From: Prorocentrum cordatum
Lineage: Eukaryota; Sar; Dinophyceae; Prorocentrales; Prorocentraceae
Assembly (NCBI GenBank): GCA_963575745.1
Contig: CAUYUJ010015953.1
Span: 28,501-92,500, forward strand
Reading direction: 5' to 3'
Length of the DNA stretch: 64,000 nucleotides
Position 1 is the stretch's first letter. Every line of letters begins with the position of its first letter. The notes under the pieces are model-generated. The model had not been told where the DNA came from, searched no databases, and saw nothing but the letters and a program-made list of their open reading frames with translations. A program made the translations under genes and the position numbers. Positions 1 through 64,000 of the stretch are shown one piece after another.

Positions 1-151
1 CGACCGCGTGCGGCTTCGTGGGCTTCCCGCGACGTTCCCCTTCACGCGGGCGCTGGCCGAAATTTCGGTCGACTTAAACCAGATTGAAATTATGCGGTCG
101 GCGTTGCGGGGGAACTCGCCGATGTCGACCAGATCCGTGGCCCTCGCTGGG

Positions 152-9043
<8,892 letters not shown>

Positions 9044-9058
9044 GTCAGTATCGTTTAA

Positions 9059-9220
9059 CCGACCCCCATCCCCATCCTCATCCCCTTCGGGACCCCCACC
9101 AAATTACAACCCCAGATGGGGATACACTCTTCGAAACCCGAAGGGGACGGCCTAGATCCCCATACAGGGGGGTAAATCGGCCAGTGGGGCCCAGGCCACG
9201 CCGCTGGGGATGGGGGTCGG
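9059..9220. mobile_element. Foldback (MITE-like) element with 16-bp terminal inverted repeats
   Basis: The ends CCGACCCCCATCCCCA (9,059-9,074) and TGGGGATGGGGGTCGG (9,205-9,220) are perfect inverted repeats. A second internal inverted pair is CCCCTTCGGG / CCCGAAGGGG. No protein and no clear target duplication. It sits at the 3' edge of the last TauD-like exon. Confidence 0.55.
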
Positions 9221-9414
9221 ATACTCGATGTCAGGAGGGAAGTCGTTCAGTCGGTCGGCCGAGGACCTCGAGTGACTCGGTCCAGTGAGCTCTGCCAGGG
9301 GGGTGGGAGGTCACAAGTGCAGCGTCCAGCCAAGAACGATTGGCTGCTCGACAGCCCACTGCTCGCACACGGCGCCTGCCTAAAGCTTCACCACCACAGG
9401 CCCGCACGGAGGAA

Positions 9415-9720
9415 GATGAAGAGGAGGAGGAGGGTAAGGATCGAGGTTTCTTGGGGTGAGTGAAGGGGAGAGGAGGAGGAGGGGGAGGAGGAGGAGAAGG
9501 AGGAGGAGGAGGAGGAGGAGCAGAGGGAAAAAGAAAAAGGTAAGAATCGAGGTTATTCTTTGGGGGCGAGGAGAAGTGAGTCGGAGGAGGAGTGAGGGGG
9601 AGGAGGAGGAGGAGGAGGAGGAGGAGGAGGAGGAGGAGGAGGAGGAGGAGGAGGAGGAAGAGGAGGAGGAGGAGGAGGAGAAGGAGGAGGAGGAGGAAGA
9701 GGAGGAGGAGGAGGAGGGCA
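9415..9720. repeat. (GAG)n microsatellite, imperfect
   Basis: Purine-rich GAG/GGA repeat with AAG interruptions and a repeated GGTAAG(G/A)ATCGAGGTT phrase. Poly-Glu and poly-Arg frames are artefacts. Confidence 0.9.
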
Positions 9721-9904
9721 AGGATCGAGGTCGTGTGGGCCCCCTTGCCAGGCTGGAGGCCGGAGACCGCTCTGGAGACCGCCCGTGGGCGGTGGAGCGG
9801 CAGCATCAAGGGGAGACGGGTGAGGCCCCCGTGGCCCCGGCCCTGAGCCTTGGCCCTCCTCGCTGCGGGAGTGCGGCCAGGCACAGCCCGCGAGCAATGC
9901 ACTG

Positions 9905-10060
9905 GTGTTAGGTCGGGCCTGTCCCCCTACAGGGGGGTTTTGGACGAGAAATGAAAAATACCCCAAAGATGCCCAAAAATAGTCAAAAAATAGTCCCCTA
10001 ATTTTTTGACTATTTTTGAATATTCCCCCTGTAGAGGGACAGGCCCGACTTAACACTGGA
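9905..10060. mobile_element. Hairpin MITE, about 150 bp
   Basis: Long terminal inverted repeats: GTGTTAGGTCGGGCCTGTCC on the left and its imperfect reverse complement on the right, continuing through a CTACAGGGGG / CCCCCTGTAG pair. The AT-rich centre is itself a perfect hairpin, AAAAATAGTCAAAAAAT against ATTTTTTGACTATTTTT. The outer CCAGTG-like tips recall hAT elements, but no 8-bp target duplication is clear, so the superfamily is not assigned. Confidence 0.75.
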
Positions 10061-11200
10061 GGTCTGTGCCAGGGCGGTCGAGAGTCTTGAGGGCGGGTAG
10101 GCGATGCGCAGCCCATGGCAACGCCCTCATCATCTTCCCTCTCCTCGTGTCGTCGCTGTCGCCGTCACCCGAGTCGGTGGCCCTGGCGAGGGGGTGGCGG
10201 CGGCAGTGGCAGTGCCGAGACGCGCCCAGAGTCCAGCAAGGCATGAGAGTACACAGCCGACTTGTCTGGCTGATGCTCAGGGGAGGGGCCTGAGCTCAGG
10301 GGAGGTTGCAGCACCGCTCAACGATGTGCTGTGTAACCGCAGGGTAGAACCTTTCCCTGTTCCGTGTTTTGGTGCGGATCGTCTGCGCGCCTCGTCTCCG
10401 TCGTCGTTGTCGGCGTCGTCTTGGTCGTAGTGCGTGATGGTCTGCTCGGGATTTGTTCCCCTTGTGCAGTAACCGCACCCTCTTCGTCTCCACCCAGCAG
10501 GCGCCTGGCAGAACGAGTGGCCCTCGTTTGCATGAGCCAGTGTTTGATCGAGAGGTTCTCTGCCCTGGGCGACCTCGTTCCGACTCGCTGCTTTGCACGG
10601 TCTGTGCACGCTGAGGCAGGAAGCTCTGCTGGCACCAAGCCGACTCCAGTGGACCCTGGCCTTCCGCGGACTGAGATGTACAGCCGAACTATTTTGCCGA
10701 CGCCAGCGTTGCTTACAAATTGATTGGACCAGCCATCCGAATATTCGATCCGCTGTATCAGCTCGAGGGGACTGAGGCGCCTTACGACTCATCGTTCATG
10801 TGTGAGCGAAATTCCCGTGCGTTTGTTCGATACGTTCGGTGTTCATACTTCTTAAGATTGGGTATGATTCGCCCCTGTATCATTAGAAGAGTGTCTTGAT
10901 GAGGACTGTGCCAATGCGCCCCTAGCCAGTTCATCCCCTCACAGTATGGTCCCAGCGCAACAAAATTCTGAGTGCGATGTTTTCAGACAGCAAACTGGAG
11001 ACAAGCTGAATGGGAGACTGTTCAAAGCAAGATAGCAAAGGGTGCGCGCTGTAACATGATAGATTTCGTTTTGCGTGTATCTACGCTGCAGTGCAGTGCG
11101 GCGCACTGCGATTGCTATGGTAATTACACTGCGCACTGATCTTGTTTGCTTTAGCTGTCGTTTGGTGATGATTCGATGATGTGTTGAACAGGACTGAATC
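10061..11200. other. No supported gene
   Basis: Mixed-composition sequence that becomes AT-richer after about 10,800. Several frames of 60-170 codons overlap each other on both strands with no recognisable motif, so none is called. Confidence 0.4.
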
Positions 11201-11269
11201 TAACTTCGGCTCAAGTTACCGTCCAGATCCTGCACTTTAACACACCGCACCAGCCGTAGCGTGGCAAGC

Positions 11270-11395
11270 ATGGTCAAGAAGGTGTCGATGAAGCGAAAAG
11301 ATTCCGTTTCGAAGCAGACAGCCAACAAGCGAGTCGTTACATGCAACATTGGTTATGAGTGCGCCCATCCGTGTTATGGGATTTTAAACGTGTGA
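11270..11395 (+). CDS. Small basic ORF, 41 residues, hypothetical
   Basis: ATG at 11,270, TGA at 11,393-11,395. The product begins MVKKVSMKRKDSVSKQ and is Lys-rich. It lies 57 bases after TTCGGCTCAAG (11,203-11,213), which resembles the 3' end of the dinoflagellate spliced leader. It may be the first coding part of the SHOCT-like gene downstream. No family recognised. Confidence 0.3.
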   Translation: MVKKVSMKRKDSVSKQTANKRVVTCNIGYECAHPCYGILNV

Positions 11396-11508
11396 ATGAC
11401 TTTTCCTTCATCGGCGAACTTCCGAGGCATCTTCCTAGTTTCCAGTCCCTATTCATGGTGGCGTTGATGGTCTAATTCGCACACCCAATAAGCCAAAACG
11501 GAACGGGC

Positions 11509-12177
11509 ATGCTGGGATTGTTGCGACTATTGAACTGCCTTTCTGAACCATATCACCTGAAGAGGCGAGCACCTGACGCGGAAGCGGAACAAGTTCAGAC
11601 GAAGTTGTTGGGTGTCTACAGCAACGCGATGAACCAAATGAAGAATTGGCATGCGCTTGCATCCACACATTCCAGCGGGGAGTTGGCCAACGCCTATTGT
11701 GATGGCTGGAGCAATTGGGATTACGGGCGGATCTGGGTGATTGGATTCAAGCCAGTTCAGCCGAAGTTTAAACATGATGTTGGGCATTATTGGTTCTGGG
11801 CGAAGTGGCATGCAACAGTCACTTGGCAACACAGCTTTGAGCTGGCAGGCTTAAGAGCGCCTCGAAAGACCGTCCATACGAGAATGCCCACAACAGTTCA
11901 ATTTCGAGAGCTATCAGAATTTTGCAAACATCGTTGTGACAGTGGACCGCAGCCGTCTGACGAATCTGGCACTACAGGTCCAGACGTGATTGTGAATTCC
12001 CCTCGCGCGGGCCGTGGCCATGCAGAGGCAGCTACCTCACCAACATCGAAATCTGACGTGGACCATCGTGACCTGCAGGAAAAGCTGGAGGCATTAAAAG
12101 TGTGATTTGCGAAAGGGTTGATCACGGAACCAGTGCATGAGAAGAAGCACTTGCGGCTGTTGGTAACGTGTAGGTGA
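11509..12177 (+). pseudogene. SHOCT-like ORF interrupted by an in-frame TGA
   Basis: A 198-codon frame ends at TGA 12,103-12,105. Continuing in the same frame gives FAKGLITEPVHEKKHLRLL, so the stop falls inside LEALKV-stop-FAKGLITE. This matches the short C-terminal SHOCT-type signature (L..L..L...G.IT..E...KK..LL). The upstream part is Trp/His-rich and unrecognised. Either the copy is broken by one substitution or the real protein ends early. Composition is more AT-rich than the flanks. Confidence 0.4.
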
Positions 12178-12810
12178 GTCGTGTTCGCGTGGTGCATGGC
12201 TGGGCAGATATCCTGAACGCTAGGATGCGAGCAGGCCTTCATTGCTCGAGTTGTTTGCAAATGTGATTCCGTATTGGCACATGTCAAGTCGATGATTGTG
12301 TATGGGATATGGAGCAAATGTGTTGAATTGGACTGAAAAGTGTCACAGTGCAGCGCAGTTCGATACGTTGCACCGCAATTTCCTCGCATTGGTTTGCAAT
12401 GCATTGAAATGCATTTCAAGCAATGAAATCCAGAGCAGATTCAAAGCAACGCTCTGGATTGCAAAAAGTGAAAACCGCGTAGCGCAATTAAGCGGAATAC
12501 AACCCAAAATGAATGCGGAGTGGCAAAGCGATGCAATGGCAAAGCTTTGTAGCGCCAAACAACGCAATGGACGTCGCAGGCAATACAAAACAGCGCAGAG
12601 CACCGCAACACAGCACGATGTTCCATGAGAAGGATTGCCAACCAATGCACAACAGATGCAATAACGGCGCATGTCAATACAAGAAAGACACTGTTAAGCA
12701 AAACGAAACACAGAAATGAAATTTGCGCGGCATTCGGGTTGCACCAGAGAATCATCTGGAGAATTGGCCGCCAGGGGCGCCGCGGCCAAGGTTTAATTTC
12801 CGTGAAAAAT
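12178..12810. other. AT-richer low-complexity stretch
   Basis: Contains many near-repeats of GCAATG, GCAAAGC and CAACGCA words between about 12,340 and 12,640. Overlapping frames on both strands have no motifs. No gene is supported. Confidence 0.4.
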
Positions 12811-12811
12811 C

Positions 12812-13365
12812 GGATGGCCTTCGGCCCATCCCGCCACCGTGTCTTGGTTGTGGGTATGAAGTTTATCGCATGTTCGGTGGGATCTCGTTGGAGGCCTCCT
12901 GGAGGCAGTTTTGAAGCATCCTGGGGGCAGTTTGGGGCCTCTTGGGGCCTCTTTGGGGCCTGTTGGGGGCCTCTGGGGGCCCCTTGGAAGCCTCTTGGGG
13001 CATCTTGGGGCCCTCGTGGGGCCTCCTTAGCTTAACGCGGAAGGCTCGAATTGTCGGTTCGTGGTCCCCTTTTGGGGTTGTTTTGTGGCCCTCTTGGGCC
13101 CTCGTAGGCGTTTCTTTACCGTCTTGGGGTCCTCTTGGGCCATCTTAGGGCCCTTGTTGGGCGGTCTTGGTGGCTTCCTGGGCCGTCTTGACGGCCTTTT
13201 GGGCCGTCCTGGAACGATCATTGGGCGTCTCGGGGCCATCTTGGACCGCTCTGAGGGCCTCTTGGGGACCTCCTGGCCCGTCCGGAGGCCCTCTTGGGCC
13301 CGAGACAGTCATGCGACAAGATGCCTGGAACCTCAGGGGAACCGCGGGAAGCCCCGGTTGATGTG
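12812..13365. repeat. Composite G-rich module, copy 1
   Basis: Ordered parts: CCCATCCCGCCACCGTG (12,826) and TTGGTTGTGGGT, a TTGGGGCC array, GGAAGGCTCGAATTGTCGG (about 13,040), a second array, then GACAGTCATGCGACAAGATG...GGAACC (about 13,305). The same order occurs at 15,070-15,500. Confidence 0.7.
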
Positions 13366-14275
13366 AGAATTTGGGGTCTGGGCCCCGTCAAGACTCTTCA
13401 GGACTGAGGACTGAGGCCCCAGGGATTAGGCAAAGGACCTGAGGAACGCCCACTCCGTGCCCAGAGGCACAGTGGCAGATGGTAGTGTCCCATGGCCCAG
13501 AGGGCCTTCGAGCCAAAGCCCAGGTGGTAACTGAGTAATGTCCCATGGCCCAACCTGGGTCACCAGAATAGTGTGTTCCTTGTTCCATCGCTTCAAGTTG
13601 CTGGTGGGCTCGGTCAAAAGCTTCCGAAAAGTGGCACCGACGCCCCGATTACATTTCCACGGGGTGCCCCAGAGTCTCGGCGGTAGAGCCTGGCAGATGC
13701 GTAGCCATTACCGGCCTCACCCTGCCCCAGAGCCTAAGCTCATCTGATCTTGATTATTTTCGCTTTCGTGGGGGAGGGGCAAGCTGACCACGGCTGACCC
13801 GGGACGAAGAGCCATGATGTCTATGTATCGCGATCGCTTGAAAACGTGAAGGTGGATGAATGAAGCAAGGGGCCAAGCTACCGTGAGCTAAGCTACGCGC
13901 GGTTGGGCTGCGCTAGCCGAAGACAGAGCTAGCTTTTCTAGCATACTGCTGGTGTCAGCTGAGCCACGCGAGTCCATTCATAGCTAAGGTACACTGGGAT
14001 CATGCGGGAGTGCATTTTGCGGATACCGAGCGCTGTTTTCAATGGCGTAAGCCGACAACATGATGATGTGATATTATCGAAGACGCCTACGGCGAATCAC
14101 CGCCGCCCCCTGCCTTTTTGGAAACGCCGATGTGGCCGAAAGTTGGACTAGAGCTTGGCCAAGCTATCGGACCATGAGTTCCCCGAGTCGGTTTGGAAAG
14201 CTTTCGGGGAACACATGGGAGAGAATGATTATGAACAGGAAGAGGAAGAGGAAGAAATAGAGTAGGAGGATGAGG
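13366..14275. other. No supported gene
   Basis: Unique-looking sequence between two G-rich modules. Nothing coding, structural or mobile was recognised. Confidence 0.4.
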
Positions 14276-14920
14276 GTTGTTAGGAGTCTCTTGGGGCACC
14301 CTTGGGGTCTGTTGGGGGCTTCTTGGGGGCCTCTTCGAGGCCTCTTGGAGGCATCTTGGGGGCCTCCTTGGGCCTCTTGGGGGCCTTTGGGGGCTTCCTG
14401 GGGGTCTCTTTGGCCGTCTTAGGGCGTTCCTGGTCCGTCTGACGCCGTCTGGAGCCGTCTTGGGGGCCTCTCTGGGCCGTCTTGGGGCCCTCTTGGGGCG
14501 CTTCAGGGCCGTCTTGGAGGCCATGTTGGGCGTCTTGGAGGCCTCTTGGGCCGTCTTGGGGCGCTCTTGGGGCCGTCTTGGGGGGCCCTTGGGCCGTCAT
14601 AGGGCCTTCTTGGAGGCCTCTTGGGCGATCTTGGGGGCCTCTTGGGCCGTCGGAAGGCCGAAAAGAAGAAAACGCAAAAAACCTTCAAAAACCTAAGGAA
14701 AACCAATGATTTTGGCCTCTTCGGGCTCTCCTGGAGAACGTCTTGGAGGCCTCTTGGGCCATCTTGGAGGCATCTTGGGGCCATCTTGGCCGTCTTGGAG
14801 GGCATCTTGGGCCGTCTTGGAGGCATCTTGGAGCCATCTTAGCCGTCTTAGAGACCATCCTGGCCGTCTTAGAGGCATCTTGGAGGCCATCTTGGAACCG
14901 TCTGGGGCAGGAAATTGGGG
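14276..14920. repeat. TTGGGG-CC minisatellite with an A-rich core
   Basis: Two array blocks flank an A-rich spacer at about 14,655-14,715 (GAAAACGCAAAAAACCTTC...CCTAAGG...GATTTTGGCCTCTTCGGG). Similar spacers lie at about 21,810-21,880, 44,515-44,585 and 45,455-45,520. Confidence 0.75.
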
Positions 14921-15054
14921 AATTGAGCTCCTGGGCATCCTTTCCGGGTGGCCGGCGGGACGGGCCGAAGCCCATTGGGGAGTTCTTTTAGAAAAAGAAC
15001 CAAAACCAAAACCTGAAACGTCCAGCACGCCGTGCACCCCTGCAAGCAGGGGGC

Positions 15055-15735
15055 GGCGGATCGAGTGGTTTTCGGCCTATCCCGCCACCGTGCTTGGGTT
15101 GTGGGTCGCAGGCCTCTGGGATGGTCGTTGGGGTGTCCCGGGAGACCTCTCGGGGGCCTTTTGGGAACCGTTTTGATGCATCTTGGAGGCCGTTTCGGGG
15201 CTTCTTGGGGCGTCTTCGGGGTCTCTTGGGGGTCCCTTGGGATTTTTGGGGGGTCTCTTGGGGCCTCCTTCGGGCCTCCTGGGGGCCTCGTGGGGCGGAA
15301 GACTCGGACTTTCGGTTGGTGTTCTCCTTGGGCATCTTGGACCATCTTGGGGACTTTGGTTCGGTTCGTGCTCCATTCTTGGAACTGTTTTGGGGCCCTC
15401 TTGGACCATCTTGGGGGCCTCTCGGGGCCCTCTTGGCCCGTCTTGGGCCCAAGTCACGCGGGGAGATGCGCTGGAGCCCAGGGGAACCGTGCCAGACACC
15501 GTGCTGGGGTCGTGGACAAGAGGCTTCTGGGAGGCATCCTGGGGACGCCTGAGAAGTCGCGTGGGACATCTTTAGGAGCCCTCTTGGAGGCTATGGAGCC
15601 TCTTTGTGGAGTGGAAGGCTCGAAATGTCAGTTCGGGTTCCCCTTCTTGGGCCGTCTTGGGGGCGTACTGGGCCTCTCTTAGAGGTGTCGGATGCCGTCT
15701 GGGGCGATGTTGGGGCCGTCATGAATTGAAAATCC
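15055..15735. repeat. Composite G-rich module, copy 2 plus a partial third
   Basis: CCTATCCCGCCACCGTG (about 15,077), array, GCGGAAGACTCGGACTTTCGG (about 15,295), array, CAAGTCACGCGGGGAGATG...GGGGAACCG (about 15,450). A further GGAAGGCTCGAAATGTCAG core at about 15,610 starts another partial unit. Confidence 0.7.
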
Positions 15736-16890
15736 GAGAAGGCAAATTGTAAGTTGCTCAATGAGTTGAACTCTTTGGGCTGGCCCCAGGGATGGCTTCC
15801 TGGGGCCATCTGAGGACACGTGGGGAAGTATGGAACCCCAACAACGCTCCCAAGGCCTCCAAGAAAGTCACACGGCAAGCCCCAGAGACGCCCGAGAATT
15901 CTGTGAAATTCTAGCTCTGGGACCCATGAAGCGCATTTACAACATTCAGCACAGAGAACTGGCAGGGACTTGCTCCGTCCAGTGCCTGCGGCACGGCCGG
16001 CATTGCAGCGCAGATATCAGCACGGCGATAACAAATGAAAGGACGGAGCGACATATAAGTATGCACAGCCTCTTGTGTGTATCTAGATAGAGTGAAAGAG
16101 ATAGACAGAGACAGCACACTTCAGAGAGACTCTATAGATGGGCACATCTGTACTCTTTACAAGCAACGAACACAAAGAGAGAAAGAGAGAGAAAGAGGAA
16201 GTGCACGTGCGGTAAGAAGAGAGCAGAAGTATTAGTGAGGACGGCATTATATGTCGTTCGCTTGCCATCCTGGAAGACTCGGCCTTTCAAGGACGGCTCG
16301 TCCTTCATTGACATCCAAGAGCGCCGCGGCTTCTTGCGGCGCCTGTGGCACTCACAGATTCGCCACGACATGAGCGAGGAAGCGGGGCGCGTGGGATACG
16401 CGTGCATCTCCTTATTTTCATGATCGTTGTGATTGCCTTCTCTCCCTCTCGTCATCGAGCCATTTGTCCATGCCCAGAAACCAGTAGCAACCCCGCATTC
16501 CGAGGCCACCGAGTTTCACGCTTGTCAGGGCAGTTCCCTTCCTGACATCCGCCAGTCTGTGGCACCAGAGGTTCCAGCCGCTTCCCGGGGGTAGTTTATC
16601 GCCCCCGATCCATGCTTGATTGCCCCCAGGCCCGAAAACGATCCTCAGAGGCCGAACTCGAGTAAAAAAATCCGCTTGGTAAAAGCACAGATCGTCTGAG
16701 ATTTGGGTTATTTCCGAGATGCGTCTATCTCCCTCGGTCGAGTCTTTTCTTGTCGTGGGCGTCTAGTGGGTCATCCGCTTGCAGGCACGGCAACTGGCAC
16801 GCAGCGAGGTTCTGGACAGGGGCACCGCGCCCCCCAGGGCATCAAAGACTCCAAAGTCTCAAAGGTTCCTCGGGTTTCGGCCTCTCTCCT
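15736..16890. other. No confident gene
   Basis: Includes GA-rich low complexity at 16,085-16,200. A frame at 16,235-16,423 has ordinary amino-acid composition (FIDIQERRGFLRRLWHSQIR) and could be an exon of an unknown gene, but there is no start/stop context, motif or neighbour to support it. Confidence 0.3.
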
Positions 16891-16892
16891 CC

Positions 16893-17055
16893 TCCGCATC
16901 CGCATCCGCATCCGCATCCGCATCCGCATCCGCATCCTCCTCCTCCTCCTCCTCCTCCTCCTCCTCCTCCTCCTCCTCCTCCTTTTCCTCCGCCCCCTCA
17001 TCCTCTTCCTCCTCCTCCTCCTCCTCCTCCTCCCCCTCCGCCTCCTCCCTCCTCC
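16893..17055. repeat. (ATCCGC)n then (CTC)n microsatellite
   Basis: About seven copies of the hexamer CATCCG followed by imperfect CTC repeats with CCC and TTC interruptions. Confidence 0.9.
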
Positions 17056-17270
17056 CTTGATCTGATCGTGCCTCACCTTTTCGTCGGCGAGCTCGCTCCT
17101 CCTCATACTCCTCCTCATGTGCGCTCGCCTCCTCCTTCCAGCTGTCCTTCATCATTTCGCTCCTCCTCCAATGTCGCTCACGAGCTCGACGTACCTCTCG
17201 ACATCGCCAGGTTATGTAGAAGCGCGTCACTGCGAGTCGGCACGTCCCTACACACACATCTCTCGACTAT

Positions 17271-17450
17271 ATGGAGTTCGTTTTTTTGTACATGATGGAC
17301 CACACGTATGGCTCCTATTGGGACGACCCCGACCACATTTTGGATGTCCAACATTGGATGGAGGCCTTCACCCAAGTATGTAATCCTTGTCAGTACGACC
17401 AGATGCACGCAGCTTTAGATGCTTTGTACGCCAGCCAACTGCACACCTGA
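17271..17450 (+). CDS. Short acidic/aromatic ORF, 59 residues, hypothetical
   Basis: ATG at 17,271, TGA at 17,448-17,450. The product begins MEFVFLYMMDHTYGSYWDD and is rich in Asp, Tyr, Trp and His, unlike the repeat-driven frames around it. The frame is open upstream, so this may be the last exon of a longer protein. Family not recognised. Confidence 0.3.
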   Translation: MEFVFLYMMDHTYGSYWDDPDHILDVQHWMEAFTQVCNPCQYDQMHAALDALYASQLHT

Positions 17451-17689
17451 CGTCCCTGCACCGCCCGAAGTAGAGCATTCACTTGTCTTTAGCACTCGTG
17501 CACCGTCGCTCGCACGCATCGCGCTCTGCACGGCTAGAGTGAGAACCGTGCTAGCACACACTGAAGCATTAAGGGTAGCGCCCTGGCGGCTGGTTCTAAG
17601 TGCATCGTCTTGTACATTACGAATAGCCCCGATTCGCGTATAGCACACAGTTACTGCTCTTCAGATGTCATAGCCCAATTTGCCGATGA

Positions 17690-17940
17690 AAAATCATCAT
17701 CATCACCATCATCATCCTAATTTTTCGCGTCCTCCCACAACCCGCTCTTCCTCACCCTTCTTCCGGTCCTCCGCCTCCTCCTCCTCCCCTCATCTCGGCC
17801 GCCGCTTTATCCCTGTCCCCGTCGTTCCTTCTCGTACTCCTCGTCTGCGCTCCCCCTTCCTCCACCCTCCTCCACCATTTCATATTGTCCCTCATTTCCT
17901 CCTCCGCCTCCTCCTCATCCTCCTCCTCCTCCTCAGATAG
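17690..17940. repeat. Imperfect CAT and CTC/TCC low complexity
   Basis: A short (CAT)n run at 17,695-17,720, then a pyrimidine-rich strand biased to CTCC. No gene is supported. Confidence 0.7.
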
Positions 17941-18029
17941 CTCCTCCCTGTCGCACCCCGAGGCCAGTTTTTAGGGCGGGCCGGGCGTTTCGCCTGAAAC
18001 GTCCTCACCATTTATGATATGTGAAGCTT

Positions 18030-18455
18030 AACAAGTGACAACAGCTTCACAGATGGAGGGCGGGTGGTTTTCAAAATGTGGCTCTCGCTTTAGCGCCGCG
18101 GACATTCGTTTTTGAAATTTGCGAGAGTTTCACGGATTGAGGGCGGGTGGTTTTCAAAATGTGGCTCTCGCCTCAGCGCTTCGCACATTCGTTGTACGAC
18201 ATTTGCAAGACCTTCACGGATTGAAGGCGGGTCGTTTTCAAAATGTGGCTCTCGCCTCAGCGCCACGCACATTCTTTTTTATGTGCGACAGCTACACGGA
18301 TTGAGGGCGGGTCGTCTTCAAAATGTGGTTCTCGCCTTAACGCCGTGCACATTCGTTTCAAGACAGTTGCAAGAGCTTCACGGCTTGAGGGCGGGTGGTT
18401 TTCAAAATGCGGCTCTCAATTTAGCGCCGTGCACATTAGTTTTCAAAATTATTGA
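18030..18455. repeat. Tandem repeat of about 85 bp, five copies
   Basis: Unit: AGCTTCACGGATTGAGGGCG, GGTGGTTTTCAAAATGTGGC, TCTCGCCTCAGCGCCGCGCA, CATTCGTTT. The last copy runs into the 14-bp site at 18,464, the 5' edge of retroelement copy 1. An isolated copy lies at about 23,168-23,260. Confidence 0.85.
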
Positions 18456-18463
18456 CGTTTCGC

Positions 18464-18477
18464 GTAACCCCACCAGC
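18464..18477 (+). repeat. Left 14-bp direct repeat of retroelement copy 1
   Basis: GTAACCCCACCAGC, identical to 21,472-21,485. Preceded by TTGACGTTTCGC, similar to the bases before the sites at 31,494 and 61,951. Confidence 0.75.
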
Positions 18478-18889
18478 GCATGGGACAAAGCAGGCTTCGA
18501 CGCCTACAAGATGGACGACGAGCACCAGCTCCGCGTAGATTGGCCAACCATTACGGACAGGCATCGCAAGCAACTACAGCGTGACACCAAGACGCACACC
18601 CCCGAAGGTCCCAGGGGTGGCGGTCGCCCGTATCCGGTACCCATGGAGCAAACCAAAAGAGGCCACTTGTTCCCCTCCGGTGTACACCGATTACAGGGTC
18701 GCCGAACAGACAGGCCCACCCAGTGCCGCAGCTCGATGGGAGTCATGGCAGGCATGGGAAGGGTGGGACCACCGTCAGGACACGTGGTCCGACTCCGACT
18801 GGAGGACCAGGGAGAAACGCACTGCCCCCAGAGGAGACGCTCAGTACGCTGACAAACGGCAGCGCGGGCGGGACTTCGCCCGCAAGTGA
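18478..18889 (+). pseudogene. C-terminal remnant of the Trp/Arg/Gly-rich ORF (copy 1)
   Basis: Begins DKAGFDAYKMDDEHQLRVDW in frame 1, paralogous to FLDDWKGCGYNAYLMD...FRIDW in copy 2. The tail is better read in frame 2 after about 18,690: WESWQAWEGWDHRQDTW and KRQRGRDFARK, stopping at 18,887-18,889. This matches the SWDAWDTWQSDW and Arg/Gly tail of copy 2. A frameshift is therefore needed to join the two halves, so this copy is broken. Confidence 0.6.
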
Positions 18890-20724
18890 ACCTGACTGGT
18901 CTACCCTATCGGAGCGTTGCCCCCTTCTTCTCCCCAGGCCCAGGAAGGCAGCTCCATCGTCGAGGGACAGTCGGAGAGGGCTCCATCGCATTCTCTTGCA
19001 GCTTGTTTGCGGCTCAAGGCCTTTCCCCCCTGATTATGTCAATACTACGAGTCGCCACTCAACCCGTCTCAGAACGCAGCGCATGCTTTCTAGATGACAA
19101 CGACCTCGGGCAGCTGGGGACTGCCTCCACCTCCGTATACAAAGTGGTTTCCATCGCGCTGACCTTGTGGGCCACATGGGCCCCCGACGTGCCTTGTGGG
19201 GCCCAATGGGTCGGCAGCCCGATGGTCCTCAACCGCACCTTTGCTGCCCACAGGGGCGCAATTAATGAGGATAAAGACGACGCGGACGGCTGTCCCCACA
19301 GGCCACCTCCGTGGGTAGTCCCTATACAACAGGGGCTGGTTTCACCGCAGTGACAGGCCCCGGCCTTAATACACTTGTGTCACCTCCTGGGGACGAGGTG
19401 CACCACTCACACTGCGCCTAGACTCCGACGGTGCAGCGTGGGCCCTTAGCCCGTGTGGTAACGGCTGCCATATTTTCGACACACGGTTCGCTTTGGCCCT
19501 TACTCCGACATGGGCCCGACGTGCCCGCTGGGCACTCACGATGGATGGCTGGGGCTACAGGCCGAAGGCCCTCCCCCCTTTCGCTCCATAAGCAGCGCAT
19601 CCGACGGCAGCGACCTGGTGGCGTTTCCCCCCCACCAGGCAGGCACCCTCCTGACCACCTTCCGACGACGCCTGACTGGGTCCCTGGCTGACGGTGGCCG
19701 CTGGGCTCTCGTCCTTCCCCCTCGTATTCAACTGACCTGCGGCTATCGGCTGCGCCCCCCACCCCTACGTCACTTCGACCTCCACGGCAGGACGTTCGAC
19801 GTGGTTGTTTCACCGCAGCGACAGGTCGTGGCACTCCCAGCACCCCCCTGGATGTGGGACACCTCTATGGCCGCGCTGCGACTAGCTTTCCACGGTGCAC
19901 CGTGGAGTTAGTCCGTGTGGCGTCGGCTGGAATAATCCACGCACAAGGTTGGCTTTGGCCTGGTTCTCTCGGACATGGGCCCGTCTCGCCCGCCCGGGCC
20001 ATCGAGCGGCTGGGACCGCCGGCCTAAGGCCCGCCCCAGTCGTTCCACACAACGCACCTTCTACGTCGACACCGCTCTGTGGCACCCCCCCCTGGCAGGC
20101 GCCTACGACGGCTTCACCACTTGGCCCCGTTCTCGGACATGGACCCTTTTTTGTCCGCCTGGGCGCACCTTGGCCGGATGGGGTCGTCGGCCTAAGGCCC
20201 TACCCCTACGCCCCCCTCGACGCACTTCGGTGAATGACGACCGCGCCCAGTGGCGCTTCCCCCCACTGGTTGCACGCAGCCGGCCGTGAGCTTCCAGTTG
20301 CCCCGTGAGTGGGGGGTCTTGGTTGGCTGTTGTCCGCGGCGCGTTTTCTCTTCCCGGTCGCCGGGTGCCGGCGCCATCGTGCGTCGCCCCGCTTTCGCCG
20401 GATGCCGGGTTCGGCGTAGCGAGGCTCATTTTGTCCCTCGCATGTGCTCTCCGGCGTCGGCTCTTGGCCCGCTGGCAATTATCTGCTTGCCGTCATGCTT
20501 TTCCTCGGCTTAATGGGGGTCACCCCCTCGCACGTGCATTCCGGCGTTGGCTTTTGGCCCGCTGGCAATTATCTCGCTTGTCGCCCCAAGCTAGCTACGC
20601 CCCGCTCTCTGGCACATGTGCACTCCGGCGTTGGCTTTTGGCCCGCTGGCAATTATCTTGCGCGCTGCCCCATACTTGATACGACCCGCTCTCTGGAATC
20701 GCCCTTGGAGCCGCAGATCAAAAA

Positions 20725-20738
20725 GTAGCCCCACCAGC
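20725..20738 (+). repeat. Internal target-like site after an A-tail in copy 1
   Basis: GTAGCCCCACCAGC directly follows GCAGATCAAAAA. It differs by one base from the flanking repeats at 18,464 and 21,472, as expected if successive insertions used the same site. Confidence 0.5.
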
Positions 20739-21471
20739 CCATACTTTTCGCAGCGACTCGTCTTCCCCGGCCCAATTCCCCCCCGCCCCAGCGGCTCTGC
20801 CCCTCCCTGGGATTGGGGCTCCCGAGCGCACGCGGTACAGCCTGTGCGCTCTTGGCTGCCGGCCGACCGCGTTGATTGCCCCACGGCCCCTGGCGGCGAC
20901 GCCCACGGCATCCTCTTGCCCCCTTGTTCCGGCGCTGAGGCGTGGATCTCCCCGGTTCGGGCAGCCTACAGTCGTCGGTTCCAGCTTGAGAGCGCGCGTG
21001 GCATCCCCTGATCCGGCGGTTCAGGCGCTTACGGTGTCGATTACATCCGTCGCACCCTGGCTACTTCACCCATCCCTGGGGCCTTCCGTGGCCGGACGTT
21101 CGCAGGATCAGTACGCCCCTCCGGGGCTTTGGTGTGCGACTTTGTTGGCGCCACCCAGTGCACCAGTTTGGACTTAGTTAGGCGCCCATGGCAGTCGTCG
21201 CGGTGTACTCACTGGCCGCCTCTCTCGTCACATCCTGGCACGCCCCTCGCGCCATTTCGGCTGCGCCCCAACTGTGGTTGGTTACTTCACATGCGCGCTT
21301 CCCTGGACCTGTCCCCTGGCAGCTGCAGCCTGCACCTCCCCCTCGCGCCGGCCCGCCCACCGAGGCGCTGCCTGAGGTCGCCAGCCCGTCGGCGTTACGT
21401 AATTCGGCTCTTGCGCGGCCCGCTCGGACCTGACTCGCCGCTGGCGCTCTCGCCTGCGGTTGCGACAAAAA

Positions 21472-21485
21472 GTAACCCCACCAGC
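21472..21485 (+). repeat. Right 14-bp direct repeat of retroelement copy 1
   Basis: GTAACCCCACCAGC, identical to 18,464-18,477, directly after the GACAAAAA tail. Confidence 0.75.
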
Positions 21486-21554
21486 CTACTCAGAAACGAT
21501 GCCCAGTGGAAGTGCCTCGATCAGGGAAGTGGGCAGCACACAGAAGAAGGGCCC

Positions 21555-22310
21555 CCAAGTGGAGGCATATTGGAGCGTCTTGGGGGCCTCTTGGCTCTTA
21601 GAGCGTCTTGGGTGCCTCGGAGAGTTTCTTGGGGCCTCTTGGTGGTCTCTTTGGGGCCTCTTGGAGGCCTCTGGGGCGCCAGTTGGGGCCTCCTGGGGCC
21701 TTTGGGGCGCCTCTTGGGGCCCTCTTGAAAGCGCTCTTGGGAGCCTTGAGAGCGTTTTTGGAACCCTCTTGGGCCATTTTGCAGTCATCGTGATGCTTCG
21801 GATGGCCACTGGAAGCGAAAAAAACAGAAAGCCCAAAACACTGATTTTCCCAAGGTTTTGGATGGATTTTGGCCTCTTCGGGGCCTCTTGGGGGAGCTCT
21901 TTGGCCACTTGGAGCCGTCTTGAAGCGGTCTTGGGGCCTCTTGGAGCATCGTGGGGGCCATCTTGAGGCATTCTGGGATATCTTGAGCCATCTTGGAGGT
22001 CACTTTGAGCTTTCCCTGGCGCTCTTGGAGTCATCTGAAGCAGTGCCCCCCCACACCCCCAGGAGGCCCAAATGCGCCTAAAACCTTAGTAAGATCAATG
22101 AGGTTGGCAGTCTCGCCGAGGCCTCTTGGAGCATCTTGGGTGCCTCTGGGGGGGCCATTTGGGTTTTTTGGGGGGTCTCTTGGGAGCCTTTTGGGGGCAT
22201 CCTAGGGGCCTCTTGGGGGTTTGGGGGGGCACATGGGGCCATATTGGGGCCATATCGGGGCCTCTTGTGGCCTCTTGGCCGCCTCTTGGGGCCATCTTGG
22301 AAGAGATCGA
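21555..22310. repeat. TTGGGG-CC minisatellite with an A-rich core
   Basis: G-rich arrays at 21,555-21,780, 21,880-22,060 and 22,115-22,310, with an A-rich spacer at about 21,810-21,880 ending GATTTTGGCCTCTTCGGGGC. Confidence 0.8.
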
Positions 22311-22444
22311 TCACAGGAGAGGGGGGAACTCAATTAGCCCCCCCCCAGGAGGCCAACATGGGGCCAAAACCTAGTACATTAATGTTTTTGGTTTCCTCGC
22401 CGAGGCCGTTTTGGACGTTCCAACGCGTCGGGGAACCCACCGTC

Positions 22445-22572
22445 GAGGTCCAGGGGGGGGGGGTAGGGGGAGGGGTCAAGAGTTTCCCTCCCCGCCCGCA
22501 AGCCGTCTCGTTCACTCCCACACGCCCTCCCAACACATACGTAGCACCCGAGCCTGGCCCAAGCCTCAGCAT
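22445..22572. repeat. Dispersed repeat R1, copy 1
   Basis: GGTAGGGGGAGGGGTCAAGA...CCCTCCCC...GCAAGCCGTCTCG...CGCCCTCC-AACACAT--GTAGCACCC. A second copy at about 45,700-45,795 lies just before the third copy of the Trp/Arg/Gly-rich ORF. Confidence 0.65.
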
Positions 22573-22616
22573 ATGCAGCAGTCGTCTTTGGATGGGCAGA
22601 AACTGGGGGCGCATAC

Positions 22617-22620
22617 GCCT

Positions 22621-22651
<31 letters not shown>

Positions 22652-22872
22652 TGCCGCGCCGCCGCCGCCGCCGCCGCCGCTGCCCGCCGCCGCCACCGCG
22701 CCGCCCGCCGCCGCCGCCGCCACCACCGCCGCCGCCCCCGCTGCCGAATCGCCGCCGCCGCCGCTGCCGCCGCAGTCGCTGCCGCCACCGCTGCCGCCGC
22801 CGCCGCCGCCCCAGCCGCCGCCGACGACCCCGCCGCCGCCACCGCCGCAGCCGCCGCCGCCGCCAAGTGTAT
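22617..22872. repeat. (CCG)n microsatellite, imperfect, about 250 bp
   Basis: Nearly pure C/G triplets; frames read poly-Ala, poly-Pro, poly-Arg or poly-Gly. No coding evidence. Confidence 0.95.
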
Positions 22873-22984
22873 TATGGATTGTTTTTTGTTTGACTGGGTG
22901 GTAAAAGAAGGCCGCATCGGGTTCGCTGCGCATGCTGCGAATTCGGAGGCTCGTTACAAGGGGTGATGGGGGCAGAGTGTGTTT

Positions 22985-23165
22985 TGTATTGTTTTTTAAC
23001 CAGGGATGGTGGGGGGAAGGCCCACATGGACTCGGGTTGGCTCCCAGTCGCTTGGGGGAGGGGGTGTATGCAAATAGGGAACAATGAAAAACCCCTCCCC
23101 GAAGGGGAAGAAGGAGAGGTACAAGAGGAAACACTTTAGACCACCTACGCCGAAAAGGCTGGTGG
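22985..23165. repeat. Dispersed repeat R2, copy 1
   Basis: Shares GGTTGGC--CCAGTCGC--GGGGA, TAGGGAACA-TGA-AA-CCC-TCCCC and CCACCTA-GCC-AA--GGCTGG with about 50,230-50,405. The central CCCCTCCCCGAAGGGG can form a small hairpin. Confidence 0.5.
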
Positions 23166-23167
23166 GA

Positions 23168-23260
23168 TTTGCAAGAGCTTCACGGATTGAGGGCGGTTCC
23201 TTTTTCAAAATGTGGTTCTGCCGTTCGCGCCGCGCACATTCGTTTTTTCACAAAAGATGC
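23168..23260. repeat. Isolated copy of the 85-bp repeat
   Basis: GCAAGAGCTTCACGGATTGA, GGGCGG, TTTTTCAAAATGTGGTTCTG, CGCCGCGCACATTCGTTTTT; related to the tandem array at 18,030-18,455. Confidence 0.75.
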
Positions 23261-23595
23261 AACAGCTCCACGGAGTCCCATGATCAACGTACCAGAAATG
23301 GTGCTTTCGAAGGATTCAGGATTATGCAGGCGCAACAGTTATGTTGATTCGCTGTGTGGAAGTCCCAAAAATGGCAGTCTGGCACGATTCTGGATCGTCA
23401 AGACGCAGCATTCAGGTTGATACGTGGCGTTGAAATCCCGAGAACCATGTTGTGGCACGCTTCAGGATATTCCAATTGTTGTCTTCCAACGAGGCAGTTC
23501 CCTCAATGGACATGAACCGTTGTAGGGGCATAGGAAGAGGGACCTTGGAGGGAGCGTTAATTCCAACATCGTTGATGACTCTTGGGTTTCCACTG

Positions 23596-23638
23596 GTCCT
23601 CCTCCTCCTCCTCCTTCTCCTTCTCCTCCTCCTCCTCT
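23596..23638. repeat. (CTC)n, left half of an interrupted microsatellite
   Basis: CTC/TTC repeat ending exactly where the tyrosine-recombinase retrotransposon begins. The matching right half starts at 30,053. Confidence 0.8.
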
Positions 23639-23705
23639 TAATTCTATATTTAGATGCATATCTTTGCGACGTTCAAAGCAGGCGAGGGCCGTCCGTTCCC
23701 ACCAT
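23639..23705 (+). repeat. Split direct repeat A1
   Basis: TAATTCTATATTTAGATGCA, TATCTTTGCGACGTTCAAAG, CAGGCGAGGGCCGTCCGTTC. Matches A2 at 29,806 with few substitutions. Confidence 0.8.
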
Positions 23706-25608
23706 GCGCCCAAGCTTTGCAGTTTCGACCGCGATAGCCTGGCTGGCAGCTTGGTGCTCGCGCGGCGGCCTCGACAGGGCCTGGCGGCGAGAGGAGGCGG
23801 CAGCGCAGCGCTGTCCTGATCTGTACTGCGCGGAGGTGCCTCCGTGCCCGGGGCTGCGGTGCCCCGAGCTGCCGGCGTGCCCGGCGGCGCAATGCCCAGC
23901 TCTGCCGGAGGTACACTGCCCCGCCTGCTGCTCAGAGGAGCGGGAGGCGCCGCCGCGGGCCGCTGGCAACGCGAGCTCGCCGGAGGGGAGGCCTCCTCAG
24001 ACCACACCTCAGCGCCCCCCGGAGGACCTCGCGCCCGAGGGCCCATCCGCGGCGGGGAGTGCGGCGGGGTGGCTCGCTTCTGCCGCCGTGGAGTTGCTGG
24101 GGGGCAGCCTGGGGGTGCTCTGCCACGCCGTGCTGCTGTTCGTGGGCGTGTGTGCGCGGGCCTGCTGGAGGGGGCTGCTCGCACAAGTACGGCCTGCTCC
24201 TCGGGCTCTTCGCGATGGCGCAGGTACTGCAGGAGCGGGCGTGGGTCCAGTACGCCGGAGCGCCTCTCTTCCACCAGCGTCACGTGGAGGGAGTCTTGGC
24301 GGGTACTCCAGCGGCAGCGATAAAGGTTGTGGTTACCACAGCCGATGGAGACGTGTACTGCGAGACGTACGGAGGCACGGACCACAACATCGCGGCCGTG
24401 CGCTGGAGTGATGTACGCCGACCGCCTCCGCCTGGGGTGCCACGGGACTTGTATCGATTCAGATGGGAGATCACCCCGGCGGAGAGTATGGGGATCCAAC
24501 GGTTGGCGAGACTTGCTGCTCGTGATGAATTTGTGTCGAGAGATCGTCGCCATGGCGGACCAGGTGCGGAGCCTGCTGGGGCAGCACTGCTGCCGCTGGC
24601 CGCGGATGTGGCGCGAGCGCCGATCCCGCCGCCCCGCTTCCCCGGCGAGGGGGACGGCGGACAGTCCCCGTGGGGGGCGGCAGCCCGCTGCGGGCAGCCG
24701 CCGCCGCGGGGGCCGGAGCCGGGCCTGGCCTGGCGGTGGGGGGCGCCGCGGCGGCTGGCCCCGCGGCGCCGCCTCCACTCGACGACGAGCTCGTGTGGGT
24801 GGTGACGGAGACGATGCACGGGCTGAAGCGGGGGTCGGCGGTCTTCCCGGGAGCGGGGATGCCGAGTCTGGGGGACGCCGGGCTCTACCAGGTTCCATGG
24901 GCGACGCCTGGTCCTCGCGGGCCTGCCGCTGTGCTGGTGCGTCGCATGAGGTACGGGGATGTGTCGAGGCACCTGCGCGTGGAGTTCAACGAAGACGCCC
25001 GCGTGCTGCCAGTGGAGCTGCCGGGGAATCGACGCCAGAGGCTGACTTGGCGGCACGCGGTGGAGCGGCACTCGGTTACGCCCTTCGCCGACTGGCCTAT
25101 CCAAGGACCACGGACCGTGGAGTGGGTGATGAGGTTCCTCGATCGCCGTGGGGGTGGACCTGGAGATCATCATGCGTGGTGGCGGCAGGTCAACCGACTC
25201 CAGCGCGGGGACTGGGGGGTGGACATCCACGAGAACGGATTGCGAGCCTTGGAGCTGGCCGCGAGTTACGACAATTTGGAGTTGGCCAACCTAGCGAGCC
25301 TGGAGGTCATCGCTCGGGAGTGCCAGCTCGTGGAGTACGCTTACTCCCGCGAGCCCATCGGCGGAGCCGCGGCCGAGTCGGGCGACAAGAACGGCAAAAA
25401 GGACCAGAAGGGCAAGGGCCGGCCCCGCGCGGGGCTCCTAGACGAGAGCGACATGTTCGCGGGGCGCCACCGCGAGGCTGGCGAGACGATGGCGTCGCCG
25501 GACTTGCTGGACTTCGCGGCTAGGGAGGTGGAGCGCGACGCGAGCGCGCTCAAACAAGTTCGCAAGGCACGGGAGGAACGCCGTGCCTTGCGAGGAGATG
25601 GCGCATGA
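23704..25608 (+). pseudogene. Gag-like ORF of the YR retrotransposon, frameshifted
   Basis: A plausible ATG lies at 23,704 in frame 1. The first part is Cys/Pro-rich (CPGLRCPELPACPAAQCPAL) followed by a hydrophobic stretch (about 24,060-24,180). The reading then fits frame 2 from about 24,185 (VVVTTADGDVYCETYGGTDH), and frame 1 again from about 24,770 (ELVWVVTETMHGLKRGS through QRLTWRHAVERHSVTPFADW and LALEL-type helices) to a basic KARE-ERRALRGDGA end at 25,608. The later part resembles the gag-like protein I associate with dinoflagellate DIRS elements. At least two frameshifts. Confidence 0.6.
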
Positions 25609-25827
25609 GAGGCACCCGCTGGACTTCTGGCCCGGGTCTGGCGGGAATCACAGGGCCCACGAATTCGAGCAGTCACCTGGACGTGCGCCCCACCGACAGC
25701 GGGACTTTTTTTTTCACTACCTCGGCTTTCGGAGGCCGCTCCTCGGGCACCCGCCTCCCCCCGTGCACGCCGCACGACTCAGAGACGAGCGCTACGTCAG
25801 GCGGCGATCGCTTCGGCCACTGACGAG

Positions 25828-26990
25828 CTCATCGACACCCTGAACGATATGCACAGGGCACCCCGGGCTGGGTCTCCCCGCCCGGGCTCGAGACCGACGT
25901 TGGCGCAAAGACTCGCACTGGACCATCTCCGCCAACGCGTGGTAGACCCGGGGCCGCCCCCCGAGGATCTTGACGGACCAGGAGCCTTCGACGAGCTCCG
26001 GTCCAAGCTGGCCTACGACGGATCGTCGTCCAGGCTGGCTCCTCTTCGCGTGGACCTACTGGACCTGCCCCCTCCTGGCTTTCACCCTGCGACGCTCAGC
26101 GAGGCCGCGGGTCCTGCAGGCGAGTTGATCGAGAAGAGGCTTCTAGATAAGGCGCTTCCCGGTGTGGAGGGGGAGGCGAGACAGAAGCAATTCGGCTTGC
26201 GTCGGGCATACTCTGACCCCGCCCTGCGCAGTCGCAAGGTATACATCGAGTTCTTGACGCGTCTCCACGCGGCCAACCTGCTCGACTTCAGGCTCAGTGT
26301 TCGTCGGCGGATAGGATGCTTCAGTGCGTGGAAGAAATCGGGGGCCCAACGGTTGGCGATCGACGCCGGGATCCCGAACTGTTTCTTCGAGGACCCCGAC
26401 CCGGTGCAGCTGGCGAGCGGGGCGTGCTTCGCTAACCTCCAGCTGGGCGCGGGCCCCCCGCTAGTGCTGGGCGGCGCTGACATCAAGGAGGCCTTCTACG
26501 CCATTGCGATGCCCGAGGAGCTGCGTGACCTGTTCGGGTTTGAGCCCATCAAGGCGTGGGAGCTCGGGGTGACGCACGTGGGCGGGGAGCCCGTGAAGTC
26601 GGGCGACCGCGTCTTCCCGGTGATCTCGGTGCCACCCATGGGCCGGGTGTTGGCGCTACAGGCCTGCCAGTCCTTGCACGAGTTGCTGGCGCGTCGCGAG
26701 CCCGACGTAGGCGAGCACAACGCGCTGGTGGATGGGCGGCCACCTCCTGGGCTCGATCCGATCGTCCACACGGAGTACATGAACAACTTCGTCTGCTTCG
26801 GGAGGGACCCCCCGGTCGCGGGGGGCGTCGTGGCCCGCGTGCGTGGGCGCCTCGTCGCCGCAGGTCCCCCGACGCACGATGCTTGGTCACTTCACCACGC
26901 GGGGGCTGATCCGCCGCGAGGTGTTCTCGGCGCCCCAGGCTTGCTTCGCCTTCGCTCAGCAATTCAAGTCTGGACGGGGCCAGCTCCGGC
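25828..26990 (+). pseudogene. Reverse transcriptase domain of the YR retrotransposon
   Basis: Frame 1 from about 25,828 to 26,850. Motif A appears as GGADIKEAFYAIAMPEEL; the active-site motif C region reads HTEYMNNF. The family's motif C has an Asp where the first N of YMNN stands, so the RT active site is altered. After RVRGRLVAAG the frame switches to frame 2 (MLGHFTTRGLIRREVFSA). About 50 residues expected between these blocks seem to be missing. No function is expected from this copy. Confidence 0.72.
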
Positions 26991-26999
26991 CCTCAGTGT

Positions 27000-27600
27000 G
27001 CCGAGAGCTCCGCTGGATGGCCTCGCTTGTCTTCGTCACTGCTCGAGAGCTGGACGCCCCCTGGCGTTCAAAAGTTCACGTCTTCGATGCGTCGGAGCGG
27101 GGGCGCGGGGTGATGAGTAAGACGATCGACACGAGAGACGTGCAAATCATCGGGCCGTATAACGATAGGTGGCGATTATCGAGGTTGGGAGAGGAAGAGC
27201 AATGTCACGATCCTCGGGGCAATCTTCATCGGGGCGAAGAAGGTGGTTTCGATCGGGTACCTCCTGTTCCGGGACATGTCTGGGGGGGAGACTGGTGCCG
27301 AGTCGTTTCTTCCCGATGGGCCTCTGGAGATCACCAAGTTCACCTCGAGTCTCGCTCGGCTACCTGGACTCTCAATCACCTGGCCAGGACGTCCTCGTCA
27401 CACGGCAAGCGTCACCTCATCCTCGGAGATGCCATGACCGTGATCCTTTCGCGGACCAAGGGCCGAGGCGCCTCTTTCGGGCTCTGCCGGGCCCTCCGGC
27501 GGTCTGCCGCCCTTGCGCTGGCCGCCAACCTGTACCCCGCGTGGCGATGGCTGCCCTCTGAGTGGGACGCGGCCGACGCGGCCTCGCGCGGGCGCCGGAG
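27000..27600 (+). pseudogene. RNase H-like domain of the YR retrotransposon
   Basis: Frame 2. It opens with VFDASERGRGVMSK (the DAS motif). The middle (27,180-27,340) is scrambled over frames. It recovers with LNHLARTSSSHGKRHLILGD and WRWLPSEWDAADAASRG, the typical RNase H end of DIRS-type elements. Broken in the middle. Confidence 0.65.
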
Positions 27601-28009
27601 CACCTGCGCTGGAGGCTGGAGCCCAGGGGCCGCGCCTGCGCCGCGGCCTGGCCGAGGGGCGCACGCTGGCTCGCGGGGCGAGGGCCCGACGGGCGGCCGA
27701 CGCCTTCCCTTCTCCGAGCCGCCCTGCCCCAAGGTGGAGGACCTCGTCCGCGGGCGCGGCGTCGACGACGGCCACGACGAGCTGGCCGGGGACCTGCGCT
27801 TCCACGGACGCGCGCCCAGGCACAGGGGCGCGGCGCCCACGCCCGCCCCGCCAGGCTCGCGCGGCCCGCGAGGTCGGGCTCGGGCGAGAGGCGCGCGGAG
27901 CGGCCCGCCGAGCAGCCCACCCGCCAGAGCCGCGGGCGACGGTCGCCCGGGGCCAGCAGACCGCGCTGGAGCGTCGGTCGGCGTCTGCGAGTCGGGTCAT
28001 CGAGTACCG

Positions 28010-28823
28010 GGAGCAGCGCGACAGGCTCGTGGCTTGGGCGCAGCAGCGGCTCGAGACGGGCCGGCTGAGGGACCCAGAGGCGACGTTGGAGGAGATGACG
28101 TGCCAGATGTCCGACGGCGGATGGAGGTCGAGCACAGCCTCCAAGATGGAGGCGGCGCTGGCGTGCTTCAGCCCCGAGGCCGGGCGCGGCTGCTCGAGCC
28201 CCGCTCGAGTGCAGCTGACCCGCCGGGGCTTCCCCCGCCGCGACCCGCCGCAGGCCAGGCGGCCGCTGCCGCGGGCTGCGGCCTGCCTGGAGGCGCGGCG
28301 GCTGGCGCAAGAGGGGAGCTGGCACCTGGGCGCCGCCGACCTCTTCGCCTCCACCCACTGCTCGAGGCCATGCGAGGCGCTCCGCCTGCGCGGGCTCGGC
28401 ATCATCTCGGAGACGGGCGACCGCGACGAGACGGTGAAGGTAGACAACGTCAAGGAGGCCGTGGGCCCGGAGGAGCTCCTCACCCTGCTGCGCGTCAGCG
28501 ACAGGGTGCTGCTCATCTTCCTCTTCAGCCTCCGCGAGTGGGCGGTGGGCTTCCAGGAGGCCTCGACCGCCGTGGGCATGGTCGGGGAGCCGTCGCCGAG
28601 GCTCTACACGCTGCGCCACGGGGGGGGCTCCCTCCACGCCATGATAGGCACGCAGGGGCTCCGCGTCGTTCAAGACAGAGGTCGGCGGATGATGGAGCTG
28701 TCCGTCGTCAGAAACAAAGGAGGAGGGTCGGTGAATCAGTTGCTCCGGGATCTTCCCGAGGAGGTGCGCCGCGCCGCCGACAGTGCCGTGCTGAAAATTT
28801 CCGAGTGGCTCCTGCGGAGCTAA
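28010..28823 (+). pseudogene. Tyrosine recombinase domain of the YR retrotransposon
   Basis: Frame 3, ending TAA at 28,821-28,823. It contains the first catalytic Arg context RPCEALRLRG and the second box LYTLRHGGGS (Arg-His). Where the nucleophile Tyr is expected, after the second box, the copy reads SVVRNKGGGS with no Tyr. The N-terminal part (27,560-28,060) is Arg/Pro-rich and out of register. The strand-transfer enzyme is therefore probably inactive. Confidence 0.68.
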
Positions 28824-28834
28824 GTCGACGCTGG

Positions 28835-29614
28835 AGAGCTTCGTCATTCCCGAGGGGGTTTGCTGTAGAGCCTTTCTCAGGGTCTGGCCGTCTCAGTGCT
28901 GCATGGCAGTAGCATCCCAGACTTCGAGGCATCCTGATCTTCGAACTCGATTTCAAGTTCGGTCCTGAGCATGACCTCTCTCGTCGGAGCTTCCAGTGGT
29001 TTCTGCGCTCGAGGCTCCTGGATGGAACCCTTCGGGCCGCCTGGATCGGGCTCCCGTGCAATAGTTTCAGCACTGCGCGGAATCGGCCCAATGGGCCAGC
29101 GACACTCCGGAATGCCTCGTTTCCCTTGGGACTGCCGGGGCTAAAGCCCTGGGACGAGAAAGCTGTGAGAACGGGAAATGCCCACGCCTCGTTTTGTGGT
29201 GGGCTTTTGAAGTTGGCGCGACGGTCTGGAGTTCCGCTTGTAATCGAGAACCCTGGCCAGAGCTGGGTGTGGAGTCACCCCGCCCTGACCCTGCCTGCCC
29301 CGTCCTCGTCGTCGTCCTTCCCTCCTCCTCTTGATTTTTACACGGATTTTTGCATGGAGGGGACCCCGTGGAGAAAGCGGACCCGCTTCAGAACTGTTAA
29401 TGTTGACCTCGGGCCCGCTGTCAAACACTGTTGTGGCCGGGGAGTGTGCTCTCGGTCTAATATTCCCCATATGCAGCTCGAAGGCAAGGACCCTCACGGC
29501 GTGTTCGATACTAAAATCGCCGAGGCGTACCTTCGACAGCTGTGCCGGCGTGTGGTGCACAGATTATCCGTTCCCTTTCTCGCCCAGCACTCTCGCAAAC
29601 TCGTGCATACCTAG
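28835..29614 (+). pseudogene. C5-methyltransferase-like domain of the YR retrotransposon
   Basis: Frame 2. FSGSGRLSAAW resembles the AdoMet motif I. An in-frame TAG follows at 28,910-28,912. Reading on gives FGPEHDL, GLPCNSFSTARN (PC motif, as in C5-cytosine methyltransferases), VIENPGQSWVW (ENP motif), GTPWRKRTRFR, and an end at TAG 29,612-29,614. It follows the recombinase here. DIRS elements are known to carry methyltransferase-like domains; whether this one methylates DNA is unknown. Confidence 0.65.
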
Positions 29615-29682
29615 AATAATGTGGTCGGCCGAGGAGATCGGCCATGATAGCCAATGTGGTATTATTTCTGGTTTTGGGTGTG

Positions 29683-29805
29683 CGTGTGTGTGTATAGCCC
29701 GTCGTGTATGATAAAATTCTGGGGCTGTGTCACCGTCCCCAGAGCACGCGTTCACCTTTCACACAGATTTCCGTGGCCCTCGGCAGCGTAGCACGGGAAA
29801 GAAGA
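29683..29805 (+). repeat. Split direct repeat B1
   Basis: GTGTGTGTATAGCCCGTCGT ... GGCTGTGTCACCGTCC-CAG, AGCACGCGTTCACCTTTCAC, ACAGA--TCCGTGGCC-TCG, GCAGCGTAGCAC-GGAAAGA. Nearly repeated at 29,925-30,052. Confidence 0.85.
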
Positions 29806-29924
29806 TAACTCTATCTTTGGATGCATATCTTTGTGACGTTCAGAGCAGGAGAGGGCCCTCCGTTCCCATCCTGGCTCAAGCTCCCTGCTTCGCTTCCCTC
29901 CCTCCCCACTTTCACCAGTCAGGG
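29806..29924 (+). repeat. Split direct repeat A2
   Basis: TAACTCTATCTTTGGATGCA, TATCTTTGTGACGTTCAGAG, CAGGAGAGGGCCCTCCGTTC; matches A1 at the left end. B1 and A2 are contiguous, as in the circular-intermediate model of this class. Confidence 0.8.
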
Positions 29925-30052
29925 CGTGTGTGTGTATAGCCCGTCGTTTACTCTCTGATAATATTCTCGGGCTGTGTCACCGTCCTCAGAGCACGCGTTC
30001 ACCTTTCACACAGACATCCGTGGCCTTCGGCAGCGTAGCACAGGAAAGAAGA
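29925..30052 (+). repeat. Split direct repeat B2
   Basis: Second copy of B1, ending GGAAAGAAGA at 30,052, directly joined to a CTC microsatellite. Confidence 0.85.
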
Positions 30053-30162
30053 CCCTCCTCCTCCTCCTCCTCCTCCTCCTCCTCCTCCTCCTCCTCCTCC
30101 TCCTCCTCCTCCTCCTCCTCCTCCTCCTCCTCCTCCTCCTCCTCCTCCTCCTCCTCCTCCCC
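30053..30162. repeat. (CTC)n, right half of an interrupted microsatellite
   Basis: About 35 CTC units that begin at the right end of the retrotransposon. Confidence 0.92.
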
Positions 30163-31493
30163 CGCTTCGCCATCCTCCTGGTACCGTCCTTTGGGGCACA
30201 CCCAGAAACTCCGAGATCCCTAGCCTGAGCAGCCTCGCGGGAGCGCCTGCTGCACGAGCCCACGCGCCGCGCGCGCAGCCTTCTGGGGCTCGCAGAAGGG
30301 GCGGGGACGAACCCCAGGGCATCCCCAGGGACCCAAAGGCAGTCGCGCCTCGCGCATCGCGGCTTGGGTTGGAGAGGCGCCCTTCTCTGGGGACGCCTCG
30401 CGAAGGCGCAGGGATGACCGCGCACCGCCAGGCGCGGTGCGCAAAGCTCGGCGACCTGAGAGCACGGCTGGAGGTGCACATCTCCTTTTTCCAAATTTGC
30501 CGTCCAGAGAGATGCTCTTCCGACCCGCTCCCTGACCCTCCCTCACAGGGCACGGGTCGCCTTCTCCCTGGCTGCCTGTTCGCACGGTCGTTTTCGCCCG
30601 CTCGTCTTCCAGGTGGGGTCGCCTTCTCCGGGGTCGTTTTCGCCGGGGTCGTCTTCGCCTGGGTCGTCTTCGCTGGGGTCGTCTTCGCCAGGGGTCGCCG
30701 TCGACAGGCGAAGGCGACCTTTCCCCTGACCACAACTTTTCTGGCCCCCTCTCTGTTGACCCGCCCACTGGCCCTACCCCTCTGGGTCGCCGACAGGGGG
30801 GGAGCGGCCCCGGGGGGAGGCATCGACCCCCAGTCCACCTAGGAACGCGCGGGTTCACTATCGAGGGCCCAGATCCATCCGCGATGCATCGCCGATTCCA
30901 GGTCAATGTTCCCTCCCTGAGCACCACCCCCTTTACGACTCTCCGAGCCCAGCGCTCGGTAGCCCCAACGCACCGCGCCGCCCCCCATTGGGGCTCCCGA
31001 GCGGTCCCAATTGCAGGTCAGGCGTTTCAAATTGCGTCATTGTTCGACGTGCTGGCGCAGCATCAGCACTTTGATGTTGTTTTGTTCACCGCGACGGCAC
31101 GTTCCCAGACCCCCGACGTCATGATTTGTTGTTAGAACGTCAGCCCCTAGGGGTCTCGACCCATTCCCCAGGACCGTTTTTGCATACCGAGCCGTCATTT
31201 GACAGTCCCGAGGCCTGGTTAGGGCCCCCAGAGGCCGAAACAGCGAAAAACCTTCCAGCGTGATTTTGTTCGTGACTCGAGGGGGTTTGAGGTCAGCGCT
31301 GCAGCATGTGCATGGGTTGTCAGCTGTGGTACGGTCGAGCATCTGATTAGTAAACCTCCTCACGAATTGCTGGACCAGCGGTTCTTGACAAACTTGCTGG
31401 AGCGTTGGCCCAGTTTCTTGAACACGCTCGTCCTTCCAGCGTGCACGCCAGAAATTAGTACATGTTTGGTTCAAGAATGCTTTGACACTTCGC
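30163..31493. other. Intergenic stretch with a short tandem repeat
   Basis: Holds one dispersed GC-rich repeat (about 30,395-30,455) and a tandem GGGTCGTCTTCGCC-type repeat of about 18 bp at 30,605-30,700. No gene is supported. It ends at the left direct repeat of copy 2. Confidence 0.45.
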
Positions 31494-31506
31494 GTATACC
31501 CACCAG
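31494..31506 (+). repeat. Left 13-bp direct repeat of retroelement copy 2
   Basis: GTATACCCACCAG, identical to 44,130-44,142. Preceded by TTTGACACTTCGC, like the other left sites. Confidence 0.8.
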
Positions 31507-31507
31507 T

Positions 31508-31771
31508 GAGTCGGGATGGGCCCTCACATGGCAGGCGGTGCGACGTCGGCTCAACAAAGCGGCCGACCGCCTCGCGACACTAGGGGTCTTTTGGGCCAGC
31601 GCCCTCAGACACGCCGGTGATCATGCGGTCACCACCTGGGTCGTGTGGGAAAACACCCATCGCTCCTCTCCTCCTCTCTTCCCCGCTGCCGGAGTCGACC
31701 TCTGCGACTTGGACCAGGTCGCCCTGTTCGTTGACGCTCTCGAAAACCCCCCTCCTCCTCATCTCCCCTGA
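31508..31771 (+). pseudogene. C-terminal remnant of an upstream ORF with an RNase H-like motif
   Basis: The frame is open from the insertion edge to TGA at 31,769-31,771. It begins SGWALTWQAVRRRLNKAADR and continues LATLGVFWASALRHAGDH, ending PPPPHLP. The NKAADRLA motif resembles the last conserved block of retroelement RNase H (N-x-AAD-x-LA). The frame ends 86 bases before the helicase ATG. I read it as the end of a longer, possibly RT/RNase H-containing ORF cut by 5' truncation. The motif is short, so this is tentative. Confidence 0.42.
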
Positions 31772-31809
31772 TCGTTCCCGGTCCGACACACTAAGGTCAC
31801 TACAGCCCG

Positions 31810-31831
31810 CAGCCTTCAGCTGCCTCCCTGG
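31810..31831 (+). promoter_or_regulatory. Recurrent CAGCCTTCAGCTGCCTCC motif between ORFs
   Basis: Lies 27 bases before the helicase ATG. Near copies occur at 39,353-39,371, 39,657-39,673 and about 39,944-39,960, after the second ORF. The pyrimidine-rich run ending in CAG resembles a splice acceptor, so it could be a trans-splicing signal, but this is speculative. Confidence 0.3.
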
Positions 31832-31857
31832 GTTACTACTGGACGCTCCTTGGGACC

Positions 31858-34800
31858 ATGCCCAAGAACAACCAAGGTCCCACCCGACGTTGGCCCTCGT
31901 GCCTGCCACACTGTGAGGACGGCCCGCCATTCAGATTGGGCACACGCGTTTTCCTTGCTCGGTACTGTCCCTGGATGCGTTGGGTTTTCTTTAACGGCGG
32001 GTGGCGCCACTGGTGCGAGATCTGCCAGGAGCCCGTGGATGACACTCAGCACATCCTAAGCGACAAGCACTACGACATGTCGCAAAAGCGCTACAGCGAC
32101 GGGTGGCCCGACCCAAACACCTTTGTCACCCCTGGGAATATGTGGAGCATGTGCAGTGGATCGACCTGGGACTCAAATCACCGTGTGCATATCGAGCGAA
32201 GGGCCTGGCCAGGCTGGAGGCCCGTCCAACCCTTGGTATCCCAAGACGGTGTACGCTCACTCCCTGGTCTCGTGATTCCGGAAGACGCGCTGCACGTGCC
32301 CACCACCTACCCTCTCTGGGACGACGAACCGACGTACAACTGCCCTGGAGGCACCAGATCCGACCCAGAACACGTGAGGTCGCACCAGATGGACACACGA
32401 GAGGCTAGGCGGACGGGCGTCAGACAGCCCGACGTTGGCGGAGGGGCCAACGCGCTAGCAAAATCGTCCGTCGGGTCACTGCCTGCCGCACCTGGGCAGC
32501 CCGCAGCCGCCTCGAGTGGACCTTTGCCTCCGCCCCCGCCGCCCCCCCCTCCGCCCGCCTGGGACCAGCCCAGCCAGCAGCGAAGAGTGATGCTGGCAAA
32601 GGAAGAAGATACATCACCAGCAGGCCCGTCGGAGCAGCAGACGGACGATTCGTTGGCACTCCCAGCGGCCGCCGACGTACTTAGTCTCTACTCTGTGCCC
32701 CTGGACTCTCCGCACTCCCGAGTCCACCCCAAGGCGGCGCTAGGGGACCTGCCCGAGGCCGTTCGGCTCCCCTCGCAGTGGCCTTACTCCCTCCAGGATC
32801 GTGGACAGACACTTCGGAGGATCGCCCGGGTAGAAAGCCAAGCGTCTGTCGAGACGGTGGACAACAGAAAAGACTCCACACGCGAAGACCTGGCCAGGAA
32901 AGGCAACTGCGCGCTCGACGTCCGCGTCACCAGGATCGACGCCAACTCGGACTGGGGCGACCTGGACACTTTCCAGTCGCGCAATGCGCTGGAGCTTCCA
33001 GAGGGTAAGGAACTCTACCTACTGGAGTGGCCCTCTAAGTACAAAGTGGCATCCAGGACCCAGGAGGGAGACAAAGAAGGCAAAGAACTGTACATTTCTG
33101 TCACCGGCCCCACAGTCGACAAAATTGCTGACGTCACGATCTGGTGGCCCCCCTCCCTGGGCGGTGCCATTCACCCAAGAGACGCCCAAGTGCTCGGCCC
33201 CAGCCCGGCCACCAGGCACCCTTCCGACAGATGCATAGTGCTGTACAACAGTGGAAAGTGGGGGCCATTCCACGAAGATGAAACCAAGGCGAAACGCCCC
33301 CCAAACGACGATGTTCCCTGGTACCGAGTGGACGAGGCCCCCTCCGACATCCAGTTCTGGCGCCAGTGTTGGGCTCTCGACCAGATCTACTACCTCCGGC
33401 AGAATGCCGCGGATCTGTTCGCCCGCGCACTGTCTCCCCTGACTTTCCTCTTAGCCTTCTTGCACGCCCCCCGGGCCGACCGACTTGCGGCCAACGACCT
33501 GCGGCGTACCAGCACAGTAGGCTCGAACCTGAGGGCCGGGGCCGCCGTCACCCAGGACTGCGACGTCCCCGACGCTGACCTCACTCAGGCTGTCCGAGGC
33601 GGCCTTCTGCAGCAGGCACCGCCGCTTCCCCTGGGTTTGACGGCATTCTCCGACGATGAGATCTCGGACGCGACGGGGTCGGTCTTCCAGAGGGTGCGCC
33701 CCACACCCAGTCTGGTGACTTTCCGCGAAAGGGTGGACAAACACAAGCCAAACAACGACGCGATCAGGGCCCTTCAGGCCACCTTGCATCACCACGCCGT
33801 ACTGGTGCACGGGCCCCCCGGGACAGGCAAGACCACCTTTTCCGTCGCCTGCCTGGACATGTGGGGATGCTGCCTACGTCCGGGACAAGCAGTCGCGTTG
33901 GCAGCCGGTTCGAACACGGCGGTAGACCAGCCCGCCCTGGCAATGTCCGAAGCGCATCAGCAGCGTCGTCTCGATCCCGACACGGGGTCCCCTGGGAAAT
34001 TCGTGCGCCTGGCAAGGAAGGAGCGTGTCAACGAGGGACTCGTGGACCTGACACCAGAGGGCCACTACAAGAACGCCCACGGAGAGTTCCCGTTCCAGGA
34101 CGGGGACAAGAGCCCGGACTTCACGCCCTACAAGGCTAGCCTGCTTCGAGATGCCAGGGAGATCATGTCCACACACGAGGCGGCCGAAGCCCTCGGACAG
34201 AAAGACAGTCCTCACATTGTCCTCCTGGTAATCGATGAAGCTGGGCAGGCCACGGAGCTTCCTGCGCTCATGTCTATGGTGAACTTGATCAACAGCGGCG
34301 GAGCCCTGGTACTGGTGGGCGACCCGAATCAGTTGCCCCCTACGGTTCTCTCCAAGCTTGCCAACGACCTGGGACTCTGTGTCAGCATATTTGACAGGAT
34401 GTTTCACGCACTCCGCGGCCAAGATACGGCTGCGGTCCACCTGTCGATCTGCTACCGCATGCATCCGCAGCTACTCGCCTTTCCGAACGCAGCCTACTAC
34501 GGCAAGAGTATGACGACTGGCATCATGGACCCGCTCAGGGACAGGCCCATCGTTGAAGGCACCCCATGGAGAGACATCACACCCTGGGAACCCGGGCGAC
34601 TGACTGAACTGGCCAACCTCACCGGTTCCAACGAGGCCGACCTTCGCGCGACCCTCAAGCAGTTGGATCCTCCGCAAAACGGAGACAAGCACCGTTTCCT
34701 GCTGGTCGACACACCCTCCTGGGAAGTAACGTCTAGCCTCCAGCCAGGCTACGCCAACCTCCCCGAGGCAGCGCAGGCCGTGGACATCGCGCGGACACTC

Positions 34801-36882
34801 TTGCCCGAGCTCGAAAAAGGCACCACCGTCAGAATCGTCGTTGGCTACCAGCTCCAGACGGCCATCCTCACGGACGGCTGGCCTCAAGGCCCCCGCCACC
34901 TCTGCGGTGTCCTGGGGAATTCAAAGGGTGGCAAGAAGGGGAAATCAGGCAAGGGAAAAGGCAGTGTTGTTCGCGGCGGACAAGACATCCCTGGCCCTGG
35001 AGCCGACCCCCAAGGGCACGCGGTGGACGATCACCGATGGGAAACCGTCTTTCGGGAGGACCATAACGCCCACACAGCCATCGGCGCTGCCTTCCCTGGA
35101 CTCAGGCAGGTTGCAGGAAAGCACATGAAGAGTGGGGCCCTCAAGCTCACCACCATCGACTCCAGCCAGGGTGGTGAGGCAGACATCGTAATCGCACTGA
35201 CCACCAGGAGCAACGGGAAGCACAATTGGGGCTTTGTCGACGACGCCAAACGCCTGAACGTGGCAATCACTAGGGCCAAGCGGAATATCCGGATGTTGGG
35301 AGACGGGCGCATGTTCGCCAATGCCACCTGGCCCCAGCTGCGTGTGCTCTCTGAGTACGGGCGCTTCACCCGCCTCTGGGTCCGATTCGGGGGCGGCGCA
35401 CCTGCTGGCCACAGGAGATCCCTGGTCATAGACGAGAGCTTTGACCCACTGCCCGACCTCGCCACCTGGGCACCGCCCCCCGTCGCCTGGAGCTGCGATG
35501 CAAAGGGAGAGGACGGGCGAAATGAGCTCGATGCGGCCAAGAGGAAAGCCCGCGACGCCCAGGCGAACGGCTTCGCCGAGCGCTACAACACTCCGCTGGC
35601 CGAGGACTTCGACTGGGACTCCCTGGGCAAGCTCGTCTCGGCCGGCCTCAACGAGATCCTCTCGACGCATGCCTTCCACGTGCTCATCTCTCTGGTGGCG
35701 GGGCTGCACCCGCACGAGCTTTCGCTGGCAGAAACACCGCGACAACCTGGCAGACTCGACCGCAAGGCCTGGTCGCACCTGGGCTTCCTGTTCGACATGT
35801 CCCTGGGTCTAGACGCGACCAATCTGGTCTACAACATGCTCTGGGCAGCCATTGTGTGGTCACTCGGCCTTGGCACTCCCTGGGAGGACGCAAACCGCGC
35901 AGTGCACGACGACTCCCTCCCCCCGGTGCCGCACGTCAAGGGACGGCGTGTAACGCTCTGTGGTCGACGCCAGTGCACCCCCAAGGGACTTTTTCGGCAG
36001 GTTCCCCAGGCGTGGAGTGCAGCAACCAAGGATTGCTGCAGACACAGGAAGCACCCTGGGATGGCTGGCCTACAGGAGATTCTCAGCGGCGCCCCCGACG
36101 ACCCAAAGTGGGACCAGTTCCGGAAGGGAATTAAAGACACAGATGGCCTCCCCATGGAATCCAGCAAAACCCAGTCGCTCTTGGTCGTCATGATGTTGAT
36201 GCTCCGCGAGCCACGTGTGTTCTTGTGGCCTTTCCCTCACGCAGAGCAGGCTGGGGATGTGATCGAAGCCATCCTGGGCTTCTGTGTCCCATGGCAAGAA
36301 GCGCACCGAGGGTTCCGGCACGACTTCGCAAGAACCTGGGGACTCACGCTGGACGACCTGGCCGACCTCCACGGCTGCATCGAGGCAATCCTGCCCCACA
36401 TCTCCAAGCTCGTAGCGGTGGCGCACCACCACCCGGACGCGCAGGCAGCTGGCTGCCCGCAGACCTGGAGTGAAATGGACCAGCAGGACTTTCAGCTGAA
36501 GGCGCCGATGCTCGTCCTCGAGAATATCGTCCCAGCCGCCTCCCTGGCCCCTCTGGGTACGCACCGCTGCTCGGTGTGCGCGCTTCACGTCGCGCTCGCG
36601 GGCTCAGACGCCTCCCTGGGTGACGACGGTCGGCGTGCGGGGCTCGCCTACATCGGCGGCGGATTCGCGCTATCCAACACCGAACTGAACGCCCCCTTGC
36701 CGTCCACCCCTGCCCCAGGCACCAAGCAGGACCCTCCACGCATTCCCGACGACAGGCTGACAGCCGAACAGAAATACGGCAGGTTCAAGTGCGACAGGTG
36801 CGGTAAGGACCAGCTACGCTCCACAGAGGGCACGTGGATATCCGACGACACACGCCTGATGGTAGCACAGAACCGGCCCTAG
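31858..36882 (+). CDS. UPF1-like superfamily 1 helicase encoded by the retroelement
   Basis: An uninterrupted ORF of 1,674 residues. A C-x2-C-x8-H-x5-H zinc-finger-like motif is at residues 53-71. The helicase core has Walker A GPPGTGKT (652-659), motif Ia-like SNTAVDQ (685-691), Walker B/motif II DEAGQ (793-797), GDPNQLPP (821-828), YRMHP (866-870), DSSQGGEADIVI (from 1101) and RLNVAITRAKR (from 1132), the full UPF1/SMUBP2/Senataxin-type set. A Lys/Gly-rich insert lies near 1020-1035. A CDRC pair (1645-1648) near the C terminus has its likely partner CETC just beyond the TAG. In-frame TAA at 31,792-31,794 limits the N terminus; ATG 31,858 is the first Met after it. Predicted to unwind RNA or DNA; a role in retrotransposition is inference. 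Confidence 0.85.
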   Translation: MPKNNQGPTRRWPSCLPHCEDGPPFRLGTRVFLARYCPWMRWVFFNGGWRHWCEICQEPVDDTQHILSDKHYDMSQKRYSDGWPDPNTFVTPGNMWSMCSGSTWDSNHRVHIERRAWPGWRPVQPLVSQDGVRSLPGLVIPEDALHVPTTYPLWDDEPTYNCPGGTRSDPEHVRSHQMDTREARRTGVRQPDVGGGANALAKSSVGSLPAAPGQPAAASSGPLPPPPPPPPPPAWDQPSQQRRVMLAKEEDTSPAGPSEQQTDDSLALPAAADVLSLYSVPLDSPHSRVHPKAALGDLPEAVRLPSQWPYSLQDRGQTLRRIARVESQASVETVDNRKDSTREDLARKGNCALDVRVTRIDANSDWGDLDTFQSRNALELPEGKELYLLEWPSKYKVASRTQEGDKEGKELYISVTGPTVDKIADVTIWWPPSLGGAIHPRDAQVLGPSPATRHPSDRCIVLYNSGKWGPFHEDETKAKRPPNDDVPWYRVDEAPSDIQFWRQCWALDQIYYLRQNAADLFARALSPLTFLLAFLHAPRADRLAANDLRRTSTVGSNLRAGAAVTQDCDVPDADLTQAVRGGLLQQAPPLPLGLTAFSDDEISDATGSVFQRVRPTPSLVTFRERVDKHKPNNDAIRALQATLHHHAVLVHGPPGTGKTTFSVACLDMWGCCLRPGQAVALAAGSNTAVDQPALAMSEAHQQRRLDPDTGSPGKFVRLARKERVNEGLVDLTPEGHYKNAHGEFPFQDGDKSPDFTPYKASLLRDAREIMSTHEAAEALGQKDSPHIVLLVIDEAGQATELPALMSMVNLINSGGALVLVGDPNQLPPTVLSKLANDLGLCVSIFDRMFHALRGQDTAAVHLSICYRMHPQLLAFPNAAYYGKSMTTGIMDPLRDRPIVEGTPWRDITPWEPGRLTELANLTGSNEADLRATLKQLDPPQNGDKHRFLLVDTPSWEVTSSLQPGYANLPEAAQAVDIARTLLPELEKGTTVRIVVGYQLQTAILTDGWPQGPRHLCGVLGNSKGGKKGKSGKGKGSVVRGGQDIPGPGADPQGHAVDDHRWETVFREDHNAHTAIGAAFPGLRQVAGKHMKSGALKLTTIDSSQGGEADIVIALTTRSNGKHNWGFVDDAKRLNVAITRAKRNIRMLGDGRMFANATWPQLRVLSEYGRFTRLWVRFGGGAPAGHRRSLVIDESFDPLPDLATWAPPPVAWSCDAKGEDGRNELDAAKRKARDAQANGFAERYNTPLAEDFDWDSLGKLVSAGLNEILSTHAFHVLISLVAGLHPHELSLAETPRQPGRLDRKAWSHLGFLFDMSLGLDATNLVYNMLWAAIVWSLGLGTPWEDANRAVHDDSLPPVPHVKGRRVTLCGRRQCTPKGLFRQVPQAWSAATKDCCRHRKHPGMAGLQEILSGAPDDPKWDQFRKGIKDTDGLPMESSKTQSLLVVMMLMLREPRVFLWPFPHAEQAGDVIEAILGFCVPWQEAHRGFRHDFARTWGLTLDDLADLHGCIEAILPHISKLVAVAHHHPDAQAAGCPQTWSEMDQQDFQLKAPMLVLENIVPAASLAPLGTHRCSVCALHVALAGSDASLGDDGRRAGLAYIGGGFALSNTELNAPLPSTPAPGTKQDPPRIPDDRLTAEQKYGRFKCDRCGKDQLRSTEGTWISDDTRLMVAQNRP

Positions 36883-39287
36883 GCCTACCTCGACGGTGCA
36901 AACATGGGGCGGCACTGCGAGACCTGCTGGATCCGACACCTGGAGGACCAGGGCATCCCAGCACCAACCGGCGCAACAGTAGCGGACAAGGTCAAGGAAC
37001 CGAGCAGCAGAGGATCGGTGCCGCAAGCGACAAAAAGGCGGATGCCCTCCCCTCCCTGAGTCACCTCCCACTTGGCTTTGGATGCAGCCCCCAGGCGGAC
37101 ACGAGATCGCTGTCGGACCTCATCATGACGCCGACGGGCATGCAGATCCCTGAGCGCGCCAACACCGCCATTCCCATCCTACGGGTCAGGGATGAGCGGT
37201 TCGGCCTCAAAGCTGCGGAGAACAAATTCTACTCCGCACGGTGCGACACATGCCCCCCGGGGGCACCGCTCCTCGTCTGGAACACCGGAGCACCTCCCCT
37301 GGGCTGCTCCATATGGAAACCAGCGGAGGGGGTAGGGGTTCCCGAGCAAGCTGGGCTGCCTCCCATCGAGCGGCGAGCCATAGCCTGGTGGGAGCGCAAC
37401 TGGAACGCCACTTGGTGCTGCCGGCGTTGCCTGGTCCCCGTATGGAACATCGGTCCTCCAACCCTGGACCACATCCTTGATAGAGACTACAGGGCGCTGT
37501 ACCCAGCCGAGGCCCCTGTCCTCCCAACGCTCAACAGCCAGATAGTAGCGGAGGTGCCAGTGGACATTTTCAGTTCCCTTCCATGGATAGGCGCTGACGC
37601 CAAGGCCCAAGATCGCTTCACCAAGGCTGGAGCGGCAAACCTCCCTGGGTCTAGCGCCTCGGGTGGAGCGGCCCCCGCGGCCGAGCAAGCCCCCAGGACT
37701 CTTGCACAGCTCATGGAACTCCTGCCAGAGCTGCCAGTCCCGCAGGGGCCGCTCCTGGACAGCAGGGACGTCAACGACCCCACGCTCAGCCCAGACGACC
37801 CCAGGAGCGGATCGGGCAGCGGAGACGTGGTTGTTCAGCGACTCCTGGTGACCTACCTCCGGGACTTCCACCCTGGACTGGACTACACTTGGCGACAGTT
37901 CTGTCACGGCCATCGCGATGGCAGCATCCCAGAGCCTAAAAACGAAGAAGCCTCCTGGCCAGTCGGACGGTTGACGGAGTTTCTCAGGACGGCGTACGGC
38001 GAATGCATCTCGAAGGACTGTTCCCCGCTCAACCAGCCCTGGGAAGGCAAACGGCTGGCCGCCGCGCGGGTCGTCTCCCACCTCACCAACGGCGACAAGC
38101 ACAAGGAGTCCTGGGAGAAGCACGCCTTGGCCCTCGCCCCGGCGAGTGGCTTCAACCCCGTCAGACACGAGATGGGCACGCTGACGAGTTTCCTACTCAG
38201 CCTCAGCGCCGACGCGCTAGCCTCGGCAACCATCACCTCCCCTGCCGAGTCGCACGTGCAGACAATGAGCGAGGACAGACCAAACACCTCTACTGCGGCC
38301 GGTGCAGACAACCCCTTGGGTACGAAAGACGACGACACGCGCCTTGGCAACCCGAATGCGCGTGACCACGCTGCCAAAGACGAGGACGGCGAAGACGAAA
38401 TCCCTCCTACTGAAAAAGCAGATTCAGCCGACTATGGGGGCCCCCAAGAGTCTCCTCCTCCTGGATCCTGCACGGGCTCGGCCACGGAAGTCGACGACGA
38501 TGGCCCCGGCGACAAGGCGCCTCAGCAGAGCCCAACGGCAGACAGCATGGAACCCAGCTCCGACCGCGACCCGATAGCCGCCTGGGGTGGCCCAGCCAAC
38601 ACCGACCAAAACGCCGGTGGGACCAGGGGACCAGATCACGACGAAGCTGCCCGAGACAGGGGTGATGCGCAGGGTCGTCGCCCCCCATTACGTAACCCAC
38701 AGGCACCTGGCCATAGGCTTTCCTACTCTCGATCAGCGGAGCGACACACACTCAACCAGCTGACCGACGCCTATGGAGGCCCCATGTACAAGGCCTGGTT
38801 GGGCTCCGTGGACTTGGAGCGCCGCGGAGAGCCGCCCGCCAAGCGCATCACCAGACACCAAACGGAGTTGGGTGGAGTATTCTGTGCTCTGTGGACGGCC
38901 TACACACAAGGCATTCGGCCCCCTGGGTCCAGGGAACCCAAGTCAGACCCGAGGCTGCACTCGGACGCGACAATCAACAAGTTTTTAGATGACTGGAAGG
39001 GTTGCGGATACAACGCCTACTTGATGGACAGGAGGTTCAACTTCCGCATCGATTGGGCAACAGTGCGGGCCGAGTACCTGCGCCACACCTGGCCCGACGG
39101 CACGGGCAAGGGCAACCACCAGCAGAGCAGCTGGCGCGAGCGGGCGACTAGCTCCTGGGACGCCTGGGACACCTGGCAGAGTGACTGGAGCGCTGGCTGG
39201 CACGACGACCGTTGGCAGTCAGGAGGCAAGCGTGGCGGCGGCAGGCCAGACGAACGTGGGGAAAGAAGGCAACGATGGGGCGACTGA
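36834..39287 (+). CDS. Second ORF of the retroelement: Cys-pair motifs and Trp/Arg/Gly-rich tail
   Basis: Overlaps the end of the helicase ORF in another frame and ends TGA 39,285-39,287. From ATG 36,834 it would be 817 residues, but the first ~80 residues may be a shadow; ATG 37,126 is a later option. CDTC (residues 137-140) and CRRC (196-199), each in a Trp/Pro-rich context, could bind zinc. The middle is acidic, low complexity and Pro/Asp/Glu-rich. The C terminus has FLDDW...GYNAYLMD...FRIDW (from 717), then a Trp-rich segment and KRGGGRPDERGERRQRWGD. Copies at 18,478 and 45,810 share these parts. The basic Gly-rich tail suggests nucleic-acid binding, perhaps as the element's RNA-binding protein. 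No database family recognised. Confidence 0.7.
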   Translation: MDIRRHTPDGSTEPALGLPRRCKHGAALRDLLDPTPGGPGHPSTNRRNSSGQGQGTEQQRIGAASDKKADALPSLSHLPLGFGCSPQADTRSLSDLIMTPTGMQIPERANTAIPILRVRDERFGLKAAENKFYSARCDTCPPGAPLLVWNTGAPPLGCSIWKPAEGVGVPEQAGLPPIERRAIAWWERNWNATWCCRRCLVPVWNIGPPTLDHILDRDYRALYPAEAPVLPTLNSQIVAEVPVDIFSSLPWIGADAKAQDRFTKAGAANLPGSSASGGAAPAAEQAPRTLAQLMELLPELPVPQGPLLDSRDVNDPTLSPDDPRSGSGSGDVVVQRLLVTYLRDFHPGLDYTWRQFCHGHRDGSIPEPKNEEASWPVGRLTEFLRTAYGECISKDCSPLNQPWEGKRLAAARVVSHLTNGDKHKESWEKHALALAPASGFNPVRHEMGTLTSFLLSLSADALASATITSPAESHVQTMSEDRPNTSTAAGADNPLGTKDDDTRLGNPNARDHAAKDEDGEDEIPPTEKADSADYGGPQESPPPGSCTGSATEVDDDGPGDKAPQQSPTADSMEPSSDRDPIAAWGGPANTDQNAGGTRGPDHDEAARDRGDAQGRRPPLRNPQAPGHRLSYSRSAERHTLNQLTDAYGGPMYKAWLGSVDLERRGEPPAKRITRHQTELGGVFCALWTAYTQGIRPPGSREPKSDPRLHSDATINKFLDDWKGCGYNAYLMDRRFNFRIDWATVRAEYLRHTWPDGTGKGNHQQSSWRERATSSWDAWDTWQSDWSAGWHDDRWQSGGKRGGGRPDERGERRQRWGD

Positions 39288-39289
39288 GC

Positions 39290-40928
39290 TCCCCTCCCAC
39301 CCATCCCATCACCTAGAGTGACAGGTATATCGACCGTGCTTCACACTTCGCGCAGCCTTCAGCTGCCTCCCGGTGCTCTCTCAACCCGTGTGGCAGCCGT
39401 GCTGCCGCCCTCCCTGGTACACGCACTTCCTGCTTTTGGACCCAAGTGTGTCGACCAGCAATACCATCTGCATTGCAGCACGGGGGAGTGCTGCGTGCAG
39501 ACCCTAGTTGGCCCCTGGCCCCGCTGTAGTTGTTCTCACTTCTGGCCCGGGCGGATCCCGTCCCCGGCCGCGCGGCTTCGTGACCGACGGAAGTGCTCCG
39601 CCGCGTCTCAGTCCTGAGTCGCGCTCTCAATCCCTGGGATTCTCTCTCAAGAACAGCAGCCTTCAGCTGCTCCTCAGACACCATACTCGTTTGGCGGCAT
39701 CCCGCCGCCCTCCCTGGTACTTGCACTTCCTGCCTTTGGACCCAAGTGTGTGTACCAGTAATACCGTCTGCATTGCAACACCACGTGTTGCGCGTGGTCA
39801 TAGCGGCCCCAGGCCCCGCTGTAGCTGGTTTCACCTTGCCAGGCTCGCCCCGGCCCGCGGCTCTGCGACCGACGCAATGATAGCTTCGCCTCGTCACGCC
39901 CAGAGCCGCGCTCTTACTCCCTGGGTTTCCCCAAGATACTACGGCCTTCAGCCGCGCTTCTCCACTTTCCCTGGGAGCGACTCTGGGCTTGGACTCATCG
40001 TCAGTGGGTCTTAACGTTGTTCAGACGGTCTTGTGACGTGGGCCCCCCCGCTGCGCCGGCGGAATGCCCACCCGGTCCGCTGCGGCCGCACTCGGACTGA
40101 GTCGCAGGCGTGCCCCCGCACATGACTTACCACAGTCTTGCAGCGGTTGGCCCAGGCGTGCTACCCCAGTGGCTAGTGGTGCACCGCTCGCCGCGAGGAT
40201 CTGTGCGCACTGACGTCACCCCATCGTCGCTCCCACGCTCAACCTGGTTGAGCGGCCACTCCCTGGGCCTCTTCGCGACTACGGATTGCTTGTGCTGCAG
40301 TGAGCATGCGGCAGCGCAGCTTTCTCAGAGCGCTTTTCCTTTTTCTGGCCCTTCAGCGTGGATGGAGAGCCGCTCTTTGTTATGTCACTTAGTTGCTTCC
40401 TGGCACACGCCCCGTCACCCTCGATTGGCCGACGTGTCTCTCGCCGAGGTCGGGAGCAGGTGTACCCCTGCACTGCGTCACATCATGTCTGATCTTTCGC
40501 GCGCAGTCGCATTCCTCCGCAGTTGTTCTGAGGTTGACTCCAGTTGTCCATGACTTTGCGGCGTTCTCTGAAGCTGCGACGGTTCGCTGGCGCTGTCAGA
40601 GACCCTTCTCCCTGCTGGACGACGTCAGCTCGTTTGCCTACAGTCTCGCTCATACCCGACAGACACCCTGGGCTCTCTGACACCCCTCATGCACGGAGAG
40701 TGATCCCCACTACCTCGTGTTTGTCGGACCGACACGATCCATGACTGGGGATGTGCGTCGCGCCATTTTGGCAGCGTCCTCCCTGCTTCCTGGGTGGCTG
40801 TTTCCCTCCAGACTCCCTGGGCAGCAGCTTGCACCGCCGCCTGATCCGCGGCCCCCACGCGCGCCCGGCGAAGTCGTCACGGCCGCAGCCCGGCCGTGAC
40901 CCGCCGCCGCTGGCGCTTCCGCCTGCGG

Positions 40929-40930
<2 letters not shown>
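39290..40930 (+). repeat. 3' region of copy 2 with two ~300-bp repeats
   Basis: Two related units (about 39,350-39,600 and 39,655-39,905) share CAGCCTTCAGCTGC, CCGCCCTCCCTGGTAC, CACTTCCTGC-TTTGGACCC and AATACC-TCTGCATTGCA. No protein is supported. The region ends with a terminus like that of copy 1. Confidence 0.65.
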
Positions 40931-40931
<1 letters not shown>

Positions 40932-41007
<76 letters not shown>

Positions 41008-41064
41008 CACACAAAACAAACAAACAACAAACAACAAAGACAAAAACAAAAACAAAAACAAAAA

Positions 41065-41125
<61 letters not shown>
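40932..41125 (+). repeat. (TA)n, CAAAA-rich run and 60-nt poly(A)
   Basis: (TA)n at about 40,931-41,006, then AACA/CAAAAA repeats, then an uninterrupted run of A at 41,066-41,125. It follows an element-terminus-like sequence, so it may be an expanded tail. Confidence 0.9.
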
Positions 41126-41126
<1 letters not shown>

Positions 41127-41128
<2 letters not shown>

Positions 41129-41147
41129 CGTAGCCCCTTGGCTCAAG
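41127..41147 (+). other. Spliced-leader-like sequence directly after poly(A)
   Basis: T + CCGTAGCC + CC + TTGGCTCAAG. The dinoflagellate spliced leader has CCGTAGCC and TTGGCTCAAG at its ends with ATT in between, so only the middle differs (two bases instead of three). It is not followed by a GT donor, so it is not an SL RNA gene; it looks like the 5' end of a reverse-transcribed trans-spliced RNA. Confidence 0.6.
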
Positions 41148-41249
41148 CCGTCTCGGCTCGAGCACGCCCCGGGCCCAGGCACGCGCCCGCCCGGCCTGCC
41201 GCGTTGGCCTCGGCGCCCGGCGCCGCCCTGCTGCTGCGCCGCCGCGGCC

Positions 41250-41560
41250 GCCCCCCCCGGAGGCTGGCGCGCGCGCAGCGGCTGGCGGCGGTGGCGCCGC
41301 GGACCTGGCTGCCGCCGCCCGCGGCGGGCCGCCTGGCCTGGGCCCGCGCCCGGCGGCCGTTGCTGCTGCTGCCGACGCCGCCGCCTCCCCCTTGGAGGCT
41401 GGCGTGCGCGCGGCGGCGGGCGGACCTGGCTGCCGCGGACTGGGCCCGCCCCCAGCGGCTGCTGCTGCCGCCGCCGCTGCCGCCCCCCCCTGGAGGCTGG
41501 AACGCGCGCGGCGGCGGGCGGCGGTGGCGCCGCGGACCTCCTGGCTTGGGCTTGCTGGGT
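41250..41560. repeat. GC-rich repeat, three imperfect copies
   Basis: CCCC-GGAGGCTGG-(C/A)GCGCGCG units at about 41,255, 41,388 and 41,488, with CTGCTGCCG-rich spacers. Confidence 0.6.
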
Positions 41561-41819
41561 TTTTTCCTGCTTTTGGCAGCTCCCTTTATCTCCTTGGTCG
41601 CCTCTCCACCATCCTTCTGATTGGTTGCCCTCTGGGCCCCGCCTCGTCTGTCGTCTCCTTCGGCCGTCGTGTCCACCGCCCGCTTCATGCCGCTGCGGCT
41701 GTTTGTTGCGCTGGCGTGGATCTGGCCGTGGCTCCCCTCCCTTCTGGCCACTTCACCCAGCTCGTGGTCGTCTGCGGCATTCGGCTACCCCCCCGTTCGC
41801 CGCCCCCAGGCAGAGCTTC

Positions 41820-43430
41820 AGCATGTCTCAGGCGAAATTTACCATTTCCCATTTTCCTGCGGCTGTTAGCTGCACCCTACCAGAGCACCGGGACGTCTCT
41901 TGCGTAGCAAACGCGAAGTAATTCCCCACCACATTGCGGCTGTCAGCTGCACTCCAGCCAGGTCTCGGGTTGTCTCTGGTGTTATACGTTCCCCCCGCTC
42001 TGCGGTTCCGTGCTGCACCCCAGCTGGGCTTCGTCACGTATCACGTGGTACCACTACCCAGCATCCTGCGGCCGGTTGTTGCACCCCTACCTTATACGCA
42101 GGCTCGGCCCGTACCCCCCGGGCTGCGCGTCTCAGGCGAAGCTATATCCCCCTTCCTGCGGCTGTTAGCTGCACCCTACCAGAGGACCTCTATGTCTCAG
42201 GCGTTGCAATCATCCAACGTTCTGCGGCTGTTAGCTGCACTCCGGCTCAGGTTGCCCCAGGTGGCACCGTCGCCCTTCACTCTGTTGCTGCTAACTTCAC
42301 CCCCTCGGTCGCCTGCCCATATCAGGCGTAACATGTCTCAGGCGAAGGTAACCATCTCCCACATTCCTGCGGCTGTTAGGTGCACCCTACCAGAGAACTA
42401 GGATGTCTCAGGCGAAGCATTCGCGGTGCCTCCCCCATCTCACTGCAGCTGTTTGCTGCGCCCCTGCCTAGTTTCGGGATGTATCAGGTGTATTATTTTC
42501 CCTTCGCCATGCGGTTGTTAGCTGCACCCCTGCTTGGCGTAGACACTGTCTCAGGCGGGTTCACCTCCCCGCATTTTGCGGCTGTTACCTGCACCCCCAT
42601 CCATCTTGGCAGGCGCGGCCGTTCCCCCCAGGCTGCATGTCTCAGGCGAAACAATAATGTCTCACCTTCCTGCGGCTGTTGGCTGCACCCTACCAGAGTA
42701 CCATTTCAGGCGTAACATGTCTTTGGCGAAGTTTACCTTTTTCACCCTTTTCCCGCAGCTGTTAGCTGCCCCCTACCAGAGAACTAGGCGATAGCCTTTT
42801 TCCCATTTTCCTGCGGTTGTTAGCTGCACCCTACCAGTTCGCCAGCACTTCTCAGGCGAAGTTCTCCCCAATCACACCGCGGCTGTCAGCTGCACTCCGG
42901 TCGGGCTGCGACTTGTCTCAGGTGTAACCTCTTCCCATCATTCTTGCGGCTGTCAGCTGCACCCCAGCAATACATCGGCATGTCTCAGGCGAAGATAACC
43001 ATTTCCAAATTTCCTGCGGCTGTTAGCTGCACCCTACCAGTAGACCAGCACGTTTCAGGCGAAGTTCTCCCCAATCACACCGCGGCGGTCAGCTGCATTC
43101 CGGTCGTGCATCGGCGTGTCTCAGGCGTAACCTTTTCTCATCATTTGCGGCTGTTAGCTGCACCCCAGCAAGGCATCGGCTCGTCTCAGGCGGGAGTTAC
43201 CTTGAATCCTGCTGCTATCAGCTGCACCCCAGCTGACCTGGCAGGCGCGACCCGCACCCCCCAGCCCGCCCCTGCTTCTCATGCCCTTCCTCGGCGGCTG
43301 TACTTCTCAGGCGGTACGTATCAGGCGGAATTTCTTCCCACCTTCCCGCGGCTGTTAGCTGCACCCTACCAGAGAGCTGCATGTCCCAGGCGATGCAATC
43401 CCCCATCGCTCTGCGGCTGATAGCCGGGCT
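41820..43430. repeat. Tandem repeat of about 70 bp around GCGGCTGTTAGCTGCACCC
   Basis: About 18 units, each with TCCTGCGGCTGTTAGCTGCA, CCCTACCAG, and a TCTCAGGCG(AAG) segment. Open frames across it are periodic artefacts. Confidence 0.85.
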
Positions 43431-44095
43431 GGCGCCAGGCTGCTCGTAGGCGGACTTGGCGCGTGCACCCACCTTCCTTCGGCTTCAACGGCTTCCCCCC
43501 CGAAGGTAATCCAGCTCCTGGCAACTGTCTGCTACCTCTCTCTGACGGGCCCCCTCACCTTTTGGCCCCCCCGGGGCTCGAGGGGTGGGAGGCTCCCCGC
43601 ATTATTTCGCCATTGCGCTGGCCCTGGAGATGGCCTGGGGTACTGCATGACCTTCAGCAAGGGAGCTCCTGCGCTACCACTTGCACCTGCCGCCGTTGGT
43701 ACCTCGGTTCCGTGGTCTCCTTGCTTCTCCACGGCACCGCATCCGACTGGATTAGTTTCGGGCCATGCTGCCTACTTTCGACGAGTACAGGTAGTTCTGC
43801 AAGGTGCAAACCATTTTCTACGTGTTCCACTTCCGAGCTGCGGCTTAGCTCTTCCCGTTCTCTGGCCCCGTTCTTCTCTTCCTCTGTTGTCCGCTCTTTC
43901 GCCTTCTTCCTCTGCTGCGCCTCTCGCCGCCGCTCCTTTGCTTTTGCCCCTCTTCCCCTGTTTCTTTCGTTCGCCCTCGCCCCTGCCACGTTACCGCTGT
44001 GCTCCGCGAAATAGTTATCGCCACCATCGTGGCCCTTTTCCGCGCCTCGCCTGCGACAGCACCGGCTTGCGTTCTTCTCACGACCTCTTGACGCC
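43431..44095. other. Non-coding end of copy 2
   Basis: Unique GC-rich sequence with a pyrimidine-rich part at 43,850-43,990. A 183-codon frame (43,463-44,014) has no motif and is Ser/Phe/Leu-biased by composition, so it is not called. Confidence 0.45.
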
Positions 44096-44129
44096 GCGCG
44101 GGCGCCCGCCTGCGGTCGCGATCAAAAAA

Positions 44130-44142
44130 GTATACCCACCAG
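44130..44142 (+). repeat. Right 13-bp direct repeat of retroelement copy 2
   Basis: GTATACCCACCAG, identical to 31,494-31,506, directly after GATCAAAAAA. Confidence 0.8.
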
Positions 44143-44335
44143 CAGATCCAGACACGATCGGAGGTTTTCTTGAGGCCCCTTGGAAGCTATTTTGAGGCAT
44201 GTTCGGCTAAATGCTGTCGGGGGCTACCTTGAGCCATGCTCAGCTATCTTGGGCCATATTGAGGTTGCCTTGAGGCCTCTTGGACGTTTGTCGGAGGTTA
44301 TATGAAGCCATGCTCGACCTCTTGAGACCAGCTTG

Positions 44336-44500
44336 GAGGTAGGAGGAGGAAAAGGAGGAGGAGGAGGAGGAGGAGGAGGAGGAAGAGGAACTAAAGAGAA
44401 GGAGTACAACAGCGGCACTCACTATAGAAATATATATCTATATATCTATATATATATATACATATATACATATATACATATATACATATATACATATATC
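44336..44500. repeat. (GGA)n then (TA/TATACA)n microsatellites
   Basis: GGA repeats at 44,340-44,390 and TATATACA-type repeats at 44,430-44,500. Confidence 0.9.
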
Positions 44501-44514
44501 CATTTTGGAGCGTC

Positions 44515-44695
44515 GCAAGGCCGAAAATGCGAGAACCCAAAACTCCGTCAAAAACCTTTCTGCAAAATCGACGATGTTGGCCTCTTGGTGCTCTTTGGGG
44601 AGGCTTCTTGGAGCGTTTTGGGGGCTTCTTGGGGCCCTCTGTGGCCGTCTTGGAACCATCTGCGGGCGCCTTGGATCATTCTTGGCTTCGGCAGT
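44515..44695. repeat. A-rich core and short TTGGGG-CC array
   Basis: CGAAAATGCGAGAACCCAAA...CCTTTCTG...GATGTTGGCCTCTTGG followed by G-rich units. Confidence 0.65.
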
Positions 44696-44699
44696 ACTG

Positions 44700-45165
44700 A
44701 TACGGCGTAATTTGCGACAGTTTATGGCTACGTGGACGCGAAGAATATATATAATTTACGAAAGTTCGTTGCCCCGGGGACGCAAGAATTTAAAAAGTCG
44801 TGAGGGTGTGTGGCCTCGGGGACGCGAATATTGCATCATTTACTATGAGTTGTGGTTTTGGGGACGCGACTATTGAGCACATTGCGATGGTTTGCTGCTT
44901 CGAGGACGCGAATATTGTGTAATGTAAAAAAACGTGTGTTGCCTCGGGGACGCTGCTATTGAGCAATTTCCGAGGTTGGTTGCCTCGGGGACGCGAATAA
45001 TGTGTAATTTACCTGGTTTGTTGCCTCGGGGGCGCAGCACGGGTGAATGGCTTTGGCGCCGCGAATATTGCGTAATGTACGAAGGGTAATGGCCTCGGGG
45101 ACGCACAGCTTGTGTCATTTGCAAGGGTAAGTGGCTTCGGGGACGCGAGAAGCCGGGTTTGGGAC
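44700..45165. repeat. Minisatellite of about 41 bp, third block
   Basis: GTTGCCTCGGGGACGCGAAT and TATTGTGTAATTTACGA-type units, same family as 2,045-4,145. Confidence 0.85.
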
Positions 45166-45179
45166 ACATGTTGTTGTGA

Positions 45180-45650
45180 GAGGTTCTTGAAGGAAGGCTA
45201 TCTTAGGGGTTCTCTTGGGGTCCCCGTGGGGCCTCTTGGAGTTCATTGGAGGGGTCTGGGAGGCCGTTTGGGCACCATGGTTCGAGGGACGTTGATCAAC
45301 TCGGGTAACCCCACCAGAGGCTCAAACATTTAGTTTTGGTGCCATCTTGGGCCGCTTTGGGGGCGTTGTTGGGGCCCTCTTCGGGCCCTCTTGGGCCCCT
45401 CTTGGGCCTCTCTTGTGCCGTCATGGGGCCATCTTGGGGCCTCGAAAGCTCCATCGGATGCGAAAAAAAGCGAAAAGGCAAAAAAACAGTAATTGTTTGT
45501 AGGTTTCTGGGCCATTTGGGCCTCTTGGGGGGAGGGGGTCCTCGGAGGGCTCGGCGAGCACTGGACGGAGGCTATCTTGAGTCGTCTTGAAGTATCTTGA
45601 CCCATCTTGAGGACCATCTTGGACTCGCGGAGGCCTTCTTGGAGCCGTAT
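45180..45650. repeat. TTGGGG-CC minisatellite with a target-like site and A-rich core
   Basis: G-rich units on both sides of GTAACCCCACCAG (45,305-45,317) and an A-rich core at about 45,455-45,520. Confidence 0.75.
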
Positions 45651-45699
45651 TGGCCCAAAAAACACCCTCTGACACATCGGACCCCCTTTTTCCAGGCCC

Positions 45700-45795
45700 A
45701 GGGTAGGGGTTAGGGGGAGGGGTCAAGACACCCTCCCCACCAGCAAGCCGTCTCGCTCATTCCCGCCCGCCCTCCTAACACATGAGTAGCACCCC
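45700..45795. repeat. Dispersed repeat R1, copy 2
   Basis: GGGTAGGGGTTAGGGGGAGG, GGTCAAGAC...GCAAGCCGTCTCGCTCATTC, CCGCCCTCCTAACACATGAG; matches about 22,445-22,572. Confidence 0.65.
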
Positions 45796-45809
45796 AGACG
45801 CCCGACGAC

Positions 45810-48432
45810 ATGCCTGTCTGCGCAACGCGTGCCCTTCCAGGGCTGTGTCCGACGCCCTTACCCACGGCCCTGACGCCCCTGGACCAGCTACTGGTCCCAC
45901 TGGAAGGCGACCTGAACCCCCTCAATGTCGGAACCACCCTCCCAACCAGCATCACGAACGATGACCGCCTGGTCAGCCAATTCTACAAGGGGAATGTCGG
46001 CATCTGGAGATGTGACGGATGCCCCTCGGGCACGGAGGGGCACAGGTGGGGACCAGGACAGGCCTACCCAGGCATGTACGGCCCCGCCGCGGATCCAGAA
46101 GGACTCCGCGACGGCTTCAACCTGGTCCACGGGCTCCCCCCCCCCGTACAGCTGATGAGGGAGATGTTCCTGGCCAAGCGCTGGCACGCGGGCTGGTACT
46201 GCAAGGAATGCCTTATCCACCAAGGGGACATGTCCCCATCAGCCGTGAGCGAGGTACTCAGCAAATACGGCCCTGACGTATACCCAAGAGCAGGGGACAA
46301 ACCTCTCCCCGCGCTACCGGGCATCCCCGCCTCAACGGCAGAGGGCGCAGCACGCCCCAGCCCAGAGGAGACGCGGCGACGCGCAGCCGCCTGGGACGAG
46401 GCTGAGCGCAGCTACTACGACCGCCACGCCTCTGCACTGCCACCCCCCTTCTGGGATCCCGACGCCGCTGCCTCCGCCCAGCCACCCACTGGAAGCGCAA
46501 CAGCCAGCGGGGCTCAGCAGAACACCAACCCACGGGCGGGCGTGCGCCCCGAGCAGACACCCAGCCCAGTCCAGTCAGCAAGGCCCACCAAGGAAAGGCG
46601 CGTGACACCAGTCCAGTCAACCAGCCCCCGCCCAACACCCACCAAACCGCCCACTAACGGAGGCGATTCACCCATTACCCCTTCACTTCCACCCACACCG
46701 CGTGGCGACGAGCCGACCCCAGCCCAGCGGGCCACACGACCCACGGCCACCACGTCCGGCGGGGCGCCGCCACCCGTCGGCCCGTCACCTGAACCCCTCG
46801 GGAGGTGTGCAGAACACGGCAGCCACGAAGTGCAGCAGGGGCAGGTCCCGGACACGCCCATCTTGGGATCCTTGTGCCCAGCTGCCACGGACAACCAATG
46901 CATCCAGTGCGGCGACTAACCCGGATACGTGGTCATCAGGGGTGACTCCCTTCACCGCGCCAGGTGGTTCAGCACTGCGGACTGCACCGAGCCCCTCACG
47001 ACACAGCCCCTGGATGAAGCCGTCTTCGGACCCGTCCTCCGCATCATGACCCGGGAGCAGGACGCGCGGACGCTGCTCGTCCAGATCGGCTGCGAGAGGC
47101 TGGAAGTGCGAGGCGTCGGCGACAGGACGCTACGCGTAAACGTCCTCCGTGGAGACGCAGCGCTCCGCGCAGCTACCTTTCTGGAGAGTGCCCAAGGCAA
47201 GGTACACAGAAAGCAAGCAACAGCGGTCCTCGACAACCCCTCGAGAGGCGTCGACACCACGGGAGACAAAGCGGCGTCCGCAGGACACATGCAGGACAGG
47301 CCCCAGCCTGAGCCCTACCCGCCGCAATCCAGCACACAGGACCCCACCTACGAACCTGCACCCCTCATGCCCCTGTAAGGAAGAGGACCCTGACTGGGGC
47401 AACGAAGACCAGGCTAAAGAGGAGTAAATGCGCCTCGCCGAGGCCCTGAGCGAGGTCCACCCCGTCTCTTCGTCCTCTGACTCGGGCACAGTTGAAGAGC
47501 ACCAAGCCAAGACGAGTCCGCAGAGCGAGCGGAACACCAGCCCCGAAATCGACCCCCGCAGTACCGACCAGAGGGCTGCCCGCGCACCCGCCGAGCCAAT
47601 CCTGCGTCCCGAGGCCGTGGCCGACGGTCGGGACCTGCACATGCGGGACCGCTCCAGGGGCCCGGAGGACCCACGACCTGCCCTCACCCCTCTCTCTGCG
47701 CACCTCCCAGAGCGCCCGCGCGGCAGGGTGCGGGAACCAGTCGCCTGGGAGCTGTACACGACGGCGGCGAGGCGCAAGTCCAGAGAGGACGACCGGCCAC
47801 GCGCAGGAGAGCGAGACCGCGACCGCGACCGCAATCTGAGCGCGTCGGGGGCACCGTGGCGCAGACACGACGCCAAGGATTGGGACAGAACTAAGGAGCG
47901 CTATCGGGACCAGACCCACGACACTGGCCGGGGCTCAGGTAGCGCACCCTGGCGCCAGCCAGAATCGCGCAGCTCTCACTACAAAGACGACCGCAGCCAC
48001 ACCGACACCAGCCGGACACACGCCACCTTCCGCGTCGGATGGCAGCGCCTCCCAAACCAGACAGCACTAATACACATGAAGAGGTTGAAAACAGAAGGGG
48101 GCTACCACTTTAACGTAGCCTGGCATTCGTGGTGCAGGCACATGTACAAGGAGCAGGGCAAGGGCAAATCCAAAGACCAGGCGCCCTTCGACCCACGCCG
48201 CTGGCAGCAGTGGATCATCGACAAATTCCTGGATGACATGAACGCCAACAACTACCACGTGGACCGATGGCCCAGCAGCGCAGGTGTCTACGTGGATTGG
48301 GAGCGGGAGCAGAAGCTCTATCAGGAGGTGCAGAGGAAAAGGGAGGTCGCTAAGGGTGACGGGCGCGACGGGGATCAAGCCCGCAGTTCCGGGTACCACG
48401 ACACCTGGACTGGAAAGCGCCCGCGGCGCTGA
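45810..48432 (+). pseudogene. Broken third copy of the Cys-pair / Trp-Arg-Gly ORF
   Basis: Paralog of 36,834-39,287. The first part reads DQLLVPLEGDLNPLN...RCDGCP...WYCKECL, parallel to DLIMTPTG...RCDTCP...WCCRRCL in copy 2. In-frame TAA at 46,917-46,919 follows a further Cys-rich part (CPAATDNQCIQCGD). Frame 3 continues (TLLVQIGCERLEVRGVGD) to 47,378; the reading then shifts to frame 1, crosses TAA at 47,425-47,427, and ends with IIDKFLDDMNANNYHVDRW...VYVDW and KRPRR at 48,432. So one long ORF is broken by two stops and a frameshift. No helicase precedes it; it may be 5'-truncated. Confidence 0.65.
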
Positions 48433-49698
48433 CTGTCGTCGGCCCTACCACACCTGCCCCACAGCACCACTGCATAACTTGACAGCCACTCCCACTACCT
48501 GCGCCCCCGTCCCCGATCCACACACCCACCTGACACCCGACTGGAGACCGCGTGTCCCTCTCCCCCCCCTTACATGCACCCTCTCGCCCTTGTGGCGCCC
48601 GCGTTCCCAGTGCTGGCTACCCACCCTTCCACCTGGACCCCGTCCTCTCCTCCTTCTCCCCTCCTTCTCTCCCGTTTCCAAAGGTTTTGGGACTCTGTGT
48701 CCTACCTGTACCCATCGGCCGATTGAGATTCAAAGACCTGGGAGTCTGTGTCCCCCATGTACCCATTGGCTGTTTCCAAAGGATCTGGGACTCTGTGTCC
48801 TACCTGCGCCCATCGGCTGATCGTGATTCGAGGATCTGGGACTCTGTGCCCCCCCTGTACCCATCGGCTGAACGAGATTCAAGGATCTGGGACTCTGTGT
48901 CCCCCCAGTACCCACCTGCGACGCTTTGGTGCGCCAGCGACGTGCGTGACACTCCCGCGCTGGGGCCTCGGGTCTTACCTGTACGCATTGGGGCGTGTCC
49001 CCACGTGAGCACCTCGGCGCATGCTGGCGGGACTCCAGCTGGCGTGGGACGCTGGCCTCTCTCCCCCCTGTTCGCTTCTTCCCTCCCCGCTCGCTTTCCC
49101 CCCCTCCCACGGCGGCGGCACCCGGCACAGCGCGGCTCCGGCCCGGTGCTGGCACTGCACCTTGCCGCCTCGGCGGCCCCGCTCACCCTGGGCAGCGCGG
49201 CCCAGGCCCGGCCCGCGGCAGGCGGACACAGACGGCCCTTCAGGCCGAACCTCTTGGCTGCTACCTGGACGTGGATTGGACTACCAGCCCAGGCCGCCAC
49301 CGACCACCCGGTGGCACAACGTTGCACATCGCCTTCGTGGTACTCCTCATCTCCTGGGCCTCGCCTTACCACTTGGTGGCACCTGGTGCACTTCGCCGAC
49401 CTGGTCTTCCTCTACCTCACGGGCGTCGACCTGGTCACGGCCCTCCCCACGCAGCACTCGAGGATGGTGATTCTGACGCGCCGTTGACGGCAACACCACT
49501 TCACTCTCCCACCGGGACTTCGCCTCCGGCTGCTGTCCAAGGCATACTTTTTCCTACGCAAGCTCTTCGGCACCGCCTGCACCCCGCGCCCTCCGGCCGC
49601 CCAAGGCCCCGCCCGCCCGCGCCCTGTCTCCCCAATAAGTGCTTTGCGCGCCCCGCCTAGCTCGCAACCGGAAGAGGCCCGCTCTCGACCCGCCGACC
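48433..49698 (+). repeat. 3' region of copy 3 with a ~57-bp tandem repeat and A-rich end
   Basis: About five units at 48,678-48,915 with ATCTGGGACTCTGTGTCC and TACCCATCGGCTG. The region ends about 49,698 at CCGCCGACCAAAAA, similar to the CGCGAYCAAAAA ends of copies 1 and 2. No flanking direct repeat was found for this copy. Confidence 0.5.
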
Positions 49699-49759
49699 AA
49701 AAATTCAGCAGTGGTCTTTCGATGGAGAGCTAACAAGAACCAAACCCGACCCCATATGT

Positions 49760-49970
49760 GTAACGCTGGAGCGACGTGCGCCAGGCGTGCCAGGCTCGCT
49801 CGGTGCGCCAAGCACCCCGCGTGGCCCAAGCGTGCCAGCACAACTGGTGCGCCAGATGCGCCATGTGACCCACGTGCGCCATGTGTGCCGCATGCTCCAG
49901 CGGCGCCAGGTACGCCACGCTCGGGGCACACGCAGGATGTGCCAGGTGCGCCTGCGCACGTGGCAGTACA
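49760..49970. repeat. Degenerate GTGCGCCA-type short tandem repeat
   Basis: 9-12-bp words such as GTGCGCCAT, GTGCCAG and CACGCTCG recur; frames are Arg/His/Met- or Cys/Ala-rich by composition. Confidence 0.6.
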
Positions 49971-50229
49971 TATCGGGAAACGTGTCGGCCACCACCACCC
50001 TTGTCGAAAAACAGTACGCCATCGTGGCGGGGTGGCCATCATAGCGTCTGGTGGGCCTGCACAGAGCACGCAATATGCCAGCACCCCCGCCGCCCCAGTC
50101 AAAAACCAATGCGCAGCAGGCTGTATGCGGGCACCCCCGCCGTCCCCGTGAGAAAAGTACAACGTGCTCGCGCCCCCTCAAATCATGACCTCAGACTTTG
50201 ACCCAAAGTTGACTTGTCATTGTTGCTTT

Positions 50230-50405
50230 TACGGCGATGGCGGGGAGGGGTTCGCATTGGTGTTGGTTGGCGGCCAGTCGCCAGGGGACGGGAATGCTTA
50301 ATCATAGGGAACAGTGACAAGCCCTTCCCCCGAGCAGGGGGAAACGAGCTTTTAGCAGAGAAAACGTCAGTTCGCTGTACCACCTAGGCCCAACGGGCTG
50401 GAAGG
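50230..50405. repeat. Dispersed repeat R2, copy 2
   Basis: Aligns with 22,985-23,165 over TTGGTTGGCGGCCAGTCGCC, ATAGGGAACAGTGACAAGCC and CCACCTAGGCCCAACGGGCT. Confidence 0.5.
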
Positions 50406-50474
50406 ACTTCAGGAAACTGGCCCAGATTTATCCGATGACAACTATCTTGATCACATTTTTCGGCGGCGAGCGAA

Positions 50475-50648
50475 GGGGGGAAGCGAGAAGGAGAAGGACC
50501 TTTCAGAAGGTGGCGGGCCTTCAGAAGCCCTCGCGCCTTGTGGGAGGTTTGTTGTGCCTTCGGGTAAAGCTTAGAAAATTTCTCAGAAGGCCAGGGTACT
50601 TCCGAGCCTTCTGAGAAGGCCCGCCCCTTCTCACTTCCCCCCCCCCCC
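50475..50648. mobile_element. Imperfect foldback sequence of about 175 bp
   Basis: GGGGAAGCGAGAAGG...GGCGGGCCTTCAGAAG on the left pairs imperfectly with CCTTCTGAGAAGGCCCGCCC, CTTCTCACTTCCCC on the right. No target duplication seen. Confidence 0.4.
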
Positions 50649-50779
50649 AGGAGCGCCGCCTAGTTTTCGCATGTTTTCGTCCAGTGCACCGCGTGCTTGG
50701 CACTCCTCGGCTAGCGCATGGCGGGTCGGGAAAGGCGGCTCAGGGAGCCCCACCCCTCGGTTCCCATCGGGGAGACAGG

Positions 50780-51300
50780 GCCACGAGGAGGAGGAGGAGG
50801 TGGAGGAGGAGAAGGAGGAGGAGGAGGAGGAGGAGGAGGAAGAAGAAGAGGGGGAAGAGGAGGCCAAGACCTCCTCGAGTCCTGAAAACGTCACGAAGGC
50901 AGGTTTTGTTATGTGTTTTTCCTCTGGGGCCCCTCGCCGGGCCTCGGGACCGTCGGGAAAGGATTCGGAGGAGGACAGGCCTGTCCTGGGGAACGGCTCG
51001 AGACCTCTGAGGGTCGACGTCATGTAACAATCACGACGTCGGAGCTCATGAGCAATGAGCAGTGAGGAGGAGAAGGAGGAGGAGGAGGAGAAGAAGAAGG
51101 ATTCAGAGGAGGAGGAGGAGGAGGAGGAGGAGGAGGAGGGAGGAGGCGGAGGAGGAGGAGGAGGAAGCATCAATCATGAAACAGTCATGAACAATGAGGA
51201 GGGGGAGGAGGAGGAGAGGAGGAGGAGGAGGAGGAGGAGGAGGAGGAGGAGGAGGAGGAGGAGGAGGGGGGAGGGGGAGGGGGAGGGGGAGGAAGGAGGA
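50780..51300. repeat. (GAG)n microsatellites
   Basis: GAG-rich blocks at 50,787-50,870 and 51,060-51,305 separated by about 190 bp of mixed sequence. Confidence 0.9.
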
Positions 51301-51417
51301 GGAGGGTGAGGAGGCACTGTCCGCCCGACGTACTGCCTGACGTGTTGCCCGAGTCGGCGCTCTTTGCCATGCGCACGCAGCAGCTACGGTGCCCACGTCT
51401 GCCCCGCACAAAGATGA

Positions 51418-51690
51418 CGACCAGAAGGGAGAAGGAGGGAGAAGGAAGGAGAAGGAGAAGGAGGGAGAAGGAAAAGGAGGAGAAGGAGGGAGAAGGAGGG
51501 AGAAGGAGGGAGAAGGAGGAGAAGGAGGGAGAAGGAGGGAGAAGGAGGAGAAGGAGGGAGAAGGAGAGGAGAAGGAGGAGAAGGAGGGAGAAGGAGGGAG
51601 AAGGAGGAGAAGGAGGGAGAAGGAGAGGAGAAGGAGGAAGAAGGAGGGATAAGGAGGAGAAGGAGGGAGAAGGAGGAGAAGGAGAAGCAT
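51418..51690. repeat. (GGAGAA/GGGAGAAGGA)n repeat
   Basis: A regular 6-10-bp purine repeat of about 270 bp. Confidence 0.9.
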
Positions 51691-54115
51691 CCCGCTCGGG
51701 CCGCGGCCTCCGCGGCGAGGAGCAGCTCGAGGGGCTGCGGGTCGAGTGCGCCGACGCGGGGCTCGACGTCGACGGACAGCGCTCGACCCCCCAGGGGGCC
51801 GCCCGCGAGGGCGCCCGGGCCTGGCGACGTCAGCTGGCCACCACGCCGACGCCTCTTGTCACGGCGGATTCGCGTCGCGTCGACCAGCGGTGACCCCGCC
51901 GCTGGCGTTCAACGTAGAGCGCCGCCAGCGACCCAGAATCGGTCGATATTGAAGGATCTGACGTTGCGGGGACGGCCGATCGTTCAAGGTTGAACGATCC
52001 CCGCGGTGTCAGAAACCAACCGTCTGGGCCCGTCCTGAGTTTTGACGGTGCAGTTCGCGTGGGATGTTTGCAGCGGGAGCTCGCGTCGGACAGATTTCAC
52101 TTCGCGTGGGATGCTTGCAGCGGGAGCTCACGTCAGACAGATTTCAAAGTGGGTCTCGTCGTATAGCCGACTGAACTGCCAGGCCAGCTCGAGTCCTCCA
52201 AACTCGAGCCTCATGTCTTTCCAATCCTGGCGCCCATTGCGTTGAAGTCGTCAGGGCTCCGCCGAGCTTTGCCGGGGCCCATCCTGGGCCATTGGAAGAT
52301 GATGTTGGCGATCAATGCAGAGACGATTCTGGGATGATCTCGGAGATGAGCGAAATTGCCATCGCAGAGACCTGCAAGTGCCAACCCGCTCGAGCGTGCA
52401 CCGACCCCTGGAGGATCGTCTTGGGCGCCAGCCTCGAGCAGTATACGGTGTCAGCGCGAAGACGTGAGCCCTCCCAGCCCAGCCTGTGGGGCGCAAGCAC
52501 CAATCCTGGGCCCCGACCAGGAGGGGCCAGGCAGTCGGCGGACCTTGCCCTGGCTTGGGCTTCCGGCGTCCGGGGGAAGTGCTTCTGGCCAGGGCTCCTG
52601 GCGAGTTGTAAGAGACGGTGGGGCAATGCAAACGGGGTCAGCCAGAGCGCCGGATCTTGCACAAGCCTGCAACGCCAGGGTTGCATTGACCCGGGCTGGC
52701 GCGCAGGATCCTGCGAAGCCCGATTGGCCCGGGTTTGCACTGACCCGGGTCGGTGCGTCCCCAGAGCGGCCCGCTTTTCTGCACGCGGGCTCCTGAGGGG
52801 GCATGCTTCGGGCCTTGGGGGGGGGCGGGCACAGGAAGGCTGCCCACAGCACGGAATCCGTATTTGGAGATGGGGTCGGGAGCTCTCGAATGTCACGCAC
52901 AGAAGAGCAGGGAATGCGGCGGAGGTCTGAGTGCGTCCTGTCGTATGAGGAGGTCTCGGGCGGAACGCCTGGGGCTGAGGAGGAAAAGGGGAGATAGTCG
53001 GGACAGGAAGATGAGGAGGGGCAGCAGGAGGAGGAGGAGGAGGAGGAGGGAGAGGGAGGAGGGAGGAGGAAAGGGAGAAGTAGGCAGAGCTGCAGATGGA
53101 AGAGGGTTCCTCCAACGCTGTGCGGAAGCAAGGCGCAGAATGGTTCTCATTGTACGTCTCCATTGCTTGCATCCCTTCGACCCCATTTGCGACCTCCGCG
53201 TTCAAGGAGGCCTGGAGCCTGGGCCTGGCAGCTCTGATCAGCCTGTGCGGTAAAGCGCGGAACTTCGCACAGAGCTCAGGCTGTTCAGGCCCAGCCAGCC
53301 CAAACATCTTGTGGCAGGCCCGCCCTCAGATGTCCTCCCGTGCCGTCTGCTCTCGGATCTTGGTCTCGAGAGGAAGGGAGCGGCATGTGCGCAGTGCAGA
53401 CAGTCGCCGCCAAGCTCCAGCCATGCCAGCGACGGTAATGAGAGGAGCGGCCGCCAGGATGACGCGAAGGGCGCCAGCTTGGGCGCTGACAGCTGGACGC
53501 GACGCCTGGCGGTCACTCGAAAGCGTCACAAGGAGCACCCATCCTTTCACCCGATTCACCCTCCCTCGTTGCAGTCGCCGATGCCATCGTGTTCTTCATC
53601 GCCAGCACCGGCATCATTGTCATCGCCGTCCTCGTGTTCATCGCCAGCGTGCTTTACATCATTGGCATCAGCTACACCTCGGCCGAAATATCAATAACGG
53701 CCCCTCGGCCAACATGCTCCTCGGAGTCAGGTTGTTTCAGACAATCGGTGGTCCTCGCTGGCCTAAGTATCACCTGGGAGAGTCTGTCAAAGTGGAAATT
53801 CCGACGCGCCTTCCAGAAAACATCGCGTCCTGGTTCCACGTCTGTTTGTTTGTTGGAAGTTGCCCAGGGCGAGCTGAGATGATGGCACGGAGGGCCGACA
53901 GAAGACGTCATCGGCACCGCCGATCGAGAAGTGATTGGAGAGGAAGGGGCGCTTAACAGAGAAGGAATAGCGTAACATTCATCTGGGCAGATCTGTCTGA
54001 ACGTTCAATCGAGGAATTAGTGCAGCCGTCATCCAGGAGGATATGTCCGAAGTTGGCAAGCGCGCGCAGAGAATAGCCAATGCTGTTGAAAGCGAGATTG
54101 CACATAAGCATACAA
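51691..54115. other. No confident gene
   Basis: Contains a two-copy 46-bp repeat (TTCGCGTGGGATG-TTGCAGC) at 52,055-52,148, short GAG repeats at 53,030-53,050, and CATCGCCAGC-type low complexity at 53,580-53,670 that would translate to a hydrophobic string. No gene is called. Confidence 0.4.
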
Positions 54116-54133
54116 CATGGGTGAGGGGGGGTC

Positions 54134-54367
54134 TTGACCACGGATCTGTCCGTGGCCCATGAAGGAGTTTGGAGCGACGCGTGCGTGGACGATCTCCTGT
54201 CTAATGTAGACAAGCTCGGCAAAGGAGTCAGATACCAATTCCTGAGGGAGCGTGCATGGGTCTTCAATCAGACTCGTCGTGGAACCGCATTGTTTCAGTA
54301 TTCGTACCGGTTGTACCGTCTGGTTTCTCGGGCGGGATCATTTGGTTCACTTTGGCACACACGGTAA
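54134..54367 (+). CDS. Hypothetical 77-residue ORF
   Basis: ATG 54,134 to TAA 54,365-54,367. Composition is balanced and protein-like (DDLLSNVDKLGKGVRYQFLR, ERAWVFNQTRRGTALFQYSY), in an AT-richer neighbourhood. No family recognised; it could be an exon. Confidence 0.28.
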   Translation: MTTDLSVAHEGVWSDACVDDLLSNVDKLGKGVRYQFLRERAWVFNQTRRGTALFQYSYRLYRLVSRAGSFGSLWHTR

Positions 54368-55020
54368 GTGAAGTTTCCGCTGTTTCCGTATCCGGTGTGT
54401 TTGTGATGTTGTGAGCATCAGATTTCTGCAACGAGCCATGGCATCTTTATTTCAGCTGCCTCGCCCGTGTGAATGTGACGTATACGCATACGTATTCAAT
54501 CAAATTTAACATACACTTCTGAGTCTAGTTGCTTGCGCATCTGAGTGTGGAGCCAAGTTTGGAATCCAAGACGCCAGTTGAGATCACGTTTGTCCGTCCG
54601 CGGTGATGGCCGTACCATTCGAGAAATTGTTCGCACGTTGAATATGCACCCCAATGAGTGGTGCGGGGACCACATTGATCACCAGTCAAATGTCAGTGAT
54701 TGTGCCCATCCTTGTGTCCGTTCCGTACATTCCCACCTCAATTTCATAATGTTCACATTGCGGGCTTCTCATCCCCAAGCAGGAGTTGCACTAGTTGGTT
54801 TTATTTGTCCCAAAATAAGTTGCCTTGCCTTACAGAGATTCCCCGACCTTCCTGACGGTTCCCAATTATGGTGTCCCACCCCAACGGCTCATTTCATAGT
54901 GTCCCTGCCCACAGGCTTGCACCCATTAGAGTTCCATTAGGTCCAAGACTTTGGGTCCCACTCCACAGTGTGAACCCTGTAGGGTCCCACCCCACAGGGT
55001 CCCACCCCATATGGCATTGG
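54368..55020. other. No confident gene
   Basis: AT-richer sequence; a 131-codon frame (54,545-54,940) has no motif. GGTCCCACCCCACAG words repeat at 54,950-55,010. Confidence 0.35.
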
Positions 55021-55029
55021 GCCGTCTTG

Positions 55030-55830
55030 GTGTTGTCTGGGTCCGTCTTGGGGCCGTCTGCCCCGGAACTAGCCAGCCTGGTCTGGACCATTTTATGTTT
55101 TGACGTGTAGAGAGCCGAATGTATCAGCACAGTCTTACGTGTATGCGTATTCTTTGGTATGCATCCATTGATATGTATTTCTAGATGTGTGTATGTAAAC
55201 CTATATACATCGACATGCACATACACATATACTTAGGGACAAACGCTTAGATGCATGTAGATACATGTGCATGCATACATGTTTGCGCGTGCCACCTGAC
55301 AGTCGCAGCCGTACTGATCCACCCGTCGCGGGGTATCTTAGGGCCGTCTGGGCAGTCGCGCGCCCACTTCGCGCCGTCTTGGGACTCCGGGGGGGGGTCC
55401 TGGGAACGCTCCGGAGGCCCTCCTGGGCCGTTTTGGGGTTTCCCGGCACGGTTTGAGCCCACTTGTAGGGCCTGCGCGGCTGGTCTGGCAGCTGTCTTGG
55501 GGCCGTCCTGAGTTGTATAGGAACTCGGTTCGGCGCTTTCGGAAAACCTATTGGAGATCTCCTGGGCTCCCAGACGGGCTTCTTGGAGTCGTCTTCAGCC
55601 GCAGGCGGGGAGGCCAAAATCGTTCCACAACCACAGATTGTTCATATCTATTCTCTCCTTGAGTGTCCTTCCAGCGCCCTCTTGAGCCGTTTTGACGCTC
55701 TCCAGGTCGGTCTCGGGCCGTTTTGTGGTCTTTTTGTGGGCGTCTGGCTCCATCTAAAGGTTTCTCGGGCCACTCTTAGGTCCTTGGGCCGTCTTGGGCC
55801 CCCTCAGGGCGCCCACGACTTCGCTTTAGC
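55030..55830. repeat. Sparse TTGGG-CCGTCT minisatellite
   Basis: Degenerate units of the G-rich family at 55,020-55,060, 55,330-55,580 and 55,660-55,815, with a TA/CA-rich patch (ATACATCGACATGCACATAC) at 55,130-55,280. Confidence 0.6.
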
Positions 55831-56464
55831 TTTCCCGTTTGCGACGTAAACTGTGTCAGAACGATCTGTCTATGCAGCGATGGATCCTTACAGAAAATGC
55901 GCAGGTATCCCACCGCCCTCCTGGGAGTAAATGCTTTAGCTGGCCACCTCTCCCAAATCCTTCCTCTTGGGCGAGGGGCTCACCCTTCCCATTACCCTTT
56001 CCCAGGGAATTGGGACCGCTGTTCTCAGAGGTGTTGGAGTGTTCACGATGACCTTGGATGGTTCCAAGATGGCATCAGGTAGGCGAAGCTTGTTTCCAAT
56101 ATGGCACTATGTGCCCCAACATCGGGGAGATCTCGCCTTCAATATGCTTCCAACGAGCTTCAATATTTCCGTAAGATAGCTCGGGATGGCCACGGAGCCT
56201 CACGATGATGCCATCAAGAAAGCAGACGTGTAAGTTTAGAACGATATGTGATAACCTGCCTTTCGCTTCAGGTGAGTGTTTCTGAGGCCCCACGATAGTT
56301 CCAAGATGGCCCAAGAGCCGCAAGAGGCAGGCGGCCACACAAGGGCCCAAGAGGCTTCCGAGGGCGCCCCAAGGGCGTCCCATGACAGTTAAAATTTGCT
56401 TGGCGAAGGGCCCAACCATATGCAGTTGTGAGTCTTGTCGTTGTATGCACCGCATTCGGGGGAA

Positions 56465-57715
56465 CTCCCTATAGGGCAACGAAACGTGTGAGGGGTGTGC
56501 CAAAATCTGTCTTGTGGGCGCATGCGAAAGCAGCCACAGGGCCGTCGGTGGAGCTCCCTATGGGGCCACGAAACGGGTGAGAGGTGTGACGAAGTAGGTG
56601 CGGCGGGAGCATGTGAACGCAGCCACTGGGGCCGTCGGTGGAACTCCCTATGGGGCCGCGAAGCGTGTGATGGGTGTGCCGACATGGGTGCGGTGGGCGC
56701 ATGCGAACGCAGCCACTGGCGCCTTCGGTGGAACTCCCTATGGGGCCACGAAACGTGTGAGGGGTGTGCCGGAATGGGCGTGGGTGGCGCATGCGGGCGG
56801 TGGCATTGAGGCCTTCGGTGGAGCTCCCTATGGGGCCACGAAACGTGGGAGGGGTGTGACGATATTGGTGTGTGTGTGTGTGTGACGCATACAGGCGGTG
56901 GCACTGGCGCCTTCGGTGGAGCTTCCGATGGGGCCACGAAACGCGTGAGACGTGTGCCGGAGTGGGCGTGGGTGACGCATGCGGGCGCTGGCATTGTGGC
57001 CTTCGTTGGAGCTCACTATGGGGCCAGTAAACGCGTCAGGGGTGTGCCGACATGGATGTGGGTGACGCATGCGGGCGGTGGCACTGTGGCCTTCGGTGGA
57101 GCTCCCCACGGGGCCACGAAACGTCTAAGAGGTGTGCCGAAATCGGTTTGGGTGACGCATGCGGGCGGTGGCACTGTGGCCTTCGGTGGAGCTCCCTATG
57201 GGGCCACGAAGCGTGTGAGGGGTGTGACGACGGGCGGTGGCACTGTGGCCTTCGTTGGAGCTCCCTATGGGGCCACGAACAGCATGAGGGGGGTGCCGAA
57301 ATCGGTTGGGGTGACGCATGCGGGCGGTGGCACTGTGGCCTTCGGTGGAGCTCCCTATGGGACCACGAAACGTGTGAGAGGCGTGCCGAAATTGGTTTGG
57401 GTGGCGCAGGCGGGCGGTGGCACTGTGGCCTTCGTTGGAGCTCCCTATGGGGCCACGAAACGCGTGAGGGGTGTGCGGAATGGATGTGGGGAACGCAGGC
57501 GGGCGGGGGCACTGTGGCCTTCGGTGGAGCTCACTATGGGGCCACGAAGCGTGTGAGGGGCGTGCCGAAGTGGATGTGGGTGACGCATGCGGGCGGTGAC
57601 ATTGGGGCCCTCGGTGAGCTCCCTATGGGGCCACGAAGCGTGTGAAGGGTGTGCCGACATTGGTGTGGGTAACGCATGCGGACGGACTCATAGGGGCCAC
57701 GAAACGCTGTACTGG
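56465..57715. repeat. 90-bp tandem array, forward orientation, about 15 copies
   Basis: Unit: GGCGGTGGCACTGTGGCCTT, CGGTGGAGCTCCCTATGGGG, CCACGAAACGTGTGAGGGGT, GTGCCGAAATGGGTGTGGGT, GACGCATGCG. Ninety bases is a multiple of three, so one frame stays open for 228 codons (56,870-57,556). One unit near 57,235 is shortened to about 70 bp. Confidence 0.92.
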
Positions 57716-57729
57716 GTGGGCGAAACGCA

Positions 57730-57795
57730 GGGAGGAAGGAGGAGGGGGAGGAGGAGGAGGAGGAGGAGGAGGAGGGAGGAGGGGGAGGAGGAGTG
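57730..57795. repeat. (GGA)n microsatellite
   Basis: GGAGGA repeats immediately after the 90-bp array. Confidence 0.9.
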
Positions 57796-57964
57796 AGTGA
57801 GCGACGCGGGGCGCTGTCTTTTCAAAACGAGGACCCAACACCACAGGATGGTTGGGAAAAAATGTTTCGGCGCCCGCCAGGGCCAAGCCAGTTAAAGACG
57901 CAATAGTGTTGCCAAGCTTCCTGTGTTGAGCAGGGTCCTCGTTCTGAATCAGCTACGCCGCACG

Positions 57965-58095
57965 TTGCATCAGCATCATCAGCAACATCCTCACTACTGT
58001 TAAAATCATCATCAGCATTATCGGCATCATCATAATCAGCATCATCAGCATCATCATCAGCGACAGCTTCACCGTCGTCGACACTAGTAGCATCG

Positions 58096-58132
<37 letters not shown>
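57965..58132. repeat. (ATC)n microsatellite, imperfect
   Basis: CATCATCAGC-type repeats ending in about 12 perfect ATC units. Confidence 0.9.
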
Positions 58133-58283
58133 ACATCGTTCCTGGCCCTCTCTTAACGTTTGGCGATATTGGAAGCTGACACCAGTTGCGCTTGAACTTA
58201 CGGTACGACGACTATGTTGGTGGCGCGACATCCTTACGGATATTCCGCAGCATATTCACTTCCTAGTCGGCTTCTTCGGCAAC

Positions 58284-60246
58284 TTGGCCCTCGAAGGTGC
58301 AGCTAAAATGAATGTACCGATCTTGGACGATCAAGGGGTGATCAACGTGAATGCCCCCATCCACCCTTGGGCCAAGCAGCTCCACGACGATACCGAGATT
58401 CTACTTACCATTGATCTGGCTACTGAATTACGCGACATGTGGCACCCGAGAAGTATCAAGCGGCTTCTGGAGGATGAGGAGATCCGCGACATGTACACAG
58501 CCATCGACCCACGCACCCTGAGAGCTGGTTTTTTCTCTCAACAGTGGCGACCTCACGGTACACCACTAGCAGAACAGATGCCGCTTGAGGGAGAGATCAC
58601 AGGTATCGAAGGCGAGAAGCTTCATACGTGCGAGATTGAGATGAAGGAGGGATCGAAATGTGGTCGCACCTTTACTTCTCTTTCGGCGCTGCGTGCACAT
58701 CAGACGCACAGCAAGGAGCCCAGCCACATGATGCGCAGTGTACTCAGTCTCCTGGTTGTGGATAACAAATGTTTGATATGCCACACCGTCTTTCGCAGTC
58801 GTGATCACTGTGCACGTCACTTTCTTCGCGGGTGGAATGCCCGTCGCTGTGTGCGCCAGAACACGGCGCAGTTGTGGCAGCACAGGCCCCCCGACTGCCT
58901 TGAGTGCCCGATCTGCAAAGACGTTCCCTCACCTCTTCTTCCCCCTGGGCCTCTGCAGCCTCACGGGAACGACGAACATGGCCGTCAGGATCTCCCCCCC
59001 CTTGGGGCCCACTGGGGGCCCTCATCGTCTACAGCTACACCGACAAGAGCGAGCCAGCCTACAGCCAGCCGAACTACAAACCAACGTTCATCATCAGCAG
59101 CAGAAGCAAGCACCTCATCTGCTTCATTACCGCAAACATCAGCATCATCAGCCAGAATAGCTAGCCTGCCGTACGATCAGGGTCAACATAAGCAAGCAGC
59201 ACGAGCCAAATCAGCGCCTGTACGGTCACGAATACGAAGCAAAACTACACAGAGCCAAGCTCCGACTACCGCCACTACATCATTACCGCCGTCATCTCCG
59301 TCAGCATTTGGCTCTACAGATGCTCTGCGTACCCACCTGCGCACTCATATACCTGTCCATTTCTCTGCACGGCCGTGGACAGTACGCGAACTTCGACAAG
59401 TGTCAGCTCGGCCCACGCTGGGCGCTCGCCCAGCACCATCATCGACGCGAGCTGCTTCAACCCGTGCCCCGCCTCGTCCACGCGCGGCCGTTTTCTCTTC
59501 GGCTCTTGATGAGGCCAGCCTGGCGCCCGCTGGCATCCTCGCCTCCGTCTGGGATTGGTGGCGGAGCCGCAGTACGAGACAAGCGAGGAGTCCCCCCAGG
59601 TGCTCCGAAGGCGACACGGCGAGGCGGCAAGAGACGCAACAAGGGCGACAAGCCAGAGAAGGTGATTCAAGTCAAGGACAAGGGACTCCGAGAACTACTG
59701 CTACTCGTACTCAAGCAGACGCTGAGCAACACGCAGAAGGTACGCATGATCGAGGGCATCTTGCTCGACACGTTCATATTCCCGAAGAGCCACAAGCTGG
59801 TGTCCAAGATGCAGGAGGAGCAGGAACTCTTCGTCCTGCGCGTCGACGAGTACCGCAAAGAGAAGGAGAAGAACCCGATGACCGAGCCCCTCGGCCCCCC
59901 ACACGCGCTGCTGTTCGCGGCCCTGGTCGAGACGGCAGCGACGATCGACGCATGCGGCGGCGACAACCTGAAGAAGATCAAGACGCTGTCCGACGACATC
60001 AACAAGTGCGAGAAGGCAGAGGACGTGGAACAGCTCGCGCGCGTCTGCCGTCTCCAGAAGACGGCCCAGGAGGACCAGATGAAGATCGTGCTGGGCATCC
60101 AGAACCTCGGCGACCGACGCTTCGGCCTGACCGACGGGCTACGCCAATGCGGAGGCCGTCATCTGCGCGGCTCGGCACCCGCGGGCTACATGGAGGAGGA
60201 GCTGCAGGAGTGGACCGAATGGATGGAAGCGAACCTGGCGGCTTGA
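58284..60246 (+). pseudogene. C-terminal part of a LINE-like protein with C2H2 zinc fingers
   Basis: Frame 3 opens at least from ATG 58,308 (TTG 58,284 is in frame upstream). It contains CEIEMKEGSKCGRTF...LRAHQTH, then CLICHTVFRSRDHCARHF and CPIC, a run of zinc-finger-like motifs as I recall behind the RT of dinoflagellate non-LTR elements. A Ser/Thr/Pro-rich linker follows. The end is best in frame 1, from about 59,560: GGKRRNKGDKPEKVIQVKDK, then a helical Lys/Glu-rich domain to TGA 60,244-60,246. One frameshift is needed around 59,480-59,580. No RT lies upstream, so this is a 5'-truncated or orphan fragment. Assignment to LINEs is by resemblance only. Confidence 0.5.
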
Positions 60247-60607
60247 GGTTCAGATGATTGTATTGAGTTTATCGCGGTATTGATTTCAGCTCAGCGGTGA
60301 CGCGGTGAGTTGGCCCACGTTGTTCCGCCGAGCTCTGAGAAAGGCTTGCCCCACAGCCTATGTTTCTTGTCCCGCCTCGTTTGCCCCGCCGCCCTCCGTC
60401 CCACCGCCCTCTCTGCTCGGCTGTGTTTGGGTCTCTTTAACGTCAGGGTCTGCGGCGGCGCGCCCCGCAGATCGCACCTGTGCTGGGCAACAGCTGCCCC
60501 GTGCACGGTGCGCGTAGTGCCCCGTGGTGCACATCCGCTCTCGCAGCGGGCAGAGGGCTCCAGTGCTGACCCCAAGTTACCCCTCCCCTTGAGCCCCGAT
60601 TCTGTTT

Positions 60608-60609
60608 AA

Positions 60610-60668
<59 letters not shown>

Positions 60669-60812
60669 TGTCATCATCAGCAGCAGCAGCATCGACATGA
60701 TCAGCATCATGATCATCACCACCATGAGCATCATCATTGTCATCATCATTATCATCATCATCAGCAGCAGCAGCAGCAGCACCAGCAGTATCATCATCGT
60801 CATCTCCCCCTC
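60608..60812. repeat. (ATC)n and (CAG)n microsatellites
   Basis: About 20 ATC units, then CAG/ATC mixtures. With 57,965-58,132 this places ATC repeats on both sides of the zinc-finger fragment. Confidence 0.92.
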
Positions 60813-60819
60813 CCTACCG

Positions 60820-61860
60820 CATGCACATTTCGGTGCGCCATTCACTCGCTTCGTGGCTCCAAAGGGAGCCCCACCAAGCGCCCCAGTGGCACAGATCGCA
60901 TGGCGCACCCGCCCTCAGTTCGGCACGCTCCTAAGAGGCCCAGAGGCACGCTCAAGGGCCTCTTAGGGAGCCCCACCCCGGGCCTCAGAGGCAAAGCTGG
61001 CATGGCGCATCCGCTCTCACATCAGCACACCCCTCATGCGTTTCGTGGCCCCGTAGGGAGCTCCACCTTGGGCCCTATAGCACAGCTGGCACGGCGCACC
61101 CGCCCCCAACTCAGCACACCTTTCACACGCTTCGTGGTTCCCTTGGGAGTTCCACGTAGGGCCCAAAAGGCACAAGAGTACCCGCCCACGAGAGGGCCTT
61201 TCCGTCACAAGTGGCGTGGCCCCACAGGGAGGACCACCCGGGGCCTCAGTAGCACAGACAGCATGGCGCAACCGCCAGCAATTCTCCCCCACATCGCTCC
61301 CGAGCGGGCGCACCTTTCAAACGCTTCATGGCCCCATAGGGAGCCCCACGCAGGGCCCCAGCGAGACAGCTCGCATGGCGCCTCCGCCCCCACTTCGGCA
61401 CACCCTTCACACGCTTCGTGCCCCCATCAGAAGCTCCAACTACGGCCCCAGCGGCACAGCTCGCATGACACACCCACCGCCAAGTCAGAACACCAGTCAC
61501 ACGCTTCGTGGCCCCATAGTGAGTTCCACCTAGAGTCCCAGTGGCACAGCTCGCATGTCGCACCCGCCCCCGATTGGGCGCACACTTCACGCTTCGTGGC
61601 CCCATAGGGGAATTCACCTTGGGTTCCACTGGCACAGTTCGCATGGCGTACCTGCACCCGATTGGGCGCACCCTTTTACACGCTGCGTGGCGCCGCAGGG
61701 AAGCCCACCTACCGATCCGCCCCCGGATCCGCCCCAGGACGCTCCAAAGAAGGCCTCAATGGCCGAGCTCGCATGGCAGCACCGCGCCAATGTGGGCACA
61801 CCCATTCACCAGGTTCGTTGCCCGTAGGAGCTCAACTGACCTGTCAGTTGGATCGCGCAT
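60820..61860. repeat. 90-bp tandem array, reverse orientation, about 10-11 copies
   Basis: Units of the form CACACGCTTCGTGGCCCCAT, AGGGAGCTCCACC, GGCACAGCTCGCATGGCGCA, CCCGCCCCC are the reverse complement of the 56,465-57,715 unit, more diverged. The two arrays form a large inverted repeat. Confidence 0.85.
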
Positions 61861-61937
61861 TGTAGAGAGCTCATGGTCCGCCGCCCCATATCCGCTTTGC
61901 CCCGGGCTCCATCGTGATCACGGCGATATACGTAATT

Positions 61938-61964
61938 CTTCACGCTTCGCGTATCCCCACCAGC
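61938..61964 (+). repeat. Unoccupied or left-edge copy of the target-like site
   Basis: CTTCACGCTTCGC then GTATCCCCACCAGC, the same arrangement as before retroelement copies 1 and 2. No helicase-family sequence was recognised to its right. Confidence 0.4.
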
Positions 61965-62189
61965 CCATCCCCAAACAGCAACTCCAGCGAAGCATGCCGA
62001 CAGTCGTGCTTTTCAGGCGTATTTTTGCCTGCTCTCGCATATATACCCTGTTCCTATGTCCTCCTGCCGCTTTGTACATCCACCTAGTGGGGGGAGCGGG
62101 AAGAGGACGAGTCCGATGAGGAGGAGGGAGAGAAGGTGTTGGGAGGGAAGACAGAGGGCGGTCGTCGTCGTTTCACACACGTGAACGAG

Positions 62190-62238
62190 TCAGACGACTC
62201 AAATGACGGCGACGCCTCAGACGATGACGGCGACGACC

Positions 62239-62269
<31 letters not shown>

Positions 62270-62335
62270 TTACGATGACAGCGACGACGTCGGCGACGAC
62301 GATGCAGGCGACGACGACGACGACAATCCAGCGTT
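62190..62335. repeat. (GAC)n microsatellite, imperfect
   Basis: GACGACGATGAC-type repeats; frames read poly-Asp or poly-Arg. Confidence 0.88.
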
Positions 62336-62489
62336 CTCCCCCGACCAGTTGTGCAGTGAGCGTAACTCGGCACGGATGGGCAGGTCTCCCTCTGAACGCA
62401 TAGTTCGGAGAGCGGCAGTGAGCTTAGCTCCGCCCATCCAGCAACCTGCCCGACCAGTTGTGCAGTGAGATCTAGAGACCGCCAGCGGG

Positions 62490-62790
62490 CTACAGCACAC
62501 CACACGACACCACAGCACACCACACCACACCACGGCACGCCACGCCACGCCACGCCACGCCACTCAACCCATACCAGCACGATCAGTAAACGCGACAGGA
62601 ATCAGAAAAGGAACCAAGAAGCAGCAAAGGCGAGATCGGAGGAATCAGCAAAGGAGAGATTTCAGGAACCACACCGCACTGCACCGCACTAGACCACCCC
62701 GCACCAACACACCACACCGCACCACACCGCACCGCACCACACTAGACACCACTGCTCACCACTACAAACCTCTACACACGACACCACACA
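62490..62790. repeat. CACCA/CACGC low-complexity repeats
   Basis: ACCACACCACACCACGGCAC and CACGCCACGCCACGC at 62,495-62,570, and CACACCGCACCACACCGCAC at 62,680-62,790. Confidence 0.85.
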
Positions 62791-62950
62791 ACATCAGACG
62801 ACGACACTTCAGCCCTAGAGGCCCCCAGGGCTCGCCACGAGGTCACCAAGGCTCTCAGGAGAGGCCCAAGTGTATATTTCCTCCAGCGTTGTTGTCGCTG
62901 TTGCCATTCTGGTTCACAGTGTTGCAGCGTGGCTGTGAGCTTAGCTCCGC

Positions 62951-62990
62951 CTACCAGCAATCGCTTCCGTCTACCAGCAATCGCTTCCGT
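62951..62990. repeat. 20-bp tandem duplication before the last gene
   Basis: CTACCAGCAATCGCTTCCGT occurs twice back to back (62,951-62,970 and 62,971-62,990), four bases before the ATG. Confidence 0.9.
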
Positions 62991-62994
62991 AGAC

Positions 62995-64000
62995 ATGGAG
63001 AAGCGCCCGTACGCTCTGGCAACCTTGCTAGCCACGGGGGCTTCTTGGAGCGAGCAGCGCGAGGGCACGTCCTTCGACGAGCTCATCCGGGACACGTTTG
63101 GAGCATCGATCGATGGTGGCGGTCCGTCGCAAAGCCAAGATTTAGAATTTAGCTGCGCGCATCCGTCTCGGAACGGGTCGAATAGCTTGCTGAAAGGTCC
63201 TGCCGCATGCCAGTTTCCAGATGCGCGAGAGACTCCGCGCGTCATTCTTGCAGTGCGTGGCGCATGGTTACCGTCTGGCGAGGCTGACGTCATCCACAGC
63301 ACGTTGCCCGGCAAGTCAGTCTGGAAATTTTGGGTGGCTGTGCGTGCCGATGAGGAGGTGGTCATTGCCTCTCCTTTTGGCAACGACCGGTCGTCGCCGT
63401 ACCGGCGTCGCCCAGCAGACATCGCGGATTGCCTGCCGCCAGAGCTACTCGGGCGAATAAAACGGAACGCCCTGCAAGCAATAGACTACGCGGAGCAGGC
63501 CATCGCGAACAAGAAAGGTCAAAGTTCTAAGAGGCAGAGGGGGGATGGCAGCGGTGAGCTGAACTGCATGAGGAAACTCGTCGCTCAGTTGGGCACGGAG
63601 GAGCTGCCTCCTCCGGAGCGCCGCAGCACTGCCTGGAAAGCTTGCGGTGACACGGTGTTTGCGCCGGCGGATATCGTGGCTCGGGGGTGCAATTGCGGCC
63701 GCCTGGAGAAGTTCGCCGTGCACATGTCCGTCGACTGCCGCGGCTTAGGGCCCAGCAACGTGGCTCGCAAGACCACGTTCAACGTAGAGGCAGAGGTCGC
63801 GCCAGCGCTGCTGCATGCGGCGAAGGGCAAGCTGCTGTGCGAACTGCGGGCGGGGTCTGTTCGCAACGAAGATGTGGTGCGTCTGAAGGTTCACGAGGAC
63901 AACCTCGGTTGTGCTTCCATCGTGTGCAACATGCACACGTTCACTGACAGGGGCGCCCGTTGGCGCGTTGACTCCGACGGCGACTTCGCAACCGACAAGC
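62995..64000 (+). CDS. Unrecognised protein gene, 5' part (continues past the window)
   Basis: ATG at 62,995 opens a frame that stays open for 335 codons to the last base, so it lacks a stop here. It begins MEKRPYALATLLATGASWSE. Further segments: VILAVRGAWLPSGEADVIHS, KSVWKFWVAVRADEEVVIAS, DCLPPELLGRIKRNALQAID, a basic KKGQSSKRQRGD patch, and a Cys-containing RGCNCGRLEKF. Composition is protein-like, not repeat-driven. The frame is also open upstream to a TAG at about 62,743, but that part is CAC-repeat and Cys/Arg low complexity, so ATG 62,995 is preferred. A 20-bp direct duplication (CTACCAGCAATCGCTTCCGT) lies just before the ATG. No family recognised; no intron needed within the window. 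Confidence 0.55.
   Translation, partial: MEKRPYALATLLATGASWSEQREGTSFDELIRDTFGASIDGGGPSQSQDLEFSCAHPSRNGSNSLLKGPAACQFPDARETPRVILAVRGAWLPSGEADVIHSTLPGKSVWKFWVAVRADEEVVIASPFGNDRSSPYRRRPADIADCLPPELLGRIKRNALQAIDYAEQAIANKKGQSSKRQRGDGSGELNCMRKLVAQLGTEELPPPERRSTAWKACGDTVFAPADIVARGCNCGRLEKFAVHMSVDCRGLGPSNVARKTTFNVEAEVAPALLHAAKGKLLCELRAGSVRNEDVVRLKVHEDNLGCASIVCNMHTFTDRGARWRVDSDGDFATDK

Follow-up and report, generated by a model that had tools for sequence, protein, structure and literature searches.

Among the non-LTR retrotransposons, R1, TRAS and SART are site-specific LINEs of the APE type, and the TRAS elements are target-specific. The nearest precedent for the locus analysed here is provided by insect LINEs in which ORF2 carries a fused SF1 helicase of viral type. 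Such elements have been described in PMC4686597, PMC5563155 and PMC6338049, and include TRAS/R1 and Jockey LINEs (Lazareva 2015, PMC4686597; Morozov 2017, PMC5563155), which are likewise non-LTR elements with an SF1 helicase. As presented in PMC4686597, the insect helicase is a C-terminal domain of ORF2 and is tobamovirus-like, and the zinc-binding/helicase layout of these LINEs has been compared with that of Upf1 in PMC5563155. SymbioLINE-Dnmt (de Mendoza 2018, PMC5890265) is likewise a LINE of dinoflagellates that carries a large gene for an accessory enzyme; the enzyme is described there as a cytosine methyltransferase, encoded by an ORF upstream of the RT ORF, and the main text contains no instance of the word helicase. 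An RT element with a huge separate UPF1-like helicase gene behind the RT was not found in literature searches. The original prediction, according to which no described retrotransposon has this content, has to be qualified, viral-type SF1 helicases being known in the insect LINEs.

In the current analysis we have considered a stretch of 64 kb of Prorocentrum cordatum DNA, referred to here as the window. The region 31507-44129 is very probably one integration of a large, target-specific non-LTR retrotransposon family with an RT ORF followed by a UPF1-like helicase ORF. The features of this integration, called insertion 1, and of its relatives are collected in the table.

Table. Features of insertion 1, its target words and its relatives, in positions of the window
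Feature	Position	Strand	Remarks
Second occupied target word	18452..18476	+	left duplication 18464-18476 = GTAACCCCACCAG
Element 3, 5'-truncated relative	18477..20724	+	starts in polyprotein C-terminal module; 3' UTR; ends GATCAAAAA
GTAGCCCCACCAG after element 3	20725..20737	+	12/13 identical to left copy 18464-18476
Element 4, short non-coding unit	20738..21471	+	stacked behind element 3; ends A5
GTAACCCCACCAG	21472..21484	+	13/13 identical to 18464-18476
Target word TTGACACTTCGCGTATACCCACCAG	31482..31506	+	last 13 bases (31494-31506) = left duplication copy
RT ORF 3' end (C-terminal tail, end of RNase H-like domain) and stop	31507..31771	+	matches to three RT proteins
Spacer between RT and helicase ORFs, 86 bp	31772..31857	+	
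Helicase polyprotein, first piece	31858..36882	+	1674 aa; ends at premature stop
SF1 helicase motifs, GPPGTGKT to LNVAITRAKRN	33811..35286	+	
Mechanical ORF, rest of polyprotein	36834..39287	+	homologous from about 37,002 onward; contains Cys pairs and the C-terminal module
Helicase element 3' UTR	39288..40935	+	hairpin-like end, common to two other 3' ends
Tail: (TA)n, A-rich, then 60 A	40936..41125	+	
Second RNA (B)	41126..44129	+	spliced-leader-like start, no long ORF, ends A6
Right target-site duplication copy, insertion 1	44130..44142	+	identical to 31494-31506
Element 2, diverged broken relative	45810..48432, edges provisional	+	C-terminal third of polyprotein
Third target word TTCACGCTTCGCGTATCCCCACCAG	61939..61963	+	single copy

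The identical 13-bp direct repeats that had been predicted to bracket the insertion are present; each copy reads GTATACCCACCAG, no third copy occurs on either strand of the 64-kb window, and A6 immediately precedes the right copy. A 13-bp repeat by itself could arise by chance in 64 kb. The present one is more than a chance repeat, since RT homology begins at the left edge of the insertion, the A6 stands at the right edge and the word recurs. The repeat represents a variant form of a word matched 7 times on one strand of the window: GTANNCCCACCAG has 7 matches, all on the + strand, against 0.02 expected, and a 25-base long form has 3 matches against 0 expected, expectations that are to be read with both forms having been derived from the matched sites themselves. 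The duplications amount to 13/13 for insertion 1 and to 12/13 (at 20725) and 13/13 (at 21472) for insertion 3, as read from insertion-bearing sequence alone.

From site to site, the word abuts different positions of the element on its right and dissimilar sequence on its left. Two of its bases are variable; they match between the outer copies of each insertion (TA/TA and AC/AC; the middle copy at 20725 has GC) but not from one insertion to another. This pattern is opposed to the view that the word TTNAC...CCACCAG is not an endonuclease target but a host feature, such as a splice acceptor or a coding repeat ([LF]T[LF]RV.PPA), or else a part of the element. That view is considered unlikely, although the word resembles the consensus of a branch point and 3' splice site and [LF]T[LF]RV.PP is encoded in one frame at each of the three sites; a host feature could also itself serve as the target. 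Behind the third word no element of the family is recognised as far as the window end, and the word is possibly an empty target. With two occupied sites and one apparently unoccupied site as the basis, the insertion looks target-specific. That the target reaches further to the right is only suggestive: the two joined sites have 11/17 bases in common, a level seen in 1.3 per 1000 random pairs, and 8/17 are shared with the third site (56 per 1000), while the figure is 6/17 when the copy at 20725 is used.

Insertion 1 opens within the 87 terminal codons of an ORF, and its first 262 bases encode the C-terminal tail of this ORF. Three RT proteins align from codon 31508 onward (best E 9.6e-15). No RT homology has been found upstream of the junction: out of 200 shuffles, 62 attain the local score of the upstream reading with P0125, 176 that with P0126 and 108 that with P0127. 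The homology ends at the edge of the duplication, and the 5' truncation of the element lies at 31507. The tail belongs to the upstream RT ORF that had been predicted; the RT domain itself has been truncated away and falls outside the window copy. The relatives of the tail (P0125-P0127, 1735-1815 aa) contain RVT_1 in three out of three (121 candidates, E up to 10), with E-values of 1.4e-6 to 3.7e-6 and 27.2-28.6 bits, just under the Pfam cut-off of 29.6. Exo_endo_phos_2 (5e-4, 3.2e-4) and RVT_3, RNase H (0.0019, 0.25), have each been identified in two of the three, in every case below the curated Pfam cut-off. P0126 contains QETHW, GGDVN, SQIDA and LSDHA, which we take to be endonuclease motifs. 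A profile of the three RT relatives matches R2 at 2e-6 and 2v0s 'LR1', presumably an L1-type endonuclease, at 0.015; with a single RT relative against PDB, a chance match (monooxygenase, 0.036) ranks before R2 (0.059). The linkage of RT and helicase on one molecule is seen through this 87-codon tail, in one insertion only.

The helicase ORF has its own start, aligned with the start of P0003, a relative of 2541 aa. Given this start and the RT stop at 31769-31771, the helicase is not a C-terminal extension of the RT ORF. The first piece is comprised of an N-terminal C2H2-like finger, a UPF1-like SF1 core and the start of the C-terminal part. The UPF1-like motifs of the original prediction are borne out: all seven sought, a set which we assume to identify an SF1/UPF1-type helicase, occur in the 1674-aa ORF (P0001), with Pfam matches to AAA_11 (1.6e-23, 84 bits) and AAA_12 (2.1e-27, 96 bits). 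The best solved-structure sequence is UPF1 (2xzo, 1.9e-24). Compared with these matches, the 19.4 bits of Viral_helicase1 in the window protein (cut-off 21) lean against a tobamovirus-like helicase, but a score of 24.4 bits, above the cut-off, is reached in P0003. The latter has 50% identity over the whole first piece, contains the seven motifs and is colinear with both window ORFs. As P0003 runs as a single ORF across both, two separate ORFs are ruled out; the supposed intact ORF and its overlapping second ORF are pieces of one ancestral ORF, broken in the window copy by an in-frame stop (36880-36882) and a frameshift near 37,000. Another polyprotein relative occurs in one Prorocentrum cordatum record.

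The long non-coding 3' region, also predicted, contains short ORFs only. The predicted A-rich end is found as A6 at the right edge, but the main A-run is internal: the A60 at 41066-41125 is the sole A or T run of at least 20 in the window. Directly after it, TCCGTAGCC-CCTTGGCTCAAG at 41127-41147 scores 15 against DinoSL, the best of 2132 60-bp windows. This score is little above a match at 29,859 (14) and shuffle maxima of 10 to 14 (10 shuffles), so that the weight of the leader-like sequence rests on its position behind A60. The 3' ends of the helicase element (A), of B and of element 4 are alike, each match lying at the very end in BLASTN comparisons between the pieces (27 bases at 89%, 6.6e-5; 37 columns at 81%, 8e-4). 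Insertion 1 looks like a composite of two RNAs in which the helicase element ends near 40,935 and B ends with A6 at 44129. A single RNA reaching to 44129 is less likely because of the 3' end of element-4 type at 40,935. B holds 11 repeats of GCGGCTGTTAGCTGC type, which are near-palindromic and thus uninformative as to strand. RNA structure has been rejected as an explanation of these repeats, the fold of 42600-43420 being no more stable than that of 20 shuffles (z -0.22).

Three relatives of the polyprotein are present within the 64-kb window. Element 3 aligns to P0003 with a score of 99, reached by 0 of 500 shuffles; it is more truncated than insertion 1, lies at the second target word and ends in A5, with a similar repeat following, and it has GATCAAAAA at its 3' end in common with B, but not the hairpin-like end. 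The last ORF of element 2 has scores reached by 3 of 500 shuffles against P0002 and by 0 of 500 against P0003; a clear duplication was not found for this element. The 3' ends at three sites are A6, A5 and A5, in addition to the (TA)n/A60 tail. Variable 5' ends had been anticipated, and insertion 1 starts in the RT tail, whereas the start of element 3 lies in the final module of the helicase ORF. The RT tail and these relatives with other 5' ends support the polycistronic, 5'-truncated non-LTR retrotransposon of the original prediction. Rfam and tRNA scans of the window gave no matches, and the other window ORFs scanned (seven, P0124 and another ten) gave no Pfam family at or above the cut-off. 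Scans of IMG/VR with P0001, with the target word and with the alignments of RT and helicase yielded no relative, and neither did a GTDB scan with the RT alignment.

RT and helicase might belong to separate elements brought together in a single event, such as a template jump linking the RNA of an RT element with an unrelated helicase RNA. The A60/leader junction of two RNAs in insertion 1 indicates that template jumps may occur, and the whole-length helicase relative is listed on a contig of 15.6 kb while the RT relatives are on contigs of 19.8, 6.9 and 21.3 kb. The boundary between the two ORFs, however, is unlike the A60/leader junction, with a natural RT stop, the 86-bp spacer, a conserved helicase start and no A-tail, and element 3 carries the last module of the polyprotein with the same GATCA5 end as insertion 1. 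Such a one-off joining is considered quite improbable.

The affinity of the helicase has also been considered. Its structure model resembles IGHMBP2, UPF1, Sen1 and others. In Foldseek, Sen1 ranks first by E-value, followed by Dna2 and UPF1, and IGHMBP2 and UPF1 lead by Z; in the viral structure library a giant-virus SDE3-like helicase ranks first. The rankings differ by measure, so the subfamily is not told by the fold. A model of the N-terminal 600 residues (two sequences) had a pLDDT of 29 and was set aside. For the tree, 70 of 121 rows were kept (span 350-1100 residues). The window protein and P0003 join a very long branch, P0109 (support 84). Under a midpoint root, which the program flagged as possibly false, they fall on the same side as SEN1; the tree sets them apart from both UPF1 rows, P0005 and P0006. 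PF09416, which we take to be the UPF1 Zn-binding domain, and PF18141 are listed for these two UPF1 hits, and both are absent from the P0001 matches (Pfam, E up to 1 for PF09416).

A retrocopy of an ordinary host or viral UPF1-like mRNA, inserted by the machinery of another LINE, would also be compatible with the duplication, A-tail and 5' truncation, as would any LINE-mobilised RNA, and dinoflagellates are described as rich in retrogenes with spliced-leader relics (PMC6050394). Such an origin is nevertheless most improbable: the end of an RT ORF precedes the helicase ORF on the RNA, the window contains further truncated relatives of this polyprotein, and the helicase falls outside the host helicase rows (UPF1, SEN1, SDE3, SMUBP2 and Dna2) present in the 70-row tree. 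A Helitron or other helicase-bearing DNA transposon, suggested by a big helicase ORF inside a mobile element, is extremely improbable, Helitrons having a Pif1-like helicase with Rep and no target duplication, against the target duplication, A-tail, RT tail and UPF1-like core present here and no Rep or Pif1 family in the Pfam matches of P0001 and P0002.

In the preferred reading of a target-specific non-LTR retrotransposon, the full element would comprise a 5' part, the RT ORF (an endonuclease-like domain, the reverse transcriptase and an RNase H-like domain), the spacer, a helicase ORF of about 2,500 codons, a 3' UTR and an A-rich tail, the second ORF encoding a putative UPF1-like SF1 helicase flanked by zinc-finger-like ends. 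From the 13-bp duplication, the differing 5' ends and the target word, we infer that the endonuclease would cut the bottom strand at TTGACRYTTCGC^GTA, that the RT would copy the RNA starting at its 3' tail, and that the top strand would be cut 13 bases further on, copying usually stopping early. In insertion 1, RNA B may have served as the first template, as far as its spliced-leader-like 5' end, before the RT jumped to the helicase RNA at its A-tail and continued to 31507; the A60/leader junction and one outer duplication with none in between point to such a jump. The helicase probably travels with the RNA, where it may unwind the RNA for the RT or for translation. Somewhat short of an even chance is given to the wider proposal of a new giant target-specific LINE lineage, in which the helicase ORF would be regular and conserved across dinoflagellates and which would also mobilise leader-headed partner RNAs, linking them to its own copy by template jumping. 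The spliced-leader-headed partner RNAs of that proposal would be short, with a 3' end common to the element.

MOV10 is a UPF1-like helicase. As a host RNA helicase it restricts LINE1 (PMC3475670), and an element with its own UPF1-like helicase would reverse this relation. It becomes testable whether the helicase helps to let the RT copy very long, GC-rich RNA. A review names retroposition as one of the processes that have made dinoflagellate genomes grow (PMC11453091); the target word, the common 3' ends and the A60/leader junction provide handles on the mechanism and the enzyme of this process in dinoflagellates.

In comparison with the insect LINEs, the helicase here occupies a separate ORF behind the RT ORF, shows Pfam matches of the UPF1 family and occurs in an alga. 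It differs from UPF1, IGHMBP2, SEN1 and Dna2 in its own long tree branch, in having no PF09416 or PF18141 among the Pfam matches of P0001, and in its own zinc-finger-like ends. Like R1, TRAS and SART, the family shows repeated insertion at one word, in one orientation and with stacking in one target; unlike them, its target is a dispersed word of about 25 bp.

Immediately inside the left 13-bp repeat bordering the helicase-bearing insertion (insertion 1), one frame is open through the first 262 bases with a codon score of 0.20 as against 0.29 for the helicase ORF (ORF1), a value attained by 25 of 675 control windows (3.7%). A search with the 87-residue tail encoded there has identified three proteins, each bearing RVT_1, from 121 candidates (E-values 9.6e-15, 8.4e-14 and 2.0e-13; lengths 1791, 1815 and 1735 aa). 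Their domain order is endonuclease-like, reverse transcriptase (RT) with YVDD, Cys/His cluster and RNase H-like, the endonuclease and RNase H matches lying below and RVT_1 just below the Pfam cut-offs; we take this layout to be that of LINEs with RNase H. The homology begins at the left junction and the reading upstream of it scores no better than shuffles against the RT relatives, so that the element is, on this comparison, 5'-truncated within its RT ORF. The RT stop is followed by 86 bases and then the helicase ORF, and the RT ORF and 5' truncation foreseen in the original prediction are thus borne out.

The helicase protein search scored 7991 candidates, of which 175 passed; among the 120 listed, P0003 (2541 aa, from a 15.6-kb ENA contig) shows full query coverage at 50% identity, and every other match listed covers 23% or less. 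The P0003 homology continues unbroken into the second ORF, and because it spans both ORFs they are, by this colinearity, a single polyprotein ORF interrupted twice, by the stop codon 36880-36882 and by a frameshift near 37,000; the earlier view of an intact helicase ORF with an overlapping second ORF has to be given up. P0123, a Prorocentrum cordatum protein from NCBI, extends across this joint too, being 74% identical over 10% of the second ORF product (P0002), as the sole match among 7993 candidates in a search whose length limits left out whole-length relatives such as P0003. The helicase is conserved in a second lineage. A 70-row tree of SF1 cores, its labels taken from protein names, unites the window protein with P0003 on a long branch separate from others (support 100), which lies outside the UPF1, SEN1, SDE3, SMUBP2 and Dna2 rows present; this branch joins P0109 with support 84, and its deep position is unsure because P0109 is itself one very long branch. 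The GC content of the window is 61%, close to the 59.7% stated for P. cordatum in PMC10666404.

Three relatives of the polyprotein (insertion 1, element 2 and element 3), varying in length and divergence, occur within 64 kb and are signs of a multi-copy family.

Features of the window, with their positions and remarks
Position	Feature	Remark
7945-8664	GTA repeat	~240 consecutive copies
18039-18447	84-bp tandem repeat	ends a few bases ahead of the target word at 18452
18452-18476	target site	LTFRVTPP
18477-20724	element 3	
20738-21471	element 4	stacked behind element 3
29859-29880	second spliced-leader-like stretch, TCCGTTCCCATCCTGGCTCAAG	18/22 like DinoSL; possible retrogene relic
31482-31506	target site	LTLRVYPP
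31507-44129	insertion 1	
31858-39287	polyprotein ORF	
41126-44129	RNA B	
45305-45317	GTAACCCCACCAG without its usual left half	no A-run in front; candidate decayed or variant target
45.8-48.4 kb	element 2	
48674-48914	GGGAC...GTCCC repeats	in element 2's 3' region; array as in RNA B, unit differs
58284-60257	657-aa ORF	weak C2H2 finger matches below cut-off; coding-like codon use 59161-60243; possible fragment of another element
61939-61963	target site	FTLRVSPP
62995-64000	335-codon open frame running past the window end	follows the word at 61939 by ~1 kb; no Pfam family reaches the cut-off; candidate gene or candidate first ORF of an element

A recurring target word has been identified at the insertion edges. 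GTANNCCCACCAG occurs seven times in the window, always on the + strand (0.02 expected), and TTNACNNTTCGCGTANNCCCACCAG at the three target sites (0 expected), both words having been defined from these very sites. The word at 18452 directly adjoins a relative of the polyprotein's last module (score 99 against P0003, 0 of 500 shuffles), behind which follow a 3' UTR, GATCAAAAA, GTAGCCCCACCAG, a 734-bp unit ending GCGACAAAAA, and GTAACCCCACCAG; such an arrangement would be expected of a target that is preserved on insertion and used repeatedly. At the variable bases the outer copies match within an insertion (TA/TA; AC/AC, middle copy GC) and differ between insertions. Site 61939 has a single word copy, with no family element recognised behind it within the window, and may be an empty target. 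The word resembles a 3' splice site. One frame reads [LF]T[LF]RV.PP at all three sites, followed by A in the right flank (joined or continuous), and what is targeted may be a recurring piece of coding sequence.

Insertion 1 looks composite, made up of the helicase element (RNA A) and RNA B. Two places align with the terminal bases of element 4: ~40,935 in the 3' UTR of the helicase element (27 bases, 89%, 6.6e-5) and 44,129, where B ends (37 columns, 81%, 8e-4). The E-values apply to this small comparison only, and the scores of 22 and 19 exceed the maxima of 14 to 18 reached in ten rounds of window shuffling. The 3' ends are thus alike in three units, and the end of element 3 has only GATCAAAAA in common with B. 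Past 40,935 lie (TA)n, an A-rich stretch, 60 A and then TCCGTAGCC-CCTTGGCTCAAG, which resembles DinoSL (reference from PMC6050394) and ranks top of 2132 windows, the runner-up at 29,859 scoring one lower. No target copy is found between the two RNA parts. The A60/leader-like junction would be accounted for if copying, having reached the 5' end of RNA B, had gone on at the A-tail of RNA A through a template jump; a tandem already present in the source locus would account for it too. Folding of the repeat region of B gave no support for unusual structure there.

The observations on which a mechanism can be built are the 13-bp duplication, the truncations and the RT tail, the likeness of 3' ends among three units, the target word and the second-lineage helicase. 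The order of cuts, priming at the target and the template jump are inferred, and the helicase may aid the RT on long GC-rich RNA, protect the RNA or serve its translation.

The PMC literature surveyed by listing, with subscription journals and preprints mostly outside its scope, has yielded no LINE whose ORFs include a UPF1-like helicase. The claim that no described retrotransposon has this content holds to that extent, but not for SF1 helicases at large. Some dinoflagellate LINEs carry a methyltransferase ORF (PMC5890265), so such elements do take up large enzymes. The nearest known systems are those insect LINEs in which an SF1 helicase of viral type is fused to ORF2 (PMC4686597, PMC5563155, PMC6338049).
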